In this document: positions 1 through 64,000 of the stretch, piece by piece
How positions within the stretch are numbered: the first letter of the stretch is position 1
Layout: the number at the start of each line of letters is the position of its first letter
NCBI RefSeq assembly: GCF_035573695.1
Contig: NZ_CP121694.1
Location: 3,294,001-3,358,000, forward strand
Direction of reading: 5' to 3'
Length of the DNA: 64,000 nucleotides
Source: Metallumcola ferriviriculae
GTDB lineage: Bacteria > Bacillota > JADQBR01
The notes under the pieces: model-generated
What the model saw: the letters and a program-made list of their open reading frames with translations, nothing else
Told to the model about the DNA's origin: nothing
Databases searched by the model: none
Position numbers and translations under genes: made by a program

Positions 1-1338
1 CGGGCTTGAGTCGGCTACTATTCCCCCACCAACCTGGAAATAAGCTGTGCCATTCTTAATAACAAAGGTACGGATAACTATATTCGAGTCTGCGTCACCC
101 GAAAAATCTATATAACCGATGGAACCGGTATAAATTCCACGTTTGGTGGGTTCTAATTCCTCAATAATCTCCATAGCACGGATTTTCGGTGCTCCGGTGA
201 TGGAACCGCCCGGAAAGGACGCTGTAATCAAATCGCAGATATCTAGCGCCGGGGACAGGGTTCCCTCTACAGTCGATACCAGGTGAAATACCGTGGCGTA
301 TTCCTCCAGGCGAAACACCCGGGGAACTTTCACCGTTCCTACCCGGCATACCCTCCCCAAATCGTTTCTTGCCAAATCTACTATCATCACCAGCTCTGCA
401 CGGTCCTTGGCACTATTAATAAGTTCCTCTCGCAACCTTTCATCTTCGATAGGATTGCAGCCGCGAGGCCGGGTCCCTTTAATGGGGCGAGTCTCTACCC
501 GATCCCCCTGCAGACGCATAAACCGTTCCGGTGACGCACTGACCACAGCCGCCGGTTGAAAATCAAGGAATGCTGCAAAAGGAGCAGGATTAAGCTTCGC
601 AAGACGAAGATAAAGCTGCCAAGGGGAGATATAAAGCGGCACCTGCAGCCGTTGTGACAGGTTAACCTGAAAAATATCTCCGGCAGCGATATATTCCTTC
701 CCTTGGCGCACCATATTCAAATACTGGTCACGCGTAAAATTACTGCTCAAATCTCCGGCTGCTATTTCATTGGTAATTTGCTCGAGTGATGGATGCTCAC
801 TTCTTAACATCTTTAAAAGCTCGTCTATACGCATCTCCGCTCTTGACTCACCTTCCCCATCAGTCAGCGGAAAACCATGACTAAAAACTAGAGTCTCCTT
901 TTTAAAATGATCTACTACTATAACGCGGTCATAAAAGGGCAGATAAAAATCCGGCAGCTTTAAATCATCATCGGTGGCATGAGGAAGTTCTTCAAATAAC
1001 CAGCCCAAATCATATGCAAAATAACCCACAGCACCACCGGTAAATGGTACCGCTGCCGTAAGGGGACGGTAAAAACGCTGTAATATCTTTCGCAGTTCCC
1101 GGATAGGATTACCCTCAATCAGCTTCTCACTATTTCCTTCGGTTATAGTGACCTTTTCATCCTTTGCTTGCAGCACAAGAAATGGATCGCACCCTAAGAA
1201 AGAATAGCGACCTATTTCCTCTGTAACCAACCCGGAATGCAGCAGAAACTTATCTTTCCCGCATAATTTTGCCATTAATTCCAATGGGTCTTGGTAAGCC
1301 ATTCTTTTAACCAACGGCAGCCTAGCCAACCTGATCAC
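1..1338 (-). CDS. pabB: Aminodeoxychorismate synthase component I (PabB), 3' end outside window
   Basis: Chorismate-binding subunit that makes 4-amino-4-deoxychorismate from chorismate and ammonia, the first step to p-aminobenzoate and folate. The frame is open from about 1338 to the left edge, so the C-terminus is missing. It carries the chorismate-enzyme signatures [31 protein letters not shown] and [12 protein letters not shown]. The [10 protein letters not shown] wording favours PabB over anthranilate synthase TrpE. A GTG at 1338 has a GGGG stretch 7-10 bases upstream and overlaps the end of pabA; an ATG at 1302 is the alternative start. The overlap with pabA implies translational coupling and a glutamine-dependent complex. 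Confidence 0.9.
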
Positions 1339-1915
1339 CCCTTACCCCACAGGGCATCTCCAAGAAATTCTGTAATAGTTTGTGCCCCCCTTGGGTGAGA
1401 ATTGCTTCCGGGTGAAATTGAACTCCAACCACCGGGAAATCCCGATGAGCCAAAGCCATTATTTCCTTTCTTTCCGTCTCCGCAATTATTTCCAGGCAAT
1501 CCGGGACGCTGCACCGCTCAACAATTAATGAATGATATCTGGCAGCAATAAAGGGATTTGGTAACCCTGACAAAAGGGGGTGCCCCTGATGAATTATTTC
1601 AGACGTCTTACCATGCATCTGTCTATCAGCACGAACTACTTTTCCCCCAAATGCCTGCACAATAGCTTGATGACCCAGGCATACGCCCAAGATGGGCAGC
1701 TTGCCGGCAAAATATCGTACCAGTTCTAACGAAATACCCGCTTCATCTGGCGAACAAGGCCCAGGTGATAAAATAATTCTTTCCGGTGCCATGACCTCAA
1801 TTTGGCTCAGATTAATTCTGTCGTTGCGCACCACCTTTACTTCCTGTCGCAGCTCTCCAAGATATTGCACCAGATTGAACACAAAAGAATCGTAGTTGTC
1901 AATCATCAGTATCAA
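1322..1915 (-). CDS. pabA: Aminodeoxychorismate synthase glutamine amidotransferase (PabA)
   Basis: Class I glutamine amidotransferase that supplies ammonia to PabB. It begins with the family hallmark [18 protein letters not shown], has the nucleophile motif GVCLGHQ and the catalytic HPE near the C-terminus (VQFHPEAI). Length 197 aa is normal. The TTG at 1915 is preferred to the in-frame ATG at 1906, because AGGAGG lies 8 bases upstream of the TTG but 17 from the ATG. In many bacteria the same subunit serves anthranilate synthase (TrpG); the neighbouring pabB argues for folate, though an amphibolic role cannot be excluded. Confidence 0.92.
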
Positions 1916-1943
1916 CTGCAGTACCTCCTAATTTTGGATAAAT

Positions 1944-1980
1944 AACAAAATCTTTGACGAAATTCAAGAAAGATTTTGTT
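1944..1980. repeat. 12-bp perfect inverted repeat in the pabA leader
   Basis: AACAAAATCTTT and its exact reverse complement are separated by 13 bases, between the attenuator-like hairpin and the pabA start. It would fold as an AU-rich hairpin in the mRNA. No T-run follows, so it is not an obvious terminator. Confidence 0.6.
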
Positions 1981-2043
1981 GATGTCAGAAATCATGCTTT
2001 CAAATTTTCCGATTTTACTTAAAAGCATAATTTCCTACGACAT

Positions 2044-2073
2044 TAAAAAACACCAGCCTAAATAGACCGGTGC
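2044..2073 (-). terminator. Intrinsic terminator in the pabAB leader (possible attenuator)
   Basis: Read on the minus strand, CACCGGTC and GGCTGGTG form a stem with two wobble pairs, followed directly by a run of six T. It lies between the proposed minus-strand promoter and pabA, about 130 bases before the start codon. Position suggests conditional termination. I could not match the roughly 70-base sequence before it to a riboswitch or T-box class I know. Confidence 0.5.
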
Positions 2074-2154
2074 TCACCCCGTTTTCTCCGAGTCGTCTCT
2101 GCTAAACCTGCCCTCTTCTCATCAAACTAAACTCAACTGTAATTGTTACCAAAT

Positions 2155-2184
2155 ATTCTATCATAAGCTCCTATTTGTTGTAAA
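2155..2184 (-). promoter_or_regulatory. Sigma-A-type promoter for pabAB
   Basis: On the minus strand, TTTACA (-35, 2179-2184) and TAGAAT (-10, 2155-2160) are separated by 18 bases. It overlaps the divergent lysO promoter, with the two -35 boxes sharing bases. Confidence 0.5.
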
Positions 2185-2206
2185 GTTAGCTGGCAGATGG
2201 TATATT
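2178..2206 (+). promoter_or_regulatory. Sigma-A-type promoter for lysO
   Basis: TTGTAA (2178-2183), a 17-base spacer and TATATT (2201-2206). It lies about 65 bases upstream of the first lysO gene and is back to back with the pab promoter. Confidence 0.6.
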
Positions 2207-2272
2207 AAAAGGTGTCATTTTTCCACTTATTGTCTACAGTAGGTTCGCTTTTGGAGAGGGGATTATCTAACA

Positions 2273-2584
2273 GTGTTTTTTTGGTTTGCGATTATATTTG
2301 GATCACTTTTTGTCGGTATTTTTATTGGCGCCGGCAGCCTACTTCCACATGGATTGTATCGCCGCACCTCCACTATAACCAGCGGCGGACTTTTACTGCT
2401 TTTATGGGCTATGGGTGCACAAATAGGTGCGGATAAGGACCTTCTTGTCAAATTAAATACCCTGGGGATAAAGGCCTTCGTGCTAGCACTCGCCAGTGTC
2501 CTCACCAGCGTATTGGTACTCCACTGGGGAGTTAAACTGCTGATTGAAAAAAAACTCCCCCAAGAAAAGGAGAGACAACTATGA
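2273..2584 (+). CDS. lysO: LysO-family lysine exporter, N-terminal half protein
   Basis: Small 103-aa membrane protein with three hydrophobic segments, matching the N-terminal DUF340 part of the lysine exporter LysO (YbjE). In E. coli LysO is one chain of about 300 aa; here this and the next gene sum to 301 aa, so the exporter is split. The GTG start has a GGAGAGGGG site about 12 bases upstream. Its stop overlaps the next start as ATGA, implying coupled translation and a two-subunit transporter. The expected role is export of excess lysine or toxic analogues, known from the family and not shown here. Confidence 0.75.
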   Translation: MFFWFAIIFGSLFVGIFIGAGSLLPHGLYRRTSTITSGGLLLLLWAMGAQIGADKDLLVKLNTLGIKAFVLALASVLTSVLVLHWGVKLLIEKKLPQEKERQL

Positions 2585-3177
2585 CACTATTGGTATTAGC
2601 AGCGGTTATTGGTGGTATCGTATCCGGTGTTTTCTTACCCCCGTCCAGCGTAGGCCTACTGGATAACTTAACCACCGTTGCCCTGACCATCCTATTGGTG
2701 GGCATCGGCATCGACTTAGGACAAAATAAAGATACTATTTTAAAAGATTTAAAAAAGCTAGGCTGGCACATATTATATATTCCCATACTGGTGGCGCTAG
2801 GTAGTATTCTCGGAACAGCAGTTAGCGGGGTTATTATTGGTATCCCTTTAAATGAAGCCGCAGCTATTGGAGCAGGCTTTGGCTGGTACAGCTTATCCGG
2901 GGTACTGTTGGCAAAGCTTCATAGCGTAGAAACCGGCGCGCTGGCCTTTCTTACTAATGTTTCTCGGGAAGTGATCGCGCTGCTGCTAATCCCACTGATA
3001 GCGAATCGGTTTGGCTTTCTCACCAGCATCGCTCCAGGTGGTGCTACAACGATGGATACAACCTTGCCTTTAATTGCTAAATCTACCGACCGCAATACCG
3101 CCGTCATTGCTTTCGTAAACGGCTTGGTATTGTCGGCATTAGTGCCCATATTAGTGCCCCTGCTTATCCATCTTTAA
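2581..3177 (+). CDS. lysO: LysO-family lysine exporter, C-terminal half protein
   Basis: A 198-aa multi-pass membrane protein corresponding to the main transport part of LysO/DUF340, with a conserved acidic/polar stretch GIGIDLGQNK and the glycine-rich GFGWYSLSGVL segment. It is coupled to the preceding half gene by a 4-base overlap. Its 3' end overlaps the convergent flavin oxidoreductase by 14 bases. The split form is a common clostridial arrangement to my knowledge, so I do not treat it as a frameshift. Confidence 0.78.
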   Translation: MTLLVLAAVIGGIVSGVFLPPSSVGLLDNLTTVALTILLVGIGIDLGQNKDTILKDLKKLGWHILYIPILVALGSILGTAVSGVIIGIPLNEAAAIGAGFGWYSLSGVLLAKLHSVETGALAFLTNVSREVIALLLIPLIANRFGFLTSIAPGGATTMDTTLPLIAKSTDRNTAVIAFVNGLVLSALVPILVPLLIHL

Positions 3178-4357
3178 CTTTATTTCCTATATCGGAAAAG
3201 CGGCCTATCCCCAGTGCTGTAACATCGACCTGGGGTTTCTCGCCGGTAACTACCTGGGAAACTAACTTACCTGTAATGGGAGCCAGCGCAATACCATCAC
3301 CTTCATGACCCGCAGCGACAAATAGTCCTTCGATACCGTGCACCCAGTCCAATATCGGTAGACCGTCAGGGGTATAGGGCCTTAGCCCAGCAAATGTGCG
3401 AATAAGATTAACACCGGCCAACGCAGGTACAAAGCGCACCGCATTTCTGGCGACAGCTGCAATTCCCTGGGGAGTACTTCTCGTATCGTAGCCCACAAAT
3501 TCCCGGGTCGCCCCGATGATAAAGTTTCCACTGCGCATTTGGCCCAAAGACAACCCTACACCAAGCTGAGTATAAACATCATCTCCGTTTTCCGCCAAAG
3601 TCGGATTATACTTAGCTGCGATATATCCGGCACTGAGAATATCACCCCTAATCAAACGCGGCTTAGCCTCGGTGATAAGCAGTTGGCCTTTCCGGGGCCG
3701 GATCGGGAGACTCACCCCCAACCGGGTAAACAATCCAGGCGCCCATGCCCCTGCTGCATTGATAACTAGTGGCGCTGCTATCGAACCTCGGGAAGTAACT
3801 ACTGACTTTACCCTGCCACCGTCAGTCTTAATAGCAGTCGCCTCAGTATGAAGCAGATACTGCGCTCCATTTTGCCTAGCCTTTTTCGCCAACTGCAAGG
3901 TGATGTTTATTGGATTGACTTCGGCATCATCAGGATGATAGGTGCATCCGAGGATATGCTCTGCCAAAGCCGGCTGCACTTCTCTTGTCTCCTTTTTATC
4001 CAGCATCTTTACATTTAATCCTATTTGCCGCTGCCGTGCGGCAAAGTTTTCCATGGCCTCCCACTGTTCAGAATTCTCAATTACAATCATGCCGCCATCC
4101 TTGGCATATTCAATTTCCGGACCTAATTCACTATCCAGTTCCTGATAAAGTGCGGCGCTGGCCAAAGCCAACTGCAAATGGAGCCCCGGGTTTTTTGATG
4201 AGAGAATTATCGCTTTATCGCAAGCACCGGATGCACCGGTAGCTAAGTCATTTCTTTCAATTACTACCGGTTTCACCCCGCTTTGGGTTAAAAAATAGGC
4301 AATACTGTTGCCAATAATGCCGCCGCCGATGATCACTGCTTCTGCTGCATTAATCAA
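3164..4357 (-). CDS. FAD-dependent amino-acid oxidoreductase (DAO family), catalytic subunit
   Basis: Glycine/D-amino-acid oxidase-type flavoprotein: N-terminal dinucleotide motif GGGIIGNSIAYFL, ATG-box GASGAC, and the C-terminal FAD element ATGHEGDG-like (AAGHEGDGIALAP). It is last in a five-gene operon with a [2Fe-2S] protein, a second flavoprotein, a ferredoxin and a BFD protein. That set matches dye-linked L-proline dehydrogenase and sarcosine or opine dehydrogenase complexes, in which this subunit oxidises the amine. The substrate cannot be read from sequence. I chose the TTG at 4357, 6 bases from GGAGG and overlapping the previous stop; the GTG at 4363 is too close to the ribosome site. 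Confidence 0.85.
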   Translation of the reverse strand: MINAAEAVIIGGGIIGNSIAYFLTQSGVKPVVIERNDLATGASGACDKAIILSSKNPGLHLQLALASAALYQELDSELGPEIEYAKDGGMIVIENSEQWEAMENFAARQRQIGLNVKMLDKKETREVQPALAEHILGCTYHPDDAEVNPINITLQLAKKARQNGAQYLLHTEATAIKTDGGRVKSVVTSRGSIAAPLVINAAGAWAPGLFTRLGVSLPIRPRKGQLLITEAKPRLIRGDILSAGYIAAKYNPTLAENGDDVYTQLGVGLSLGQMRSGNFIIGATREFVGYDTRSTPQGIAAVARNAVRFVPALAGVNLIRTFAGLRPYTPDGLPILDWVHGIEGLFVAAGHEGDGIALAPITGKLVSQVVTGEKPQVDVTALGIGRFSDIGNKVKDG

Positions 4358-4625
4358 GGTCACCCTCCTCCTTGACAATAGATAAGGGTAATGTACGCAC
4401 CGGCGGACGAGAAGTGTGGGGAATTAAGTTGGCAGGGCTCTGGCCCGTCTCCTTAGCAATTATTGTCAAAATCAATCTGCCGCAGGTACGCCCCTGGCAC
4501 AAGCCCATCCCGGCCCTAGTCCGCCTTTTAACTCCGTCCACAGTTTCTGCACCGTCGGCAATGGCTGTAAGAACCTCTTCCTCAGTAATCTCTTCGCAAC
4601 GGCAGATTAGTTTCTTCGGTGCCAT
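4350..4625 (-). CDS. BFD-like [2Fe-2S]-binding protein
   Basis: Small (91 aa) bacterioferritin-associated-ferredoxin-type protein. Two cysteines sit in ICRCEE and two in GLCQGRTCGR, the standard ligand pattern. In proline or opine dehydrogenase complexes such a subunit relays electrons between the two flavoproteins. The ATG at 4625 has AAGGAGG 7 bases upstream. The gene overlaps the end of the ferredoxin gene by 44 bases, and its stop overlaps the DAO gene start. Confidence 0.85.
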   Translation of the reverse strand: MAPKKLICRCEEITEEEVLTAIADGAETVDGVKRRTRAGMGLCQGRTCGRLILTIIAKETGQSPANLIPHTSRPPVRTLPLSIVKEEGDLD

Positions 4626-5103
4626 CTTCTCCCTCCTTAATACTGCGCACAATATCTGCTAATTCCTTTTTCACTTCAACCGAGACTATAGCAGTATTAT
4701 CATACTTTTCCATACGTTTTACGGAATGCACCAATCCCCTGCCCACAGGCTGCCCATCGCGGTCAGTGACAGTAACTGCCGCACCCTCTTTAGGCAGCGG
4801 CAGGTATTCATACGGCATAGCCACTATGGCAGTCTCATCGCCCCTACTAAGGTCTATATTAAAAATAGCTAGGCCCGGGCACGCTGCAATACAAATACCG
4901 CACCCGGTGCATTTATGCTCACTTAATTTGGGTAAATTGGTCAGCGGCTGACCCACTTGGATTGCGCCAACGGGACATGCGCCCTCGCAGGGATTGCAAG
5001 GAATTTCCTCGATACATTCAATCACCGCAACCGGCCCGCTTTCCATCCGCCGGGCCGAAGGCCTGCCGGTACCACTGTAGCCGGTGTCCTTACCCGTAAC
5101 CAT
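4582..5103 (-). CDS. 4Fe-4S ferredoxin-type subunit of the dehydrogenase complex
   Basis: A 173-aa protein with two [4Fe-4S] motifs: an incomplete-looking first one (CNPCEGACP after IEEIP, with an extra Cys in IECIEE) and a classical CTGCGICIAACP. The C-terminal 90 residues form an unassigned beta-rich tail. It lies between the NAD-type flavoprotein and the BFD gene, as in multi-subunit amino-acid dehydrogenases, and would carry electrons out of the complex. Confidence 0.82.
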   Translation of the reverse strand: MVTGKDTGYSGTGRPSARRMESGPVAVIECIEEIPCNPCEGACPVGAIQVGQPLTNLPKLSEHKCTGCGICIAACPGLAIFNIDLSRGDETAIVAMPYEYLPLPKEGAAVTVTDRDGQPVGRGLVHSVKRMEKYDNTAIVSVEVKKELADIVRSIKEGEDGTEETNLPLRRDY

Positions 5104-5106
5104 CCT

Positions 5107-6192
5107 TTATATCCACTCCTTTACCAGAGTCTCTTTTAACGACTTTCTTTTAGCACCGAAAGGCCCGGTTCGAAGCTGGTCTAAACGGCTTCTGATTGCT
5201 TCCTTTTTGACTTTAGCCTGCTCAAAGGAAAGATAACCTAGTCTTTCGGCAATAGCCGTTCCGGCTAAGCGGCCTTCCTCAAGAGCAGTAGATGCTTCTT
5301 CCACTCCGGCAATATCCCCGGCAATGTAAATACCGGGAGAAGTGGTAAGCATGTTCTGATTGTGCACCGGTATATGCCCGCCTAACCCCGGCAGATATTT
5401 AAACCGGCAGCCGCCCATCCAAGCCAGTTCGGTTAAGGGTGATAATCCCACAGCCAGGCAAACCGTATCCACAGATAAAATTTCGTCAGACCCCTTAATG
5501 GGATTGAAATTTTCATCTACCTCGGCCACCACGGCCCTTTCAACCGTTTCCTTACCTCGTACCTCCACAATAGTATGCCTCAATCTAAGCGGTACACCTG
5601 CCCGCCTCAATTTGGCAGCATGGACAGCGTACCCGCCCAACCGGGGTGCTGCATCCACCAATGCCACTACCCGCGCCCCTGCCTGCAGCAGCTGGTAGGC
5701 TACAATTAACCCAACGTTACCTGTTCCAACCATCAGAACCTTTTTGCCAGGTAGTACCCGGTGCACATTGGCCATAGTCTGAGCCGCCCCGGCACTCATT
5801 ACCCCCGGTAAAGTGGAACCCGGAAAGCTCAATGTGTTTTCTGCAGCCCCGGTTGCCAATAGAATAGCCTCTGCCTGGTACAACCTCTTTACCCCCTGAT
5901 GAACGATGCCAATCTGCCGGTCAGAAAATAGGCCATAGACTACAGCTCCCAGTTTGACATCTATATCCAGCTCAGCGGCCTGGGCCAGCAATTCTGCCCC
6001 AATGCGAAAACCCCGGATTCCTGCCAAGTGCTCCTTTGAACCAAAAAACTTGTGTATTTGTTTAAATAACTGCCCGCCGGGCTTATTGTTCTCATCAAAT
6101 ACCACAACCCGCACACCGTGACCCGCCGCCTCTACCGCGGCGCCAAGGCCGGCCGGTCCAGCACCAATCACCGCCATCTCAATCTGCTTCAT
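5107..6192 (-). CDS. NAD(P)/FAD-dependent oxidoreductase subunit (HcnB/PDH-alpha type)
   Basis: Two-dinucleotide-binding flavoprotein: GAGPAGLGAAVEAA at the N-terminus (FAD) and GTGNVGLIVAYQLL in the middle (NAD(P)), with the C-terminal YIAGDIAGVEEA FAD motif. Such subunits pair with a DAO-type subunit in hydrogen cyanide synthase, opine oxidase and archaeal proline dehydrogenase. The ATG at 6192 has GGAG 9 bases upstream and overlaps the preceding [2Fe-2S] gene by 14 bases. No signal peptide, so the complex is cytoplasmic or peripheral. Confidence 0.88.
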   Translation of the reverse strand: MKQIEMAVIGAGPAGLGAAVEAAGHGVRVVVFDENNKPGGQLFKQIHKFFGSKEHLAGIRGFRIGAELLAQAAELDIDVKLGAVVYGLFSDRQIGIVHQGVKRLYQAEAILLATGAAENTLSFPGSTLPGVMSAGAAQTMANVHRVLPGKKVLMVGTGNVGLIVAYQLLQAGARVVALVDAAPRLGGYAVHAAKLRRAGVPLRLRHTIVEVRGKETVERAVVAEVDENFNPIKGSDEILSVDTVCLAVGLSPLTELAWMGGCRFKYLPGLGGHIPVHNQNMLTTSPGIYIAGDIAGVEEASTALEEGRLAGTAIAERLGYLSFEQAKVKKEAIRSRLDQLRTGPFGAKRKSLKETLVKEWI

Positions 6193-6508
6193 TGGTATCA
6201 CTCCAATATCCCAGTCCTTTTTGCCGCTCCACCACCATGCCATCCTCTACAATAGTAATACAAGTACGCACATTGGTCACACCATTGACAATCATCATGC
6301 AATCGGTACAGCGCCCAATGCCGCAAAACAGACTGCGGGGTTCATTAAATCGCTTAGTATATCTAAATACCTTAATACCCGCAGCGTAAAGGACAGCCGC
6401 GATAGGTTCTCCCGGTCGCGCTTTAAGGTGCTTACCTTCAAAGCTAATAGTAATCTCTGCTTCATCCTTTAATGGCCCAAGTATGGGATGGTCCTTCACC
6501 CGCATCAT
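6179..6508 (-). CDS. [2Fe-2S]-binding subunit (HcnA-like)
   Basis: 109-aa Fer2_4-family protein, with cluster ligands in CGIGRCTDC and a fourth Cys in VRTCITIV. It is first in the five-gene dehydrogenase operon, preceded by GGAGGTCAGAC and a double ATG. In HcnABC and related amine oxidases the equivalent protein joins the two flavoproteins. The roughly 240 bases upstream to nth show no gene. Confidence 0.86.
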   Translation of the reverse strand: MMRVKDHPILGPLKDEAEITISFEGKHLKARPGEPIAAVLYAAGIKVFRYTKRFNEPRSLFCGIGRCTDCMMIVNGVTNVRTCITIVEDGMVVERQKGLGYWSDTNEAD

Positions 6509-6751
6509 GTCTGACCTCCACTATCTGATTAATCCTTTATTATAATTCTACCAATTCTAACAGTTTACTCAAACTCCAATAATTAACATACGGGGGCATG
6601 CCCTCTTGATACCCTCCCGTTGTTTACCACAAGTGCTCCCACTTTCTAAAAAATAAAAAAAATGAGAGCAGCCAGTCCCGGTAGAACTGCAGTTCCCAAA
6701 GCTTAACCCTATCCTAAATATAATTGACACCACATATTGACACAACAGTCA

Positions 6752-7333
6752 CTAGAGAGGCTTTCGGGCCTTACAGGTGTTGCGCCCGTGATAAATCAGC
6801 CAATGATGCGCTCTCCCCCAATCATCCCGGGGAATTACACGACACAGTTCTTTTTCAGTTCCAAGTACTGTTGAGTTGGCCACAAGCCCCAGCCGATTGG
6901 CAACCCGAAAAACATGGGTATCCACAGCAATGGCAGGCTCATTGAAAACGTTGCTGAGCATCACATTGGCAGTTTTGCGGCCTACCCCCGGCAATAATAG
7001 CAGTTCTGCCATGGTACCCGGTACCCGGCCGTCGTATTCCGCCACCAATTTTTTAGCAGCAGCCACAATGTTTTTGCTTTTATTCCGAAACAAACCACAG
7101 CTTTTGACCCACGGTTCCAGCTGTTGTGGGTTCAAATTTGCAAAATCAGCAGCAGTAGGAAACTGTCGAAACAATGTTTCTGTAACTTTATTTACCCTTT
7201 CATCCGTACATTGAGCAGAAAGGATTACGGCAACCAGCAGCTGAAACGGAGTTTGGAACTTTAGTGCCGTTACCGCTTGGGGATACATTCTCTCTAACCC
7301 CTTTAATATTTCCCCCGTGAACCTATTGTTCAT
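6752..7333 (-). CDS. nth: Endonuclease III, truncated before the Fe-S loop
   Basis: Base-excision DNA glycosylase/AP lyase. The helix-hairpin-helix LLPGVGRKTANV contains the catalytic Lys and is followed by VDTHVFRV with the catalytic Asp. Family members are about 210 aa and end in a [4Fe-4S] loop of pattern C-x6-C-x2-C-x5-C. Here the first Cys is present (NTCKARKPL) but the frame stops on tandem TAG TGA exactly where the second Cys is expected. Cysteines exist downstream in another frame but do not fit the spacing cleanly. Either a recent frameshift or a cluster-less enzyme. Start overlaps the preceding methyltransferase stop as ATGA. Confidence 0.85.
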   Translation of the reverse strand: MNNRFTGEILKGLERMYPQAVTALKFQTPFQLLVAVILSAQCTDERVNKVTETLFRQFPTAADFANLNPQQLEPWVKSCGLFRNKSKNIVAAAKKLVAEYDGRVPGTMAELLLLPGVGRKTANVMLSNVFNEPAIAVDTHVFRVANRLGLVANSTVLGTEKELCRVIPRDDWGRAHHWLIYHGRNTCKARKPL

Positions 7334-8049
7334 GACCTCTTAGCCACCACTACTGTTGCCGGACTTTCCGCATCGTGAGGTCTGCCGTCGAACCCACCGC
7401 AAACTGCCTCTAAATGGAAACCGCAAGCAGATAACAAATTACGCATTTTGCCTACCAAGAGCGGACGCAGCACCACCGTATTGTTAAAATTACCCTCCGG
7501 AATTTCCAAAACCGTACGAAAATCCAAGAGACCGTCCTCTCTAAAGTCGTAATACCGTTTAAAGACCAACTGCACTTTATCATTTTTAACCGGCGGCAGT
7601 TGAGTTACGTGAAATTTAAGAATGCGATCATAGTTCACTGTTTGCATGATAAGTACCCCGGCTTTACCAAGCCTTTCGCGAATCGACTTTAAGGCCTGTT
7701 TCATGTCCTGGTCATTAAGTAAGTGCACAAAAGAATTACCCAAACAAAAGACGCCTTGATAATGCCCACCTATATCAGAAAGGTGCCGCATGTCCCCCGG
7801 CAGAAAGGCGACATCCTCTATCTCCACTGCCTTTTCCCTCGCCAAATCGACCATTCTCTCACTAAGGTCAACTCCGGTTACATTATTGCCCTGCCTGGCC
7901 ATAGCTAACGTATAGTTACCACTGCCGCAGGCTACGTCCAAAAGACGTTGAGGTGGTTCGCCAAAGTTATCCGCTAAAAACTTGACTGTCTGGTCCGCTG
8001 CAGGAAAAATATAATCGTAATAAACACTCAGTTGGTCATAGAATTCCAT
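7330..8049 (-). CDS. Class I SAM-dependent methyltransferase
   Basis: About 240 aa with a Rossmann methyltransferase core: motif I LLDVACGSGNYTLAMA, motif II acidic GVDLSERMV, and FLPGDMRHL. An N-terminal YDQLSVYYDYIF element is typical of small-molecule methyltransferases of the YcgJ/Methyltransf_25 type. Substrate unknown. The ATG at 8049 is supported by GGAGG 9 bases upstream. Coupled to nth by a 4-base overlap. Confidence 0.8.
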   Translation of the reverse strand: MEFYDQLSVYYDYIFPAADQTVKFLADNFGEPPQRLLDVACGSGNYTLAMARQGNNVTGVDLSERMVDLAREKAVEIEDVAFLPGDMRHLSDIGGHYQGVFCLGNSFVHLLNDQDMKQALKSIRERLGKAGVLIMQTVNYDRILKFHVTQLPPVKNDKVQLVFKRYYDFREDGLLDFRTVLEIPEGNFNNTVVLRPLLVGKMRNLLSACGFHLEAVCGGFDGRPHDAESPATVVVAKRS

Positions 8050-8098
8050 CGTAGACACCTCCGGTTAATTTTCTCCAAGCAGAGCCGCAAATTCTAAG

Positions 8099-9019
8099 CT
8101 AATATCGCCCCACCTGCTTGTTTTTCCGAATCAACATAGACTTCATCCCGGATGGACTTTGTAATACTATTATACCAAACAAAACCAATACTGCTCCAAT
8201 CAATTGCACTTCATTGATTTGCTCTTCCAATAAAATAAATGATAATAACATGGTCATGGGAAGCTCAAAGGTACTAATAATAGCACTCCTAGCCGCCCCC
8301 AGCATTTTAATGCCATGAAGCAGCAGGAAAAAAGGAACTATGGAAGTAACTATTGCCAGCAATGCTCCTACAAACCATGCTTCAACATCACCGGTAAATA
8401 ACATTGTCGTAACACCGGGTCTGATAACCACCAACGCCCCGGTAGAGGCAAACTGAGTTATGGCAGTGACGGTAAACGGGTCATGATGTGACAACGTAAC
8501 TTCACCCATGACGTTATAAAATGCATAGGTTATCCCTGAAAGTAAACCCAGTAATACACCTACCGTAGACCATCCCGTTAAATTCACTGAAAAAATATTT
8601 AGTACCAGCAGCGTCCCCGCGACAGTACATAAGATCGCCAAAAGCTGCCTGAGACTCACCGGTTTTTTTAAAAACAGCATGCTGCCCAACGTCACAAAGA
8701 CCGGATATGTATAAAGTAAAACACTGGCTAAAGAAGCATTGATAAACTGCAGTGACATAAAAAACGCCAAAGAAGTAACAAATGCCCCTACCACGCCTTG
8801 TAACATCAAGGGCAGAAATCTATTCCAGGATAAACTTGCCCTACGCGGACGGACATACATGATAACGGCCAAAATCATAGATGCCATAAAAGATTGAAAC
8901 CACAATACCTGCCAAACCGATAGGTCCATATCATAAGCAAACTTGATAATAATTGCCGCAGTGGCAAAACAACTGGCAGATAAAAGTACAACTGCGCTTC
9001 CCAAAATATGTTTATTCAT
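8099..9019 (-). CDS. EamA/DMT-family transporter
   Basis: 306-aa drug/metabolite transporter with ten predicted hydrophobic segments arranged as two EamA repeats (about residues 8-140 and 150-290). Probable exporter of an amino acid or metabolite; substrate not readable. Starts at ATG with GGGGGA upstream. A second DMT protein at 9965-10915 is only distantly similar. Confidence 0.85.
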   Translation of the reverse strand: MNKHILGSAVVLLSASCFATAAIIIKFAYDMDLSVWQVLWFQSFMASMILAVIMYVRPRRASLSWNRFLPLMLQGVVGAFVTSLAFFMSLQFINASLASVLLYTYPVFVTLGSMLFLKKPVSLRQLLAILCTVAGTLLVLNIFSVNLTGWSTVGVLLGLLSGITYAFYNVMGEVTLSHHDPFTVTAITQFASTGALVVIRPGVTTMLFTGDVEAWFVGALLAIVTSIVPFFLLLHGIKMLGAARSAIISTFELPMTMLLSFILLEEQINEVQLIGAVLVLFGIIVLQSPSGMKSMLIRKNKQVGRY

Positions 9020-9046
9020 TTTGCCGGTTCCCCCATTTCCCCAATA

Positions 9047-9463
9047 CTACTTTAACTTTAGCAAGCGAATATTATCCAAGTAATCATGCACTTTCTCAAA
9101 AAGAAGCCCGGCAGCAAACCAAGCGGGAGCATAATCCAATCGTATCAATCCGTTCACATGCAGCGATGTCTTTAGGCTATAGTCCCAGGGAATCTGGCCA
9201 ATTACCAACGAAATCAGCCATCCCGAGGTATACTCTAACGACCAGATCAGCATCAGCCATGTTAACCCACGTAAAGGCCAGGGCCAGCCTCGAACCCGGT
9301 CATGAACAGGCTCAAAAAAGACAACTGTACCGTAAATCGGAAGCATCCACAGATAGCTGTGCCCCCGCAGTACCCACTGCCCCCTCAGCATAGAGCCAAG
9401 TCCGGTCCAAATTATTTCTATTATCCAACCCATTATGCCGTAAAAAAAGAATTTTTGCCACAT
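9047..9463 (-). CDS. Putative ABC-transporter-type membrane protein (CmpB/COG4905 family)
   Basis: 139-aa integral membrane protein with several Trp-rich hydrophobic segments and the family-typical GWIIEIIWTG and SLEYTSGWLI stretches. Members are annotated as putative type IV ABC permeases, but no ATPase is nearby and the biochemical role is unknown. Lies 27 bases upstream of the DMT gene and may be co-transcribed with it. Confidence 0.7.
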   Translation of the reverse strand: MWQKFFFYGIMGWIIEIIWTGLGSMLRGQWVLRGHSYLWMLPIYGTVVFFEPVHDRVRGWPWPLRGLTWLMLIWSLEYTSGWLISLVIGQIPWDYSLKTSLHVNGLIRLDYAPAWFAAGLLFEKVHDYLDNIRLLKLK

Positions 9464-9553
9464 GGACTTAGTTTCCCCGACCAGCTAATGTATATGAAAT
9501 TGCAATAGTTAATTTTATAAGATCTTGGCACACTAAAAGAAAGGAGGTGCTAC

Positions 9554-9679
9554 ATGAAAAACAAGTCCAAACAAACCAAAAAGAAACCCTATCAAATGGA
9601 AGTCAGTGAAATTTATGTTGAGCCTAAAATCAAAAGCATGGAAGAAATCAGAGAAATTGATAAGAAACGAAAAAGTTAG
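9554..9679 (+). CDS. Small hypothetical protein (41 aa), lysine-rich
   Basis: Starts at ATG with an ideal AAGGAGGTG 6 bases upstream and ends at TAG. The product is highly basic at both ends (begins MKNKSKQTKKK) with an acidic middle. No family recognised. The strong ribosome site and isolated position, oriented opposite to its neighbours, argue that it is real. Confidence 0.55.
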   Translation: MKNKSKQTKKKPYQMEVSEIYVEPKIKSMEEIREIDKKRKS

Positions 9680-9681
9680 TG

Positions 9682-9771
9682 TTATTTATCAGCTTGACAC
9701 AGGCCGGAGGCAATCTCAGCCCCGGTCTCTCTTACGATTTCTTCCGGACTTGTGAAAATAAGCTTTGTCAT
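9682..9771 (-). CDS. Possible 29-aa peptide
   Basis: Open frame MTKLIFTSPEEIVRETGAEI... ending at TAA 2 bases past the convergent 41-aa gene. A weak AGGAAA site lies 5 bases upstream. Amphipathic composition; no family recognised. Could be chance. Confidence 0.3.
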   Translation of the reverse strand: MTKLIFTSPEEIVRETGAEIASGLCQADK

Positions 9772-9793
9772 AGGTGTTTCCTACTAGATTAAC

Positions 9794-9816
9794 AAAAGCC
9801 GGGCAGAGCCCGACTA
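9794..9816 (-). terminator. Intrinsic terminator after the 44-aa gene
   Basis: On the minus strand, CGGGC-TCT-GCCCG followed by GCTTTTG, immediately after the stop of the 44-aa gene. Confidence 0.6.
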
Positions 9817-9817
9817 G

Positions 9818-9952
9818 TTATTTCATCCACTTGCGTTTTTCCTTGTTAGATGTTACTGGTGCATCCTTTTCCGTTATCTTGTCGCCGCCCATTTCCCTGC
9901 CAAACTGATCCAAATGGTCAGGCTTACTGCGAGGTTTTTCCTTGTCCTTCAT
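9818..9952 (-). CDS. Small hypothetical protein (44 aa)
   Basis: ATG with GGAGAG 7 bases upstream; ends at TAA just before a terminator hairpin. Highly charged product (begins MKDKEKPRSK, ends KRKWMK) with no membrane segment. The ribosome site, terminator and 13-base spacing to the upstream DMT gene suggest a genuine gene in that operon. Function unknown. Confidence 0.55.
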   Translation of the reverse strand: MKDKEKPRSKPDHLDQFGREMGGDKITEKDAPVTSNKEKRKWMK

Positions 9953-9964
9953 CAAATCACTCTC

Positions 9965-10915
9965 CTAGGTAGTTTTGGCTTGATTATTTAAGTAGTCTAC
10001 CTTGGAAGGCAGCGTATTATCCCGCAAAAAATAGTTGGTACCCCAGACACCCAAAATTATCATACTTCCTCCCAACAAATGAAACCAATAGAATTTCTCC
10101 TTTAAAATTAATACCCCGGCCAATATGGATATAACAGTGGTTAAATTTGCAAAAACCGCTGCCTGAGCAGCCTCAATTTGCGAGAGGCTGAAATTTAACA
10201 AGAAAAATGCCAATACTGAGGAAAGTACAGCCAGATAAAGTACTGCAAAATAAGCTCGGGGGTCCGTTAACGCATGAAAATATTCAACAATAGGCACTCC
10301 ATCCAATAATGCCCGCCCTAAGCCAATAGTATTAAATGCCACAGCACCCACCCACATCATTAGATAGGTTATCTCCACCGGTGTAAACTTCAGTGAATTG
10401 GCCCGGGATAGAATATTAAAAACAGCCGCCGCCAACACAGCCCCCATTAAAATCAAAACGCCGGTAAAATCACTCCCTGATTGAGTGCTGCCGCGCATAT
10501 AAATAATGAAAATAACTCCTACAACAGATAGAATAATAAAACTAAATTGCAGCATGCTGGGGCGCTCTTTTAAAAATATTGCCCCCAGCACTGCTGCTAA
10601 TATAGGAATTACCGCTATCATCATCCCCGCTTCACTGGCGCTGGTCAATTTTACCCCAATGGTTTCACAGGTGAAATAAAACAACGGTTGGAAGGCCGTT
10701 AGCAGCAAGAGCTTGCCCAGTTTTTTTCCCCGGTAATCCACCTTTATCAAACCTGCAATGCGCAGTAGTGTCAACAGCAACACAGCAGATGCAAACCTAA
10801 AACCTAATAGTTGAAAAGGGGCCAGTACATTCAGTGCCTCTTTAGTAAACATAAAAGAAAAACCAAAAATTACAGCTACGGTAAGACTGGCAATATACGG
10901 CAAGTATTTCTTCAT
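9965..10915 (-). CDS. EamA/DMT-family transporter
   Basis: About 316 aa, ten hydrophobic segments, two EamA repeats, with the family-typical GFRFASAVLLL and AEAGMMIAVIPILAA-like stretches. The ATG at 10915 has GGAG 8 bases upstream; an upstream ATG at 10924 would overlap the ribosome site. Probable metabolite exporter; substrate unknown. Confidence 0.85.
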   Translation of the reverse strand: MKKYLPYIASLTVAVIFGFSFMFTKEALNVLAPFQLLGFRFASAVLLLTLLRIAGLIKVDYRGKKLGKLLLLTAFQPLFYFTCETIGVKLTSASEAGMMIAVIPILAAVLGAIFLKERPSMLQFSFIILSVVGVIFIIYMRGSTQSGSDFTGVLILMGAVLAAAVFNILSRANSLKFTPVEITYLMMWVGAVAFNTIGLGRALLDGVPIVEYFHALTDPRAYFAVLYLAVLSSVLAFFLLNFSLSQIEAAQAAVFANLTTVISILAGVLILKEKFYWFHLLGGSMIILGVWGTNYFLRDNTLPSKVDYLNNQAKTT

Positions 10916-11122
10916 TGTTATCATCTCCGCTTTACACTACAAATTCCAAACAACTATAATCATACCATATCTTACAACCCTAAGTTTAATTATAGCCCCA
11001 AATATATAACACCTTAAGTCAATAAGATAAATACCCTTCCTAATAAACAAACCATACAATTTCTTATAAACAATACCATACAATTTTTTCAAACCCCGGC
11101 AAAGATTAATCTGTCTAGACTG

Positions 11123-11151
11123 TTGACTATCATTCAAATCCATGATATGGT
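11123..11151 (+). promoter_or_regulatory. Possible promoter for comFB
   Basis: TTGACT (11123-11128), 17 bases, TATGGT (11146-11151). The gap 10916-11246 otherwise holds only AT-rich DNA and the hairpin at 11174-11211. Confidence 0.4.
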
Positions 11152-11173
11152 ATTATCAGTAATTATTACCATT

Positions 11174-11211
11174 AGTAGGCATGCTCCCTAATTAGCGGCA
11201 GTATGCCTACT
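11174..11211 (+). repeat. 9-bp inverted repeat in the comFB leader
   Basis: AGTAGGCAT and ATGCCTACT flank a 20-base loop, ending 35 bases before the comFB start. It would be in the transcript from the promoter proposed at 11123. Only a short T-run follows, so a regulatory or stabilising hairpin is as likely as a terminator. Confidence 0.5.
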
Positions 11212-11246
11212 TTCCCCGGAAATTAAAATAATGAGGAGTGGCCAAG

Positions 11247-11537
11247 TTGTCAAAAAAAGAAGTTTTTCTCAAAAACTCTATGGAAGACCAAGTGTGGACT
11301 TTACTAGACAGCACATTGGCTAAATCGCCGGAAATGTGCAGCTGCGAGGTATGTCGCCACGATATTGCTGCCTTGGCATTAAATTTACTTCCCCCCAGGT
11401 ACGTGGTCCGGGATAAAGGGGAAATCCTTTCTCGTCTAAATCAAATGGAAACCCAGCATAACACTAATATAGTGACTGCTTTAACAAAGGCCATGATAAT
11501 TGTTAAAGAATCACCACGGCATGCAAGCAATAAGTAA
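11247..11537 (+). CDS. comFB: ComFB-family late competence protein
   Basis: About 96 aa. It contains the ComFB signature: an N-terminal NSMEDQVW helix, a pair of Cys in CSCEVCRHDIAALALN, and LLPPRYVV. ComFB-domain proteins are linked to competence and, in several groups, to c-di-nucleotide signalling; the function here is inferred from family only. The TTG at 11247 is chosen because GAGGAG lies 8 bases upstream; the GTG at 11238 overlaps that site. Confidence 0.8.
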   Translation: MSKKEVFLKNSMEDQVWTLLDSTLAKSPEMCSCEVCRHDIAALALNLLPPRYVVRDKGEILSRLNQMETQHNTNIVTALTKAMIIVKESPRHASNK

Positions 11538-11694
11538 CGCTCCTCCGAAATGGTCTTCTAGGATAACAATTGGCTAACATAAGGAAGGCAATCATCACCT
11601 TCCCTGTACCTGGGGCAGCACACCGCATCTCACTTCGGGCAAATATGGCATCTACTAGTAATTCTCTATCGCCCGCCCAACAGACAAACATCCA

Positions 11695-11726
11695 TTGTAT
11701 ACTCAATGGATGTTTGTTTGTTAGTA
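11695..11726. terminator. Bidirectional intrinsic terminator
   Basis: 13-bp perfect stem (CAAACATCCATTG and complement) with a 6-base loop, T-rich on the plus side. It lies between convergent comFB and the DUF3243 gene. The 150 bases between comFB and this hairpin hold no convincing gene. Confidence 0.65.
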
Positions 11727-11772
11727 TTAAACTATACAAGTAAATATCAGCGGTAATTTTCTTGAGCAGCAC

Positions 11773-12048
11773 CTACTGCTTTGATAACTTTATCATTAAA
11801 TGGGACAATACTTTCTGCTCACTTTCATTAGCTGCTTCCCATAGCTCTTTTACCGATTTGTTTTCGGGTACATCAGGATTAATATTTGCCGCTAAAAAAT
11901 CACCAAACTCTGCGGCGAATTCTTCCATCATATTATTGGATATTCCCAGCTGTTCCGCCTGCTTCACCATGTTACCCAAAGATTTTTTCCAGCTCTCCCA
12001 AGAGCTTGCATCTAATTGACCAAGCATTTGATTTAATTGATCTGGCAT
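11773..12048 (-). CDS. DUF3243 family protein (YmfJ-like)
   Basis: About 91 aa. It matches DUF3243 by the order SWESWKKSLGNMVKQAEQLGIS, EFGDFLAANINPDVPE and KELWEAANESEQKVLSHLMIKL. Found widely in Bacilli and Clostridia; function unknown. The ATG at 12048 has GGGAG 8 bases upstream. Confidence 0.8.
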   Translation of the reverse strand: MPDQLNQMLGQLDASSWESWKKSLGNMVKQAEQLGISNNMMEEFAAEFGDFLAANINPDVPENKSVKELWEAANESEQKVLSHLMIKLSKQ

Positions 12049-12224
12049 ACCAAACACTCCCTTTTACTAATATTGAACTCCGTCGTTTGCAGCATTATAT
12101 TTTAGACTATCACCCGTAACAACTCTCACCTCCTCTTTGGTCCCAAATATTAAATAGTCCATACATATAAGGAGCCCGCCAATGCCTTGCGATTAATTTG
12201 CCTCCATTTTAGTATACCCATGGG

Positions 12225-12290
12225 TCATTAAAAAAAACGCCGGGAGGCCTCAAAATGGTTTTGTTGCCTGTCCGCCTTACGGCGACGCTG
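12225..12290 (-). terminator. Probable terminator region after the CobW gene
   Basis: Downstream of the CobW gene on the minus strand are a GC-rich hairpin and then GCGTTTTTTTT. The stem nearest the T-run is not clean, so this is a positional guess. Confidence 0.35.
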
Positions 12291-12344
12291 CCATGGCACC
12301 AAATTGAACCGGAGTTTAAAGCAAAGAACCAACAGCTATGAAAT

Positions 12345-13205
12345 TTATCCTTCACACAAAACCTTTGCTAACATTGACTGTTTAATCCCAGTGCCGATAA
12401 AAACCACCCTGCTGAAATCTGACCGGGGAAATTCTACTATTGAATACCGGGTTTTAGTAAAGTCAAAACGAAACCAACCCCGGTGCGTATGCACCAGTCC
12501 CTTCGCCCTAATAATCTGCCCAAATTCACCTGATGCCAATGACTGCCCCAAGTATTCTATAGACTGAGTACTGATAACGGTGCCGGGGCGTATTACCACA
12601 GTTTCCAACGAAGAATGGAAATCAAATTTGGCCGTCGGTTGGTGGTGGTCACCAGGAGGAAGTGATACTTTACAATGTTTCGTCCTGAAAAGTACTGCCG
12701 CAGGATTCAGCCTGCCAATTTCATCCTCCACTCTCTTCAGCAATTTCTCTGAAATTAAATCAATCTTATTAATCAATAAAATATCAGAATTCTTTATCTG
12801 GTCCTTGTAAAAAGGGCCAAACATATGGGCATCTTCCAGATACACAGCCGCATCAATCACACCTACTACTGCCTCCACTGCCACCAAGGGACCCAATTCA
12901 TCAAGAACCCCCAGAATTCCTACCGCTATGCCCGATGGCTCAATGTATAGCTTTTCCGGGTTGAACTTGTCTTTGATATCTTTGATTGCTTCAGCCAGGT
13001 TACTACGCAGTGAACAGCAGATACAACCGCCCGGCAGCTGCACGATATCCACGCTACTGGTACTAGCCAGAAAACTGCCGTCTAGGCCCAATTCACCCAT
13101 ATCATTGACCAGCACCGCCACATTGTCCTCTGCTTTGGTTAAGATATTTTGAATTAGTGTTGTTTTGCCTGCGCCTAAGAAGCCGCAGACCACCTGGACA
13201 CGCAT
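12345..13205 (-). CDS. CobW-family GTP-binding metallochaperone-like protein
   Basis: G3E-family P-loop GTPase: Walker A GFLGAGKTTL at the N-terminus, metal-binding GGCICCSL (CxCC), Walker B region YIEPSG, and the NKIDL guanine-specificity motif; a C-terminal CobW_C part follows. Family members insert or chaperone metals and cobalamin. Last gene of the corrinoid methyltransferase array, so assistance to the corrinoid proteins is a reasonable inference. ATG at 13205, directly after the upstream stop, with GGAGGGGTGGGG before it. Confidence 0.85.
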   Translation of the reverse strand: MRVQVVCGFLGAGKTTLIQNILTKAEDNVAVLVNDMGELGLDGSFLASTSSVDIVQLPGGCICCSLRSNLAEAIKDIKDKFNPEKLYIEPSGIAVGILGVLDELGPLVAVEAVVGVIDAAVYLEDAHMFGPFYKDQIKNSDILLINKIDLISEKLLKRVEDEIGRLNPAAVLFRTKHCKVSLPPGDHHQPTAKFDFHSSLETVVIRPGTVISTQSIEYLGQSLASGEFGQIIRAKGLVHTHRGWFRFDFTKTRYSIVEFPRSDFSRVVFIGTGIKQSMLAKVLCEG

Positions 13206-13206
13206 G

Positions 13207-14478
13207 TTACCCCACCCCTCCAATTACTCCTGCATCCCGTTCCGGTCTTACGTCTAGAGCAGCAGTTACCAACTCTGTAAAATGATACAGCTTAATGGTT
13301 GAATCAGAAGCGTCTATTCCCTTTTTTAAACCTGAATAGCATGAAGGGCAGGGAGTAACTACCGCCTCCGCACCAGTTTTCTCCGCATCATGAATTCGTT
13401 CCACACTCATTTCGGTCTGCAGCTCGGGAAAAGCCATTTTCAGCCCGCCGCCAACACCGCAGCAGCGGGAGTTCTGCCTAATACGCTCCATTTCAATCAA
13501 TTGAATACCCGGCAGTGCCTTGATGACATCACGGGGCGCGTCGTAAATTCTATTGTGCCTCCCAAGGTGGCAGGGGTCATGATATGTGACGCTTAAATCC
13601 ATTGGTTGAGTAAATTTAATTTTTCCCTGATCATAAAGCTGCTGCACATATTCCGTCAGGTGATAGATTTTAAAGTTTAACTGCTTAAGCTTGGTGTAAT
13701 CCTGCTTAATGGTTTTGTAACAGCCGGGACACGAAATCACAACAGTATCAATATTTAAACTATTAAGCATCTCAATGTTTTCCAAGGCATACTCTCTCCA
13801 CGCCGGGTCACCAACGCGCCGCAGCTTACCGCGGCAGCACGGTTCATTTTCGCCCAATACGCCGAAGTCAACCTCTGCCGCCTGTAAAAGATTAATGGTT
13901 TGCTGTGCAGTAGCATTGATTTTCTCATCATATGCCGCTGTACAACCTACAAAATACAGTACCGATGCTTCTTCCTTCAATATGTTTTTTGGCCTTTTTT
14001 CAATCAAATTTTCTGTTAGGGCTTTGTTCATCCATGCATAGCGAAGATCATTGGGATGATTCCATGGGTTATCGCTTTCTTTAATCGCCTTTGCCATTTC
14101 CCACTGCCCTTTAGGAAGATGGACCCCGCCAGCAACCAGCATTTCCCTCACTGCCTCCCACAATTCTACTGTATCTATTCGTACCGGACACACATAATGG
14201 CACTGACCGCAGACGGAACACTGGGTAATAATCTGCATCAACTGTTGATCAATAGGAAACTTGGTTTTACCCTTTGAAAAAAGTTTGGTGAAGACAGAAT
14301 ACTCTTCCTTAACAGCGGATTTCAGACGTAACAGCTTGGCCCGAGGGGTGATTTCCTCCCTGGAATCTTTTGCATAAACGGGACACCAATTTAGACACTC
14401 TCCACATCTGGTGCAGGCCTGCAGTTCCAATAGTTGTCTACTGCTTAGTACTTCCAGCGGTAGTTTTTTTTCTTTCAA
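13207..14478 (-). CDS. HdrD-like (Fe-S)-binding oxidoreductase
   Basis: 423-aa heterodisulfide-reductase-D/GlpC-type protein. Two N-terminal [4Fe-4S] motifs (CTRCGECLNWCP and CSVCGQCHYVCP) are followed by two CCG domains (CPGCYKT...CCRGK; CHLGRH...CCGVGGG and CPSCYSG). Family members pass electrons between membrane carriers and thiol or disulfide centres. It is coupled (TTGA overlap) to the membrane cytochrome-like gene upstream, forming an HdrDE-like pair. TTG start with AAGGAGTGA 9 bases upstream. In this operon it may feed low-potential electrons to the corrinoid activator, which is inference. Confidence 0.85.
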   Translation of the reverse strand: MKEKKLPLEVLSSRQLLELQACTRCGECLNWCPVYAKDSREEITPRAKLLRLKSAVKEEYSVFTKLFSKGKTKFPIDQQLMQIITQCSVCGQCHYVCPVRIDTVELWEAVREMLVAGGVHLPKGQWEMAKAIKESDNPWNHPNDLRYAWMNKALTENLIEKRPKNILKEEASVLYFVGCTAAYDEKINATAQQTINLLQAAEVDFGVLGENEPCCRGKLRRVGDPAWREYALENIEMLNSLNIDTVVISCPGCYKTIKQDYTKLKQLNFKIYHLTEYVQQLYDQGKIKFTQPMDLSVTYHDPCHLGRHNRIYDAPRDVIKALPGIQLIEMERIRQNSRCCGVGGGLKMAFPELQTEMSVERIHDAEKTGAEAVVTPCPSCYSGLKKGIDASDSTIKLYHFTELVTAALDVRPERDAGVIGGVG

Positions 14479-15260
14479 TATAAGTCACTCCTTAAGCCGT
14501 CCTCAGAGGCATTCACTGCAATCTCCAATGGTGCGCTAAAAATGTGCATGAATTTGCTAAAAGGAATGTAGGCAATAAATCCAGCACTGAATAAACCGTG
14601 TGCCACCCAAAGAACGGACAGGTATAGCTGCTTATTTTGAACACCCGCCAGCAGTTCTGCTGCCCACCCACCAACAAATGCATAATTAGGGCCCACTGTT
14701 CCGGTGATAGAAGCAAACCTTATCCCCTCAATGGCAAACCCACTCACTAACAACCCCAATAATATCCAAAGTATATTTGTATCCATGGCTAGGGTATTTA
14801 GTTGTTCCACTTGAATTAATTTTCGCCGGAACAGGGCTGTCAGCACACCAATAAGCATAACCAGGCCGCCTACATCCCCCCAGACGTCAATGACTTGGAC
14901 ACCACTGCCCGCCAGCCAGTACTGCCTAAATACCTCCGGGAGTACGGACCCATCAGCTATTACTGACAGCAGGGTGGTTAGTAAAAGTAAACTAATAAAT
15001 CCCCAAAAAATTGCCATATGCATCAACCATCTCACTTTGGACTGACGCCACAACTGTCGTTGAAAAACAACCTCCATGAATATCCCATGGGCCGCGTGAT
15101 AGATTTTAAATGGGTTATATAAATTTCTTCGCTTGCCTCGCAGCATGATAGCGACATGGTCCCACATTCCTAGTGTGAAAATTATTAAAGCGGCTAGATG
15201 CAGCACCCAAAAAATTGGCCAAGGCTTATAGTAATAAACTTGGTAGAAATCCGCCGGCAC
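14475..15260 (-). CDS. HdrE/NarI-like membrane cytochrome b subunit
   Basis: 261-aa integral membrane protein with about five transmembrane segments and histidines suited to heme ligation (WVLHLAALI, YHAAHGIFMEVV, LMHMAIFWGF, WVAHGLFSAG), as in nitrate reductase gamma and HdrE/DsrM. GTG start preceded by GGAGGATTAATC. With the HdrD-like neighbour it would connect the quinone pool to a cytoplasmic Fe-S protein. Confidence 0.82.
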   Translation of the reverse strand: MPADFYQVYYYKPWPIFWVLHLAALIIFTLGMWDHVAIMLRGKRRNLYNPFKIYHAAHGIFMEVVFQRQLWRQSKVRWLMHMAIFWGFISLLLLTTLLSVIADGSVLPEVFRQYWLAGSGVQVIDVWGDVGGLVMLIGVLTALFRRKLIQVEQLNTLAMDTNILWILLGLLVSGFAIEGIRFASITGTVGPNYAFVGGWAAELLAGVQNKQLYLSVLWVAHGLFSAGFIAYIPFSKFMHIFSAPLEIAVNASEDGLRSDLY

Positions 15261-15262
15261 GA

Positions 15263-16624
15263 TTAATCCTCCCCATTTTGTATTTGCTCCAGACGATAGA
15301 TCAGATTATCCACTGTTTGGGCTACAGGTGAATACGGCCAATTCAAAGATGGTGTATAACAAGTCTCCGCCAATGAAATCTCACTGAGAGATATCTGTTC
15401 AGTCATAGCAAGGGCCAAACGGTCAAGATCCGCTATTCCCACCGGGTCCTCAGAAATTAGCTGAACACCAATTAAGCGGTAGGACTCCGATTCTGCTGCT
15501 AATTTTATATGAATTGGTTTGCCGTTAACATATGGTGGTTTGACAGTAGCCCTATGGGAAGCCGTAGCAACTTGAGGACTATCCGGCAGCAGCATTCCCC
15601 TGGCGGTTTCATTATATCCTGCGGTACCGATATACAAACCCGCCAGCTTAATGGCAAAAGTGTGAACAGTGCCGTTATATGCCACCATTTTCTCAGAAAC
15701 CATATTCTGCGCCGCCACTTTTGCAGTACGCACCGCATTACTGCCCATCATAGACAGTGTGGGTCTACCAGAAATCAAGTCCGTGGTTTGGGCCACATCT
15801 CCAACGGCGAAAATATTAGGGTCACTAGTCCGCAAAAATTGATCCACTTTTATTCCGCCTGTTTCCCCTATCTCTAAGCCACACCGCCGCGCCAATTCAT
15901 TTCGGGGTCTAAACCCTGTGCAGTAGACTATACAATCTGCCTTTACGGAAGAATCATCAATAACTGCAATCTTCTGTCCCTCTTCGGTTCTTATTTCACT
16001 AACCTGGGCATTAAACAAAAAGTTAACACCTTGACCGGCCAACCTGTCCTGTACTATTTGCGCCATTTCCCTATCAAGGAATTTGGGAAGAATTTGGTTA
16101 GCAGCTTCAACTACCCAAACGTCTTCATAGTTACGGTTAACCAGTGCCTCTGCCGCCTCTAACCCAACCGGCCCCGCGCCTATAATCACTGCTGATTTAA
16201 ACTGTGGTAATGCCTTGAGAAAGTTTTCCGCATAAACCATATCCGTGCCCAAGGTAAACTCGTTTGTGCCATCTGCACCGGGAATAGGCGGAATAAATGG
16301 CTCCGATCCGGTAGCAATTACCAGCCGATCATATCTAACCTTTTCACCCTTAACTGTAACGTATTGCTGTTGAGGCTCAATTTCCGTAACCGCCGTCTCC
16401 ATATGATAAAAAATATTGTTTTTTGCCATACCGGCGGGGTCGAAGTTAATCATGGTTTCAAAGCTAGGAATTTCCCCACCGAGAACATAGGTCAGTTCAC
16501 AAGGGCGATATCCGGCAACCTTACGCTTAGTGTACACTTGTACCTGGGCCCTAGGCATATATTTTTTTACCGTTCTCGCCGTAACTGCCGAAGAACCGCC
16601 GCCGCCAATAATTAAAATGTCCAT
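15263..16624 (-). CDS. Pyridine nucleotide-disulfide oxidoreductase (CoA-disulfide reductase/NADH oxidase-like)
   Basis: About 453 aa. It has FAD motif IIGGGGSSAVTA, NAD motif IIGAGPVGLEAAEAL, C-terminal FAD element NIFAVGDVAQ and a Cys in YRPCELTYVLGG, at the place of the single redox-active Cys of CoA-disulfide reductases and NADH oxidases. Directly upstream of the HdrE/HdrD pair, so the three may form one electron-transfer module. ATG at 16624 chosen from GGAGG 8 bases upstream. Confidence 0.84.
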   Translation of the reverse strand: MDILIIGGGGSSAVTARTVKKYMPRAQVQVYTKRKVAGYRPCELTYVLGGEIPSFETMINFDPAGMAKNNIFYHMETAVTEIEPQQQYVTVKGEKVRYDRLVIATGSEPFIPPIPGADGTNEFTLGTDMVYAENFLKALPQFKSAVIIGAGPVGLEAAEALVNRNYEDVWVVEAANQILPKFLDREMAQIVQDRLAGQGVNFLFNAQVSEIRTEEGQKIAVIDDSSVKADCIVYCTGFRPRNELARRCGLEIGETGGIKVDQFLRTSDPNIFAVGDVAQTTDLISGRPTLSMMGSNAVRTAKVAAQNMVSEKMVAYNGTVHTFAIKLAGLYIGTAGYNETARGMLLPDSPQVATASHRATVKPPYVNGKPIHIKLAAESESYRLIGVQLISEDPVGIADLDRLALAMTEQISLSEISLAETCYTPSLNWPYSPVAQTVDNLIYRLEQIQNGED

Positions 16625-16660
16625 AACACTCACCTCCGATTAAATAAATATATATCAGAC

Positions 16661-16693
16661 TGTTGACAAACTCTGCCCGAGATTTTGTCAACA
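16661..16693. repeat. 10-bp inverted repeat between importer ATPase and oxidoreductase
   Basis: TGTTGACAAA and TTTGTCAACA with a 13-base GC-containing loop, in the short gap between the ABC ATPase stop and the oxidoreductase start. It has no T-run; it could be an operator, an RNA processing hairpin or a weak terminator partitioning the array. Confidence 0.5.
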
Positions 16694-16707
16694 AGCTGAA
16701 ACATATA

Positions 16708-17436
16708 CTAATTTGCCATTAAAGATAATATCTGCTCACGGAGCTTAACAAAAGGTAACGAAGTTCTCTGCCGCGGCCTGGGCAGCTTCACTAGAAACTC
16801 CTGCCTGTTTCCTGCTGGCCTGCCGGTGAGTACCAGTACCCGGTCAGCTAAATAGAGTGCTTCGTCAATATTATGCGTAACAAACACTATAGTCAGCTTT
16901 TCATGTTCCCATAGCTCTATAAGCTGCTGCTGCATGTAATTTCTTGTCTGAGCATCCAATGCCGCAAATGGTTCATCCATCAGCACCACCTTCGGCTTGT
17001 ATGCCAACGCCCGAGCAACCGCAACTCTTTGTTTCATCCCACCGGATAACTGGTGCGGGTAATGACCGCCGAACTGCTGTAAGTTTGTCAGTCGGAGAAA
17101 ATAGGCCGCTAATTCTTCTCGTTTTTCACGCTTCATACCGGAAAGTTCTAACGGAAATGTAATGTTCTTTTTGATAGTCAACCAGGGAAAGAGGGTATCC
17201 TCTTGAAATACAAAACCTATTTCCCTTCCCCCGGGGGAAGGACTGCTCCCATCTACGATAATCCGTCCGGTATCAGAACTTTCCAACCCCGCGATTAAGC
17301 GCAGCAATGTACTTTTTCCACAGCCGCTGGGCCCGGTAATACAGCAGAATTCGCCTTTCTCAACGGTTACTGAAAGGTTTCGAAGGATATTCAACTGCTG
17401 ATAGTTTTTTCCCAGTTTTTCCACCACTAACGCCAT
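16708..17436 (-). CDS. ABC transporter ATP-binding protein (TauB/SsuB type)
   Basis: 242 aa. Walker A GPSGCGKSTLLR, Q-loop VFQEDTLFPW, signature LSGGMKQRVAVARAL, Walker B VVLMDEPFAALD, H-loop FVTHNIDEA. This pattern is that of the nitrate/sulfonate/taurine importer class. Its start overlaps the permease stop by 10 bases. It powers the importer that I infer brings the methylated substrate to the demethylase system. Confidence 0.88.
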   Translation of the reverse strand: MALVVEKLGKNYQQLNILRNLSVTVEKGEFCCITGPSGCGKSTLLRLIAGLESSDTGRIIVDGSSPSPGGREIGFVFQEDTLFPWLTIKKNITFPLELSGMKREKREELAAYFLRLTNLQQFGGHYPHQLSGGMKQRVAVARALAYKPKVVLMDEPFAALDAQTRNYMQQQLIELWEHEKLTIVFVTHNIDEALYLADRVLVLTGRPAGNRQEFLVKLPRPRQRTSLPFVKLREQILSLMAN

Positions 17437-18269
17437 GGCTGCAGCCTCTTTTCCATTACTAAAAATAATTTGTTCATCAGATAACCAATTAAACCGATAG
17501 TGATGGTGCCCGCTATAATTTCAGCCGAACGTCCGCCAATGCTGTATACGGACCAAATATAATAACCTATTCCCATTTTACCGCCAACAAATTCTGCGGC
17601 AATAACGCACATCCATCCCACGCCTAGCCCAATGCGAAGACCGGTAACCATATGGGAAATCGATGCGGGAAACAATACTTTACTGATAATTTGCCACCTG
17701 GTGGCACCGCAGGTAATAGCGGCGTTTATAAAACGTTTTTCCACCGACTTAATCCCCTGGGTAGTATTCAGCAAGACAGGGAAAAACGCACCCACAAATA
17801 CCACAAAAATTTGCACATAAGTAGTAGGTGAGGAAAAATCCTGGAACAATATATAAGCTAGAGGTATCCAAGCCAGCGGTGGAATGGGTCTAAACATTTC
17901 CAGTAAAATGCCAGCGAATTGTTCAAAAAATCGAAAAGTGCCCAGCATCATCCCCAATGGTATTGCCGTCACCATGCTTAGAAAGCATCCCTTTAGCACT
18001 ATCATCAGGCTGGCAAAAGTCATCTGCTGCAGCGTTTTTCCATAAACCGGGTCACCGGAAACTATCAGGCGTATTAGTGTAGCCGTCACCACCCCCGGAG
18101 TAGGCAGCGAAAGCCATTGCTTAACCGCTGCCACCTGCCAGAAAATTATAAACATGGCTATGGTGAACACCGACATACCCCATCTTCTTAGCTTATCGTC
18201 TACATTCAACAGCTTACCCGGTATAATAGTTTGCTTTTCAGCTTCGTAGTTGTTCATTTGGGAGGGCAA
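17427..18269 (-). CDS. ABC transporter permease (TauC/SsuC type)
   Basis: About 280 aa with six transmembrane segments, the BPD_transp_1 domain, and an EAA-like loop around ERFINAAITCGATRWQ...LFPASIS. The TTG at 18269 (11 bases after AAGGAG) is the best-supported start; ATG at 18257 has no ribosome site and a GTG at 18305 is too far upstream. Between the binding protein and ATPase genes in a compact importer operon. Confidence 0.85.
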   Translation of the reverse strand: MPSQMNNYEAEKQTIIPGKLLNVDDKLRRWGMSVFTIAMFIIFWQVAAVKQWLSLPTPGVVTATLIRLIVSGDPVYGKTLQQMTFASLMIVLKGCFLSMVTAIPLGMMLGTFRFFEQFAGILLEMFRPIPPLAWIPLAYILFQDFSSPTTYVQIFVVFVGAFFPVLLNTTQGIKSVEKRFINAAITCGATRWQIISKVLFPASISHMVTGLRIGLGVGWMCVIAAEFVGGKMGIGYYIWSVYSIGGRSAEIIAGTITIGLIGYLMNKLFLVMEKRLQPWR

Positions 18270-18305
18270 GAATGTATCATCTCCTTCTGTACCGGGAAGG
18301 CGCAC

Positions 18306-19385
18306 TTACTTAACCTGAGTTTTCAGGTTACTGTCGTTTAATGCTTTTTCTAATAGGTAATACTGCACAGTTCCTATGGCAGGTATCGCAATAGTCTTAC
18401 CTTTTAAGTCGGAGAAATCATCTATCCCCGCATCGGGGCGTACCACAATAGCAGAACCTTCCTCGTTAGCACCGGCAATAACTTTAATGCCGATATCGTC
18501 ATTAATTCGCTTTAATGTTGCCGGGGCGCCTCCTAAATAGGAAATGTCCACATCATTATTTTTAAAACCTTCCATAGCTGCTACGCCGTTGGTAAAGTTG
18601 ACAAACTCCAGATTAGCGCCAGGTATTAAACCTACGTCCTGATAAAAACCCTCTTTTTGTGCCACGTAAACAGCAAACTCATGTAAGTCTTTTGTTAAAA
18701 AGCCTAAGTGCAACTGGACCTGGCTGTTTACCTTTTGTGGTACCCACTGAGAGTCTTTTTTAAGTTGCTTTGATACTTCTTGGTAGTAACTGTCCACAAA
18801 AAAGTTGGAGAAAAATTCTTCTTTTTCACTATAGCCAATATCAGCGAAATCTTTCGTCAAAAGGCCTCCGGCCTTCAACTGCGAGTAATATGCTTCAAAT
18901 TCGTCCACGTTAGGGTACTCCACAAAGTGGATGGTCTTTAACGCCTCCACCACTACCTCCCTGTTCTTAGCTGTAAACTCCATGGCGTACTCAATTACCC
19001 GCTCTTTGTTCTCTGGGTTATTAATAAAACGAGTGGCCTTGACGTGGGCCCAGGTTACGGCAGATAACACTTTATCATCCTGGTAGTCAATATTAGCGGC
19101 CAATATACAGCAGGGGTGGTTCGGCCATATTTCTCCCGACATCGCTAAATACTTACCATCCTGCCCCAATACCGCTTCGGCATTAAATGGTTCCCAGGCT
19201 ACAAACCCGTCTATTTCCTTTGCGCCCAACTGACTAAGCATGTTGGCCGGCCCGGTTTGGGTAATATAAACTACATCTTCCTGTTGCTGAGATCCACTAT
19301 TGCACCCCGTTACTGCCACCAGTAGAAGGATCAGCACCCCGATAATCACTATTACCTTTTCACTACAAGTTCTTTTAATGTTCAT
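18306..19385 (-). CDS. ABC transporter substrate-binding lipoprotein, circularly permuted (TauA/SsuA type)
   Basis: About 359 aa with a lipoprotein signal (hydrophobic LLLLVAVTGC lipobox). After the signal, the order of the mature domain is reversed. Residues about 35-200 are the part that is C-terminal in normal NMT1/SsuA-type proteins (GPANMLSQLGAKEIDGFVAWEPF, EIWPNHPCC). Residues about 215-359 are the usual N-terminal half (LHLGFLTKDLHEFAVYVAQK, YLGGAPATLKRI, GSAIVVR, DLKGKTIAIPAIGTVQYYLL), ending just where the other half normally begins. Both lobes are therefore complete, as in a circular permutation. ATG at 19385 with GGAGG 9 bases upstream. Ligand unknown. Confidence 0.85.
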   Translation of the reverse strand: MNIKRTCSEKVIVIIGVLILLLVAVTGCNSGSQQQEDVVYITQTGPANMLSQLGAKEIDGFVAWEPFNAEAVLGQDGKYLAMSGEIWPNHPCCILAANIDYQDDKVLSAVTWAHVKATRFINNPENKERVIEYAMEFTAKNREVVVEALKTIHFVEYPNVDEFEAYYSQLKAGGLLTKDFADIGYSEKEEFFSNFFVDSYYQEVSKQLKKDSQWVPQKVNSQVQLHLGFLTKDLHEFAVYVAQKEGFYQDVGLIPGANLEFVNFTNGVAAMEGFKNNDVDISYLGGAPATLKRINDDIGIKVIAGANEEGSAIVVRPDAGIDDFSDLKGKTIAIPAIGTVQYYLLEKALNDSNLKTQVK

Positions 19386-19515
19386 GACAGACACCTCCAA
19401 GTCGATAAAGTACCCAGCCGTTCCTAACCACCCCTACCATAGACACCCATTCAAACATATACTTGAAAGAAACAGCAAGAGGTAAAGCGGAAAAACCGCT
19501 TTACCTTTTTACTGT

Positions 19516-20574
19516 TTATCTATTCCTTCGCGCCCATTTCTCCGCACCATATTTCTTAACCGCACCGGTCATTGCCTTTAAATTTACTACCGGCGCCTCC
19601 GGCCATATGTCACAACTGGGCCAAATAGCATCAACACCGCCTTCGATAGCCGCCAGCACAGCTTCTTCTACCTGCTCCGGCGTACCGCTGACCAGCACGT
19701 TAAATGCATCAATATTGCCAAATATCAGTGCATCCTCGCCCACAGCAGCTCTACTGCTTTGTAGGTCATTTTTCTGTTCTACGCTCAATGCTCCCGCACC
19801 GGTTTCCTGCATGATATCCATAATTTTGTTGGTACCGCCACAAATATGCAAAATATGGGGTTTATTTAGATTATTAAATATCTTTGTCAGATGCGGCTGA
19901 ATAACTTTTTTAAATACCCGAGGGCTTAGCACATCCGTGGTAGCTCCCATCTCTCGAACACAGATATAGTCAGCACCAGCATCTTCATAGGCGTTGCCTA
20001 CAGTTATGAGTACGTCTGCTAATCTATCCAGCATTTCATTTATCATATCCGGCTTCTTTAAGCATAACTTTACAACATCATTCAGATCCATTATTTGACC
20101 TGCCAAAGTGAATGGGCCAAGCACATAAGCGCCAATAGCAGCTTCACTGCCGATATCTTCCTTTAAACGTTTGATGGCATCCATTACTACTGGTACGCGA
20201 CCGCGTTGTGCCAAATTATCCGGAATTTCAAATGTTGTCATTTCATCGGTGGAGTTTACTATTTTTTCTTTAATTGTAGGATATAAAAGCTGTTTAACAT
20301 CTTCATAAGGGTTCATTACGCATCCCATAGCCTCGGCCTCCACACAAAGGTCAAATGGAACCACTGCACACTCAAAGTCAAATAAGCGATGCGAAGTAGC
20401 TGCCGCTTCCGCCATCTTCTTGCTATCCCCGTGTAATTGGGGAAAATTATATTCTAAACCCTGAAAACCTGCAGTTGTTACGTTACCCATACCACTAAAA
20501 CATGGAATTCGGTCTATCTCTTCACCCTTTAACAGGCCGAGAATTCTTTCCTTCGGTGTCAATGACGTAACCAA
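19516..20574 (-). CDS. UroD-type corrinoid methyltransferase (MtaA/CmuA/MtvB family)
   Basis: 352-aa uroporphyrinogen-decarboxylase-fold methyltransferase. The zinc motif H-x-C-xn-C is visible as HICGGT and PSCDIWPEAP, which separates it from true heme-pathway UroD. In O-demethylase systems one such protein moves the substrate methyl to the corrinoid protein; in methanogens MtaA/MtbA moves it to CoM. It is one of two in the operon. TTG start with AAGGAGG 8 bases upstream. About 130 bases separate it from the binding protein gene downstream. Confidence 0.85.
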   Translation of the reverse strand: MVTSLTPKERILGLLKGEEIDRIPCFSGMGNVTTAGFQGLEYNFPQLHGDSKKMAEAAATSHRLFDFECAVVPFDLCVEAEAMGCVMNPYEDVKQLLYPTIKEKIVNSTDEMTTFEIPDNLAQRGRVPVVMDAIKRLKEDIGSEAAIGAYVLGPFTLAGQIMDLNDVVKLCLKKPDMINEMLDRLADVLITVGNAYEDAGADYICVREMGATTDVLSPRVFKKVIQPHLTKIFNNLNKPHILHICGGTNKIMDIMQETGAGALSVEQKNDLQSSRAAVGEDALIFGNIDAFNVLVSGTPEQVEEAVLAAIEGGVDAIWPSCDIWPEAPVVNLKAMTGAVKKYGAEKWARRNR

Positions 20575-20631
20575 TATAAAAACCTCCTTGAATTTCCAAA
20601 TATAACTTTTTCACTACTACTTAATGTGAAG

Positions 20632-21573
20632 TTATGCACCTTTTAGTGTATCTGCAAACTCACCAAACAATTTGTATAGCGGGTGATTTTCGTTGGACGG
20701 CAGTTCCTTGCGTTCGTGGTATGCAAGGGTACTCAGTATTAGGCTGGCACTGGCCATAGCAGGTAAGTACCTAGGCATAGCTACTATAGGACCGGTGAAT
20801 AAAAAGTCGCTCCACAGCAGCGATGCAGCTGCCTGCCCTGCGCCATCCATGGCCTTGAAACCGTCACTACCGAATAAATCTCTGGCTTCTTTCCACATCC
20901 ATGTACCATTTGATGCTGCCACACCCGCAGGCCAACCAAACTCTTCTTTTAACATTTTAGTAGCCAAAGCTGAAAAACCAATGGCAGGAAGGTTCATAAC
21001 CGAAGTATCAATCATAATCGTCTCGAAGGTATCTTCACCAATCATTGCCATCATCTTACGAAAAGATTTAACTCTGCCTGCAGGTGACTGGTCCTGCTCA
21101 TCAAAGACCTGAACAACCGCATGTTTTACTCCCATTTCTTTCAGCTGAGTCACCTGACCGGGAATATCCTTATCCCAAGGTGTAATGCTGTTATACAGCA
21201 CCCGATCCTGGAGGCCCAGTTCGGCAATATATTTCATGGCTTCCAAACGCTGGTCCTGAACCCACATGTCTATTCCAAAAGGCTTGTCACTGATACTAGT
21301 CAAGAAGTCAATATAAGTTTTCATCTCGTCGACTTTGGTAGCCACCATGGCCACCATGGCGGGAATCCCCGTCTTCTCGGACAATTCCTCCTGCCGCAGG
21401 ACATACTCTTTTGCCTTAGCTTTGTCAAACTTTCTTTCTTTGCGACTTTCCAATATTTTATCACTGTTATGAAACATAGAGGAAATCAGCAAAGGTGGGT
21501 TTTCCCCGGGCTGTCCACCGACACGGAAATCCCCAATGGTACAAGTCTTTTGTTCCTTGTCAAAACTAAACAC
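20632..21573 (-). CDS. MtrH-like methyltransferase II (methyl-corrinoid:tetrahydrofolate)
   Basis: About 313 aa, MtrH family (subunit H of tetrahydromethanopterin S-methyltransferase), a TIM-barrel pterin methyltransferase. Recognised from FRVGGQPGENPPLLISSMF, PFGIDMWVQDQR and the DTSVMNLPAIGFSALA region. In acetogens such as Moorella and Acetobacterium the homologue (MtvA/OdmD) transfers the methyl from the corrinoid protein to tetrahydrofolate; that is the inferred role here. GTG at 21573, 7 bases after AAGGAG. Confidence 0.85.
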   Translation of the reverse strand: MFSFDKEQKTCTIGDFRVGGQPGENPPLLISSMFHNSDKILESRKERKFDKAKAKEYVLRQEELSEKTGIPAMVAMVATKVDEMKTYIDFLTSISDKPFGIDMWVQDQRLEAMKYIAELGLQDRVLYNSITPWDKDIPGQVTQLKEMGVKHAVVQVFDEQDQSPAGRVKSFRKMMAMIGEDTFETIMIDTSVMNLPAIGFSALATKMLKEEFGWPAGVAASNGTWMWKEARDLFGSDGFKAMDGAGQAAASLLWSDFLFTGPIVAMPRYLPAMASASLILSTLAYHERKELPSNENHPLYKLFGEFADTLKGA

Positions 21574-21666
21574 ATTATCACTCCTTAAAACACGCAATAT
21601 TCAATAAATTTATTTTGAGGGAAAGATGGCAAGGGGTTAAGTTCTTTAAATAAAACGCCTAATTCT

Positions 21667-22161
21667 TTAAAATACTCCGTGATCCCACTTCGGCGGCGGC
21701 AGGTACTCCCACTCTTCGCCATTGATCATCTTTTGAGCTAATTCAACACACTTGGCAGCATATTCGAAAGCATAGGGGATACCGGGGCCTTCAGGCACAA
21801 AACCGGCTAAAATCATCCCGACGGATGCCGCTTCAAATACTTCTTCCACTGTAGCGCCGGCCTTAACAGCAGGATAAACGTGGATAATGCAGCGCGGTGA
21901 CATGTAGGCTACACCGCCAGCCATGAAAATTAATTCTTTAACTTTCCGTGACAGCGCACCATCTTCCCAAATACTGTTATAGAAATCAGCAAATGTTACC
22001 CCTGCAGTAGGGTTCAGTTCATTAATAATTTTGAACATCCTGGGCGTAAACAGCATAGTATCTTGCATGTATTTATTTGCCTCTTCAGCTGTCCATTTCT
22101 TCTTGTCATCACTCACTTGAATTTCACCTCCGGTAAGATACTCAAAAAGTTTCTTAAGCAT
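21667..22161 (-). CDS. Carboxymuconolactone decarboxylase/AhpD-like protein
   Basis: About 164 aa with the all-helical CMD fold signature: VKELIFMAGGVAY, SPRCIIHVYPAVKAGATVEEVFEAASVGMIL. Only one Cys is in the active-site segment (RCIIH) instead of the CxxC of AhpD peroxidases, so disulfide chemistry is doubtful. It lies inside the methyltransferase operon, between the MtrH-like and UroD-type genes, so a role in substrate handling or Cys-redox protection is inferred. ATG at 22161 with GGGAG 8 bases upstream. Confidence 0.8.
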   Translation of the reverse strand: MLKKLFEYLTGGEIQVSDDKKKWTAEEANKYMQDTMLFTPRMFKIINELNPTAGVTFADFYNSIWEDGALSRKVKELIFMAGGVAYMSPRCIIHVYPAVKAGATVEEVFEAASVGMILAGFVPEGPGIPYAFEYAAKCVELAQKMINGEEWEYLPPPKWDHGVF

Positions 22162-22235
22162 GAAACACTCTCCCTGTTCCAAAGCCATCTTCCCCTTAAA
22201 ACCAATATCACCCAACAAAACACTGTGTTACAATT

Positions 22236-23270
22236 TTAATTTTTCCAGTCGTGAGCAGTTTGGACGAAAGCCTGAATATTTTCTAGAGGTACCGTGGGAG
22301 GAATATCGCATCCGGGCAACAGAACATACCCTCCGCCCTCATTAGCTTTCTTAATGCATTCAGTGGAAGCTTCTCTCACACGCTGCTGTGTACCCTGGGT
22401 TAAAGCATGGACAGGATCCACATTTCCGGCAATGCACTGCCGGTCGCCAATCTCTTCCTTGGCTTTGGCCATATCTACTTTATAATCAAATGCAAACAAA
22501 TCTACTTCCGTTTCCGGTATTAACCCTAATCGGTCACTGGTATCGCCGCAGATATGCAAAAAATGCAGCCCGTTAAAGTTGTCATGCAAGCGCCTAGAGA
22601 AGTCCTTTAAGTAAGGCATAGCAAATGTTTCAAACTGCTTACGAGAAATCAGGTCTCCTGATGCTGTAGGGTCAGCAAGGGCCGCGCAAGTTATATAGCC
22701 AGCTTCAAACATGGGCCGGTAAAATTCGTAACAAAGCTCTGTTGAAAACTCTAAAATCGCATGCATGAACTCTTTCTGCTTGAAAGTGCCTCTCATCAGA
22801 CGTTCCACACCATATAACTGACCAGCAATGGTAAACGGCCCCCAAGCCGTGGGGCCAACTAAGTACTTATCCCCGATTTTTTCATTAACAATCTCCGTCG
22901 CTTTCCAAATGGTGTTGATAACCTCGTCGTCCTTCAAACGGCTGATATCCAATTTATCCAAGTCCGCGGGTTCATTAATAAGGGGCGCTTCCAAATCCGG
23001 AGCACCAACCTCTCGATACTTTACTGTTCCTCCCAGAGCTGCAGCATGCAGGTTGTTAAAACCAGACCCCGGGAACACCATGTCTGACTGCACTTTCTCC
23101 GCCGTATCAATAATAAGCTGGGCATATTTTTCGGGCTCACCAACGTAATTATCGAACCTATTGCCGGAATTCTTCATTGTCCATACACCACCGCCGTAAA
23201 TAACAACAGGAACGCGTTCGGCTAACTCCATATTGAATGCCTTAAGTACAGTCTCTTTAGGTGTTAACAT
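22236..23270 (-). CDS. UroD-type corrinoid methyltransferase, second copy
   Basis: About 344 aa, UroD fold, with zinc motif HICGDT and LPGCDIPPTVP. Divergent from the copy at 19516-20574, so the two probably act on different partners (substrate to corrinoid, corrinoid to acceptor) or on different substrates. The ATG at 23270 has AGGTGGAG in front. Directly downstream of the activator gene, as the methyltransferase I gene is in odm/mtv-type operons. Confidence 0.84.
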   Translation of the reverse strand: MLTPKETVLKAFNMELAERVPVVIYGGGVWTMKNSGNRFDNYVGEPEKYAQLIIDTAEKVQSDMVFPGSGFNNLHAAALGGTVKYREVGAPDLEAPLINEPADLDKLDISRLKDDEVINTIWKATEIVNEKIGDKYLVGPTAWGPFTIAGQLYGVERLMRGTFKQKEFMHAILEFSTELCYEFYRPMFEAGYITCAALADPTASGDLISRKQFETFAMPYLKDFSRRLHDNFNGLHFLHICGDTSDRLGLIPETEVDLFAFDYKVDMAKAKEEIGDRQCIAGNVDPVHALTQGTQQRVREASTECIKKANEGGGYVLLPGCDIPPTVPLENIQAFVQTAHDWKN

Positions 23271-23313
23271 ATCTCCACCTCCAATCATATTTTCCACTTT
23301 CGACATCCGAATG

Positions 23314-25287
23314 TTACAGATTAACAGCCTTGCCTTGTTTATCCGCATTTGCTTTCAATACCTTCTCAAGGTTTGGAAACTCATCCTTAGAGTGGGGGAA
23401 ACCCATAGCATCTGCGAACCGCTGCTGGAAGTCCGGCTCAACAGCTGTCTCCACAAATTCAACTTCTTTAGCCACTCTTTGGGCCTCGTCACGCTTGTCT
23501 TTATCCAGCAAAGCAACCTGGGCACCGTCCCCGGCAGCATTACCTACAGCTACTATCTTTTCTAATTCACAGTCCGGGAACATTCCGATAGCCAAAGCAC
23601 TTTCGGTATTAATGTAGCTGCCAAAAGCTCCCGCCAGAGTAACACTATCGATCTTTTCTACACCTAATTTTTCCATCAGATACTTAGCACCTACATAAAG
23701 AGCCGATTTGGCCAGCTGCACCGCGCGTATATCACCTTGAGTAACGGTTATATCCTTACCGATGGAAGTCTCATCAGCCCAAGCCAGCACATACTCCATC
23801 TTACCGTCCGCACCTTTTCTAACCCGTGGTGTCTCAAGCTTCTTATTTATCCGTCCTGTCTTGCCAAAAATACCGGCTTTAAACATTTCGGCGATTACGT
23901 CAATAATTCCTGAGCCGCAGATACCCTTCGAATCGGTCTTTTTAATATCCGGGTACCACTCTTCTTTTCCAATTACCCTATATCTTGGTTCATAGGTTTG
24001 AGGATCAATCTCTACGTTTTCAATGGCCCCGGGGGCAGCGCGCATACCAAATTTTATCTGGGCACCCTCCAAAGCCGGACCGGTAGCACACGAAGTGCAT
24101 AACATTTTATCCGAATTACCAAGATCAATTTCACCATTGGTACCAATATCGATCAACAATCTCATCTCATCTTTTTGCATGTACGGTTCTTCTGCAATCA
24201 TAACTCCCATGTTATCAGGACCCACAAACCCTGCTTCTATGGGCAGCACATGGACGTTAGCAGCAGGGTTAACATTAATGCCCATATCCCTGGACTTAAT
24301 GTTAAGGGATTGCTTAACCGCAGGCGCAAAGGGTGACCGCCCCATGTGTTTGGGTTCTAGACCTAGGGCAATATGGTGCATGGCAGTATTAAATACCAAT
24401 ACCACTTCCGCTACCTGTGCCGGTATGATTTCTGCTTCCCCAGTCATCTTTACAATTAAGTCGTTCAAGCCTTGGATGATAGCATCGTGCATTTTCTCCA
24501 GACCGTCTTCGTTCATCATGGAGTATGTTATTCTAGAAAGAACATCCTCACCATAGCGCACCTGGGGATTCATCATGGATTTCTTGCTGAGTAAAGCCCC
24601 ACTCTTTAAATCCAGCAAATAAGCAGCCACAGTTGTAGTGCCAATGTCCACAGCCACTCCATATGCCTTTTCCACCAAGCCCGGATTAACGGAGATTACC
24701 TCCTTATCATTCCAGATGCTGGCGGTAATTTTCCAGTCCCCTTCTCTAAGTGAATTTGGCAGTGTTTTCAAAGCGAAGTAATCAATGGTTAATCCCCTGT
24801 CCAATTCGCCGTACTTTTCAGTGAGTGCCTGTTGCAGTCTTTCCCAGTCACCACGCTCATCTGCCAATGTAGCTTTTCCCATTTCAACATAATAGTTTTT
24901 GACTGCCGGATTTAGGTTAAAAACACGTTCCTTACCAGTTTCCAGTACTACCTGATTCGCACCCCTGCTCTCCTCAGGAACAAATACCAATACATCGCCA
25001 TTAACTTTAGCATGGCAGGCAAAACGAATATTATCTTCTACCTGTTCTTCCGTCAGTTTTCTTTTTTCATGTGCAGAAAGATCGGATAAATTAGACATCT
25101 TTGAGTCTATATTAAACTTTTCAAAGTAACCTTCCTCAATTTTGACCATGCACTTTTTACAGGTCCCGGCACCGCCGCAGGTGTTTTCTATGTCAACCCC
25201 CAGCTCTCGAGATGCTTCCAAGAGAGTTTTGTCTTCCTCTATTTTCCCCCGCCGGCCGGAAGGTTGAAAAATTACATTATATTCCAT
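23314..25287 (-). CDS. Reductive activator of corrinoid proteins (RACE, ASKHA/DUF4445)
   Basis: About 657 aa. An N-terminal plant-type [2Fe-2S] ferredoxin domain (CGGAGTCKKC plus a fourth Cys in RFACHA) is followed by an ASKHA-fold ATPase with phosphate loops GVAVDIGTTTVAAYLL and LLIDIGTNGEIDLG and the adenosine-side LAGAFGSYI. Such proteins use ATP to reduce inactive Co(II) corrinoid to Co(I) (OdmC/AE in acetogens). The electron donor is unknown; the flavin/HdrDE-like module in the same array is a candidate. ATG at 25287 with GAGGAGGTG upstream. Confidence 0.9.
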   Translation of the reverse strand: MEYNVIFQPSGRRGKIEEDKTLLEASRELGVDIENTCGGAGTCKKCMVKIEEGYFEKFNIDSKMSNLSDLSAHEKRKLTEEQVEDNIRFACHAKVNGDVLVFVPEESRGANQVVLETGKERVFNLNPAVKNYYVEMGKATLADERGDWERLQQALTEKYGELDRGLTIDYFALKTLPNSLREGDWKITASIWNDKEVISVNPGLVEKAYGVAVDIGTTTVAAYLLDLKSGALLSKKSMMNPQVRYGEDVLSRITYSMMNEDGLEKMHDAIIQGLNDLIVKMTGEAEIIPAQVAEVVLVFNTAMHHIALGLEPKHMGRSPFAPAVKQSLNIKSRDMGINVNPAANVHVLPIEAGFVGPDNMGVMIAEEPYMQKDEMRLLIDIGTNGEIDLGNSDKMLCTSCATGPALEGAQIKFGMRAAPGAIENVEIDPQTYEPRYRVIGKEEWYPDIKKTDSKGICGSGIIDVIAEMFKAGIFGKTGRINKKLETPRVRKGADGKMEYVLAWADETSIGKDITVTQGDIRAVQLAKSALYVGAKYLMEKLGVEKIDSVTLAGAFGSYINTESALAIGMFPDCELEKIVAVGNAAGDGAQVALLDKDKRDEAQRVAKEVEFVETAVEPDFQQRFADAMGFPHSKDEFPNLEKVLKANADKQGKAVNL

Positions 25288-25382
25288 AATGCACCTCCTC
25301 AATAATTCAATTACTGCTAGGATGAAATTTGATTAATGGCTAAAGTGGCATATCATAACCATTTAACCTTCAAAGAAACTTA

Positions 25383-26057
25383 TTACTCTGCCAGTTCCAT
25401 TTCTTTTAAGGAACTAAGCATGTTAATGGCATCTTTAAGAGCATTATTGGCATCTTCTGCATAACCATCCGCTCCCCATTTGCCGGCTATTTCTTCGTTT
25501 ACCGGTGCACCGCCAATCATAATCTTTGCCTTGGGATTCTTTTCTTTGATCATCTTGATTACTTCAGGCATACCTACCATAGTGGTAGTCATCATAGCCG
25601 AAAGACAAACCAATTCTGAATCTGTCTTAAGCTGCTCTTCCACAAACTTTTCCAAAGGTACGTCCCTGCCTAAATCATGTATAATGAACCCGGATGCATC
25701 AAACAGCATTTTGACAATATTTTTACCGATGTCATGTACATCACCCTGTACAACACCCATAACCACTTGACCTTTACTGGTGTCCTGATCATTATCCATA
25801 TGAGGCTTTAATATCTCCAAGCCGACATACATGGCGTCCGCACACATCAGAAGCTCCGGCACAAAATACTCCTGCTCTTCATAAAGCTGACCTACTGCTT
25901 CCATGCCCGGTACTAATCCTTCAAAAACGGCCTTATGCGGGTCTAATCCCTCATCAAGGGCGAGTTGAGCTGCTTTTTTAACATCGTCTTCCTCAAAATC
26001 TATCACACCCTGTTTTAATGCTTCTAAGATTTCTTTTTCTTTTTCTGGACTAACCAT
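25383..26057 (-). CDS. Corrinoid (B12-binding) methyl-carrier protein (MtaC/MtvC/OdmA type)
   Basis: 224 aa. An N-terminal helical cap (about 1-90) precedes a Rossmann B12 domain with the base-off/His-on motif DVHDIGKN; SAMMTTTM and IMIGGAPVNEEIA follow. Shuttles the methyl group between the methyltransferases. First gene of the array, preceded by GAGGAGG and a 430-base gap shared with the divergent regulator, so it probably marks the start of the operon. Confidence 0.92.
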   Translation of the reverse strand: MVSPEKEKEILEALKQGVIDFEEDDVKKAAQLALDEGLDPHKAVFEGLVPGMEAVGQLYEEQEYFVPELLMCADAMYVGLEILKPHMDNDQDTSKGQVVMGVVQGDVHDIGKNIVKMLFDASGFIIHDLGRDVPLEKFVEEQLKTDSELVCLSAMMTTTMVGMPEVIKMIKEKNPKAKIMIGGAPVNEEIAGKWGADGYAEDANNALKDAINMLSSLKEMELAE

Positions 26058-26390
26058 GAAAATACCTCCTCTTAATCTGTTAATTTAGAATATTTAGATA
26101 ATTGATACTTGCTCGCTCTACCTTCTTTATTCTCGCTATGTTCCCCCCCCATGCCATATATTGATTGGATTTGGATTCCCCATTCCACCTCCCTTAAGGT
26201 TTTTACCCACTCCAATTGCAAAGTAACTTCACCAGATAAACCCACAGTATATGCTTTTTTCTCTATTACTAAACTTTTGTCTAAATTTTTGCTTTATTTT
26301 ATATATTAAGCCAACACAGCTTTCCTGCCAAGATATAACCGCTTAAATACCTAATTTCTATATCGGGAGGTTGTATATCCCCTGTCAAAG

Positions 26391-26417
26391 GTTAGCGATT
26401 ATTATTGGCTAACGTTA
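26391..26417. promoter_or_regulatory. Probable operator: GTTAGC-N11-GCTAAC overlapping TAACGTTA
   Basis: GTTAGC (26391-26396) and GCTAAC (26408-26413) form an inverted repeat that runs into the palindrome TAACGTTA (26410-26417), covering the -35 region of the regulator's promoter. Fits autoregulation by the adjacent triple-HTH protein. A full TTAACGTTAA occurs again at 28502. Confidence 0.45.
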
Positions 26418-26433
26418 ACAGTTATGCTATAAT
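26405..26433 (+). promoter_or_regulatory. Promoter for the triple-HTH regulator
   Basis: TTGGCT (26405-26410), 17 bases, TATAAT (26428-26433), about 55 bases before the start codon. The rest of the 26058-26487 gap holds no gene; I could not find a convincing promoter for the methyltransferase operon. Confidence 0.6.
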
Positions 26434-26487
26434 AATGTAAACTTTTTTCAAGGTGAAGCTATACTTTGAATTATCTAAAAAAAGGGG

Positions 26488-27270
26488 TTGTTTACAATTT
26501 TTTCAGGACAACGACTGCGAGAATTTCGTAAAGAACGTGATTACACTCTCAACCAACTTGCAGAACGTTTAAATGTTTCTCCCTCGTATCTCAGCAGTAT
26601 TGAAAGGAATTTAAAAACTCCCTCCATACCGCTGCTTAAAGAAATCAGCAAAACCCTAAACATCTCTGTTAGTTATCTCTTTGACGACTATATTCCCGGC
26701 GAAATCGGGGAACGGCTAAAACTATTTCGGGAAGGTCGCGGTCTGATTCTTCAAGATCTTGCAGACCTAAGTAATATCGACGTTGAAATAATTGACGAAA
26801 TCGAACAAGGTATTTCCGAACCAAACTTGGATCAAGCCGAGGCACTGGCTAAAGCATTGAATGTTTCAATGCGGTATTTTTACGAAAAGCTTAACAGCGA
26901 CACCTCTTTAGGAAATAAGGTCAGGCAGGCTCGAATGAAAGCGGGATTAACTGGAGCAGATTTAGCAGCAAAGGCCGGAGTTTCTCCGCCATTAATCAGT
27001 CAAATTGAAAACAATCAGACTACTCCTCTGCTTGATACACTGGAACGTATTGGCAATGCCCTAGGTTTAACAGCCAGCTATTTCCTACTGGAACAGAAAG
27101 ATATTGAAAGCTTACTTGCTTCGCTAAATCCAAAGATTGCTGAAATGCTGGGGGATCCCCAAGTTCAAACTTTTTTGCGGTCCATCAGTAACTTGAGTGC
27201 GGAAGAATTTACGTTTGTTTTAAAGTATGTAGAATTTTTTAAACATAACAAGTCACATCTGAAAATTTAA
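26488..27270 (+). CDS. Transcriptional regulator with three XRE-type helix-turn-helix domains
   Basis: 260 aa. Three Cro/CI HTH units in tandem at about residues 8-65, 73-128 and 140-197, each with the LxxLAxxxxVSxxxISxIE-like pattern (LNQLAERLNVSPSYLSSIE; LQDLADLSNIDVEIIDEIE, degenerate; LAAKAGVSPPLISQIE). The C-terminal 60 residues match no sensor domain I know. The start is uncertain: the TTG at 26488 abuts the AAAGGGG site, and ATT at 26497 would be better spaced. Divergent from the corrinoid operon, which it probably controls. Confidence 0.8.
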   Translation: MFTIFSGQRLREFRKERDYTLNQLAERLNVSPSYLSSIERNLKTPSIPLLKEISKTLNISVSYLFDDYIPGEIGERLKLFREGRGLILQDLADLSNIDVEIIDEIEQGISEPNLDQAEALAKALNVSMRYFYEKLNSDTSLGNKVRQARMKAGLTGADLAAKAGVSPPLISQIENNQTTPLLDTLERIGNALGLTASYFLLEQKDIESLLASLNPKIAEMLGDPQVQTFLRSISNLSAEEFTFVLKYVEFFKHNKSHLKI

Positions 27271-27288
27271 TAGGTGTTATTTAGCAAT

Positions 27289-27606
27289 TCATTCCTCGAA
27301 TTGAATATAGGCATCTTTGGGAACAGCACCACCAATTTCTACTTGAATAGCCTTTATCACCGCACTGGGAACCGGGCAGTCAGTATGCTGCCTGAGTCTC
27401 TGATGTGCTGATTTGTATACTATTGAATCTAGTATCGGTGTAAATACCCCTTTCCTACAGTCAATAACCATCAAATCCTCATTCATATCCCTGACAAGTT
27501 TACAAGCACTGACAATTTTTAGGGATACCTTCAGATGACCTATTTGTTCCACTTTTATAACACTGCTAAAACCACAAACTCCGGCTGAGACTCTTACTCT
27601 GGTCAT
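27289..27606 (-). CDS. DUF6951-like small protein, copy 1
   Basis: About 105 aa. Shares with the protein at 28735-29055 the order V-x-AG-x-CG near the N-terminus, a middle Cys-Lys (SACKLVRDM), and the C-terminal DCPVPSAVIKAIQVEIGGAVPKDA. Conserved Cys at three places suggests metal or cofactor binding. I associate this family with corrinoid methyl-transfer loci, but the function is unknown. ATG at 27606 with AGGAGG upstream. Confidence 0.65.
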   Translation of the reverse strand: MTRVRVSAGVCGFSSVIKVEQIGHLKVSLKIVSACKLVRDMNEDLMVIDCRKGVFTPILDSIVYKSAHQRLRQHTDCPVPSAVIKAIQVEIGGAVPKDAYIQFEE

Positions 27607-27718
27607 TTTTTCCTCCTGCTCTAAACGCTTATTATAATGTATAAAGTAACGTGTGTGAAAAGTGCTTATACCATGGTCTAAGGCGGTCACTAATTAGAAT
27701 GTTTATTGAGCTCGCCAG

Positions 27719-28420
27719 CTATCTACCACAAACAATCATACAAATTCCACAAATACTATACCCCAACAACTCTTCATTTTGTTGTAAATACTGCCGACAT
27801 AAGTCAACATCTATTAATGGTCCGTTGCTGTCTGCGCGGGCCCATTTTCTGTCGCCGATTGCACCGGAAGGGCATTTCTCCACGCATTTCCGACAGTCCC
27901 CGCACCGACTGTATTCAATGGGACTCTCACAAACTTCCAGGGGCGCATTGGTAAGCACCGTAGCCCAGCTCAAACGAGGCCCGCAGTTTTTGGTCACCAA
28001 TAGCCCATTTTTCCCGATCCACCCCAATCCCGCACAAGTTGCGGCGGTTTTGTGGGGAAACAAAGGATACAATCTAGATATGAACTTTTTCGATTTCTTA
28101 TGGGTATCCGGTGGTATAGGAAATGCCAAATACCCCTTTCTGCGAAGATATACCTTGATTCGTTCTTCAATAGTTAGGAGTTTCCGATCGATTGCACTAC
28201 TCCGGTAATCATAAGCGATAGTAACCTGCGAATCAGTAACCAACCCATACGGAAGCGGCGGATGTTTGATAGCTATGGAAACTGCGTAAGGTAAATGTTC
28301 CAGCTGCCGGGGAAGGGCGTCACTCACATTTCCAAATCCCACCAGCTCAGCACCCCACGCATAAATAACGTTTTTAAGAGTATCTAAATCCGATTTAACC
28401 GATATCGCCCTATGTTCCAC
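27719..28420 (-). CDS. 4Fe-4S double-cluster protein related to epoxyqueuosine reductase (QueG)
   Basis: 233 aa. The C-terminal ferredoxin motif CGDCRKCVEKCPSGAIG, plus CGICMIVCGR at the end, give two clusters; KTAATCAGLGWIGKNGLLV precedes them as in QueG-type proteins. Shorter than QueG (about 300-380 aa) and lacking its HEAT-repeat part, so queuosine synthesis is not assured. Related short proteins occur near corrinoid methyltransferases and dehalogenases. GTG start with GGAG 4-5 bases upstream. Confidence 0.75.
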   Translation of the reverse strand: MEHRAISVKSDLDTLKNVIYAWGAELVGFGNVSDALPRQLEHLPYAVSIAIKHPPLPYGLVTDSQVTIAYDYRSSAIDRKLLTIEERIKVYLRRKGYLAFPIPPDTHKKSKKFISRLYPLFPHKTAATCAGLGWIGKNGLLVTKNCGPRLSWATVLTNAPLEVCESPIEYSRCGDCRKCVEKCPSGAIGDRKWARADSNGPLIDVDLCRQYLQQNEELLGYSICGICMIVCGR

Positions 28421-28474
28421 CTGACTCCCCCCTTAAGTGACGGTTAACTATTTTTTCACTTTTACTTAATTTTT

Positions 28475-28487
28475 GTTTACTGTAAAC
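28475..28487. promoter_or_regulatory. Palindrome GTTTAC-T-GTAAAC
   Basis: Perfect 13-base palindrome about 55 bases upstream of the QueG-like gene. The half sites GTAAAC (26437) and GTTTAC (26490) also occur around the triple-HTH gene start. Candidate operator for that regulator. Confidence 0.4.
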
Positions 28488-28501
28488 CCTATATTTGCAT
28501 T

Positions 28502-28511
28502 TTAACGTTAA
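28502..28511. promoter_or_regulatory. Palindrome TTAACGTTAA
   Basis: Perfect 10-base palindrome in the intergenic region between the QueG-like gene and the second DUF6951 gene; its core recurs at 26410-26417 in front of the triple-HTH gene. Confidence 0.4.
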
Positions 28512-28674
28512 TAAAGTAAAAAATCAAGAATAATGTTCATAAAATTCGGAAATTTTAAAAAAATTATTCTCGTTAGTTAAAATTGGGGATACCTGTAAAA
28601 AAATTCCTTAGCCTCTTTTATTAACTCACGCTATTTTCCCTCAATGATTATTGAGCCAATTTTCAAAATATATA

Positions 28675-28703
28675 TTGACAGCGAAATGACCCGGCATTAT
28701 AAT
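28675..28703 (+). promoter_or_regulatory. Consensus sigma-A promoter for the DUF6951 gene
   Basis: TTGACA (28675-28680), exactly 17 bases, TATAAT (28698-28703): a full-consensus promoter 32 bases before the ATG, predicting strong expression unless repressed. Confidence 0.85.
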
Positions 28704-28734
28704 GAAAAACAATAATTGGAGGGAGGCATAATCC

Positions 28735-29055
28735 ATGAAAAGTGTTGTCGTCATTGATGCTGGAATTTGCGGACATAAGACAACGGTCACAGCGGTTTCC
28801 GAAGACAAAAAGCACTGCACTTTAGCAATTGAAACCGACTGTAAAAACATTGCCAGAATGGCCGAGGACCTTGATGAGGTCAATCCGTTATTTGAAATTG
28901 GTGTAAAGAGCAAGAACAGCAAAATTAGAAAAGGTTTTTTGGATTACGGCAGCCATGCCGCCTGCCCGGTGCCTGCCGGCCTGGTGAAAGCCGTTGAAGT
29001 TGCTAGCGGTCTAGCGGTGCCTAAGGATGCTATAATTACAGTTAGTAAGGGATAG
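28735..29055 (+). CDS. DUF6951-like small protein, copy 2
   Basis: 106 aa, paralogous to the protein at 27289-27606: VIDAGICGHKT at the start, ETDCKNIARMAEDL in the middle, and AACPVPAGLVKAVEVASGLAVPKDA at the end. Strong GGAGGGAGG site, full-consensus promoter and its own terminator make it a monocistronic, probably abundant protein. The conserved cysteines suggest a metal or cofactor carrier; this is inference. Confidence 0.7.
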   Translation: MKSVVVIDAGICGHKTTVTAVSEDKKHCTLAIETDCKNIARMAEDLDEVNPLFEIGVKSKNSKIRKGFLDYGSHAACPVPAGLVKAVEVASGLAVPKDAIITVSKG

Positions 29056-29108
29056 ACCTCTTTATCGGAACTCCGGGACCTGGTACCCTTTAGAAATCTG
29101 ACAAATAA

Positions 29109-29147
29109 AACAAAACCGCCCTCTTGTGAGGACGGTTTTGTTTTATT
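29109..29147 (+). terminator. Intrinsic terminator after the DUF6951 gene
   Basis: ACAAAACCG-CCCTC stem with complementary GAGG-ACGGTTTTGT and a short loop, followed by TTTTATTT. The remaining 200 bases to the next gene hold no feature I can name. Confidence 0.85.
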
Positions 29148-29365
29148 TGCCTGTCCGCTTTAAGCACATACTGTCCGCCAACCTGACAACACCCGGTTGG
29201 TTTAAACCGCCGTTTTCTCCGTAAAAATTATTCTATCCTATCCGCCTTGCAACTAAGGCAGATTTTTCTACCTTCCACCTTACATATTTATCCATCTGGC
29301 GTTTTTTACTTTCATTTGGTGCTTACTTTGCAACACAATATAAAAAAGGACAGAGGAGGAAAAAA

Positions 29366-30913
29366 ATGTACCCAACTTTAAAGGACATGTTTGAACAGAC
29401 AGTTACCAAGTATCCTGACCGAGAAGCTCTGGTCTACCCACAGAAAAATCAGCGCTGGAGTTTTGAAACATTGAATGAAAAGGCCAACTGCTTGGCCAAC
29501 TCATTTTTAAATGCCGGTTTACGAAAAGGTGATGTGGTATCAGTGTTTTTGTTCAACACCAGTGAATTTGTAGCCACCTATCTAGCCTGCATCAAGACCG
29601 GTATCCTATTCAATCCCATTAATTTTCGCCTGAGCGGTGAAGAATTGGCCTTTATTTTAAACGATGCGCAATCAAAAGCACTAATCTTCGAAGAAGCGGT
29701 GATACCCCAGGTAGAAAAGGCGAGAGAAAGAACAGATATTGCCCTCTACCTCTATACGGACGAAAATAACCAACCGCCTTGGGCCCAGTACTTCTATGAC
29801 TTCATGGAAAGCGGCAGTGTTGCTACGCCGATTTCACAGCTAATTGACAGCGACCGCTACATTATCATGTATACCAGCGGTACAACAGGGAAGCCCAAAG
29901 GAGTAGTTCACCGGCATCGGGATATGATCGAACATACCCTGGCCATGTTGGCCTATTTACAAATCAGTCAAGAAGACCGCGGCTTGTCTGCAGCGCCACT
30001 GAATCACTCCGCCGAACTTCACTGCGTCCTCCTGCCTCGCATTAATATTGGTGCAACCTCCGTCTTGCTTCACCATTTTGAACCAAAAGCAGTGCTACAA
30101 TGTATTCAAGATGAAAGAATCACCTTGATGTTCGGGGCCCCAACAATGTGGAACATGATGCTGCAGGAAAACCTATCACAATATGACCTATCTCACTTCA
30201 ACAAAATACTTTACGGCGGGGCTGCCATGGCACCTGCTATGGTAATAAAATGCCAGGAAGCTTTCAATGCAGACCTTATCCAGGCCTACGGCATGACAGA
30301 AATGGGCCCCGCAGTAACAATGCTGATGCCCCAAGAACAACTACCAAAAGCAGGCTCAGCCGGGAAAGCAATCGTCAACCATGAGGTTAGAGTGGTAAGG
30401 CCCAAAGAAGGCAGCCCTTCAGACCCGGATGACCTTGTAGAACCAGGTGAAAAGGGCGAAATTGTCGTAAGGGGACCAGGCATAATGGAGCTTTATTATA
30501 ACCGCCCTGATGACACAGAAAATGCGATGTACAAAGGTTGGTATCATTCAGGTGACATCGCTACCATTGACGAGGAAGGCTATATATGGGTCGCCGATAG
30601 GATAGATGACATGATCATTTCAGGCGGCGAAAACATCTACCCACGCGAAGTAGAGGATGTACTCTACGAACACCCGGATATAGTGGAATTGGCTGTTGTA
30701 GGATTGCCTGATGAAAACTGGGGGAAAGTAGTCACTGCATTCGTAGTGAGAAAAAACAACGACTTGTCATCTGAGGATCTGGACAAATACCTTTTAGGCA
30801 GCCAAAAACTTGCCAAATTCAAACGCCCTCGCCGCTACGAATTTGTAGATACACTGCCCAAGACAGCCAGTGGTAAAATCCAGAAGTTTGTACTCGTAGA
30901 AGATTATTCTTGA
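29366..30913 (+). CDS. AMP-forming acyl-CoA synthetase
   Basis: 515 aa, ANL superfamily: P-loop YTSGTTGKPKGVVH, A5 motif YGMTEMG, A7 GWYHSGDIA, A8 hinge RIDDMIISGGENIYP, and the catalytic lysine in PKTASGKIQK. Length and the YGMTEMG wording fit medium/long-chain or aromatic acid:CoA ligases. Next to a demethylation system, an aromatic acid left after O-demethylation is an attractive substrate, but this is inference. ATG preceded by GAGGAGG. Confidence 0.87.
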   Translation: MYPTLKDMFEQTVTKYPDREALVYPQKNQRWSFETLNEKANCLANSFLNAGLRKGDVVSVFLFNTSEFVATYLACIKTGILFNPINFRLSGEELAFILNDAQSKALIFEEAVIPQVEKARERTDIALYLYTDENNQPPWAQYFYDFMESGSVATPISQLIDSDRYIIMYTSGTTGKPKGVVHRHRDMIEHTLAMLAYLQISQEDRGLSAAPLNHSAELHCVLLPRINIGATSVLLHHFEPKAVLQCIQDERITLMFGAPTMWNMMLQENLSQYDLSHFNKILYGGAAMAPAMVIKCQEAFNADLIQAYGMTEMGPAVTMLMPQEQLPKAGSAGKAIVNHEVRVVRPKEGSPSDPDDLVEPGEKGEIVVRGPGIMELYYNRPDDTENAMYKGWYHSGDIATIDEEGYIWVADRIDDMIISGGENIYPREVEDVLYEHPDIVELAVVGLPDENWGKVVTAFVVRKNNDLSSEDLDKYLLGSQKLAKFKRPRRYEFVDTLPKTASGKIQKFVLVEDYS

Positions 30914-31013
30914 TAGCCGTTTTTACGTTTTATAAGTGTTTTCTGCTTAACTCTTTAACCCTTTCAATTGGTGTAAAGTAATAAACAAGGCCTTTTCTTG
31001 GCACAATTTTTCT

Positions 31014-31081
31014 GACTCATAGGAACTCCTCCAGTATATGTTTGTTTTGTCCACTTACATCATAACTGGATCCTATGAGTC
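31014..31081. repeat. Imperfect inverted repeat between acyl-CoA synthetase and ywbE
   Basis: GACTCATAGGA (31014-31024) plus TCCAGT is mirrored by ACTGGATCCTATGAGTC (31065-31081); the left arm has a 5-base insertion. It could be a terminator for convergent genes without T-runs, or a MITE-like remnant. Confidence 0.45.
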
Positions 31082-31099
31082 GTCATTTTCCCCTGCACT

Positions 31100-31306
31100 T
31101 TAATCACAAGAAGTGGTCTGTATTTCCTTAACCCTGCCTACAACTCCAGTCTCCAGCATCACTTTAATTCCATGGGGGTGAGTACGTGATTTGGTAAGGA
31201 CTTTTTGAACTACGCCATCAGTTAATTTGCCAGAACGCTGGTCTTGTTTCTGTACAACCCGTACACTTATACCTACTTTTATATTTTCCCGCTCAGTTCC
31301 ATTCAT
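31100..31306 (-). CDS. ywbE: YwbE family protein
   Basis: 68 aa with the family pattern IKVGISVRVVQKQDQRSGKLTDG, VVQKVLTKSRTHPHGIKVML, GVVGRVKEI. Small conserved protein of Bacilli and Clostridia, function unknown; its beta-strand-rich pattern resembles nucleic-acid-binding KOW-like folds. Ends about 15 bases from the RAYT element boundary on the upstream side. Confidence 0.82.
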   Translation of the reverse strand: MNGTERENIKVGISVRVVQKQDQRSGKLTDGVVQKVLTKSRTHPHGIKVMLETGVVGRVKEIQTTSCD

Positions 31307-31323
31307 TACATCGTTCCCTCCTA

Positions 31324-32294
31324 GGGGTCAGGCTTGAATTATTCACTTATTCTCTCCTGGAATCTATGGATTATTTCTTGAACATAATCTGTTCTCTTGC
31401 TCACACCCGACTTTATCTTTGATATCATTGATAACGGTAAATTAAGCTTCTGAGCCAACAATGTATTTGTTACATCGCAATGCCTTTCGCTCAACAGCAC
31501 TATCGCCTTTCGTATATCGGATACCTTCTGGATTCTTGTCTTTCTAATAATTTCATTAATACTCACTTTTTCTTGAAAACAGACTTTTTCTATTACCTCA
31601 TCAATACTAATTCGCCCAAACTGTATCCCTCTGCCTGATTGAGATGGTATTTTCTCTTCAGGCTCGGATTCTCGAAAATCTCTAAGGGAAATTTCCTCCG
31701 ATTTCTGTTCCATGAACTGCAAATATTCCTTTACTGCTTGCTTTCTATTCTCTGAAAACATCCTCAATATTTCATCCGTATCAGCTACTCCATCGTTTAT
31801 TACACCGATATAGTTAGAATGACTGCTCCATTTATAATTTATACCTTTGCATATATTCGCTTTTGCGGGATTGTAGTGAATATATTTTATCAACTGCAGT
31901 AAGTAGTTTTCTTTGTTACAAAGCAATGCTTTATATCTTTGCTGAAATACATGCCCTGTCCTACCGTATCTACGGTTGAACCACTGGGTGTATACCTGCT
32001 GTATTCGCTGCATTATTTCGGATAATGGAGTATTATTTACCTGTATCAGCAGATGTGCGTGGTTATCCATAATACAGTATGCAAATAACTTGAAGAAGAA
32101 CTGTTCCTTGTACTTGGACAGTCTCGTGATATATTCTCTTTTATGAAATTCCGCAGCAAATATTTTCTGCCCATTATTGCCTCGGACCATTACATGATAT
32201 AAAGCTCCAGGATAATGGACTCGTGGCTTCCTCGCCATCATTTATCACCTGGATAATTATACCATTAATTAGTGAATAATTCAAGCCTGACCCC
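31324..32294. mobile_element. RAYT transposon with perfect 24-bp terminal inverted repeats
   Basis: The 24 bases at 31324-31347 are the exact reverse complement of 32271-32294, enclosing one transposase gene. The left copy contains the transposase stop codon and the right copy supplies the last codons and stop of the carboxyethylornithine synthase gene. I see no target duplication, as expected for Y1-type elements. Confidence 0.8.
31339..32241 (-). CDS. REP-associated tyrosine transposase (RAYT)
   Basis: 300 aa. Y1_Tnp domain (about 1-150) with the HUH-type motif DNHAHLLIQ and the catalytic Tyr region IKYIHYNPAKAN; N-terminal RKPRVHYPGALYHVMVRGNN is typical of the group. C-terminal residues about 205-290 form a DnaA-C/Trp-repressor-like helix-turn-helix (ISIDEVIEKVC, SDIRKAIVLLSERH, LSMISKIKSG). 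Single-strand transposition is the family mechanism. Apparently intact. Confidence 0.87.
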   Translation of the reverse strand: MMARKPRVHYPGALYHVMVRGNNGQKIFAAEFHKREYITRLSKYKEQFFFKLFAYCIMDNHAHLLIQVNNTPLSEIMQRIQQVYTQWFNRRYGRTGHVFQQRYKALLCNKENYLLQLIKYIHYNPAKANICKGINYKWSSHSNYIGVINDGVADTDEILRMFSENRKQAVKEYLQFMEQKSEEISLRDFRESEPEEKIPSQSGRGIQFGRISIDEVIEKVCFQEKVSINEIIRKTRIQKVSDIRKAIVLLSERHCDVTNTLLAQKLNLPLSMISKIKSGVSKRTDYVQEIIHRFQERISE

Positions 32295-33246
32295 ATCTGG
32301 CATTTATCTTTTCGTCAAGTATCACGCCATTCTTTATAATAATTGCATCTTTTATTGTATTATTACTTTCCATATTGCCCTCTATCATATCATCAATATA
32401 TCTAACAACCTCATTACCAAATGCTTTTGATGCTGTACGATATACTATAGTTGGCGTATGGTCACCCACATAATGCAGGATGCCTTCAGAATAATACGCT
32501 GGATCCTCCATGGTTGTCGGGACACTACTTTCAATACAACCAGCCTTATCGCAACTAACGTCAATAATCATTGCATTTTTTTTCATTCGCTTTAGATCTT
32601 TATGATAAATTATGTGATCTTGCCTACTAGTATCCCATAAAACACAATTTACAATTACATCATAATCAGCAATCTCTTTCCTTAATAAACTTTCCATTTT
32701 TCTGTCATAGACCACTATTTCGGCTCCTAATGAAGACAATATTCTACTTGCTCCATGCGCAATATTTCCCCTGCCAATTATTGCAACTTTACATTCATAA
32801 GGCATGCTTCCATAGATTGTGAACGCATGCATGATAGCGGCTTCTCCTGCAAGTTCATTATTTCTCCAAAAAACATGTCTTCCGCTATCGTACATTTCCT
32901 CCCACGCTATTGCGGTTATAGATTTCTCAACTATTATATCAGTAATATCTCTATTTTGAACTGCATGTATATAACCAAAAATAACTTGATGGTCTTTTAA
33001 CTCTGAAAGATAGTCTGCATCTCCTATCTTAGGATCGCAAATTATATCTTTTGTTATAATTTCCTCTTTGGGTAATATGTTAGCTCCTTGCTTAATATAT
33101 TCATCATCTGCATATCCTATTTCTTCTCCATAACCTCTCTCAAAATATAGGTAGTTTTTGTTTTTAATTCTACTTATTTGTTCCGGCAGTAATGCTCGCC
33201 TTTTTTCATTTTCTTTTGTACTTAGTAAGAATCCCACAGATTTCAT
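32281..33246 (-). CDS. ceo: N5-(carboxyethyl)ornithine synthase-like enzyme, C-terminus rewritten by the RAYT end
   Basis: 321 aa, alanine dehydrogenase/transhydrogenase superfamily. MKSVGFLLSTKENEKRRALLPEQI, FGYIHAVQNRDITD, VFWRNNELAGEAA and the NAD-binding VAIIGRGNIAHGA resemble Lactococcus CEO synthase, which reductively condenses pyruvate with the ornithine side-chain amine. The last residues (WGQA, stop) are encoded by the transposon inverted repeat, so the native tail was replaced. The catalytic core is complete. ATP-grasp gene lies 19 bases upstream in the same direction. Confidence 0.78.
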   Translation of the reverse strand: MKSVGFLLSTKENEKRRALLPEQISRIKNKNYLYFERGYGEEIGYADDEYIKQGANILPKEEIITKDIICDPKIGDADYLSELKDHQVIFGYIHAVQNRDITDIIVEKSITAIAWEEMYDSGRHVFWRNNELAGEAAIMHAFTIYGSMPYECKVAIIGRGNIAHGASRILSSLGAEIVVYDRKMESLLRKEIADYDVIVNCVLWDTSRQDHIIYHKDLKRMKKNAMIIDVSCDKAGCIESSVPTTMEDPAYYSEGILHYVGDHTPTIVYRTASKAFGNEVVRYIDDMIEGNMESNNTIKDAIIIKNGVILDEKINARWGQA

Positions 33247-33265
33247 AATTTCCCTCTTTCCCTTT

Positions 33266-34396
33266 TTAGGACTGTTTCACAATCCAAGCTTTCATTAGCT
33301 CTTGCATCATAAGTTCTTGTAACCAAAAACGACCAGGCTCAAATATAAACACGCCATCATTCTCAGTATAGCGACCAGAAACACCATTTATCATAAGTTG
33401 TTCACAAGACTCAATCCCAATAAAGATAGATGTTTCAATAATATAATAATTTTCGTCTCGTTTGTCTTGAAGAAAGTCAACGGCCAGTAAATATGATTTC
33501 GGCAAACATTCTCGTGCCTTTTTGGCCAATACCATAACATCTTGTGGCAACATTTTTTTCTCAATAATACCAGAGCCAGAAGCTTTGTAATCACCATTAT
33601 TAGGATAACGGTAATATCCGAAATACGAATTTCCAATCATAATGATGCGCAAATCAAAACCATAGTTAGGCACGAACTCTTGAAAATACACATAATCTTT
33701 TTGTCGCGTATAGGATTCATTGGTTTTCTGTCCAGACGAAAATATCTTATTGCACAATGCTTTTGCCTGTCGTTTATTTTTAATAAGATGGACGCCATTT
33801 GAGCTAGCACATGTTTTATCTTTTGAAATAAACGGGTATACACAATGCTCTATATAGTGCATAACTTCATCTTTAGAATGTGAAATGAAGGTTTTGATTG
33901 CAGGCAGATTATTTATCTCGAAAAGATATTGTTCCCTTACCTTGTCCTCATCCATCCATAAGGATTCACAAGTTGGTAAAATCATTTTCCCTAGATGATT
34001 TTGGATAATTTCCACCTTGTCTGCGGCTTCCCAATGCTTAGCGTAGGATGTCTCCGTGCGCCAAACTACAATGTCATATTTCATGCCTTCTTTTATAAAA
34101 TCAGACTTGTTAATCTCGTATTCTTTATAAGGAATATTGTTCACTTTTAGAAAACGCTCGAATTTAGGCCAACTGGCATTATTTTCTAATTTAGCTTCGT
34201 TCTTCACAAGGCCTACAAATGGCTTTGAAACATTATCCGGCCAGTCCATATATAACTTTAGCGGGTTTTCAAGTTGCTCATTTTCAGGAATTACCCTACG
34301 AGATCCCATACTATCCCCTGATTTGGTAAACAAATTTAAAAAGCTAATCGGCTTTAGCGAATCGTATATTTTATTTCTGATACTTTTAACTCTCAT
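33266..34396 (-). CDS. ATP-grasp ligase
   Basis: About 376 aa. The RimK/ATP-grasp fold is indicated by YPFISKDKTCASSNGVHLI (first ATP-binding lysine region), YFQEFVPNYGFDLRIIMIG and LLAVDFLQDKRDENYYIIETS (metal-binding acid and Asn/Glu region). ATP-grasp enzymes form amide or peptide bonds via acyl-phosphates. Sitting directly before a carboxyethylornithine synthase, it may join such an opine-like amino acid to another molecule; no close family is recognised. ATG at 34396 with GGAGG 5 bases upstream. Confidence 0.75.
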   Translation of the reverse strand: MRVKSIRNKIYDSLKPISFLNLFTKSGDSMGSRRVIPENEQLENPLKLYMDWPDNVSKPFVGLVKNEAKLENNASWPKFERFLKVNNIPYKEYEINKSDFIKEGMKYDIVVWRTETSYAKHWEAADKVEIIQNHLGKMILPTCESLWMDEDKVREQYLFEINNLPAIKTFISHSKDEVMHYIEHCVYPFISKDKTCASSNGVHLIKNKRQAKALCNKIFSSGQKTNESYTRQKDYVYFQEFVPNYGFDLRIIMIGNSYFGYYRYPNNGDYKASGSGIIEKKMLPQDVMVLAKKARECLPKSYLLAVDFLQDKRDENYYIIETSIFIGIESCEQLMINGVSGRYTENDGVFIFEPGRFWLQELMMQELMKAWIVKQS

Positions 34397-34447
34397 CACA
34401 ACCTCCATCTAGGTCGTCCGCTCCTCTGCTTTATATATTATAAATCA

Positions 34448-34504
34448 CAGGCACTTACGATTCAGCCGGATATTTAGTGTCCTCGGCTAAATCGTAAGTG
34501 CCTG
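34448..34504. repeat. REP-like 21-bp imperfect palindrome
   Basis: Arms 34448-34468 and 34484-34504 are complementary at 20 of 21 positions, with a 15-base loop. It sits alone in a 255-base gap between the ATP-grasp gene and an antitoxin gene. Form and size fit a REP element or a miniature transposon end. Confidence 0.6.
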
Positions 34505-34651
34505 GAGTCAAGGTAATCCCACCAAACTTAGTGGGAGTGCTATTGACAGGCAGTATTCCGTCGACGCCCTTATCAAAATAAATTTGTGTGAATACCTTTT
34601 CCGCTAATAAATCTATTTGGCTTTGTTCTTCGGAATCTCACTATGCTAGAT

Positions 34652-34933
34652 TTACTTTATATCACTTCTTAAATGGTCAATGGCGTATCTTTTCCTATTT
34701 CCTTCCTTTGGTAAAGACTCAATAACCTTTGCAATATCTTTTTCCTCAAGACTTTCCAAATACTCAATAAACACTGAAAGCCTTTCATATTCAGTAATAG
34801 AAAACAATACTGCATCCGGTTGGTTGTTTTTCAAAACAAATATTTTACCGAAACTTTCTGCCTTTTCCCTGCAAGTTTTATAGTTTTTTATCATTTCAGA
34901 GTTTGAAACGATTGCTTTTGTTGAAATATTCAT
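34652..34933 (-). CDS. Phd/YefM-type antitoxin, apparently solitary
   Basis: 93 aa, with the N-terminal DNA-binding pattern NISTKAIVSNSEMIKNYKTC and the strand DAVLFSITEYERLSVFIEYLE of the Phd/YefM family. No RelE/Doc toxin lies on either side: the 250 bases downstream hold only the REP-like palindrome and upstream is AT-rich spacer. Either an orphan or a remnant of a toxin-antitoxin pair. Confidence 0.72.
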   Translation of the reverse strand: MNISTKAIVSNSEMIKNYKTCREKAESFGKIFVLKNNQPDAVLFSITEYERLSVFIEYLESLEEKDIAKVIESLPKEGNRKRYAIDHLRSDIK

Positions 34934-35090
34934 TTAAGATATCCTCGCTTTTCTTTAATATATAAATATATTTTACCTTAATAAGAAAGGTTTGTAAACA
35001 AATAATTTATAATATCTTTCGAATTATATTTATAATTATTTTTTGAATTATATTTGTAACTCCTTTTATTTCTAAAGGAGAGTAACCCCA

Positions 35091-36281
35091 TTAGCCTAAA
35101 AACTTTAATACTGTTCTAATATGCATAGCAACCCCTATTGATAAAGCATCTTCATCTATATCAAAATCTGAGCTATGATCCGAAAGTTCAATATTACTTT
35201 TGGGGTCCTTACAACCTAACCTCCAAAAAGCCCCTGGGACTTCTTGAACATAATAAGCAAAATCTTCAGCACCCAAACGAGGTTTTTGGATATTGATAAT
35301 GTTTTCGCACCCAATAATTTCTTTAGCAGCACTTTCAACCAACTCCACCATTTCACTGTGATTATACAATGGAGGATATCCTCGGTTAATCTTTAGTATG
35401 AAATTACCTCCCATACTTTCTGTTATTCCTTCTAAGAGTTTTTTAATTTTACTTGATATTATATCGCTTAAACCAAGAGAAAATGTCCTTATTGTACCCG
35501 TCATATATACTTTATCGCTAATTATATTACTTTGCGTGCCACCATTTATCGTTCCTACAGTTAATAAGGCATTTTCAGTTGGATCTATTTGTCGGGTTAT
35601 TACTGTTTGAAGACCATTTATCACTCTTGCTGAAATTATTATGGCATCAATACCTAGATGAGGAGTAGCTCCATGAGTTGATTTCCCATCAATTTCTATT
35701 TCAAATTCATTAGAAGAAGCATTCGAAATCCCATGTTTTACGCCGATTTTTCCTGTCTCAATATCTGATGCCATATGAAGTCCAAATATGGCATCAACTT
35801 TAGGGTTTTTTAAAACTCCTTCTTTAATCATAGGCGCTGCTCCACCTACTGTCTCCTCAGCAGGCTGAAATATAAATAATACATTACCTAGCAACTTATC
35901 TCTCATCTTGGACAAAATCATTGCTGTGCCCAAAAGAATAGCAGTATGTGCGTCATGTCCGCATGCATGCATTTTCCCTGATATCGTAGAAGCATATTCC
36001 ACACCTTTTGCATCTTCTATAGGAAGAGCGTCTATGTCCGCTCTAAGCGCAATGGTTTTCCCCTTCATTTCCCCTTCTAGTAACCCTACTACACCAGTAT
36101 TTGCAACATTTCTTTGAACTTTTATTCCCAGGTTTTCAAGGATGTCGCCAATTATTTTTGATGTTCTATGTTCCTCCATGCCTAATTCCGGATGCATGTG
36201 AAAATCTCTTCGTAGACTTATCAGATCGCTTTTTATGCTTTCTGTTAGTTCCAGTATGCTTCTATCTTTAATATAATCCAA
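35091..36281 (-). CDS. M20 family amidohydrolase (N-acyl-amino-acid/hippurate hydrolase type)
   Basis: 396 aa. Metal and catalytic motifs of peptidase M20D: MHACGHDAHTA, FQPAEETVGGA (catalytic Glu), GLHMASDI, and GAEDFAYYVQ near the C-terminus. Removes acyl groups from amino acids or cleaves dipeptide-like amides. TTG start with AGGAGGTG 8-9 bases upstream. Lies 66 bases downstream of the alanine dehydrogenase gene and in the same direction as the ATP-grasp and CEO-synthase genes. Confidence 0.86.
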   Translation of the reverse strand: MDYIKDRSILELTESIKSDLISLRRDFHMHPELGMEEHRTSKIIGDILENLGIKVQRNVANTGVVGLLEGEMKGKTIALRADIDALPIEDAKGVEYASTISGKMHACGHDAHTAILLGTAMILSKMRDKLLGNVLFIFQPAEETVGGAAPMIKEGVLKNPKVDAIFGLHMASDIETGKIGVKHGISNASSNEFEIEIDGKSTHGATPHLGIDAIIISARVINGLQTVITRQIDPTENALLTVGTINGGTQSNIISDKVYMTGTIRTFSLGLSDIISSKIKKLLEGITESMGGNFILKINRGYPPLYNHSEMVELVESAAKEIIGCENIINIQKPRLGAEDFAYYVQEVPGAFWRLGCKDPKSNIELSDHSSDFDIDEDALSIGVAMHIRTVLKFLG

Positions 36282-36347
36282 CCCGCTTCACCTCCTGTCT
36301 AGTTAAGTGCCACTGTTTAACCCACGTTTGGCCTTTATATTAGTAGT

Positions 36348-37481
36348 TCACTTCAAATCCTCACTAATGATTCCTAAAGCATCTTTAGGGTCTGTATACT
36401 CTAATGAAAATTTCATTGCCGTTTCTTTTAATGTTAATTTTCCTTTGTAAAAACACAAACCTTTTCTAAAATATTCGTTTTCACTTAAAGCTTTTTTTAC
36501 TCCATTATTTGCTATCTTTAAAGCGTAGGGAAGTGTAATATTGCAAAGGGATTGGGTGGCGGTACGTGAAAAAGCTGCCGGGATATTATCCACTACATAA
36601 TGTTGTATTCCTTCTTCTTCATACACAGGTTTTTCATGTGAAGTAGGCCTCGATGTTTCAATAGCTCCTTTTTCATCACAAGATACATCCACAATCAAAG
36701 ATCCGGGTTTCATAAGTTTTAGATCATTTCTGTAAATTAAATGGCCCTTGGCATTTTTGTTCCACAATATACAGTTAATCATCACATCTGCTTCTTTTAA
36801 TGTTTCTACTAGATTGCTTCTGCTGGAATGTAACAATTCTACATTTAAAGGCAGTTTAAACTTTGCTTCTTCTAATTTATCCATGTCTATATCCAAAATC
36901 ACAACCCTATTTCCCATGGCGCTTGCTAGTTCCGCTGCACCCAGACCTGATCTCCCTGCACCGATGATGGCCACGGTGGGTGTTTTAACTCCATGAACCC
37001 TTGTAAGCATTAAGCCATTTCCTGAATGGATGCTCTGGGAAAAATTCAGGGCCGCTATAAATCCACCCTTTCCTGCAAGTTCACTCATGGGCTTTAAGAG
37101 AGGAAACATGCCGTCTTCATCTTCAATGTCTTCGTAGGAAATGGCCACCACTTTACTGTTTAACAAAACATCCGTCATTTCTTGATTTCCATTAGAATGC
37201 AAGTATGTAAAGATAATCAAATTTTCCTTCATATATGCATATTCTGGTGGTAGAATTTCTTTTACCTTATAGATCATTTCCGCCTTTTCATAAACATCAG
37301 CTGCATCTGTGATGATGGCACCCGCTTCCTTATATGCCTCATCAAAATAGCCGCTGCCTTTCCCTGCATTTTTTTCAATAAATACGTCATGGCCGCTTCT
37401 GACGAATTGTTCAACTCCCCTTGGCGTTAGCGCAACCCGGTATTCATTTTTTTTAATTTCTTTTGGCACTCCAATCCTCAC
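36348..37481 (-). CDS. ald: Alanine dehydrogenase
   Basis: 377 aa. MRIGVPKEIKKNEYRVALTP, IYKVKE with the substrate Lys, FTYLH with the catalytic His, NAD motif AIIGAGRSGLGAAELA and SLIVDVSCDEKGAIETSRPTSH. Interconverts alanine and pyruvate with NAD. The segment INCILWNKNAKGHLIYRNDLK resembles the CEO synthase at 32281-33246, its superfamily relative, more than textbook Ald, so a related opine-type activity is possible. GTG start with AAAAGGGGGA upstream. Confidence 0.84.
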   Translation of the reverse strand: MRIGVPKEIKKNEYRVALTPRGVEQFVRSGHDVFIEKNAGKGSGYFDEAYKEAGAIITDAADVYEKAEMIYKVKEILPPEYAYMKENLIIFTYLHSNGNQEMTDVLLNSKVVAISYEDIEDEDGMFPLLKPMSELAGKGGFIAALNFSQSIHSGNGLMLTRVHGVKTPTVAIIGAGRSGLGAAELASAMGNRVVILDIDMDKLEEAKFKLPLNVELLHSSRSNLVETLKEADVMINCILWNKNAKGHLIYRNDLKLMKPGSLIVDVSCDEKGAIETSRPTSHEKPVYEEEGIQHYVVDNIPAAFSRTATQSLCNITLPYALKIANNGVKKALSENEYFRKGLCFYKGKLTLKETAMKFSLEYTDPKDALGIISEDLK

Positions 37482-37638
37482 GATAATCCCCCTTTTAATT
37501 TTATCTATATGTATAGCAATTTGTATGCAAATACATTAAGGTATTTTGTCCGTAGTTTTAATGAAAGCTATACTCTTTATTGTCCATTTTTTTCTTCTCT
37601 CCTGCTAAGTGTCGCTAATTATTGGCTTAGAAATTCAA

Positions 37639-37659
37639 AAGCACCCTTTTCGGGTGCTT
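37639..37659 (-). terminator. Intrinsic terminator after truA
   Basis: AAGCACCC/GGGTGCTT with a 5-base loop followed on the minus strand by TTTTGAATTT. Confidence 0.7.
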
Positions 37660-37686
37660 AAGGTTATTGGACCAGCCAATAACCTT
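37660..37686. repeat. 11-bp perfect inverted repeat next to the truA terminator
   Basis: AAGGTTATTGG and CCAATAACCTT around ACCAG, immediately abutting the terminator. A tandem hairpin between truA and ald. Confidence 0.6.
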
Positions 37687-37745
37687 GCCTGTAGTCGGAC
37701 TTACCGTCACAGATGGTTCTTTCCCATTGTAACTATAACCCCTTT

Positions 37746-38501
37746 TTAAGCTTTGGAGTTTGAATGGTACTCAATCTTTTCCAAGTACAACCCACATGCA
37801 TCTGCAATACTACCAGCTTGGTTCCGTTCTCTTGAATTTATAATGCTCGGTATATCTTTACCCTCTACTTCATTTAACCCAACTTCTATCAACGTTCCAA
37901 CAATTCTTCTAACCATATTATAAAGAAATCCATTGGCTCTCACCCTAACTTGCATAAAACCGGCATTTTCTTTTATATCAATAGAATTTATTTTACGTAC
38001 CATGGACTTTTTCTTAGACTTGGCCTTTGAAAAAGCAGTAAAATCATGTTCACCTATAAAGTATGGACATGCTTTTTTCATTATCGTGATATTCAACGGT
38101 TTCTCAACATGCATACTGTACTTACGCATGAAGGGGTTTGTATATTCCTTATTCCAGATCTTATACAAATAGGTTATATCCTTGGCATTATACCGGGCAT
38201 GAAAACTTTCAGGAACTAAGACAACCTCCTTAATGCTAATATCTTGAGGTAAATATTTATTCAAATAACTCTTGATTTCCAATTCAGTCAGCTTCTTACT
38301 GATCTTAAAATTGGCTGTTTGAGCTAGAGCATGTACACCGGCATCCGTTGTGATGCCTCCAATAACTTCGATTTTTGTCGCTGCCAGCTCTGATAGTACA
38401 TTTTCTATTTTTCCTTGGATTGTATTTTCACCATTACCGAGCCGCTGCCAGCCCTTATATCGACCGCCATCGTATTGAATTGTCAACCTATAATTATTCA
38501 T
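37746..38501 (-). CDS. truA: tRNA pseudouridine synthase A
   Basis: 251 aa. TruA converts U38-40 of the anticodon arm. YDGGRYKGWQRL at the N-terminus and the catalytic region TTDAGVHALAQ with the conserved Asp are present; FLYNMVRRIVGTLIEVG near the C-terminus. The usual GRTDAGVHA is changed to GITTDAGVHA, so the arginine before the catalytic Asp is absent. This is not a copy next to ribosomal genes, so it may be a secondary paralogue. Confidence 0.87.
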   Translation of the reverse strand: MNNYRLTIQYDGGRYKGWQRLGNGENTIQGKIENVLSELAATKIEVIGGITTDAGVHALAQTANFKISKKLTELEIKSYLNKYLPQDISIKEVVLVPESFHARYNAKDITYLYKIWNKEYTNPFMRKYSMHVEKPLNITIMKKACPYFIGEHDFTAFSKAKSKKKSMVRKINSIDIKENAGFMQVRVRANGFLYNMVRRIVGTLIEVGLNEVEGKDIPSIINSRERNQAGSIADACGLYLEKIEYHSNSKA

Positions 38502-38592
38502 TGAGTTTTCTCCTTTTATCTTGGCATTTTATAGTTTATAAATACGGTTATTGCTAATATGTTTCCCATACTAAGACTTGCGAATCCTGCTT

Positions 38593-39117
38593 TTAACCTT
38601 CGCTACTGCATACCTTCCCGGAAACATTCGAAACTTCCTTAATCGTCATGGTTGGATTTTTACAATCAACACTTTCCAATACGACTTTAATGTTGCCAAT
38701 ATCTTTTCTTTTAGCCGTTACTTCTATAACATATCTCTTGTTCCCGTGGATCCCATAAGTGACCATGGTATTTACGGAGAATCCTGCTTCTCTTAACCGA
38801 TCAGAGATAGTAATCATCCGATCCTTATCACTTACCATGATATCAGCCTCGATCAATCCTATAGCAATCTTTCCCTCGATTGCTCCCCCTAAGAAAACCC
38901 CAAGCATTTTTCCTACTGCAAAAGCCAATATATATAAATATTCGCCACCTGAAGTCACTTTAGTAATTACGGTCGCAAAGATAATAGCATCGACAAATAC
39001 TATGATATAAACAGGTCTAAAATATTTTTTCGCTGTAAAAATAGTCTTCAGAGTTCCTATGGTATTACTTACAATCATAACTAAGACAACCAAAAGTAAC
39101 TCTCCAAATAAATTCAT
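38593..39117 (-). CDS. DUF2179/UPF0316-type membrane protein
   Basis: About 174 aa: three N-terminal transmembrane segments (ELLLVVLVMIVSNTIGTLKTIF, IIVFVDAIIFA, YILAFAVGKMLGVFLGG) followed by a soluble DUF2179 domain (DIMVSDKDRMITISDRLREAGFSVNTMVTYGIHG). Function unknown; the C-terminal fold is thought to bind nucleotides. ATG at 39117 with GAGGAGGTG upstream. Confidence 0.8.
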   Translation of the reverse strand: MNLFGELLLVVLVMIVSNTIGTLKTIFTAKKYFRPVYIIVFVDAIIFATVITKVTSGGEYLYILAFAVGKMLGVFLGGAIEGKIAIGLIEADIMVSDKDRMITISDRLREAGFSVNTMVTYGIHGNKRYVIEVTAKRKDIGNIKVVLESVDCKNPTMTIKEVSNVSGKVCSSEG

Positions 39118-39183
39118 TTTATTAACACCTCCTCTTAAATCTTGTAAATTTCTGCACATGCATTCGCATTTTTATATAAAAAG

Positions 39184-39211
39184 ACCCCTCTTATCAATTA
39201 GAAGAGGAGCC
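39184..39211. terminator. Hairpin with T-runs on both strands
   Basis: CCCCTCTT and AAGAGGAG around a 12-base loop, flanked by CTTTTT on the minus side and GCTTTTTAA on the plus side. It lies between the ABC-F gene and the DUF2179 gene start and may attenuate readthrough. Confidence 0.5.
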
Positions 39212-39303
39212 GCTTTTTAACATACTTCTTCATTTTCGATAACTACATTTATTTGTAAATACTTCTAAAATAAAATTATAACATATAACTTTATAACATT
39301 CAA

Positions 39304-39340
39304 GAAAAAAAACAAGCCCTCACTCTTCAAGGCCTTGTTC
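39304..39340 (-). terminator. Terminator after the ABC-F gene
   Basis: On the minus strand AACAAGGCC...GGGCTTGTT with a T8 run, about 60 bases after the stop codon. Confidence 0.7.
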
Positions 39341-39397
39341 ATAAAAAATTCTATGCCTTTCTCCGTAAGAAAAGGGTACCCGTAATGCACTTAAACT

Positions 39398-40987
39398 TTA
39401 AGCATGCAAACGCTCCAGGTATTCATCATAAGTCATTTTCATGTCAATCACCCCGGAAGGTGTGATCTCAATAATTCTGTTAGCAATAGTTTGTATAAGT
39501 TGGTGGTCGTGAGAGATAAATAATACATTACTTGTATAATCCCTCAAACCATTATTCAGGGCAGTAATAGCTTCCAAATCTAAATGGTTTGTTGGCTGAT
39601 CTAAGATCAATGCGTTGGCATTGCTTAACATCATCATGGAAAGAATACATCTCACCCTCTCCCCGCCAGACAGAACCTCTACTTTCTTTAATGCATCGTC
39701 CCCCGAAAAGAGCATCCGACCCAGGAAACCTCGCAAGTAGTTTTCCGACTGTTCCACGGAAAACTGACGCAGCCAATCAATTAGATTTAGGTCAACACCA
39801 TCAAAAAATCCTGAGTTGTCCTTAGGAAAATAGCCCTTAGTAATGGTAACTCCCCACTTATAGGAACCGCCATCAGGCTCCATTTCACCGCTAATAATTT
39901 TAAATAACGTGGTATTAACAATCTCATTAGGTCCCACAAAGGCAATTTTATCCCCTTTGGTAACGGTAAAACTAACATTATCCAAAACCTTCTCTCCGTC
40001 GACGGTTTTAGTAAGGTTTGTCACCGTTAGAATATCATTTCCCACTTCCCTCTCTGGCTTAAAGCCAACGTATGGGAATTTTCTGCTGGATGGTTCAATA
40101 TCGTCGAGGGTGATTTTCTCCAGCATTTTTTTCCGGGAGGTAGCCTGTTTAGACTTGGATGCATTAGCGCTAAACCGAGCGACAAATTCCTGTAGTTGCT
40201 TGATTTTCTCTTCTTTTTTCTTGTTTTGGTCCTTGGACATCTGTAGAGCTAATTGGCTGGACTCATACCAGAAATCATAATTGCCTACATATAGCTTGAT
40301 TTTGCCGAAATCCACATCAGCTATATGAGTACAAACTTTGTTTAAGAAATGTCTATCATGGGATACCACGATAACTATACCGTCAAAGTTAATTAAGAAC
40401 TCCTGCAGCCAGCTAATTGACTTGATGTCCAAGTTGTTGGTGGGTTCGTCTAAAATCAGGACTCCAGGCTTACCAAAAAGGGCTTGGGCTAGAAGCACCT
40501 TTACCTTTTCAGCGCCCTGTAATTCAACCATTTTTTTATCGTGAAGCTCAGTAGCAATACCTAAACCTTGCAAAAGGGCAGAAGCATCGGATTCGGCTTC
40601 CCAACCATCGATTTCAGCAAACTCACACTCCAATTCTGCCACTCGTATGCCTTCTTCATCACTAAAATCCGCTTTGGCGTAAAGGGCATCCTTCTCTGCC
40701 ATAATTTCCCTCAATCTTGCGTTCCCCATAATGACAGTCTCTAATACTTGAATGTCATCATATTGATAATGATCCTGTTTTAAAACGGAAACACGAACAT
40801 TTGAGGAAATACTAACTTCCCCAGTATTAGCTTCTATTTCCCCCGATAAAATCCTGAGAAAAGTACTTTTGCCGGAGCCATTAGCTCCAATGATACCATA
40901 GCAATTTCCTGGGGTGAACTTTAGATTAACATTCTCAAACAGCTTTTGCTCTCCGTACCTTAAGCCAACATTTGTTACTGTAATCAC
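39398..40987 (-). CDS. ABC-F family ATPase (YkpA-like)
   Basis: 529 aa, two ABC domains without membrane segments, a ribosome-associated translation factor class. Domain 1 has intact Walker A GANGSGKST, signature LQGAEKVKVLLAQAL and LILDEPTNNLD. Domain 2 has LSGGERVRCILS and LILDQPTNHLD, but its Walker A reads GPNEIVNTT, lacking the lysine and the second glycine. A degenerate second P-loop may be a subfamily trait. GTG at 40987 preceded by AGGCAGG; an upstream frame extension to 41098 is not supported. Confidence 0.87.
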   Translation of the reverse strand: MITVTNVGLRYGEQKLFENVNLKFTPGNCYGIIGANGSGKSTFLRILSGEIEANTGEVSISSNVRVSVLKQDHYQYDDIQVLETVIMGNARLREIMAEKDALYAKADFSDEEGIRVAELECEFAEIDGWEAESDASALLQGLGIATELHDKKMVELQGAEKVKVLLAQALFGKPGVLILDEPTNNLDIKSISWLQEFLINFDGIVIVVSHDRHFLNKVCTHIADVDFGKIKLYVGNYDFWYESSQLALQMSKDQNKKKEEKIKQLQEFVARFSANASKSKQATSRKKMLEKITLDDIEPSSRKFPYVGFKPEREVGNDILTVTNLTKTVDGEKVLDNVSFTVTKGDKIAFVGPNEIVNTTLFKIISGEMEPDGGSYKWGVTITKGYFPKDNSGFFDGVDLNLIDWLRQFSVEQSENYLRGFLGRMLFSGDDALKKVEVLSGGERVRCILSMMMLSNANALILDQPTNHLDLEAITALNNGLRDYTSNVLFISHDHQLIQTIANRIIEITPSGVIDMKMTYDEYLERLHA

Positions 40988-41126
40988 TTTATTACCTGCC
41001 TCTACTAAAATTTGATGACCTTGGGTATTATAACATAAGTTTAGATTAATTTCATTTGCCAGGAAGGCAGCAGTCAATATTAAATATAAAGTGACCATCC
41101 TTCAACTTGCTGGCGTATTAACTACT

Positions 41127-41168
41127 AAAAAAAGCCAGTTAGAGTGAGGTAATTTCACTCTAACTGGC
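41127..41168 (-). terminator. Terminator after the flavodoxin-like gene
   Basis: A 14-bp stem (GCCAGTTAGAGTGA and complement) with T7 on the minus strand; a T7 also follows on the plus side after a few bases, so it could act in both directions. Confidence 0.8.
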
Positions 41169-41272
41169 ACGCGATTTTTTTGCTCATCAGATGCGTATTT
41201 CGGCCGCATCCGGACACCCAGTTCGGAAACATCCAGATAGACACCAAAGAAGCTGTGCTTTAAGATAATCTT

Positions 41273-41905
41273 CTAACGAATAAAATTTGTAGCTACTTTG
41301 TTTTCTCTTTCCGGAGGCTCAACTGACCCGTTTCCGTTGTCAACTAATTTGAGGAGCCATGCCATATTTTTACCAAGGACTCTCATGATTTGCACTCCTT
41401 CTTCATCTTGTAACGCTTCACCAGGCCTGGTGCCGTGAATAACATTCCAATAATTTGAGGTTGGTATCATCATTTCGGAATAAGTAATATAGTGATTTAG
41501 TTGGTCAAAGGCCGGCAGCCCCCCTGAACGTCTTACAGCAACAATAGCTGCACCAACCTTATGTCTAAATATTCCGCCATTGTTACCAGCAACATAAAAC
41601 GCCCTATCTAAGAAGGCTTTCATTGTGGCACCAATTGACGAATAATGCACAGGTGATCCTAGAATTATACCGTCCGCTTCTTTCATTTTTTGAATCCATT
41701 TGTTCACTTCATCATCCGCAATACACTTCTCATCTCTTTTCTTTCTGCATTGACCACATGCTAAACACCCTCTAATGGTCTTATTTCCTACATGAATAAT
41801 TTCCGTTCCTATACCTTCTTTTTCTAGTTCTTCTGTAACTATTCTTGCTGCATGGTAAGTATTCCCTTCCTTATTCGGACTGCCGTTAAAAGCTACAACT
41901 TTCAT
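41273..41905 (-). CDS. Flavodoxin-like NAD(P)H-dependent FMN reductase with a cysteine-rich insert
   Basis: 210 aa. Starts VVAFNGSPNKEGNTYHAARIV (FMN phosphate loop), GIILGSPVHYSSIGATMKAFLDR, and a Cys cluster CLACGQCRKKRDEKC like iron-sulfur flavoproteins of anaerobes. Probably a homodimeric flavoprotein in electron transfer or quinone reduction. ATG with AAGGGGGA upstream. Own terminator downstream. Confidence 0.85.
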   Translation of the reverse strand: MKVVAFNGSPNKEGNTYHAARIVTEELEKEGIGTEIIHVGNKTIRGCLACGQCRKKRDEKCIADDEVNKWIQKMKEADGIILGSPVHYSSIGATMKAFLDRAFYVAGNNGGIFRHKVGAAIVAVRRSGGLPAFDQLNHYITYSEMMIPTSNYWNVIHGTRPGEALQDEEGVQIMRVLGKNMAWLLKLVDNGNGSVEPPERENKVATNFIR

Positions 41906-41961
41906 TGATCTTTCCCCCTTAGAAAAATTATTTTGGCCGGGTCGGTTATCTCTTTTTGCTA

Positions 41962-43326
41962 TTATTCTCTTTCCTCAATAGGGATAAATTCATTTAAATA
42001 GTCACCTACATAGATGGCTCGAGGCCGGAAAATACGGTTTTTCTTAAGATATTCAACTACATGGGCAGTCCAACCAGAAATACGAGATACAGCAAAAATG
42101 GGAGTATAGTATTCTGAGTCAATTCCCAAAGATTTATATACAATTCCAGAGTAAAAGTCAACATTGGGAAAAATCTTTTGCTCTTGACCCATATCCTCCT
42201 GGACCTCTGTTTCTATGCTTTTTGCAATATTGTACATTTCCTGCATTTGGGGCTTGTCATTTACCAGTAATTTTGCCATAGGCTCTAAAATCCTTGCCCT
42301 TGGATCATATGCCTTATAAACTCGATGGCCGAATCCCATTACTTTGCCATTTTCTTCCTTGAGTTTTTTATACCATGGCTTAACATTATCTACTGACTTG
42401 ATTTCTTCTAAAGTTTTGACAACTTCTTCATTTGCACCACCATGTAATGGACCACTTAAAGCGGCAATACCTGCCCCTACCGAAGAGTATATATCGGATA
42501 AAGTAGAAGCTACAACCATTGTAGCAAAAGTACTAGCGTTAATACCATGTTCGGCGTGGAGAATAAGGCATATATCCATAACCCGCTCTTCCAAAGGCGT
42601 AGGTTTTTTCCCACTCATCATATACAATAAATTGGCGGCAAAGCCCAAATTCGGATCAGGCTCTAATGCTAGATGGCCAGCACGTAATCTAACAATGGCA
42701 CCCATAATACTTGATAGTCCTGCTATGCATTGATAACAACTATCAACCAACTCTTCTTCATCACTTTCAAATTCATAAGTTGCCCTTTCTCCTCCTGTGG
42801 GCTCTATTTCCATGGAAATAGAATCTTCATCCGCAGAAATACCTCCATATAAGAGCTGTACCTGTTCCTCAATACGGTGACTTAGCTGCTGCCTCATTAA
42901 TTCACTACCTAATCGTACAGAAGCCATAGGACTCATTTCTTCTATATTAAAACTGTCCAGTTGTCTAATAGTTTGGGGAATATTTCGATAAAGGTTAAGC
43001 TTTTGCTTAAAAGATACTAATTCATCTTTTGAAGGTAATTTTCCATGAAATAATAAATAAGACACTTCTTCAAAAGATGAATAAGCACAAAGATCAAAAA
43101 TATCATAACCTTGATAAATTAACCACCCCTTTGAACCATTAACATAGCCAATCTTGGTATCACACACTATAGCTCCCTCAAGACCGGGACCAATAGTACA
43201 ATTCATAGGCCATTTTACGTTTGGAGTGAATTCTGGCTTTGGTTCCCAACTGGTTTCTTGGTGAGCTTTTTCCTTAGCCTCTAATATCAATTGTGTTACT
43301 TGCTTTAAATCGTTATCTTTAACCAT
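41962..43326 (-). CDS. gltA: Citrate synthase
   Basis: 454 aa. Catalytic motifs LHAEHGINAST (first His), GPLHGGANEEVV and GFGHRVYKAYDPRA. The region after HRIEEQVQLLYGG up to VDSCYQCIAG contains an acidic insert (about residues 165-195: DEDSISMEIEPTGG, FESDEEEL) unlike standard bacterial enzymes. Condenses oxaloacetate with acetyl-CoA; methylcitrate synthase cannot be excluded from sequence. ATG with AAAGGAGAG upstream. Monocistronic by context. Confidence 0.88.
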   Translation of the reverse strand: MVKDNDLKQVTQLILEAKEKAHQETSWEPKPEFTPNVKWPMNCTIGPGLEGAIVCDTKIGYVNGSKGWLIYQGYDIFDLCAYSSFEEVSYLLFHGKLPSKDELVSFKQKLNLYRNIPQTIRQLDSFNIEEMSPMASVRLGSELMRQQLSHRIEEQVQLLYGGISADEDSISMEIEPTGGERATYEFESDEEELVDSCYQCIAGLSSIMGAIVRLRAGHLALEPDPNLGFAANLLYMMSGKKPTPLEERVMDICLILHAEHGINASTFATMVVASTLSDIYSSVGAGIAALSGPLHGGANEEVVKTLEEIKSVDNVKPWYKKLKEENGKVMGFGHRVYKAYDPRARILEPMAKLLVNDKPQMQEMYNIAKSIETEVQEDMGQEQKIFPNVDFYSGIVYKSLGIDSEYYTPIFAVSRISGWTAHVVEYLKKNRIFRPRAIYVGDYLNEFIPIEERE

Positions 43327-43527
43327 TTATGTACTCTCCTTTAAATATTTTCTATACGACGGCAACAACCTCACAACTTATCACTTATTATAATTTCTCT
43401 ATATGGATGCGCTGTCCCTCTTTTAAATTAATTCCATTAAACCCTAATCCATATGCACATTAGATGTTTCTGCGTAAGCGCGACCCACTCACTAAATTAG
43501 GTTTGATATTACATTCACAGGGCCTTT

Positions 43528-44775
43528 CTAATAAAAAATTAAAGGAAAAGTAAATGTAACAAAAGCTGCCCAAAGTCCGTAGACCGGCAAATACTTAGTA
43601 ACGGCATCTTGGATCGTTGAAGGTCCAGTTTTGTTTTGTAGAAAACGCATATAGGAGAGCATAATCCAAATTAGATTGGCCCAGATAAGTATGTTTACGC
43701 CTAAAACAGCAAGTCTGTTGGGCGTAATCCCATAAGAAGAAAGCCTGAACACTATGGCTGATAAAGCCACACTGTCAATGATAAGAGCAAGAACAATTAG
43801 GGCAAAATTTATATAATCAGAAATGTTCTTTTTCTCGTCTGTGCCGCTTTCTGTGATGGAGAATATGGTGACGGCCAATACACTAAGGAGTACTCCGTTG
43901 AAGGATATGAGGAAATTGCGGTCCAAGAATGGATTTTTCCCCACCCAAATAACCGTTATAAGATAGACCAACAATGTGGCCAGTACAAGAGGACTAAAAA
44001 TTTTGGCTATATATGGTGCAATATTTTTAGCAAGTTTAAGGTTCCTTGATACCAGGTATGTGGCCACAATAGCGAGAGCGGCAGCACCAAATAAAACGAC
44101 ATTTCGAAAATAGAATTCTTCAATATCCATGCCGACAAATCCAAATAATTGCATGGTTAATGCCGCTAGCAGCATTCCGCTGATTGCCATGCTGGCGTAG
44201 AGTATGCAAAATTCCCCATTAAATTTGAGATAGGCTAATCTTGTGCTGCCTTTTGGATATTCATTTCCTGTAAATGCGAGCCCTAATAATACCCATAAGA
44301 AAATGGGAAGGTGTAGATAAGCTAGGATAATACTATCCTTTTGCTCTAGTGGCAGCATATTAAGATAAAATCCGGAGATTAGGAATAACGATGCAATGAT
44401 GTAAAGAACATTTTTTTTGGGGGTATTATTGTAAACAAAATAGGCGGCAATAAAGGGAAGTATACCAAAAACAAGGTTAATGGGGGCTATTGCTTGCTGT
44501 TCGGCAAAATGCAAAATTATCCTGGTGCTTATCCCGGCCAGAATTGCTAAAATGCCCATGGATAAGAAATCTTTCTGAAGCAAGGAACCTTTTTCTGTAT
44601 TTGCCGCCTCCTTGAAATGCAATCTTTCATACCAAACGGCAAGAACCTGCGAATCAGGGTTTTGTTCCCAGGCGTATGAGAATGACTTTTTAAAAGCTTC
44701 GGGGTCTTTTCTAAACATTCTCTCCAGCTCATGGGGGTTAGCAATATTTTCAATAATCAGTTTGTTAATGTCCAT
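43528..44775 (-). CDS. DUF4153-type polytopic membrane protein
   Basis: About 415 aa. A soluble N-terminal part (ANPHELERMFRKDPEAFKKSFSYAWEQNPDS) is followed by about eleven transmembrane helices. Resembles DUF4153/DUF2157-like membrane proteins of unknown role. ATG at 44775 with GGGAGGG upstream; the longer frame to 44868 runs through the ribosome site. The XRE regulator and DUF2975 gene lie just upstream on the same strand. Confidence 0.65.
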   Translation of the reverse strand: MDINKLIIENIANPHELERMFRKDPEAFKKSFSYAWEQNPDSQVLAVWYERLHFKEAANTEKGSLLQKDFLSMGILAILAGISTRIILHFAEQQAIAPINLVFGILPFIAAYFVYNNTPKKNVLYIIASLFLISGFYLNMLPLEQKDSIILAYLHLPIFLWVLLGLAFTGNEYPKGSTRLAYLKFNGEFCILYASMAISGMLLAALTMQLFGFVGMDIEEFYFRNVVLFGAAALAIVATYLVSRNLKLAKNIAPYIAKIFSPLVLATLLVYLITVIWVGKNPFLDRNFLISFNGVLLSVLAVTIFSITESGTDEKKNISDYINFALIVLALIIDSVALSAIVFRLSSYGITPNRLAVLGVNILIWANLIWIMLSYMRFLQNKTGPSTIQDAVTKYLPVYGLWAAFVTFTFPLIFY

Positions 44776-44845
44776 GGATATCCCTCCCCTAATAATTGTC
44801 ATATTAAGTCCTACTTTCCTCCAAATGTTTATTAACCAAACTTTA

Positions 44846-45067
44846 TTATCCTTGACGGTCTTCGTCACTTTTGTATTCTAAAATATCTCCGGGCTGACAT
44901 TCTAAAGCCTTACAAATCGCCTCTAGAGTTGCTAATCGTATCGCTTTTGCCTTTCCATTTTTCAATATAGAAAGATTAGCCATCGTTATTCCAACCCTCC
45001 CCGAAAGTTCTGTTACGCTCATTTTCCTTTTAGCCAACATCACATCAATATTGATTATAATCGCCAT
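44846..45067 (-). CDS. Small XRE/YozG-type regulator
   Basis: 73 aa, a single Cro/CI helix-turn-helix: MLAKRKMSVTELSGRVGITMANLSILKNGKAKAIRL, followed by ALECQPGDILEY typical of YozG. Such genes are almost always coupled to a DUF2975 membrane protein, as here (11 bases upstream). ATG at 45067 with GAGGTG upstream. Confidence 0.85.
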   Translation of the reverse strand: MAIIINIDVMLAKRKMSVTELSGRVGITMANLSILKNGKAKAIRLATLEAICKALECQPGDILEYKSDEDRQG

Positions 45068-45077
45068 TGTTTTCACC

Positions 45078-45557
45078 TCAAACCGTTAAATCATTTTCTG
45101 ATTTTATATCGATAGCATTTTTTAATAGCTTTTGAAGAACAGCGGCAAAGACTGCGATGACCCAGCAACCAAAGATAATGATCATTCCGATTAGTATAAT
45201 ACCCGGGGCATCGTCTACCTCTGCCATGAGATATAAAAGTGGCATAAATATCACATACAAGGCACTGATGGTGATGGCACAGTATTTAATATTCTTTAAA
45301 GCCTTTACAGATAATTCCGAAAAAGCTTGGTTCTTGTCAATATAGCTTAAAAGTTTTAAAGTCTGGTACAATGCAACGAAAAATACTATCGCTGTTACAT
45401 ACAACCCGATTAAAAAGGGATATTGCAAAAAACCTAACGTTGGATTTAATTCTGCAAAATATTCAGCTATCCCAGGTAACAAAAATATACACAAAGCAAG
45501 GATAGGAAGTCCCATAAGAACAACAACGAACTTTAAAAAGAATGTTTCACGTTTCAT
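45078..45557 (-). CDS. DUF2975 membrane protein
   Basis: About 159 aa with four transmembrane segments (LKFVVVLMGLPILALCIFLL; YPFLIGLYVTAIVFFVALY; ALYVIFMPLLYLMAE; GIILIGMIIIFGCWVIAVFAAVL). Pairs with the YozG-type regulator downstream. Possibly a membrane-stress sensor, but function is unknown. ATG at 45557 with GAGGTG upstream. Confidence 0.8.
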   Translation of the reverse strand: MKRETFFLKFVVVLMGLPILALCIFLLPGIAEYFAELNPTLGFLQYPFLIGLYVTAIVFFVALYQTLKLLSYIDKNQAFSELSVKALKNIKYCAITISALYVIFMPLLYLMAEVDDAPGIILIGMIIIFGCWVIAVFAAVLQKLLKNAIDIKSENDLTV

Positions 45558-45827
45558 AAAAAGCACCTCACTGATATATTGTTGATTTGATTTTAGCTCA
45601 TATTTTATCGTTTTACAATATATTATTATCAAATCTAATTATATTTTTATTGTCCTGAAAGAGGTAGTATTGTTTTTAATGATTGAACCCATGCGAATTT
45701 TCAAAGAACAGTCTTAATACCTTGTAATATTGGCAAAACATTACTAAATCAATATCGGTTTCCCAAGAATAAAAGCGGACAGCATATGGAAAAATAAAAT
45801 ATTATAAAAATAAAGGAATGATAATCC

Positions 45828-46355
45828 ATGTTCAAGATTAAAGACCGTATCCTATTAGGGACTGTGGCGGGTTTGGCTGGGGATATTGCTAAAAATGTTA
45901 TCGATGAAATATCCCACAAGAATAAACTATCCCAACGTTCATTTCGCGAGACGGCAGCTGGTGTTTGGGTAAAGAAAAACAGTGAGGCTAAGTCTTTACA
46001 AGGTCAAATTCTTGGTGGTTTGCTTGATTTAGGCATGAGCATCGCGGGCGGTGTTGGCATAGTTTATTTGTTGACTGAGACAGGTAGAGATCGGCTTATT
46101 ACCAAGGGGCTGATATCAGGGGTCGGATTGGGTTCAATGATTAACTTTATGATAGGTGCGCTGCCCCAAAACAAGATAAAGCCCACAGATGCCACCAGCA
46201 ACTTATCCTACATGGTAAGTCATGCTGCTTATGGGCTCATAACAACTGCTATGGTAGCGAAACTTGGTCATCCTTCTTTATTTGACAAACAGCCAATCAA
46301 TGACTATCTGGAACCAACGGAACTCACTACCGAGCAGCAAAGCCAAAAACAATAA
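45828..46355 (+). CDS. Hypothetical membrane protein, 175 aa
   Basis: Contains three or four glycine-rich hydrophobic segments (ILLGTVAGLAGDIAKNVI; GLLDLGMSIAGGVGIVYLL; GLISGVGLGSMINFMIGAL; HAAYGLITTAMVAKLG), a basic region KKNSEAKS and a polar tail. No family recognised with confidence. ATG with AAAGGAATG 8 bases upstream. Isolated between oppositely oriented genes. A GCCTTAAA/TTTAAGGC inverted repeat at about 46412-46484 follows. Confidence 0.65.
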   Translation: MFKIKDRILLGTVAGLAGDIAKNVIDEISHKNKLSQRSFRETAAGVWVKKNSEAKSLQGQILGGLLDLGMSIAGGVGIVYLLTETGRDRLITKGLISGVGLGSMINFMIGALPQNKIKPTDATSNLSYMVSHAAYGLITTAMVAKLGHPSLFDKQPINDYLEPTELTTEQQSQKQ

Positions 46356-46519
46356 AATAATTGATTGGCGAAGAACTGCGTGTGCTGTGTTCCAAATGGC
46401 AACAAAAAAAACGCCTTAAAGCGCATTTACTAAGCCTTTTCGGCGGTTATTACGTTATTTTCTTATTTAGCTTTTAAGGCCTTAAAATTGGTCTGCCTCC
46501 CGGTTTCCAAAAATTCACT

Positions 46520-46606
46520 TCATTCTTCGATATCACTTTCCTGCATAATATCGGAAAAAGTAACAGCTTCAATTTTCTCTGCCTTCCTGCCTTTGATATT
46601 GTACAC
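46520..46606 (-). CDS. Possible 28-aa peptide downstream of ydbC
   Basis: GTG start with a perfect AAGGAGGTG 4-6 bases upstream, reading MYNIKGRKAEKIEAVTFSDI... and ending TGA. No family recognised. The ribosome site is too good to ignore; could also be the end of a deleted gene. Confidence 0.4.
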   Translation of the reverse strand: MYNIKGRKAEKIEAVTFSDIMQESDIEE

Positions 46607-46647
46607 GCTGCACCTCCTTAACTCGGACTAAGTGATTATAGGCTATG

Positions 46648-46869
46648 TTAAAACTCTAACTCATTCAGCAGGTCCCGTAGCTTCTTCAGTTCTTCCGCTG
46701 ACAGGGTAACCCCTTTACCCATTTTGGCATGTTCCGGTGCCCAGTCACGCAGGTCGTACTTGGGAACCCGGTCATTCCAGCTGATTAGGTTCAATTCCTT
46801 TGACCAACCTTTAGACGACTCTGATAAGATACCAATCATCTGTTTGATTTCGTATTTAACTTCTGCCAC
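46648..46869 (-). CDS. YdbC/PC4-like transcriptional coactivator protein
   Basis: 73 aa matching YdbC: AEVKYEIKQMIGILSESSKGWSKELNL, WNDRVPKYDLRDWAPEHAKMGKGVTL, EELKKLRDLL. This PC4-like dimer binds single-stranded DNA and is widespread in Firmicutes. GTG at 46869 with AAGGAG 9 bases upstream; the ATG at 46878 overlaps that site. Follows the metallopeptidase gene by about 30 bases. Confidence 0.85.
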   Translation of the reverse strand: MAEVKYEIKQMIGILSESSKGWSKELNLISWNDRVPKYDLRDWAPEHAKMGKGVTLSAEELKKLRDLLNELEF

Positions 46870-46895
46870 TAAAATCATCTCCTTACTCAAATTTA

Positions 46896-47609
46896 CTAAG
46901 ACCACTTACTGCTTTCATATATCAAACCATTCAGCTCATCTCGAATGCTCCTCCAATTTGGAAGAAATTTATCCATATACGCTTTGAACCGATCATTATG
47001 ACTTCTTTCTAATAAATGGACCATTTCATGAACAATAATAAACTCTAGACACCGAGGATTCGTCTTAGCGAGTTCTAAGTTTAACCAAATCCTTTGAGCC
47101 ATTGTATTGCATGTGCCCCATCTGGTCTTCATCAGCTTAACGCCCCAATCTTTAACAGATACGCCAATGACTTCTTCCCATTTAATTATATATTCTGGAA
47201 TTATGCTTTTAAGCTGTTCCCTATACCATGCTGTCATCACTTTTTCGCGTTTTTCTTTTGTACTGTTTGGCCTTATATATAAATCGATGTACTTCTTATT
47301 TCTTAACTCCACGTGTTGCTTGCCGGAAGTCTCCACGACATTTAACAAATACCTGGTTCCAAAAAAGTAATGGCTTTCCCCGGATAAAAATTTTCTGATA
47401 GATTGCCTATCCTGCAAATCAAACTTTCCTCTTTGTTTTTTGATCCATGACAGTTTAGATATAGCAAAAAGCTTTATTGCTTCTTCGTCCATTTTTTCAG
47501 GCACTGCCAGCCTAACTCGACCATCAGGTGGATGGACTGAAAGATTAATATTTTTTATTTTTTTCCTGATTACCTCAATAGCTATATTGCTTATCATTAT
47601 ACTATTCAT
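46896..47609 (-). CDS. YgjP/M48-type zinc metallopeptidase (DUF45)
   Basis: About 237 aa with the zinc motif VHEMVHLLERSH, the preceding TRWGTCN and W-LNLELA segments typical of YgjP/SprT-like proteins. This family often accompanies type I restriction-modification genes. Just upstream is only the tail of another gene (47618-47785). Start unclear: GTG at 47621 overlaps that tail's TGA; ATG at 47609 is 10 bases after AAGGTG. Confidence 0.82.
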   Translation of the reverse strand: MNSIMISNIAIEVIRKKIKNINLSVHPPDGRVRLAVPEKMDEEAIKLFAISKLSWIKKQRGKFDLQDRQSIRKFLSGESHYFFGTRYLLNVVETSGKQHVELRNKKYIDLYIRPNSTKEKREKVMTAWYREQLKSIIPEYIIKWEEVIGVSVKDWGVKLMKTRWGTCNTMAQRIWLNLELAKTNPRCLEFIIVHEMVHLLERSHNDRFKAYMDKFLPNWRSIRDELNGLIYESSKWS

Positions 47610-47617
47610 TCTAATAT

Positions 47618-47785
47618 TCACCTTGATTCTTCACGTTTCAAAAATCTCTTCCAACTTTTCTTCATCTGCAATATGTCGGCCAATCGTGTATTTTCTTGGC
47701 TTTCAAAGTCTTCAACTACCACGAGTCCCTTATAAGTTTTCAGCAGAAGTCCCGCAATCCGCTGGGCTAGGGGTTGGATAGCATG
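47618..47785 (-). pseudogene. C-terminal remnant of an unidentified gene
   Basis: About 55 codons open from stops at 47786-47791, reading ...PLAQRIAGLLLKTYKGLVVVEDF...ADILQMKKSWKRFLKREESR and ending TGA in a GTGA overlap with the peptidase frame. Such coupling suggests it was the real upstream operon partner, now lacking its 5' part. I cannot name the family; restriction-system genes are the usual partners. A 14-base palindrome GATAGCATGCTATC sits at the break (47777-47790). Confidence 0.4.
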
Positions 47786-47888
47786 CTATCAACAACCACA
47801 TGGGTGTTATGCAGAATATGTCAACAGGTAGGACCTTTCCTGTCCTCAAATCTCCTTCGATGTTTAAGAATCATTGAAGCTTAGGTGC

Positions 47889-48197
47889 TCATTTTAGCCA
47901 GGTATAGCCCTGGCGGCAATCCACCACGTAGTCGATATACACTGTATCCTCCTTAATTTTATAAATCAGCAAATACCTCTTATCCACGAGCAGTTTTTTG
48001 TACTTGTCTCTCGGCAATAACGGTCCGTTAAGCCAAGAGCCTCTCTCTGGAAACTCCCGCAGGGTTTTTGCCGCCTCAATGATATCTACTGTGAGCTTGT
48101 CTGCTGTCTGAGTGCTAACTTGCGCCAGAAACCGGGTATGCTGTACGAGCATTTCATTCGCTCTTTCCGAGACAATCACATGATACCGTTCATTCAC
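47889..48197 (-). CDS. ParE/RelE-family toxin
   Basis: About 102 aa. RelE/ParE fold from YHVIVSERANEMLVQHTRFLAQ, AAKTLREFPERGSWL, KKLLVDKRYLLIYKIKEDTVYIDYVVDCRQ. GTG at 48197 overlaps the antitoxin stop; the longer ATG frame to 48218 overlaps by 29 bases. Forms a type II toxin-antitoxin pair with the next gene. Confidence 0.84.
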   Translation of the reverse strand: MNERYHVIVSERANEMLVQHTRFLAQVSTQTADKLTVDIIEAAKTLREFPERGSWLNGPLLPRDKYKKLLVDKRYLLIYKIKEDTVYIDYVVDCRQGYTWLK

Positions 48198-48477
48198 CGC
48201 GCTCACCGGTAGCCTCATGGATGGCTTTCCTCATTTTCTCTTCCACTTCTTCAAGGGTGTAGCCCTTTCTACCCATCAATCTATCCTCCTCGGCTGCGAT
48301 AAGTTGTTCTCGCAGCTTCAGCATACTTTCACGTCTTGAATAGGTGTCGATATCCATGACCACCAAATCGCCTTCACCGTTTTTGGTTAAAAAAACTGGC
48401 TCTTTCGTTATCTTACAGAGTGCCGATATTTCATTGTAATTTTTGCGTATTGCCGCAGATGGTTTTATGTTCATCAT
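48190..48477 (-). CDS. Phd/YefM-family antitoxin
   Basis: 95 aa. N-terminal KPSAAIRKNYNEISALCKITKEPVFLTKNGEGDLVVMD is the Phd DNA-binding region; the acidic C-terminal helix region (EEDRLMGRKGYTLEEVEEKM) would wrap the toxin. Upstream lie two direct 10-base repeats that fit an autoregulatory operator. Confidence 0.86.
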   Translation of the reverse strand: MMNIKPSAAIRKNYNEISALCKITKEPVFLTKNGEGDLVVMDIDTYSRRESMLKLREQLIAAEEDRLMGRKGYTLEEVEEKMRKAIHEATGERGE

Positions 48478-48502
48478 AAACGCCCCTTATAATAGTAATA
48501 TG

Positions 48503-48523
48503 ATATGCTTATCATATGCTTAT
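48503..48523. promoter_or_regulatory. Antitoxin operator: two ATATGCTTAT direct repeats
   Basis: ATATGCTTAT at 48503-48512 and 48514-48523, spaced 11 bases (one helical turn), about 25 bases upstream of the antitoxin start. Confidence 0.5.
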
Positions 48524-48790
48524 TCTACTACTATTATATCCAAAAGTCCAGCTTCCTCCTCTGGAACTGGACCTTTAATCCAACTATGTATTTGTTTATG
48601 GTGGCTTGTCATCCCTTTATTTGCTTCGGTGTAGCGGTATGTTAAGCTAAGAAATGTCAGGGTGGTTTTAACATATTTGTGAATTAATGTCGTTGATCAA
48701 GGTAGTTTTCACATGCAACGGTAAACCTGACATATATGTGGTTTATCGGAGTTAACCCCGAGGACGATCTTCCGGACCCAATCCCGCTTC

Positions 48791-48883
48791 TTAGTTCAGA
48801 ACCCAAAGGCTTTCTATTAATTTCATAAGCGACTGAATATACGGTGCCTCCCAGTTGCTTAGCATTTTTCGTGCTTTTGGCAT
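48791..48883 (-). pseudogene. 5' fragment of a putative immunity/exonuclease-like gene
   Basis: A good AGGAGG site precedes ATG and a frame reading MPKARKMLSNWEAPYIQSLMKLIE, which matches the start of a conserved small-protein family annotated as putative immunity protein. After the 24th residue the sequence departs and stops. The following 100 bases contain TGTCAGG-type sequences in both orientations (48655 and 48727), suggesting truncation by an old insertion. Confidence 0.5.
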
Positions 48884-48902
48884 ACTCAACCTCCTCGTAT
48901 CT

Positions 48903-48914
48903 GTTCATTTATAT
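48903..48914. repeat. Target-site duplication of the IS4-type element, left copy
   Basis: GTTCATTTATAT, repeated exactly at 50631-50642 on the other side of the element. Confidence 0.6.
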
Positions 48915-50630
48915 TAGGCGTTTGCAAAACGCCGCAACCCTTGCAAATTCTATCTTTTTTCTTGCTTAGTTATATAGAACTCCTCACTTGTCTTGTGTAA
49001 AATATAGTTAACAGGCAATATCTACATTCAACAAGAAAGGAGATCTATTCTGTGAAATTTAAACAATTATCCCTATCTGATATTTATGACGGTTGTCTTG
49101 ATTTCGTTGATAAGGATAAACCTCGGTTTCTAGCGCTTCTTGAAGAGCATATTCAACTTTCAGAGTATATTTCGCTGAGTTTCTATCAGGCTTTTTACAA
49201 GCACTTTGGTCGCAAACGAAAATTTAAGCTTGAGTCTTTTCTTTATGCACTCATCATTCAGAGAATCTTTTCTATTCCTACAGATGCGCTTCTGATTATT
49301 TTTTTGAATTTTTCCAAGGAAATCCGTGAATTCTGTGGTTTTTCTAAAGTACCTGATGCATCAAAATTTACACGATTTAAGCAAGATTTTTCTAAACATC
49401 TTCAAACACTTTTTGATAACCTTGTTGATCAAACTGAACCTATTTGTGAGCAAATTAACTCAGAACTTGCTTCATATCTCGTCTTTGATACCTCTGGCGT
49501 TGAAGCTTACGTTACTGAGAATAATCCTAAGTTTATCAATCGCTTAATCAAGCAGCTTAAGTCTCAATACAAAGGCAACTCTTCTGTTGACCCATACAAA
49601 ATGGCATACGGCATTATGCCTTCCTGCGCATCATCAAATCCAAATGTCAAACAGCTTTACATCAATGGCCATTTTTGCTATGTCTATAAATTTGGTATGC
49701 TCACAAATGGCCTTGGTATAGTCAGAAATATTTCCTTTTTTGATGAAGACTTTATAAATGCACACCCTGAAATCCCAATAGAGAAAAAGTCTGATTCCCC
49801 TGATGAAGATAAATCCTTATCCGATTCTAAAGCACTTAAACCTGTTCTGCGCGACTTTTTTAAAACACATACTCATTTTAAACCCAGCACGTTTATTGGC
49901 GATGCTGCTTTTGATACAAACGATTCCTATAACTTTTTATTGAAGGATTGTCACTTTTTAAAAACAGTCATTCCTCTGAACGAACGAGGTTCTAAGAACC
50001 TCCCTGAACCCGGGTTCAACGAATCTGGACAACCTCTGTGTCCGTTAGATTCTTCTTTACCCATGAAATATGAAGGTAAAGCGCCCTTAAGGAGTGGCGT
50101 TGTTAGAGATAAATGGGTTTGCCCAAAAATGAAGTGGAAAGGTTCTAAACGCATTACTTTATGTGAACATCCTTGCTCCGACTCTCCTTCTGGTAGAATG
50201 TTTTATACCTATCCTGAAAAAGACTTAAGACTTTATCCTGGCATTATTAGAGACACCCCTGAATGGATTGATATCTACAAAAATCGTTGCGTTATTGAGC
50301 AAACCATTCAACACTTTAAATCCAATTTTGGCGTCGCCAACAGAAAAACTACAAATGCTTTAACCATTAAGGCTGACTTACTCCTTGCAGGAATTACTCA
50401 ACTGCTTACCGTTATTCTTGCAGACAAACTCCATAAACACGAACTCATCAGAAGCCTTAAACCTCTTTTGGCTTAGCAAATCCTTTATACTTGCTCTTTC
50501 AACCCGCAAAATACTTGCGGTTATTTGTGCCGAATTTTTTCTGTCCAACCTCTGCTTAAAATTTTCTGTCCTCTTTATTAAACTTTCTGATTAGCTGCCT
50601 ACGTTAAATTTTGAATTTCGCAATTACCTA
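48915..50630. mobile_element. IS4-superfamily insertion sequence
   Basis: About 1.7 kb with imperfect terminal inverted repeats beginning TAGG (11 of the first 15 positions match between TAGGCGTTTGCAAAA and the complement of the right end), one transposase gene and flanking 12-base direct repeats. Target duplications of 10-12 bases are known for IS231-like members of this group. Confidence 0.68.
49052..50476 (+). CDS. DDE transposase (IS4/IS1182-like)
   Basis: 474 aa, apparently intact. Catalytic acids are visible in LVFDTSGVEAY (D), FIGDAAFDTNDSYN (D) and NRCVIEQTIQHFKSNFGV (E with the YREK-like context). N-terminal region contains FKLESFLYALIIQRIFSIP and FCGFSKVPDASKFTRFK typical of the group. 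GTG start with AAAGGAGAT upstream. Codon use is strongly AT-biased compared with the 1-26 kb region. Confidence 0.86.
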   Translation: MKFKQLSLSDIYDGCLDFVDKDKPRFLALLEEHIQLSEYISLSFYQAFYKHFGRKRKFKLESFLYALIIQRIFSIPTDALLIIFLNFSKEIREFCGFSKVPDASKFTRFKQDFSKHLQTLFDNLVDQTEPICEQINSELASYLVFDTSGVEAYVTENNPKFINRLIKQLKSQYKGNSSVDPYKMAYGIMPSCASSNPNVKQLYINGHFCYVYKFGMLTNGLGIVRNISFFDEDFINAHPEIPIEKKSDSPDEDKSLSDSKALKPVLRDFFKTHTHFKPSTFIGDAAFDTNDSYNFLLKDCHFLKTVIPLNERGSKNLPEPGFNESGQPLCPLDSSLPMKYEGKAPLRSGVVRDKWVCPKMKWKGSKRITLCEHPCSDSPSGRMFYTYPEKDLRLYPGIIRDTPEWIDIYKNRCVIEQTIQHFKSNFGVANRKTTNALTIKADLLLAGITQLLTVILADKLHKHELIRSLKPLLA

Positions 50631-50642
50631 GTTCATTTATAT
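50631..50642. repeat. Target-site duplication of the IS4-type element, right copy
   Basis: GTTCATTTATAT, identical to 48903-48914. Confidence 0.6.
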
Positions 50643-50709
50643 TGGTGTGAAAAGTCAAGCACTTTATCTTTTTAGTTTTTGGGCAAATTATTTATTAAAC
50701 CACTTTGGG

Positions 50710-51819
50710 TTACTGCATTACCCTCTCAGCTTCGTCCAACTCATACCTGATTTTCTCCCTTGAATAATCATGATATTTAAGGTGTTCGTCTTTCTGTAAT
50801 CTTCCGATTAAAATAAAGCTGGGAATATTCTGCTCAGCACAAAACTGACTAATATGCATTAATGAGAAATCCCCGGATTCTACAAATGAGTTATATCGGT
50901 CTGAATTAATCAAAACATTTGCAGCAAACTCATCGGCTCTATTCTCTGCTTCATTTTTTGTAAACTCATAATCAATCAATTTATCTTCAATATCTTCGTT
51001 AAGAATATGCCCAATTTCGTGAAAAAGAGTAAACCAAAAGACATCTGCAAACTTGTACCTTACGGTCATGATCAAACTAAGGCTTCCATCATTGTTTCTT
51101 TTAATAACACCTTGAACAGGTGCCCCAGTGAAATGCTTGACAATAGTAAATTTAATTCCACATTCAGCAAAGTAATCTTTAAGTTTTAAACGTATAGTTT
51201 CAACATCTTCTTCAAAGGTAAGCTTTCGAATTAAAGGTAATTTTTTTTTCAGTTTATTAATATTAAGCTCTTGATTTAGTTGTTGATTATTTGTTATCAA
51301 ATCGCAAATTCTAAGCCAAGTAAAAAGAATATAAGGATCTACATTATCCGTTACGGCTAAGCGATAAGCCCCGGCCTGTGATATTTCAGGTATTCGCGAC
51401 AAGCTGCTGACGTTTAACCGCTTTCGCCACTCAATGACAAGCATCGAACCTTGGGCATCAGGGTTGAGTAGACGGATATCCTGAGCGTACTCGGTGATGC
51501 TTTTTAATTTTTGAAGAATCGCCAATTCTTCACTTGAAATCTGGTTAATCTCTTCAAAATCAGCAAGTTCCTTTTCGTAGTTTGCCTGGAGATTGATCCA
51601 AAAGCTTGCATCTACCCCCAACGCATACTCCAATTTCTTAGCAAAAGAAACAGAGATTGGTTTTTGACAATTCACGATACCACTAATGTGTGGCTCTTTC
51701 ACATCTGTTCTCATTGCTAATTCACGTTGTTTCATATCCCTATCTTGCAGCATTTCTTTTAAAGTTTCTCCCGGATGAATAATAAACTCACGGGATAAGC
51801 CATTCATTTTTTCTGCCAT
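50710..51819 (-). CDS. HigA-like antitoxin fused to an ImmA/IrrE-type metallopeptidase domain
   Basis: 369 aa. N-terminal HTH of the HigA class (FIIHPGETLKEMLQDRDMKQRELAMRTDVKEPHISGIV; residues about 12-80), a central helical part, then a zinc peptidase with FTLFHEIGHILNE and downstream NEAENRADEFAANVL (Glu ligand). Such fusions serve as antitoxins for HigB-type toxins. Overlaps the toxin gene by 32 bases. ATG preceded by a GGGGG site. Confidence 0.84.
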   Translation of the reverse strand: MAEKMNGLSREFIIHPGETLKEMLQDRDMKQRELAMRTDVKEPHISGIVNCQKPISVSFAKKLEYALGVDASFWINLQANYEKELADFEEINQISSEELAILQKLKSITEYAQDIRLLNPDAQGSMLVIEWRKRLNVSSLSRIPEISQAGAYRLAVTDNVDPYILFTWLRICDLITNNQQLNQELNINKLKKKLPLIRKLTFEEDVETIRLKLKDYFAECGIKFTIVKHFTGAPVQGVIKRNNDGSLSLIMTVRYKFADVFWFTLFHEIGHILNEDIEDKLIDYEFTKNEAENRADEFAANVLINSDRYNSFVESGDFSLMHISQFCAEQNIPSFILIGRLQKDEHLKYHDYSREKIRYELDEAERVMQ

Positions 51820-52135
51820 GATAATCCATCACCCCCTTAATAATCACAGTATCGCATTCTTTCAAAGCTTCTGGTTCCAAGCTTACGGCATCAGGCTTCA
51901 CAATAAGTCTCACGTTTCCAGTAATGGTTATTCCATAATAACCCTTTAGGTTTTTATACAATGGGTGCGGTTTTCCAAGCCCTGTCGTCAAATAGATGCT
52001 AAAATTTATCGCTGCCTTCAATTGATCGAGTCTCTTCTTTGTTGCTCTAGCTCTATCCTTTCCAATCTCTTTCTTCATCAAGTCAAAGTCATTGAAAATT
52101 TCACGAACTAAATCTTTTTCGTATTCAATAAGCAC
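51788..52135 (-). CDS. HigB-like toxin
   Basis: 115 aa. RelE/HigB-type fold: KKRLDQLKAAINFSIYLTTGLGKPHPLYKNLKGYYGITITGNVRLIVKP. Precedes and overlaps the antitoxin gene, the inverted gene order typical of higBA. GTG start with a weak site. Predicted ribosome-dependent mRNA endonuclease by family. Confidence 0.78.
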   Translation of the reverse strand: MLIEYEKDLVREIFNDFDLMKKEIGKDRARATKKRLDQLKAAINFSIYLTTGLGKPHPLYKNLKGYYGITITGNVRLIVKPDAVSLEPEALKECDTVIIKGVMDYHGRKNEWLIP

Positions 52136-52171
52136 CTTTTGCGACCACCACCCACTTAACCTTTTAGTTAA

Positions 52172-52221
52172 CTTAACTTATTGGTTAAGTTTATTATAGC
52201 CCAAATATCGTTTTTTTACAA
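52172..52221 (-). promoter_or_regulatory. Promoter and operator of the higBA-like module
   Basis: Minus-strand TTGTAA (52216-52221), 17 bases, TATAAT (52193-52198). Immediately downstream, CTTAAC-N6-GTTAAG (52172-52189) covers the expected transcription start, as an autoregulatory operator would. Confidence 0.65.
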
Positions 52222-52227
52222 GCTGAT

Positions 52228-52812
52228 TTAAAAAAATGATGGATACTTTGCACTAATCTCGAACGGCGTTAAGGACCCTTTGGATACATTGGAGATTACA
52301 AGTCTTATAACCGAAGGCAACACCACCAGCATAACCGCCTTGCTCGGCTTTTTTGCGTCTGCCTCTTCCCAGCCCCAATGCAATTTCCAAGCGTTGATAC
52401 TGGTCGAGCAATTCCAGAGCATGCCGTTGACAAGGAAATCATTCCGATCATGTGCAAATATGTCGTAATTGGGTTGCTCGATGGGCTTTACATCCACTTG
52501 ATTTCGCTTCAATTCCCTTTGAATCAAGACTTTCGCCCATCTGATCGCCATAGTCGTGAAGTATTGAGGACAACAACGGACTGAATATCCGATTGTGATA
52601 TGACAGCAAGCGTATTCTGCAAAACCTTCACGTTCAACGGTTAATCCTTTCCTCATCAACTTTGGCTCCACTAATTCCCCGATCTTCATAGATTTGGACA
52701 AGATTAATGCTGCTTTCTTGGCTGAATCCCTGTATTTCATCCACTTGGTGTTACAAGCTGTATCCGTCTCTTGCTTGTCCTTGTGTGGATACTCGGGCAT
52801 AACCAACGACAT
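52228..52812 (-). CDS. Hypothetical protein, 194 aa
   Basis: Open frame of 194 codons beginning MSLVMPEYPHKDKQET. It is rich in Cys in the middle (ACCHITIGYSVRCCPQY) and has a hydrophobic C-terminal part. No domain recognised, and composition is uneven, so it may be a decayed or frameshifted gene of a mobile element. Start ATG follows a GGGGGAGAACC stretch, which is a reasonable ribosome site. Confidence 0.4.
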   Translation of the reverse strand: MSLVMPEYPHKDKQETDTACNTKWMKYRDSAKKAALILSKSMKIGELVEPKLMRKGLTVEREGFAEYACCHITIGYSVRCCPQYFTTMAIRWAKVLIQRELKRNQVDVKPIEQPNYDIFAHDRNDFLVNGMLWNCSTSINAWKLHWGWEEADAKKPSKAVMLVVLPSVIRLVISNVSKGSLTPFEISAKYPSFF

Positions 52813-52834
52813 TTTGCATGGTTCTCCCCCTCTC

Positions 52835-52862
52835 GGTTACAGCATTTGGAGTTGCTGTAACC
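52835..52862. repeat. 10-bp perfect inverted repeat
   Basis: GGTTACAGCA and TGCTGTAACC around an 8-base loop, just upstream of the 194-aa frame. Operator or transposon end; no T-run. Confidence 0.5.
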
Positions 52863-53196
52863 ACAGATTCTTTTCCAATGATCTGCTTCCGTCAGATTCT
52901 AAGAGATCTTGCTGATGGCTGACAAGAGGGGCTTCCAAATTACTTGCATTAAGTCTGTTTTTGAGAAACGCCAAAATACTTACATGAGGAGTCTGAATTT
53001 GAAATCCAATAAACGTACATGAGGTAGCGTTTTTGAATCTCGATACTTGCTTGAGGAGTAAATTCTTAGATCGTGTTTTAGCGCATGAGTTTCGATTTTA
53101 GGACGTTCTAACAGCATTTGAATAGGAGAATATAGGGGAAAGAAAAACCTTGATTGAGCGACGAGCACTCAAGCAACGTTTTCTGATGTTAATTTG
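52863..53196. other. Gap without recognisable gene; three degenerate repeats
   Basis: On the plus strand CTTACATGAGGAG (52979), CGTACATGAGGTAG (about 53026) and CTTGCTTGAGGAG (about 53067) recur at about 47 and 41 bases. A 62-codon minus-strand frame covers them, but I do not believe it is a gene. Probably decayed sequence at the edge of the Rhs locus. Confidence 0.3.
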
Positions 53197-53448
53197 CTAT
53201 TTCACTTTATTCCATAATCCCTTAAAAGGGAAATCCGGATGTACCAATCTCCAAATCTGATGGCATTCCTTACATTGATACCATTGTTCTGGAAATCCAG
53301 CATATGGCTTTCGGACATTCACCTCAGTTAGGTCACCCGCTGATACCAAATCATCAATATATTTTTGAAATCGTTCAAACTCTGAGATAGAACGAAAGTC
53401 CTCAATTTCTTCCAATACATCACATACACATTTTACTTTACTAACCAA
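53197..53448 (-). CDS. Probable immunity protein for the orphan Rhs toxin
   Basis: 83 aa. Two CxxC-like pairs at the ends (CVCDVLEEIEDF; QWYQCKECHQIWRLVHPDFPFKGLW) around an acidic helical middle; the C-terminal zinc-ribbon-like pattern occurs in small immunity proteins. TTG start overlaps the toxin frame by 16 bases, the tight coupling expected of toxin-immunity pairs. Family not identified with certainty. Confidence 0.6.
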   Translation of the reverse strand: MVSKVKCVCDVLEEIEDFRSISEFERFQKYIDDLVSAGDLTEVNVRKPYAGFPEQWYQCKECHQIWRLVHPDFPFKGLWNKVK

Positions 53449-54911
53449 GATGGATCCACCTTCTCAATAAAAATTTGATTACCTCCACCAACCAAGCCCC
53501 GCTGTTCGGCTGCTGCACCCTCAAATATTGTTGTGCCTTTTGGAACTTTGATTGTCGAAACTTGTGTTGCTATATTTCCCCAATTTTGATCTAATGCACT
53601 ATCAATCGTTGTCTGTAATGGTCCCTGCGGCTTTGTCTTTGTCCAGTAACTTCCAAGCTCCCCTGCTTTACCCCCATATGCTCGGTAAAGAGTTATTTCT
53701 TCTTGGGTTACTATCTTGGTATAGGTTGCGCTTCTAAAAGTTTTCGCAATATTTTCAGGCAATGGCCCAGGATTCATAGAGCCGTATTTGATATTACTCG
53801 AACCCTTAGAGCGAAATAACTGTTTCAGTTTCTGTAACAAGCTTTTACCAGCTTTTTTAATTACGTTCTTACTTAAATTTTCTACACCAAGGACAGGAAT
53901 CATGTTGAGCATTTTGTTAAATTCTTCTTCAGTATACCTTGATTCTCCATTCTCATTTACAACTAGTTGTGGGTGTTGATTTAAACGCCATCTCAAATAT
54001 TTTTCAAATAGGTTATGGTTATCCTTAACCACTAATTCTATTGGTGTTACTGTAGGTCCATTTTGGTTTGGAGTACTAATTCCTGCTGTTTCACCCTGCC
54101 ATTGGGCTTTTGCCGCTGCTTTTCCTAGTCCACTGGTTGACCCTGAATTTGACTGCATGAATTGAGGCCAGTCTAATGGCCTTAACCCTAACGGATCTAC
54201 ATATTTCATCGGGTTGTTAAGTACATACGGATACTTATTTAACGTATTAGGATTAAACAGGCTGCCGTTCCACGGGTCTTCTGAAATAAACCGGCCTATT
54301 TCCGGCATGTAGTACCTGGCATTGGCGTAATACAGCCCGGCGTAATGGTCATAGTCATAGCCGGTGTAGCCTAAGGTATTATCCGGTCCGGGCCAGTTGG
54401 GATCAAATTTTACTGCTCCCAGGGGTCTGCCGAATTCGTCGTAATTGTAATGGGCGCTCTTTTTGCCGTTTGCTCCCACTACTTTCATGATGCTGCCCAG
54501 TTCATCCTGGAGGTAGTAGAGTGTCTCCCATTCGCCGGAATAGGTTGTTTCGTCGCCTTCGGGTACCCAGCCGTTGTCGTGGTCATCCAAGCTCTGGAAA
54601 TGCATGCTTAGTACTTCTAGGCTGTAGGTAAAGCGCTGGGTTTGTACTTGATCGCCGTAGCTCAGCAGGATATTCTGAGTTGGGGACAGCATATCCAGAG
54701 CATAGGTTGTCTCCATCCTATCCCGATAACCGCCTGCGACTGTTCCGGCTGCCGATCCTACACACCGGGCATGGTAGTGAGTTTGATAATCAAAAGATTT
54801 CAGCATTTTCTCGATCTCAGTATCAATTTGAGCTAATTCCACTGCCTGATGCTCTAAATCTCGGACAAGGCTTTGAGTGATAAAATCTCTTGATTCCTGC
54901 ATCCACTTCAA
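53433..54911 (-). CDS. Orphan Rhs C-terminal tip with a different toxin domain, fused to an IS110 fragment
   Basis: 492-codon frame. Residues 1-61 derive from an IS110 transposase, partly out of frame. Residues 62-369 duplicate the core end of the large Rhs protein (YRDRMETTYALD...GSIMKVVG, GYTGYDYDHYAGLYYANARYY, KYVDPLG). Residues 370-492 are a distinct toxin: LYRAYGGKAGELGSYWT, TTIFEGAAAEQRGLVGGGNQIFI, resembling ADP-ribosyltransferase-fold TreTu-type toxins of polymorphic systems. No secretion signal of its own, so it is likely a silent cassette that becomes active after recombination into the main gene. Confidence 0.75.
   Translation of the reverse strand: MKWMQESRDFITQSLVRDLEHQAVELAQIDTEIEKMLKSFDYQTHYHARCVGSAAGTVAGGYRDRMETTYALDMLSPTQNILLSYGDQVQTQRFTYSLEVLSMHFQSLDDHDNGWVPEGDETTYSGEWETLYYLQDELGSIMKVVGANGKKSAHYNYDEFGRPLGAVKFDPNWPGPDNTLGYTGYDYDHYAGLYYANARYYMPEIGRFISEDPWNGSLFNPNTLNKYPYVLNNPMKYVDPLGLRPLDWPQFMQSNSGSTSGLGKAAAKAQWQGETAGISTPNQNGPTVTPIELVVKDNHNLFEKYLRWRLNQHPQLVVNENGESRYTEEEFNKMLNMIPVLGVENLSKNVIKKAGKSLLQKLKQLFRSKGSSNIKYGSMNPGPLPENIAKTFRSATYTKIVTQEEITLYRAYGGKAGELGSYWTKTKPQGPLQTTIDSALDQNWGNIATQVSTIKVPKGTTIFEGAAAEQRGLVGGGNQIFIEKVDPSWLVK
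53803..54725 (-). repeat. 923-bp direct repeat, orphan copy
   Basis: Collinear without gaps and nearly identical to 56294-57216 (constant offset of 2491 bases). Covers the end of the Rhs core and the pre-toxin region; divergence is abrupt on both sides. Confidence 0.9.
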
Positions 54912-54970
54912 GCTCCCGGCACCGGCAACCTCAGATGATAGCGTTAGTCTTTTCAGACCCGCAAGGGCGC
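54759..54970 (-). pseudogene. IS110-family transposase fragment
   Basis: Minus-strand codons give ...LKRLTLSSEVAGAGSLKWMQESRDFI, LEHQAVELAQIDTEIEKMLKSF and, after a one-base frame change, LTTMPGV then a stop. The LTTMPGV stretch is the conserved start of the IS110 Transposase_20 domain. The rest of the transposase is missing: the element was cut at this point and joined to the Rhs repeat. Confidence 0.6.
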
Positions 54971-55720
54971 GACAGCCTATCTACCGCAAGACTTACAGTT
55001 TCAAACAGGTTATTTTCACTATTGCTGTGTGATGTTAACTCTGTTTGAAATGGATTACAAGTCATTTCTACATTTGTATTAGAACTGTCATATGCAGAAA
55101 AAGGAAAAGGAAGGGCTTGAGTTACCCCCTTAAACCCCCTCCTGGCGCAAATTTTACCACAGAAAGATTTCCTGTAAATCCATGGTTCACTATGAACCAT
55201 GGGGTACATCCGATTTATATGTTCGTTACCGGTAATTCACAGAAGCTAATCGTTACATTTTCATAAATATACTCGTTATCCGACTTCAAATACTTAACCC
55301 CGTGAGCCACTGTGTGCCCCTGTGTTGCGTTTTAGTTACTTCCATAAGGTGTTTGCCCCTTCGGCAATAATGAAACCGGATTTGGCGGCTTCTGCGAAAA
55401 AACCTTTCCCTTCAAAATGCAGCCCCAAAATGTGCCTTCATCCCCTCAATCACAGGGTGAACCATGGGGTCGAAAATGATGCAGGTTAAAGGCGGGTGCA
55501 CCTTTGGGCGCACCTGCCGGTTCACAGCGGTCGGCAATGCCGACCGCTAAGAGGTTTTTGCAACCGATCAAAGGTTCTTTTAGGTGGCTGTGAATTGGTC
55601 AAGGTACATCTTTCAGGTGGCTGTGAACACGGTAAAACGGCCAAATCCCAAACTTTTGAAGATGCCTGTAAATGTTCATAGATGCCAAGGATTTCATAGG
55701 GGTCATTGCTGACCTCTCAA
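54971..55720. other. Non-coding region with hairpins and repeats between the two Rhs tips
   Basis: Contains an 11-bp perfect palindrome around one base (55526-55548), followed on the plus strand by GAGGTTTTT, and a 13-base direct repeat AGGTGGCTGTGAA (55582-55594 and 55615-55627). A related inverted GTTCACAGC lies at 55520. A 35-codon minus-strand frame at 55599-55706 (MTPMKSLASMNIYRHLQ...) has no clear ribosome site. It may be the flank of the lost IS110 element; I can assign no gene. Confidence 0.4.
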
Positions 55721-55981
55721 TTATTCAATATAGAAAATGTCAATTAATTCTTCCAACATTTTACCGTATTTTGTCAATTTATAATGTTCATCAAATCCGA
55801 TTATTTGAAGCATCTCCGAGCATAAATCTCGCATCTCATCTGCTACACTATTGGAGATATCGACTTGCCATTTACCCTGAATAAGCCATCCTTTCATAAT
55901 TTCATTTATCAATTCCATTCTATCTTGTAATACCTTCTTTGTTAAAAAATCTTTCTGTATCTGAGTGATTTTTATAATCAT
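55721..55981 (-). CDS. Probable immunity protein for the main Rhs toxin
   Basis: 86 aa, predicted all-helical, acidic at the C-terminus (DEMRDLCSEMLQIIGFDEHY, MLEELIDIFYIE). Start codon overlaps the Rhs stop as ATGA, so it is translationally coupled to the toxin. No family named with confidence; function is inferred from position. Confidence 0.62.
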   Translation of the reverse strand: MIIKITQIQKDFLTKKVLQDRMELINEIMKGWLIQGKWQVDISNSVADEMRDLCSEMLQIIGFDEHYKLTKYGKMLEELIDIFYIE

Positions 55982-58900
55982 TTCAATCCCTCCAATTCTC
56001 TAAGAAGTTTTGCTGCTTTACTTGAAGATGTAGGGTTTACCGAAATGATTTTACCTGTATCAGGATTTATAACTACTTCTGCTGTTTTCCCTATAAACCT
56101 TTGGCTATTACGTCCTAAACTATCTGTAACGACATTATTAGTCTTTAGGGGATTTTTTAATGCATCTAAAATGCTATCTGGCTTTACACCTGCACGTTTA
56201 AATCCATCTCCTATTGCTCTATCTACGCCATGACCTGTGAAGCCTTCAATTTTTATTCCGTTCTTTGTTACTATTCCTCCGGAGTTGCCCGCGCCCTTAG
56301 AGCTAAATAACTGTTTCAGTTTCTGTAATAACCCTTTACCAGCTTTTTTAATTACGTTCTTACTTAAATTTTCTACACCAAGGACAGGAATCATGTTAAG
56401 CATTTTGTCAAATTCTTCTTCAGTATACCTTAATTCTCCATTCTCATTTACAACTAGTTGTGGGTGTTGATTTAAACGCCATCTTAAATATTTTTCAAAT
56501 AGGTTATGGTTATCCTTAACCACTAATTCTATTGGTGTTACTGTAGGTCCATTTTGGTTTGGAGTACTAATTCCTGCTGTTTCACCCTGCCATTGGGCTT
56601 TTGCCGCTGCTTTTCCTAGTCCACTGGTTGACCCTGAATTTGACTGCATGAATTGAGGCCAGTCTAATGGCCTTAACCCTAACGGATCTACATATTTCAT
56701 CGGGTTGTTAAGTACATACGGATACTTATTTAACGTATTAGGATTAAACAGGCTGCCGTTCCACGGGTCTTCTGAAATAAACCGGCCTATTTCCGGCATG
56801 TAGTACCTGGCATTGGCGTAGTACAGCCCTGCATAATGGTCATAGTCATAGCCGGTGTAGCCTAAGGTATTATCCGGTCCGGGCCAGTTGGGATCAAATT
56901 TTACTGCTCCCAGGGGTCTGCCGAATTCGTCGTAATTGTAATGGGCGCTCTTTTTGCCGTTTGCTCCCACTACTTTCATGATGCTGCCCAGTTCATCCTG
57001 GAGGTAGTAGAGTGTCTCCCATTCGCCGGAATAGGTTGTTTCGTCGCCTTCGGGTACCCAGCCGTTATCGTGGTCATTCAAGCTCTGGAAATGCATACTC
57101 AGTACTTCTAGGCCGTAGGTAAAGCGCTGGGTTTGTACTTGATCGCCGTAGCTCAGCAGGATATTCTGAGTTGGGGACAGCATATCCAGAGCATAGGTTG
57201 TCTCCATCCTATCCCGTTTGTGCTGCTGGTCAAAGCCAGGCTTGGCCTGCTGCTGAGCATCTGTTATTTCCTTATCCTTAGATAATCTGCCGCCTTTATT
57301 TTTATCTAATTCTATTAATGTCTTTACTCTTTGCCCTAAGCCGTTATAGGTGTAGCTGGTCTTTTCTTTATGCTTGTTTACTACTTGTGCCAGGCGGTTT
57401 GTGCTGTCAAAGATGTATTCATTAAATACGTTACCACCGCTTTGTATTTTGTTAAGATTGCCTCGCTTATCATAGCTTAAATCCTTGGTATCTCCGTCTT
57501 CATCTGTTATCTGGGTTAATTGGTTTAGCTGGTTGTAGCGGTAGAATACTGAGTCCTGTGTTTCTCCGCTGCTGCTTTCCAGCATTGCCGTACGGTTCCC
57601 TATGGAGTCGTATAGGTATTCTCTTCTGCTGCCGTTGGCATCGGTAACGGTACGCAGTTGATCCAGGGCATCGTAGGTAAAGCTTAAGCTTTCGTCTTCT
57701 TCCGGGTCTGCCGTTGCTTCCTCAAAGTGTTGTTTCGTTATCTTTTTCTTATTACCTGCTTTGTCATACTCGATTTGGTACATATCGGTAATTTTTCCCT
57801 CTGGGTCTAAATGACTGAGCTGTTTTACCTGGCTTAAGGGAACATAGTCTATTATTGTTTTGGTGCCGTTGGGTAATATTCTTTCAGTGATGTTTCCAAC
57901 TGCATCGTAACCATATGTGGTTTTCTTGCCAAGCCCGTCGGTTACTCCTGTTAATTGGCCTAGTCTGTTATATTCGTAATCAACCTCACTGCCATCGGGA
58001 TAAATGATCTTATCCCGTTGACCCAGTGGTGTATATAAATACCTGGTGGTATGGTTTAGAGCATCAATGACCTTATTTATTCTCCCCACGGGGTCATATT
58101 CAAAGGTGTAGCTGCCCAGCCAGTCGGTCATATTGTTCATCTGACCCAGGTTATTATAGCTGAAAGATACCTTTCGACCATCGGCATACTCTATTCCGGT
58201 GGGCCTATTGGCCAGGTCATAACTGTAGCTGGTGCTGTAGCCGTCACGATCTGTAATTACCTCCACGTTGCCATTGGCATCATAATCATAGTAGGTGATA
58301 TTCCCCAAAGCGTCTTCTATCTCTCTTAACTGGTAGCGTTTGTCATAGCGGTATTCGGTTTTCTGAATCTTTTCTGAATCAAACCAACTATAGACTTCAT
58401 TTAGAAAGCTATTATCCAGGTCACCAGCCAACGGATCCGAATCACCCGACGTATCATAGGCACTTTCATAAACACTTTCATAGACAGTTTCTATAATGTT
58501 CTGAGTATCCTCTCCTTGGCTGACCGTACCGACACCCAGGTCCAGGGTTAATCGCGCATAAACAGCTTCTTTTACCGTTTCAGGCTGTTCCTGAACTTTA
58601 GACACTTCCTTTAGATTGCCAACCTTGTCATACTGGTAGCTGGTGGTATATCCCAATGCATCGGTTACTTTCTTCAGCCGTCCTAAAGCGTCATAGCTGT
58701 ACCAGGTGCTATTATCCTTTTCATTTATCACTCTCTCCAGCAACCCGGTGGCGGAATAATGAAACTGCCGCACGTTGTCCTTGGCATCTGTGATGGTTTT
58801 AACTCTGTTTAACGAATCATAATCATACTCGGTAGCATTGCCCAGTTCGTCAACTGCCTTTTTCACGTTGCCATTGGCATCATACTGCCAACTGATTTGA

Positions 58901-61803
58901 TTGCCTGCCGGGTCAATGACACTTTCTAAATTACCCAAGAGGTTGTAATTATATTGGTATTCGGCTCCATTAGGCTGGATAACCTTCTCAACCTGATTAA
59001 GGTCATTATATTCGTATTTTGTAGCATTGCCCAAAGAATCCGCAACGGATTTCAGCCTGCCTATTTCATCATATTCATAAACGGTTTTGTTACCTGCTAC
59101 ATCTTGTACTTGTTTCAACTGACCCATTTCATTATAGCTATAGTGGGTTACCACTCCTTCAGGATCTACTTGCTTTATCATTTGGTTGGCTGCATCGTAC
59201 TCATATACGGTGGTCCCGCCTCTGGGGTTGATCACCTGCTTAACGTTACCGTTAGCGTCATATTTAAATTCTGTTAGGTACCCTGCCGCATCCTCTATAT
59301 TTTTTACCCTGCTTAGTCCGTCATAAGTGTAGTTTATAGTGTTGCCTTCAGCATCGGTAACAGCCGTAATATTGCCAAGCAGGTCATACTCAAAGGTCGT
59401 TGTGCCATTTAGCGGATCAACTTCCTCTTTCAAGCGGTCAGCAGTGTCATAATAGTAGCGCGTAACATCATTTTCTTGATCAATATATTTTATTGGTTTG
59501 CCGTTGGCGTTATATTCAATGGTAATGGTGTTACCTAACGGGTCCGTGCTGGTCACCAGCCGTCCGTTATCATCATAAGTAAATGAATATTCATTTCCTT
59601 TAGGGTCAATAAAAGCTTTTAGGCGGTTCGCCGCATCATAATTTAGCTGGGTGATGTGGCCCAGTGCATCCTCGATGGTATCAAGGTTACCGTTATCTTG
59701 ATAGTTAAATTTGCTGATACCACCGTTTGGCTGCACCATATTTTCCACTAAGCCGGTGATATTATAGTTCAGGCTTACCTGCTTACCGTAAGGGTTAAGT
59801 ATTTCTGTAAGGTTACCCTGGCCGTCATAATTAAAGTTGTAGGTCTGGTTGTTGGCAAGATAGACTGCCTTTAAGTTGTTATCAGCATCATATTCGTACG
59901 TGGTCACCTGGCCCAGGGCATTAACCACCTTTTTTAAGTTTCCATTTCCGTCATACTCAAAGCTGGTACTATTACCTTTCTTATCCATATACAGCTTAAT
60001 CTCATCATTTTCCGTATATTGATAAGACTCTTCATAACCAAAAGGGTCAATTTTCTTTACTAACCGCAGCCGGCCATCATGCCGGTAGGTTGTTACGTAG
60101 CCTTTGGCATCTGTAACAGTAGTTGTCCCCCCTTGGTAATTAAAATAGGTAATGCCGCCGTTAGGAGCCACCTGTCTTATTACCTGTCCTTGGTCATTGT
60201 ATATATTCTCAATAGTTCCTTTTTTGTTTGGGCTGATTACTTTCCTCATCCGATGATCGCGGTCATACTGATACTGAATAGTATTACCTTCCGGGTCCGT
60301 AAAGTCGGTAAGATTATAGTCACTATCATAATCATAGCTTACACTTCGCCCAGCCTGGTCTACAACCTGTCTTAACCGGCCCAGGCGGTCGTATTGGAAC
60401 AGCATATGCCCGCTGTCATTGCGGACTTCGCGAAGCAGTAGATTGTCATAAAGCAAATCAGTCTTATTGCCGTTGGGATCCTGAATAGCTGCTAATCGTC
60501 CTCCCTGACTGAAATGGTACTTCCATTTATTGCGGTAAGATAAAGTAAAAGTTTCATCACCGTTTTTCCGCAGTTTCTTGTGGGACCCTGCAGGCGGCTT
60601 GTAGTTTGGACTGTCATCAAGGGTAAAAACTTCTCTATGCCCGTCTGCAAAAACTGCTTCTACGCTGCTGTCAGATAAAATGTTTAAATGAATGTCAAAA
60701 CTGTTATGCCAATTAATACCCAAAATTCCATGATGATTACCCTGAGATAGATAAATGCGAGAAAACTTTATCGGGAAAGTGCCGGAAATAGCTAAGTCCT
60801 GATGTTGGTAAAAATAATTACCCGTAGCTAGGTTTACAGGGTCTGCAGATTGACCTGCCTGGGTATTGGCGCCCCCCAGCTGCGCCTGCAATGGTTCCTG
60901 CGGGTTTTCCGGCCGGATCAGATCCCCTTCCTGTTCCGGGTCTAGAATAATCAACTTCTGGCCTGGAAAAATGTTATTTGGATCAGGGATGTTATTCAAT
61001 TCAGCAATTTGCGGGTAAAGACGGCTGTTATTATAAAAGTGTCCGGCGATGGCGCCTAAAGTATCATCCTTCTTAACTTGATACTCTAAGGCAACCAGTT
61101 CGCCAACATATTTTTCCTCTTCTTCAATTTCGATATATGTGTTGCCTTCTGCATCGGTTTTCTCTACTTCTTTCTCAATTGTTTTTGTCACGCGAAATCG
61201 GCGTGTTTCATTTTCGTAAAGCTCAACGGTAGTCATCCACATGCTGTCGTCAGTATCCGCACTCCTATTGTACTTTCCATCAATTTCTATCTCTACTGCC
61301 ACTTCATCATCTTCAGGATAAAAAGACCCATACAGTATGTAACTGCCCTCTCCATCAGGAGCAATATTGATATCCTGCTCCGGAGAAGAAGTTACTATCA
61401 AACTGGCTTCCCTGGCAAACATGTTCCATTCTTCTTCCAAGGGACGGGCTGCCACCCGGTAAATCCCATTTGGCACCGCATCTCCATTGTCATCTTTCCC
61501 GTCCCATTCGAGGGTGTTCTCCACATACCCACCTGAAAAAAACTCATTTTCCGCTAAAACCCGGATAGGATCAGCCTCATTACCGTTAATTGGATAAATG
61601 ACCACCCTCGTTTGGTGATCCTTCTCAAAGGTCCATTTAATGGTAACCTTTCCTTCATTAGGGTTGTACACTGCCGGGTCAAACCGCATGTACAGCTCCT
61701 GCCCGCCGGCGTTTCCGGCTGCAGCTACCAACCCCGATGGAACTAGGGAAAATAGAAAGGTAAAAATCAACAAAACTGATAAAGTTCTTTTAAAACGCTT
61801 CAT
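55978..61803 (-). CDS. Secreted LysM/YD-repeat Rhs polymorphic toxin
   Basis: 1941 aa. Signal peptide (about 1-28), FlgD-like Ig segment around WDGKDDNGDAVPNGIYRV (about 95-120), LysM domain (about 239-287: YQVKKDDTLGAIAGHFYNN...FPGQKLIIL), DUF6531-like start of the Rhs shell (DPVNLATGNYFYQHQDLAI), more than 40 YD repeats (about 430-1500), Rhs core end (about 1530-1690, YANARYYMPEIGRFISEDP, KYVDPLG). The C-terminal toxin (about 1840-1941: GFTGHGVDRAIGDGF, VTDSLGRNSQRFIGKTAEVVINPDTGKI) resembles BECR/colicin-E5-like RNases. Lies 13 bases after the SLH protein gene. Confidence 0.88.
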   Translation of the reverse strand: MKRFKRTLSVLLIFTFLFSLVPSGLVAAAGNAGGQELYMRFDPAVYNPNEGKVTIKWTFEKDHQTRVVIYPINGNEADPIRVLAENEFFSGGYVENTLEWDGKDDNGDAVPNGIYRVAARPLEEEWNMFAREASLIVTSSPEQDINIAPDGEGSYILYGSFYPEDDEVAVEIEIDGKYNRSADTDDSMWMTTVELYENETRRFRVTKTIEKEVEKTDAEGNTYIEIEEEEKYVGELVALEYQVKKDDTLGAIAGHFYNNSRLYPQIAELNNIPDPNNIFPGQKLIILDPEQEGDLIRPENPQEPLQAQLGGANTQAGQSADPVNLATGNYFYQHQDLAISGTFPIKFSRIYLSQGNHHGILGINWHNSFDIHLNILSDSSVEAVFADGHREVFTLDDSPNYKPPAGSHKKLRKNGDETFTLSYRNKWKYHFSQGGRLAAIQDPNGNKTDLLYDNLLLREVRNDSGHMLFQYDRLGRLRQVVDQAGRSVSYDYDSDYNLTDFTDPEGNTIQYQYDRDHRMRKVISPNKKGTIENIYNDQGQVIRQVAPNGGITYFNYQGGTTTVTDAKGYVTTYRHDGRLRLVKKIDPFGYEESYQYTENDEIKLYMDKKGNSTSFEYDGNGNLKKVVNALGQVTTYEYDADNNLKAVYLANNQTYNFNYDGQGNLTEILNPYGKQVSLNYNITGLVENMVQPNGGISKFNYQDNGNLDTIEDALGHITQLNYDAANRLKAFIDPKGNEYSFTYDDNGRLVTSTDPLGNTITIEYNANGKPIKYIDQENDVTRYYYDTADRLKEEVDPLNGTTTFEYDLLGNITAVTDAEGNTINYTYDGLSRVKNIEDAAGYLTEFKYDANGNVKQVINPRGGTTVYEYDAANQMIKQVDPEGVVTHYSYNEMGQLKQVQDVAGNKTVYEYDEIGRLKSVADSLGNATKYEYNDLNQVEKVIQPNGAEYQYNYNLLGNLESVIDPAGNQISWQYDANGNVKKAVDELGNATEYDYDSLNRVKTITDAKDNVRQFHYSATGLLERVINEKDNSTWYSYDALGRLKKVTDALGYTTSYQYDKVGNLKEVSKVQEQPETVKEAVYARLTLDLGVGTVSQGEDTQNIIETVYESVYESAYDTSGDSDPLAGDLDNSFLNEVYSWFDSEKIQKTEYRYDKRYQLREIEDALGNITYYDYDANGNVEVITDRDGYSTSYSYDLANRPTGIEYADGRKVSFSYNNLGQMNNMTDWLGSYTFEYDPVGRINKVIDALNHTTRYLYTPLGQRDKIIYPDGSEVDYEYNRLGQLTGVTDGLGKKTTYGYDAVGNITERILPNGTKTIIDYVPLSQVKQLSHLDPEGKITDMYQIEYDKAGNKKKITKQHFEEATADPEEDESLSFTYDALDQLRTVTDANGSRREYLYDSIGNRTAMLESSSGETQDSVFYRYNQLNQLTQITDEDGDTKDLSYDKRGNLNKIQSGGNVFNEYIFDSTNRLAQVVNKHKEKTSYTYNGLGQRVKTLIELDKNKGGRLSKDKEITDAQQQAKPGFDQQHKRDRMETTYALDMLSPTQNILLSYGDQVQTQRFTYGLEVLSMHFQSLNDHDNGWVPEGDETTYSGEWETLYYLQDELGSIMKVVGANGKKSAHYNYDEFGRPLGAVKFDPNWPGPDNTLGYTGYDYDHYAGLYYANARYYMPEIGRFISEDPWNGSLFNPNTLNKYPYVLNNPMKYVDPLGLRPLDWPQFMQSNSGSTSGLGKAAAKAQWQGETAGISTPNQNGPTVTPIELVVKDNHNLFEKYLRWRLNQHPQLVVNENGELRYTEEEFDKMLNMIPVLGVENLSKNVIKKAGKGLLQKLKQLFSSKGAGNSGGIVTKNGIKIEGFTGHGVDRAIGDGFKRAGVKPDSILDALKNPLKTNNVVTDSLGRNSQRFIGKTAEVVINPDTGKIISVNPTSSSKAAKLLRELEGLK
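56294..57216 (-). repeat. 923-bp direct repeat, copy inside the main Rhs gene
   Basis: Partner of 53803-54725. Ends exactly where the toxin domain of the main gene begins to differ, so recombination between copies would exchange toxin and immunity gene together. Confidence 0.9.
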
Positions 61804-61816
61804 ATTACATAACCTC

Positions 61817-63754
61817 CTAAAAACGCCCGGTCATATCCAAATACCGGTAGAATAACGCAGCTGCCTCTGCCCTAGTTGTTGCTCCATGGGGATCAAGTAA
61901 TTTGTTATAACCACTTATCAAATCTTGTTCGACTGCTCTGGCAAAATAGGGTTTAGCCCATTGGCTAATCTGATTATGGTCCTTATATTGGGCCAGCTTA
62001 TCTGTAATTTCACTTTCGCTATCCGCAGCACGCATCAGCATGGTTACCATTTCCTCTCTACTAATTGAGGCCGCGGGGCTAAACTTGTTATTATAACCCT
62101 TAACCCAGCCTCTCTGGGCAGCAGTTTCTATAAACAAGTAAGCCCAATGTTTTTTAGAGACATCCTGGAAATTTCCTGCTTGATTGCCAACAACCTCTAC
62201 ACCCATAATTGTTACCAACAGTTTGGTAAATTCCGCTCTGGTAATTGGTTTATTCGGTGCAAAGCCACCATTGGGATAACCGTTTATTGCCTTGTGGGCA
62301 GCAACAACTTCAATAGCGTCTTGGCCCCAATGCCCGTTTAAATCATTGAATGTCTGTTGATAGCTCATTAGTGCAATTGGCGCAAGGCTGTTAATTTCTG
62401 CTTTGATGGTCTTTTCCTCCACGTTATGCGTCATAGGAATATAGACCCAAGCACCTTCTGTGTTTCGCTGGTAAAGGCCAATTTTTTGCATATCGGTGTG
62501 GATATTATTAAGAGAATAATTCAGCGTCACATTAATGGCGGTAGAAGGTTCTATAGCCCCTGCCACTACTTCAAACTGATATTGCGGCCCGATAGTGGTA
62601 TACATTCCCCCAGTGGGATTGTTTGTTTCTTTAATCTGCATGGCAAAATTGCTGCTTAATCTGTTTTTCCCAATTGTAAGGCTGAGTTTGTTATCAGGTG
62701 ACTCTAGCTTAATTACGCTGGGCGTTTGTTGATCCTGAGACTTGAGGGAGCCGCTAGTGTCTGAGTGGTCATCCGCCCCATCTTCCGGCGTTTCTTTACG
62801 CTCTAAGGCATCACTAACAGGCTCTTGGTCTAGATTGCTGCCGGTAATGTATGTAACCTGACCGTTTTCAAGAATTATTTGATTTGCTGAACCGGTTTTT
62901 AAACCAACGGGCTGCTGTACTGAAACAGTAGGATTCTGATTCAAGAAAAGTTTGCCGTCTTCTTCAAGCAAAAGTTTTTCTCCATCAAAGGCAATCGGTT
63001 GATGGTCTTCATCTCCGGCCGTCACCCGGCGATAAATATCGTCATCAGGATTGTAGCTGTAAATCTGATTAGTGTTATTATGTTCTTCCGTCCAAACAAC
63101 TGTACCGCCACCGACCAGCGGCGACATTTCATCCTTGTCTGAATATGTTAATCTGATTTCCTCCTGTTCTATTAAGTCATAGGCATAAATATCTGCGTCT
63201 CCGTTGCGAAAATCAGTCCAGGCAATAATTTGCCCGTCAAATTTTACTCCAAAAGCGGTTGTCCCCTGATAAATTGTTTTTTGACTATTGGTTTCCAAGT
63301 CATATAAGACAATGTCCGTCCTGCCATCCTTATGATTAGTCCATACGATGTTATTTTCAGCAATGATAGGATGCTGGTGGTTACCCTCCGTTTGGGAAAC
63401 CTGTTTGGTTTCACCGGTTTGGAAATTATACAGGTAAATAGCATAAACTCCGCTAGGATCATCTGCATGATTCCTGTTGTCCTGCCAGACAACATAATCA
63501 GACCAAACATCCGGGTAAGCCTGGTGTGCAGGATGGTCCGTCAAATTACCCGTTGTACCCGTATCCAGGTTAAGGTAATAAACATCCCAGTTATCATCTA
63601 GGAATGACATCCAAGTAACATAATCCCCGTCTTTTTTCACCTCTCCTCCCGGTGCGGGTTTTAGTGCTGTCTGTCCAAAGGCTAATACGGTCACTGATAA
63701 AACTAAAACACCGGTTAAAAAAAGCACTTTCCTCCAAAACCTAACCACCATCAT
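61817..63754 (-). CDS. SLH-domain surface protein with TolB-like beta-propeller
   Basis: About 645 aa. Signal peptide (VLFLTGVLVLSVTVLAFGQT), a TolB-like propeller (about 30-290) with repeated D/N-x-D-I-Y/V-L-Y-D-L blades (DNWDVYYLNLDTG, GRTDIVLYDLETN, GDADIYAYDLIEQ), a linker, a ZU5/beta-sandwich-like region (about 350-460), and three C-terminal SLH domains (FNDLNGHWGQDAIEVV, FQDVSKKHWAYLFIETA, YKDHNQISQWAKPYF). SLH domains bind pyruvylated wall polymers. It is first in the operon with the Rhs gene, so may anchor or present it. Start at 63754 (GGGG 6 bases upstream) is approximate. Confidence 0.85.
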   Translation of the reverse strand: MMVVRFWRKVLFLTGVLVLSVTVLAFGQTALKPAPGGEVKKDGDYVTWMSFLDDNWDVYYLNLDTGTTGNLTDHPAHQAYPDVWSDYVVWQDNRNHADDPSGVYAIYLYNFQTGETKQVSQTEGNHQHPIIAENNIVWTNHKDGRTDIVLYDLETNSQKTIYQGTTAFGVKFDGQIIAWTDFRNGDADIYAYDLIEQEEIRLTYSDKDEMSPLVGGGTVVWTEEHNNTNQIYSYNPDDDIYRRVTAGDEDHQPIAFDGEKLLLEEDGKLFLNQNPTVSVQQPVGLKTGSANQIILENGQVTYITGSNLDQEPVSDALERKETPEDGADDHSDTSGSLKSQDQQTPSVIKLESPDNKLSLTIGKNRLSSNFAMQIKETNNPTGGMYTTIGPQYQFEVVAGAIEPSTAINVTLNYSLNNIHTDMQKIGLYQRNTEGAWVYIPMTHNVEEKTIKAEINSLAPIALMSYQQTFNDLNGHWGQDAIEVVAAHKAINGYPNGGFAPNKPITRAEFTKLLVTIMGVEVVGNQAGNFQDVSKKHWAYLFIETAAQRGWVKGYNNKFSPAASISREEMVTMLMRAADSESEITDKLAQYKDHNQISQWAKPYFARAVEQDLISGYNKLLDPHGATTRAEAAALFYRYLDMTGRF

Positions 63755-63795
63755 CCTCATCCCCAATCTTCATTATTTTCATTGCTGCCAAAGTA

Positions 63796-63826
63796 AATAA
63801 AAAAACTTGCCCATGGAAGGAGCAAG
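63796..63826 (-). terminator. Riboswitch-linked intrinsic terminator
   Basis: On the minus strand, CTTGCTCC pairs with GGGCAAG and is followed by TTTTTTTATTT. It lies between the c-di-GMP aptamer and the SLH gene, as an expression platform should. Confidence 0.75.
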
Positions 63827-63844
63827 CTACACAATTAAATCTCC

Positions 63845-63932
63845 TTCGGTAGCCCGGCGATCATAGCTGCATGGTTCAGCTTTAGACCCGTGGCTTTGCG
63901 TCCACCGTTTTCACGGAGTTTGCCATTTCGGT
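63845..63932 (-). ncRNA. Cyclic di-GMP-I riboswitch (GEMM motif)
   Basis: Minus-strand sequence carries the GEMM landmarks in order: GGCAAAC, a GAAA tetraloop in CCGTGAAAACGG, the near-invariant GGACGCAAAGCC, a CTAAA receptor, CCATGCAGC and the closing GGGCTACCGA. About 90 bases upstream of the SLH gene, with a terminator in between, so c-di-GMP should switch transcription of the SLH and Rhs genes. Whether ligand turns the operon on or off cannot be decided by eye. Confidence 0.9.
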
Positions 63933-64000
63933 AGATTGAAATATCTCACTTTTTTGACTTTAGTTTTATAATTTGAGATAATTTGACAATTTCCTTCTTT

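Follow-up and report, generated by a model that had tools for sequence, protein, structure and literature searches.

A minus-strand gene cluster in the window (the whole 64,000-nucleotide stretch of DNA analysed) probably encodes a catabolic corrinoid S-demethylation system for a small S-methylated substrate, a reading to which we give a probability of somewhat under 60%. A small methylated-sulfur compound is suggested as the methyl donor by the His-Cys-Cys zinc site of the two UroD methyltransferases, their likeness to MtaA and the sulfur-linked sister clades of one of them.

Organization of the Gene Cluster

The collinear parts described in the original prediction were all found in place: 13 collinear genes occupy the minus strand from 26057 down to 12345. 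The system reaches further upstream, to approximately 28420, through two genes beyond the 13 (QueGl and a DUF6951 protein). QueGl had been overlooked, and the CMD gene, which sits between UroA and MtrH, was missing from the earlier list. The features are as follows:

28735–29055, plus strand: second DUF6951 protein (PF22263, 104.7 bits)
27719–28420, minus strand: QueGl, short QueG/reductive-dehalogenase/CblC-superfamily predicted B12-fold protein with 4Fe-4S motifs (PF13484)
27289–27690, minus strand: DUF6951 protein (PF22263, 99.8 bits), likely start ATG 27603
26488–27270, plus strand: divergent regulator, three XRE-type HTH domains (three PF01381 matches)
25383–26057, minus strand: corrinoid protein (CP) of the MtgC/MtbC/MtaC type (PF02607, PF02310)
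23314–25302, minus strand: RACE/RACo-type ATP-dependent reductive activator with N-terminal [2Fe-2S] (PF14574, PF17651, PF17650, PF00111), best start ATG 25287, chosen by ribosome-binding site
22236–23348, minus strand: UroA, zinc (His-Cys-Cys) UroD-superfamily methyltransferase, candidate substrate-specific MT1 (PF01208), best start ATG 23270
21667–22218, minus strand: CMD (carboxymuconolactone decarboxylase/AhpD-fold) protein (PF02627)
20632–21597, minus strand: MtrH-like methyl-corrinoid:pterin methyltransferase, MT2 (PF02007)
19516–20574, minus strand: UroB, zinc (His-Cys-Cys) MtaA-like UroD methyltransferase (NF004889, TIGR01463)
19480–19506, minus strand: hairpin with a weak T tail, terminator or attenuator, between UroB and the importer genes
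18306–19400, minus strand: circularly permuted NMT1/SsuA-type substrate-binding lipoprotein (SBP), lobe order swapped, best start ATG 19385
17427–18305, minus strand: ABC permease (PF00528)
16708–17436, minus strand: ABC ATPase (PF00005)
15263–16633, minus strand: FAD pyridine nucleotide-disulfide oxidoreductase, CoA-disulfide-reductase/NADH-oxidase type (PF07992)
14475–15260, minus strand: NarI/HdrE-like membrane cytochrome b (PF02665)
13207–14478, minus strand: HdrD/TfrB-like protein that carries a pair of 4Fe-4S motifs plus two CCG motifs, both complete (PF02754, PF13183)
12345–13223, minus strand: CobW/COG0523 GTPase, putative Zn (or Co) chaperone (PF02492, PF07683), best start ATG 13205

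Gaps between the 13 genes range from -35 to +115 bp, in part depending on the choice of start codon, and a good ribosome-binding site precedes nearly every gene. The synteny is kept in Thermincola and relatives, where these genes reappear in broadly the same arrangement; the array is therefore far beyond chance. Because the hairpin at 19480–19506 separates UroB from SBP, one single transcript is not assured, and the operon may be divided in two at this point; in L039, L040, L043, L057 and L061, too, strong hairpins lie between these two genes. Such a division would suit two independent units, a methyltransfer operon from CP to UroB and an unrelated neighbouring importer/redox operon, and permuted importers without methyltransferases, as well as UroB clusters without an importer, do exist elsewhere. 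However, SBP directly follows UroB in the relatives that have both, the CMD, CobW, NarI and HdrD genes travel with them, and a tandem duplication found once covers the whole block, so that we regard two unrelated units as unlikely.

The Corrinoid Core

Domain matches bore out a corrinoid demethylation system consisting of MT1, CP, RACE and MtrH. CP scored 206.8 bits against TIGR02370, slightly under the cut-off of 215.3, and His108 of its DxHxxG motif is kept across the family; in RACE, C42, C48, C51 and C96 are conserved. MtrH, the sole MtrH of the genome, scored 377.7 bits against NF002142 (cut-off 287), and the genome also encodes AcsB. Among the UroA-bearing relatives tested, all 11 have MtrH somewhere, including Nitrospirota and Nitrospinota that lack AcsB and carry an H4MPT formyltransferase gene inside the cluster; the cluster seed search used MtrH and is thus biased for UroB–MtrH linkage, a bias of which the UroA scans are free.

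Two UroD Methyltransferases with a Thiol-Type Zinc Site

The nearest solved relative of both UroA and UroB is MtaA, which is a thiol methyltransferase. UroA matched MtaA (4ay7) with 99.6 bits (1.8e-27) and CdmB (9rui) with 27.4 bits, while UroB matched MtaA with 181.8 bits (2e-52) and gave no match to CdmB. UroB also exceeded the cut-offs of NF004889 (288.9 bits; cut-off 244) and TIGR01463 (247.3 bits; cut-off 235.4), and is, by sequence, a putative second S-directed methyltransferase. The two proteins form separate clades in the tree (UroA, 98/95; UroB, 100/100). Both have the His-Cys-Cys ligands, in UroA as HxC..C, that are absent from HemE. The genome's own HemE (G000:C1:1891180; 477.8 bits) lies on a separate branch from both, and a role of UroA or UroB as HemE was thereby ruled out, as had been anticipated.

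The next question is the methyl donor. CP, RACE and an MtrH-type MT2 occur together with an MT1 in the OdmABCD/MtvABC O-demethylases and in CdmBCA (PMC13222342), as they do here, and this combination, along with AcsB in the genome, would fit a methoxy-aromatic or other O-demethylase of that kind. The MT1 proteins here, however, are two in number and come from another UroD branch: CdmB has been grouped in the MtvB/OdmB/MtoB branch (PMC13222342), and UroA and UroB fall outside the OdmB/MtvB/CdmB branch, as judged by CdmB alone as its representative. S/Se methyl transfer has been associated with His-Cys-Cys ligands, and O-demethylases with carboxylate ones (PMC10418091), and zinc is reported to be lacking in CdmB and the Moorella enzyme (PMC13222342); a zinc site that is absent or made of carboxylates was found in neither UroA nor UroB. 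The clades next to UroA are also sulfur-linked. An O-demethylase is therefore improbable, and the Odm/Mtv assignment of the original prediction is not upheld.

The sister clade of UroA comprises UroDs whose neighbours are NifH/NifD/NifK-like and NifB-like genes, accompanied by NitT/TauT importers; these nitrogenase-like genes are of the Mar/Isr type and would encode Mar, Isr or a different enzyme of group IV. In the next clade out, the UroDs lie beside CysK (cysteine synthase) and cystathionine-lyase genes. These sulfur-metabolism neighbourhoods are those of the sister clades, not of UroA's own clade; no sulfur-assimilation genes were found in the window's own cluster.

CmuA, of the chloromethane methyltransferase family, likewise has His-Cys-Cys, so the zinc site leaves room for both halide and selenium donors. 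A halomethane pathway, with chloromethane or dichloromethane dehalogenated in the manner of Cmu, Cdm or the mec cassette, has a further argument in its favour: the mec cassette likewise contains UroD proteins along with a corrinoid protein, and joins the methyltransferases MecC and MecE to the latter, MecB (PMC10344839); the identity of MecC to other proteins is below 40.4% (PMC10344839). The cmuBCA pathway (PMC4197683) shares a UroD methyltransferase and an MtrH-type MT2 with the present cluster but has no second such UroD and no importer; a dedicated ABC importer would be of little use for a gas. CmuA is moreover a UroD–corrinoid fusion on its own long branch, whereas UroA, UroB and CP are separate proteins, and membership in Cmu was rejected. 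A fused CmuA-like protein within a cmu-like pair is encoded separately in one host MAG (L119). Taken together, we consider a halomethane substrate rather unlikely.

Permuted Importer and Accessory Genes

The dedicated importer was confirmed, with SBP, permease and ATPase genes collinear with the methyltransfer genes. SBP does not follow the canonical NMT1/SsuA lobe order: matches in Pfam, NCBIfam and PDB all show the two lobes in exchanged order, and in a whole-genome test non-permuted homologues matched only approximately 217–362 or 43–182 of the query, whereas permuted ones matched over the full length. The permutation rests on this sequence order; the structural model (pLDDT 73), by itself no proof, gave low Foldseek TM-scores to many binding proteins and VIA-align Z values of at most 8.5. 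The lipobox, G32-C33, is invariant. Tp0684/MglB-2 (PMC4990184) is also a naturally circularly permuted ABC binding lipoprotein, but of the type I sugar-binding kind, while the present NMT1/SsuA-type protein is permuted between lobes. Permuted importers elsewhere adjoin lactate-racemase-like, CoA-transferase and carboxyltransferase genes, which suggests organic anions as cargo. The CMD protein, which has an invariant SPRC-x-x-H and 66–79% identity in relatives, co-travels with the permuted SBP, and CobW repeatedly adjoins UroD/CP genes.

Redox Genes and QueGl

The redox genes of the array belong to thiol/disulfide families and their motifs are intact. The FAD oxidoreductase scored 246.5 bits against TIGR03385, under the cut-off, with Cys45 conserved. 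The HdrED-like pair shows the features of the HdrDE/DsrMK type, namely two CCG motifs, in which every cysteine is invariant, and a NarI-type cytochrome b with invariant H81, H221 and H239. None of the NCBIfam equivalog cut-offs for TfrB, DsrK and QmoC was reached (TfrB, 190.4 bits for the HdrD-like protein; QmoC, 41 bits for the cytochrome b). As a general electron donor to RACE, this pair was rejected by the co-occurrence survey: it is missing from most RACE clusters and keeps company with the importer, CMD and CobW. As a quinone-linked family, HdrED would not alone reach the Co(II)/Co(I) potential.

QueGl accompanies the corrinoid core more widely, being conserved as far as Nitrospirota and Nitrospinota, and is the better candidate for the redox partner and a candidate corrinoid reductase/loader. 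Its PDB matches include QueG/RdhA chains and its cysteines are conserved. Judging from an AlphaFold model (mean pLDDT 61; VIA-align Z of 12.7 to 4ras and 12.5 to 5d0a), it would fit the QueG/RdhA/CblC superfamily, with a predicted B12-binding fold followed by 4Fe-4S clusters. DUF6951 proteins were found within the clusters of many relatives. A promoter-like site (11/12) lies at 27659–27631, at the DUF6951 gene 27289–27690, and a perfect sigma-70-like promoter (TTGACA-17-TATAAT, 28675–28703) precedes the second DUF6951 gene. The triple-HTH regulator is retained next to the cluster in L035, L037, L039, L046, L054 and L057.

Relation to Known Systems and Proposed Pathway

The closest known systems are the type 1 mlp clusters and methanogen Mts/MtpCAP, and the present cluster is a new variant of such methyl-transfer systems. 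It shares CP, RACE and at least two MtaA-related His-Cys-Cys UroDs with the non-selenium branch of type 1 mlp (Kountz and Balskus, 2023; PMC10418091), and the nitrogenase-like and CysK/Met-enzyme contexts described for type 1 mlp recur in the sister clades of UroA. Unlike type 1 mlp, which is without an H4folate methyltransferase, it carries MtrH, and it differs further in the separate UroB clade, QueGl, DUF6951, the permuted importer, CMD, CobW and the HdrED-like genes. The Mlps of type 1 mlp clusters are of the Mlp2 and Mlp3 lineages. Since most type 1 mlp clusters are selenium-linked (PMC10418091), one could propose that UroA and UroB demethylate methyl-selenides for selenium salvage, with which the zinc site and the corrinoid/RACE/Mlp architecture would agree. 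Yet UroA groups with the nitrogenase-like- and CysK-linked UroDs that represent the non-selenium contexts (PMC10418091), MtrH implies carbon use, and no selenium gene was seen near the cluster; we think selenium salvage an unlikely function. By description, methanogen MtsA/MtsB and MtpCAP likewise combine a CoM-methyltransferase-type protein with a corrinoid protein; they take methyl from DMS, methanethiol or methylmercaptopropionate, and MtpP is a dedicated transporter (PMC7374477). The present cluster, in contrast, is bacterial, would pass methyl to a pterin via MtrH and not to coenzyme M, and has an ABC importer with a permuted binding protein. Of the original interpretation, corrinoid demethylation, the importer and UroDs outside heme synthesis are thus retained, without the Odm/Mtv assignment and HdrED as general donor to RACE.

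For the preferred S-demethylation reading we propose the following pathway. The ABC importer would bring in a small S-methylated organic anion, and UroA and UroB would move methyl from one or more S-methyl donors onto Co(I) of CP, UroA probably taking a special substrate and UroB its product or a commoner methylated thiol. MtrH would then hand the methyl to tetrahydrofolate and on to the Wood-Ljungdahl pathway, for which the gene content is present and the flux is presumed. RACE, with ATP and a low-potential donor, would restore Co(II) to Co(I), QueGl being the foremost candidate to assist with the reduction or with loading of the corrinoid. The freed thiol might go to the flavoprotein that resembles CoA-disulfide reductase and to the HdrED-like pair in the membrane, the latter perhaps exchanging thiol electrons with menaquinone, which is the weakest step; CobW may load zinc into UroA and UroB. 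A bolder and at present doubtful version would make this a dissimilatory bacterial methyl-sulfur pathway in which thiol electrons pass to or from menaquinone via a dedicated HdrED-like complex, QueGl is the missing low-potential partner of RACE, and the same core in Nitrospirota/Nitrospinota is tied to H4MPT instead of folate.

The bacteria and enzymes responsible for anaerobic demethylation of methylated sulfur compounds are poorly known beyond methanogens. The cluster, whose chemistry looks like sulfur rather than lignin-ether demethylation, is a concrete candidate that is conserved and brings its own importer, and its core extends beyond Bacillota into Nitrospirota and Nitrospinota. The old question of the reductant of RACE also becomes testable; co-occurrence speaks against the HdrED-like pair as a general donor, and QueGl is the candidate instead.

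Organization and conservation of the cluster

The cluster lies within positions 3294001–3358000 of a closed 3.72-Mb genome, from an order represented by three genomes only in the genome collection. The original block, which spans 13 minus-strand genes, was correct but had been drawn too short: the upstream genes for a DUF6951 protein and for QueGl, a short protein of the QueG/reductive-dehalogenase/CblC superfamily, recur repeatedly in the clusters of relatives and belong to it as well. The features are as follows (window positions).

26057 onward, minus strand: corrinoid protein, RACE activator, UroA, CMD (carboxymuconolactone decarboxylase/AhpD-fold protein), MtrH and UroB, in this order
After UroB, down to 12345, minus strand: substrate-binding protein (SBP), permease, ATPase, FAD disulfide-reductase-like protein, NarI/HdrE-like protein, HdrD-like protein and CobW
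19480–19506, between UroB and the importer genes: hairpin with a weak T tail
26488–27270, upstream of the block, divergent: regulator with three HTH domains
Upstream, behind the divergent regulator: DUF6951 gene
27719–28420, upstream, behind the divergent regulator: QueGl, a 233-residue iron-sulfur protein

The hairpin may be a terminator or attenuator, and the expression level may therefore differ between the two halves of the block; strong hairpins were observed at the UroB/importer junction in five other loci as well. DUF6951 is a recurrent companion of corrinoid methyltransferase clusters, and a second DUF6951 gene (28735–29055) has a perfect TTGACA-17-TATAAT promoter. The window also contains a c-di-GMP-I riboswitch (63845–63934, minus strand; 83.1 bits) directly upstream of ORFs of 649 and 1941 residues.

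The full gene set, with its overall order preserved, was found in Thermincola MAGs and their neighbours (six loci and two cut loci), including two complete, diverged copies in tandem in Thermincola ferriacetica MAG BL5_bin.1 (L043 1–20000 and L061). Two copies also lie side by side in genome G097 (L042). A search for UroA across 84,980 species genomes yielded 17 loci, one in a euryarchaeal fragment and the others in Bacillota, Nitrospirota and Nitrospinota. The locus table revealed nested modules: a core of corrinoid protein, RACE and UroB, which MtrH adjoins in Bacillota, is often joined by QueGl and DUF6951, in some loci by UroA, then by CMD with the importer, and then by CobW with the NarI- and HdrD-like genes. 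In Nitrospirota and Nitrospinota the genes run QueGl-UroA-UroB-corrinoid protein-RACE; after these come genes for a Gfo/Idh protein, in some genomes a peroxiredoxin-like protein, and then an H4MPT formyltransferase. MtrH is encoded elsewhere in these genomes, and AcsB was not found in them. Wherever the flanking sequence of a UroA locus is long enough, UroB adjoins UroA; UroB is also found without it.

The two UroD-type methyltransferases

The cluster had been read as O-demethylase-like, a label at odds with its two UroD-superfamily proteins: both UroA and UroB have the same His-Cys-Cys zinc ligands as MtaA, ligands absent from HemE, and UroA scored highest against MtaA (99.6 bits), with a poor match to CdmB (27.4 bits). 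UroB exceeded the NCBIfam cut-off for MtaA subfamily models, and among solved structures it matches MtaA best (181.8 bits). A separate HemE (477.8 bits) is encoded in the genome, so that neither protein is needed for heme synthesis.

In a UroD tree of 71 proteins, UroB formed a single clade (100/100) and UroA a separate one (98/95), joined with 99/97 support to a sister clade of UroDs encoded beside NifH-, NifD/E-, NifK- and NifB-like genes and NitT/TauT importers; UroDs of the clade branching next (99/99) adjoin cysteine synthase and cystathionine-lyase genes. Six loci (L150–L155) hold UroDs with 41–47% identity to UroA immediately beside such nitrogenase-like genes and importers. The same nitrogenase-like/cysteine-synthase contexts in the non-selenium branch of type 1 mlp clusters were read as methyl-sulfur metabolism (Kountz and Balskus, PMC10418091). 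Because a CmuA-like protein carries His-Cys-Cys as well, the zinc site is no proof of sulfur, and selenium or halide donors are possible for UroA and UroB.

Other UroD proteins were encountered in the survey. Firmicutes MAG HGW-Firmicutes-14, which encodes the present cluster at another place, has a cmuB-cmuA-like pair (L119 8812–11600) with a UroD-corrinoid fusion of 624 aa. Three Nitrospirota and Nitrospinota loci (L084, L087, L097) encode proteins of 835 or more aa, in which a UroD domain without the zinc His-Cys pair precedes a ferredoxin-like cysteine motif; by eye, these are apparently UroD-RACE fusions.

Redox genes, QueGl and CobW

The HdrD-like protein has two complete CCG motifs, the NarI/HdrE-like cytochrome three invariant histidines, and the FAD flavoprotein one invariant active-site-like cysteine, Cys45. 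All three have their motifs intact and belong to thiol/disulfide families; they fit better with a freed thiol than with the earlier proposal that they feed electrons to RACE. A quinone-linked HdrED pair would not alone attain the potential required for Co(II)/Co(I), and the co-occurrence check showed that most RACE clusters lack the pair, so that such a supply is not general.

QueGl, a companion of the corrinoid core in several phyla, matched epoxyqueuosine reductase and reductive dehalogenases in sequence searches. Its AlphaFold model, in which confidence is modest (pLDDT 61), matches the B12-binding fold of 4ras (Z 12.7) and 5d0a (Z 12.5); CblD (Z 9.2) and CblC (Z 7.2), both B12 chaperones, scored lower. 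We hypothesize a role in corrinoid loading or low-potential electron supply.

In several loci CobW genes adjoin UroD and corrinoid genes, which fits a putative metal chaperone for the zinc methyltransferases. A RACE-CobW-corrinoid protein set adjoining a UroB cluster (L031 14772–19551) holds, by eye, an apparent methanol methyltransferase MtaB, CobW again lying beside a zinc methyltransferase.

The importer and its permuted binding protein

In NMT1-type proteins, the second lobe (profile 151–249) corresponds to SBP residues 41–137 and the first (profile 7–130) to residues 237–362. This permuted order and the lipoprotein cysteine are common to all nine aligned cluster copies. Homologues from 398 genomes fell into two sets, permuted full-length proteins (45–54% identity) versus ordinary ones matched over one lobe only. 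Permuted NMT1/SsuA-type SBPs with permease and ATPase also occur outside methyltransferase clusters, in four loci; since these adjoin lactate-racemase-like (Lar_N), CoA-transferase or carboxyltransferase genes, an organic anion is suggested as cargo. In two Thermincola-family genomes, lone permuted SBP genes without permease or ATPase adjoin a gene whose 358-residue product has no Pfam match. We found no published description of this importer family; Treponema MglB-2 is a precedent for circular permutation, in a binding protein of another type (PMC4990184).

Proposed function

The cluster is a corrinoid methyltransferase system, most like the mlp clusters, for which we infer all functional steps. 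Type 1 mlp clusters have no H4folate methyltransferase (PMC10418091), whereas the present cluster has MtrH, the sole copy in the genome; its likeness to the methanogen Mts/MtpCAP systems (PMC7374477) is one of logic. Most simply, the system would remove a methyl group from a small methylated-sulfur compound and deliver it to folate. Two S-directed methyltransferases would suit a donor that carries two methyl groups or one whose product serves in turn as a second donor, and the HdrD-like protein, cytochrome and flavoprotein would handle the freed thiol. As the genome encodes AcsB within an acs-like operon, the methyl group would pass from the sulfur compound to folate and find its outlet in the Wood-Ljungdahl pathway.

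Follow-up and report, generated by a model that had tools for sequence, protein, structure and literature searches.

Gene content of the locus

The window analyzed here, a 64,000-nucleotide stretch of the single-contig genome of Metallumcola ferriviriculae, carries a minus-strand gene encoding a substrate-binding lipoprotein, termed cpSBP. The ORF starts with an ATG at 19385 and ends with a stop codon at 18308-18306, and a ribosome-binding site (GGAGGTG) lies six bases upstream of the ATG region. A BPD_transp_1 permease and an ABC ATPase, i.e., the partners of a NitT/TauT-type binding protein, are encoded beside it, with the permease ORF beginning at the base directly after the cpSBP stop codon. 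The features of the locus, with the basis for each in brackets where one applies, are as follows:

16708..17436, minus strand: cognate ABC ATPase, its gene sharing 10 bases with that of the permease (ORFs, Pfam)
17427..18305, minus strand: cognate ABC permease, BPD_transp_1 (Pfam, permease tree)
18306..19385, minus strand: cpSBP, permuted substrate-binding lipoprotein, 359 aa (ORF, Pfam order, homologues)
18309..18722, minus strand: cpSBP residues 222-359, the N-terminal part of canonical proteins, up to TauA chain 127 (profile order)
18723..18755, minus strand: linker, residues 211-221, connecting the former C- and N-termini (alignment)
18756..19280, minus strand: residues 36-210, corresponding to the C-terminal portion of NMT1_2/TauA proteins of canonical order, TauA chain 129 onward (profile order)
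19107..19118, minus strand: HPCC motif, residues 90-93 (alignment; putative hinge placement)
19302..19385, minus strand: lipoprotein signal peptide through Cys28, LLLVAVTGC (cpSBP alignment)
19516..20574, minus strand: MtaA/CmuA-family (UroD-like) methyltransferase, directly upstream of cpSBP (TIGR01463, 247 bits, cut-off 235)
20632..21597, minus strand: MtrH-like methyltransferase (NF002142, 378 bits, cut-off 287)
21667..22218, minus strand: carboxymuconolactone-decarboxylase-domain (CMD) protein, conserved in the operon (neighborhood comparison)
22236..23348, minus strand: second UroD/MtaA-like methyltransferase
23314..25302, minus strand: corrinoid reductive activase-like protein
25383..26057, minus strand: corrinoid-binding protein

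Inverted order of the two halves

The original prediction held that cpSBP is a natural circular permutant, in which the half that is C-terminal in related proteins comes first and the N-terminal half last. In Pfam searches with the native sequence, residues 36-132 matched positions 151-249 of the NMT1_2 profile (PF13379) and residues 238-351 matched positions 6-114 of the NMT1 profile (PF09084), indicating that the C-terminal parts precede the N-terminal ones. Among PDB sequences, the corresponding matches were to residues 424-522 of NrtC, in its NrtA-like domain (cpSBP 36-133), and to TauA 28-119 (cpSBP 255-348). When residues 219-359 were placed ahead of 36-218, NMT1_2 gave a single match spanning 5-249 of its 252 positions at 114.2 bits, as compared with 101 bits in two pieces for the native sequence, and the NMT1 match extended over 6-214 of 216. 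The score against E. coli TauA likewise rose from 28.0 to 37.7 bits (E from 1e-5 to 1e-8), now in one stretch. Searches with this re-ordered query matched canonical binding proteins in one piece and the cpSBP-type genes in two; a match extending past the cpSBP stop codon was taken as chance.

A profile of the whole cpSBP family aligned residues 257-358 with TauA chain 28-127 and residues 40-126 with TauA 129-218. The two segments are adjacent in TauA and swapped in cpSBP, and both being covered, nothing was lost at the break. Both halves derive from one family, not from unrelated ones, and, as predicted, each element occurs once. The native protein passes the PF13379 gathering cut-off (101 versus 24.7 bits) and departs from the canonical N-to-C order of NMT1_2. 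It falls below the cut-offs of the SsuA family (TIGR01728; 105.6 bits, or 117.6 when re-ordered, versus 163.5) and of TauA (TIGR01729; 41 versus 304), and neither Pfam nor NCBIfam holds a model spanning the whole of cpSBP in its native order.

A first scan of genome contigs with the single protein as query returned one weak match only. A search of relatives and about 400 genomes, all of the same phylum, identified 16 further full-length genes at 43-53% identity, all of them permuted and spread over 11 other genomes; copies truncated by contig ends occur in a further two, bringing the number of other genomes to thirteen. The cpSBPs are found in seven families of the phylum, i.e., that of M. ferriviriculae and six others. 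Plasmid records contained no locus covering most of cpSBP; what matched there did so in part and was of canonical type. With the order shared by all sixteen full-length homologues, the permutation is far beyond chance.

These sequences also bear on the junction, which had been placed around codon 210: the junction is real, with the linker itself at approximately residues 211-221, where a W.P motif is conserved across most members. The C-terminus lies at one and the same position in every member. A signal peptide had been predicted on the new N-terminus, and the lipobox (VTG-C28) is consistent with this, Cys28 being invariant in 17 of 17 sequences and lipidation thus predicted. That two half genes had been misjoined in assembly or annotation is vanishingly improbable: the same junction recurs in the 16 other full-length genes, from separate assemblies, the genome is a single contig, and the ORF has both a good ribosome-binding site and a lipobox. 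An assembly error was ruled out on the strength of these homologues. We are thus highly confident that cpSBP is a class II (NMT1_2/NitT-TauT) ABC-importer binding protein whose circular permutation is genuine and inherited, a reading backed by profile order, re-permuted searches, conservation and the controlled fold comparison described below.

Fold, break point and parentage

AlphaFold2, run on the 17-sequence cpSBP alignment, produced a model with a mean pLDDT of 90.8 and a pTM of 0.84. By Foldseek against the PDB, its best match had E = 5e-5, with TM scores of at most 0.43 among the matches listed. As a control, L002, a paralogue of canonical order encoded in the same genome, was run identically on a 13-sequence alignment (pLDDT 89.0); this model matched PDB 3un6 at E = 1e-30 and TM 0.90, and SsuA, TauA and NrtA at TM scores of about 0.6-0.8. 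When re-ordered, cpSBP aligned with the control over 288 residues at 26% identity, and the secondary structure of the two models agreed at 91% of these positions. In the models, then, the fold elements of cpSBP appear to be those of the family, with the connectivity alone differing. Since the family was overlooked as a whole by Pfam, NCBIfam and ordinary structure search, more such proteins may lie hidden.

In TauA, domain I comprises residues 23-104 and 202-319 and domain II residues 105-201 (PMC6906117). Mapped by alignment onto this division, the break would fall within domain II, at about 149/151 of the TauA precursor. A break in this lobe would leave domain I continuous (cpSBP residues about 93-308, with linker 211-221 inside it), split domain II into residues about 36-90 and 312-359, and shift the lipid anchor from domain I to domain II. 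Two hinge crossings are probably retained, one near HPCC (90-93) and the other near 308-312. The HPCC motif appears to map close to the second lobe hinge of TauA, and its H90 and C93, which are invariant among cpSBPs, are candidate ligand contacts.

The motif also bears on parentage. In the original prediction WPNHPCC was read as an SsuA/TauA motif and the protein as of SsuA/TauA type, but the Cys-Cys pair belongs to a canonical-order NMT1_2 subgroup (e.g., IWPDHICC, or PDAYCC in PDB 3un6). It occupies the equivalent place in the zinc-bound 3un6 protein of S. aureus, in SaoX and in L023-type proteins, all of canonical order, although the permeases of the SaoX and L023 loci lie outside the clade of cpSBP permeases. 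Canonical Cys-Cys transporters were also seen beside apparent CooS (carbon monoxide dehydrogenase) and cysteine synthase genes in two genera of the M. ferriviriculae family (L139:7105-12597 and L140:362-5842). SsuA, TauA and NrtA-CmpA themselves align with re-ordered cpSBP in all elements at roughly 20-30% identity and have partner permeases and ATPases of the same transporter family, but are of canonical order.

Whether the trees were built from the N-half, the C-half or the full protein, the cpSBPs were monophyletic with 99-100 support, and the permeases adjoining them formed their own clade with 100 support; a single origin of the permutation is therefore likely. The full tree placed the clade among canonical NMT1_2 proteins, mostly of Cys-Cys type (L002 and L015 types, SaoX, the L023 family and others), and the nearest canonical permease was that of L023 (89). 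These data support a Cys-Cys-containing NMT1_2 group, rather than SsuA/TauA proper, as the parent, with the nearest canonical relatives uncertain.

By eye, the C-half looks closest to the Cys-Cys proteins (L002/L015), while the top canonical match overall (L082, 31%) has no Cys-Cys motif, as might be expected had the two halves come from different canonical proteins fused by recombination between neighboring paralogues. We consider such a chimera unlikely. The whole protein groups with Cys-Cys proteins in the full tree, the half trees contain no strongly supported conflicting sisters, and a forced grouping of the cpSBPs with the L023 family, whose permease is also the nearest to theirs, was not rejected for the N-half (p-AU 0.26). 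A two-parent chimera is not supported by the half trees, in which deep placement is poorly resolved.

Under permutation of a single parent, the short linker would have tied together the original chain ends, both of them in lobe I. The new termini would have arisen in lobe II, within the loop that leads from its first helix to the next strand (TauA chain 127/129), with every structural element retained once and a lipoprotein signal peptide placed ahead of the new N-terminus. Such a protein may have arisen via tandem duplication, the outer halves being lost afterwards, but this route is hypothetical: translation of the 240 bases after the cpSBP stop at 17 loci revealed no trace of a second copy, only the beginnings of permease genes, other ORFs and short repeats of GAGTCAG type. 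The repeats lie in tandem between the cpSBP and permease genes at six loci of one genome group (L049, L050, L054, L055, L056 and L058).

Transport context and related systems

Most cpSBP copies, including the one studied here, lie in a conserved corrinoid-methyltransferase operon, in or near which QueG-like, CobW and HdrC/HdrD-like proteins are also encoded. This operon (19516-26057 and 12345-16633 in the window, minus strand) is conserved in several families of the phylum and sometimes occurs in tandem copies, e.g., two in each of two genomes (G013 and G097). At other loci, cpSBP adjoins LarA-like, MerA-like and ArsM-like genes (L051 and, in part, L059) or lies near FdrA/GlcD-like genes (L062 and L064).

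cpSBP is most likely the receptor of a NitT/TauT-family ABC importer, and would act as an ordinary Venus-flytrap receptor feeding the permease and ATPase encoded directly behind it. Judging from the neighboring genes, the importer probably supplies the adjacent corrinoid methyltransferases with a small compound, either methylated or anionic; the parsimonious guess is that a methylated substrate is brought in and demethylated in a corrinoid-dependent reaction. As the neighbors vary between copies and families, either the substrate has diversified or this guess is wrong. Two solo genes (L060:5265-8790 and L061:9968-13459), which encode HPDC in place of HPCC, are followed by radical SAM/B12-binding genes and have no adjacent permease, so that some members may not serve a transporter at all. 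They would fit a lipoprotein sensor or partner protein that has kept the permuted binding fold; for cpSBP this is very unlikely, given that all other copies with enough flanking sequence adjoin a co-inherited permease and/or ATPase.

We put forward only tentatively, as somewhat doubtful, that one ancient event founded a separate class II importer lineage with a receptor tethered by lobe II and a continuous lobe I, and that its permeases went on to co-evolve with this inverted receptor, such that docking and hinge closure would differ from those of all NitT/TauT importers studied. The original prediction had also raised the possibility of altered hinge or permease contacts.

The permutation had been described as unusual. 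Its existence is borne out, but it belongs to a conserved family, probably of single origin, and has precedents elsewhere. Tp0684 (TpMglB-2) of Treponema pallidum, of Type Ic/Cluster Bc, is a naturally permuted binding protein from a family found in spirochaetes and Gram-positives (PMC4990184). Like cpSBP, it is a permuted binding protein of an ABC importer, lipid-anchored as cpSBP is predicted to be, but it has a Type I (cluster B) sugar-binding fold in which the permutation adds a fourth lobe crossing, whereas cpSBP, which matches only class II NMT1_2/TauA families, probably has two. For Tp0684 the idea was raised that permutation suits membrane tethering; canonical lipoprotein paralogues coexist with cpSBP in the same genome, which argues against tethering alone as the reason. 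Circular-permutation relationships have also been reported for the glycine betaine-binding proteins OpuAC (B. subtilis) and ProX (PMC2395249), which are class II, as is cpSBP, but differ from it in ligand family. Against the cpSBP model, OpuAC structure 3chg reached TM scores of only 0.33/0.43, so that no shared break point is established.

Two further systems were considered. The Sao permease and ATPase models were the nearest to the cpSBP partners, but scored well below their NCBIfam cut-offs (147 versus 295 and 248 versus 360, respectively), and assignment to the SAO system (SaoX/SaoB, SaoP, SaoA) was rejected. For cpSBP itself, NCBIfam gave no Sao match up to E = 5; the SaoX sequences examined were of canonical order, and SaoB is short and gave no match. 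The dichloromethane mec cassette resembles the cpSBP operon in its methyltransferases, corrinoid protein and MT-II, but its published protein list includes no ABC transporter (PMC9768040); similarity in kind, not identity, is therefore claimed.

A literature search, from which subscription papers were mostly absent, turned up no publication on cpSBP and no permuted member of the NMT1/SsuA/TauA family; the Tp0684 and glycine betaine-binding cases are the two natural permutations among binding proteins on record. Conserved permutations with a near-exact break point, beside canonical paralogues in one genome, are uncommon test cases for fold evolution, and cpSBP is a natural scaffold for permuted biosensors.

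Elsewhere in the window, the C-terminal region of an Rhs/YD-repeat gene of 1941 aa is partly repeated a short distance away, in a copy that ends differently (53433-54911 and 55978-61803, minus strand), an arrangement that, to judge from the sequences, may resemble polymorphic-toxin loci with displaced tips. Adjoining the Rhs gene, 61817-63766 (minus strand) encodes a protein that on reading apparently ends in S-layer-homology repeats.
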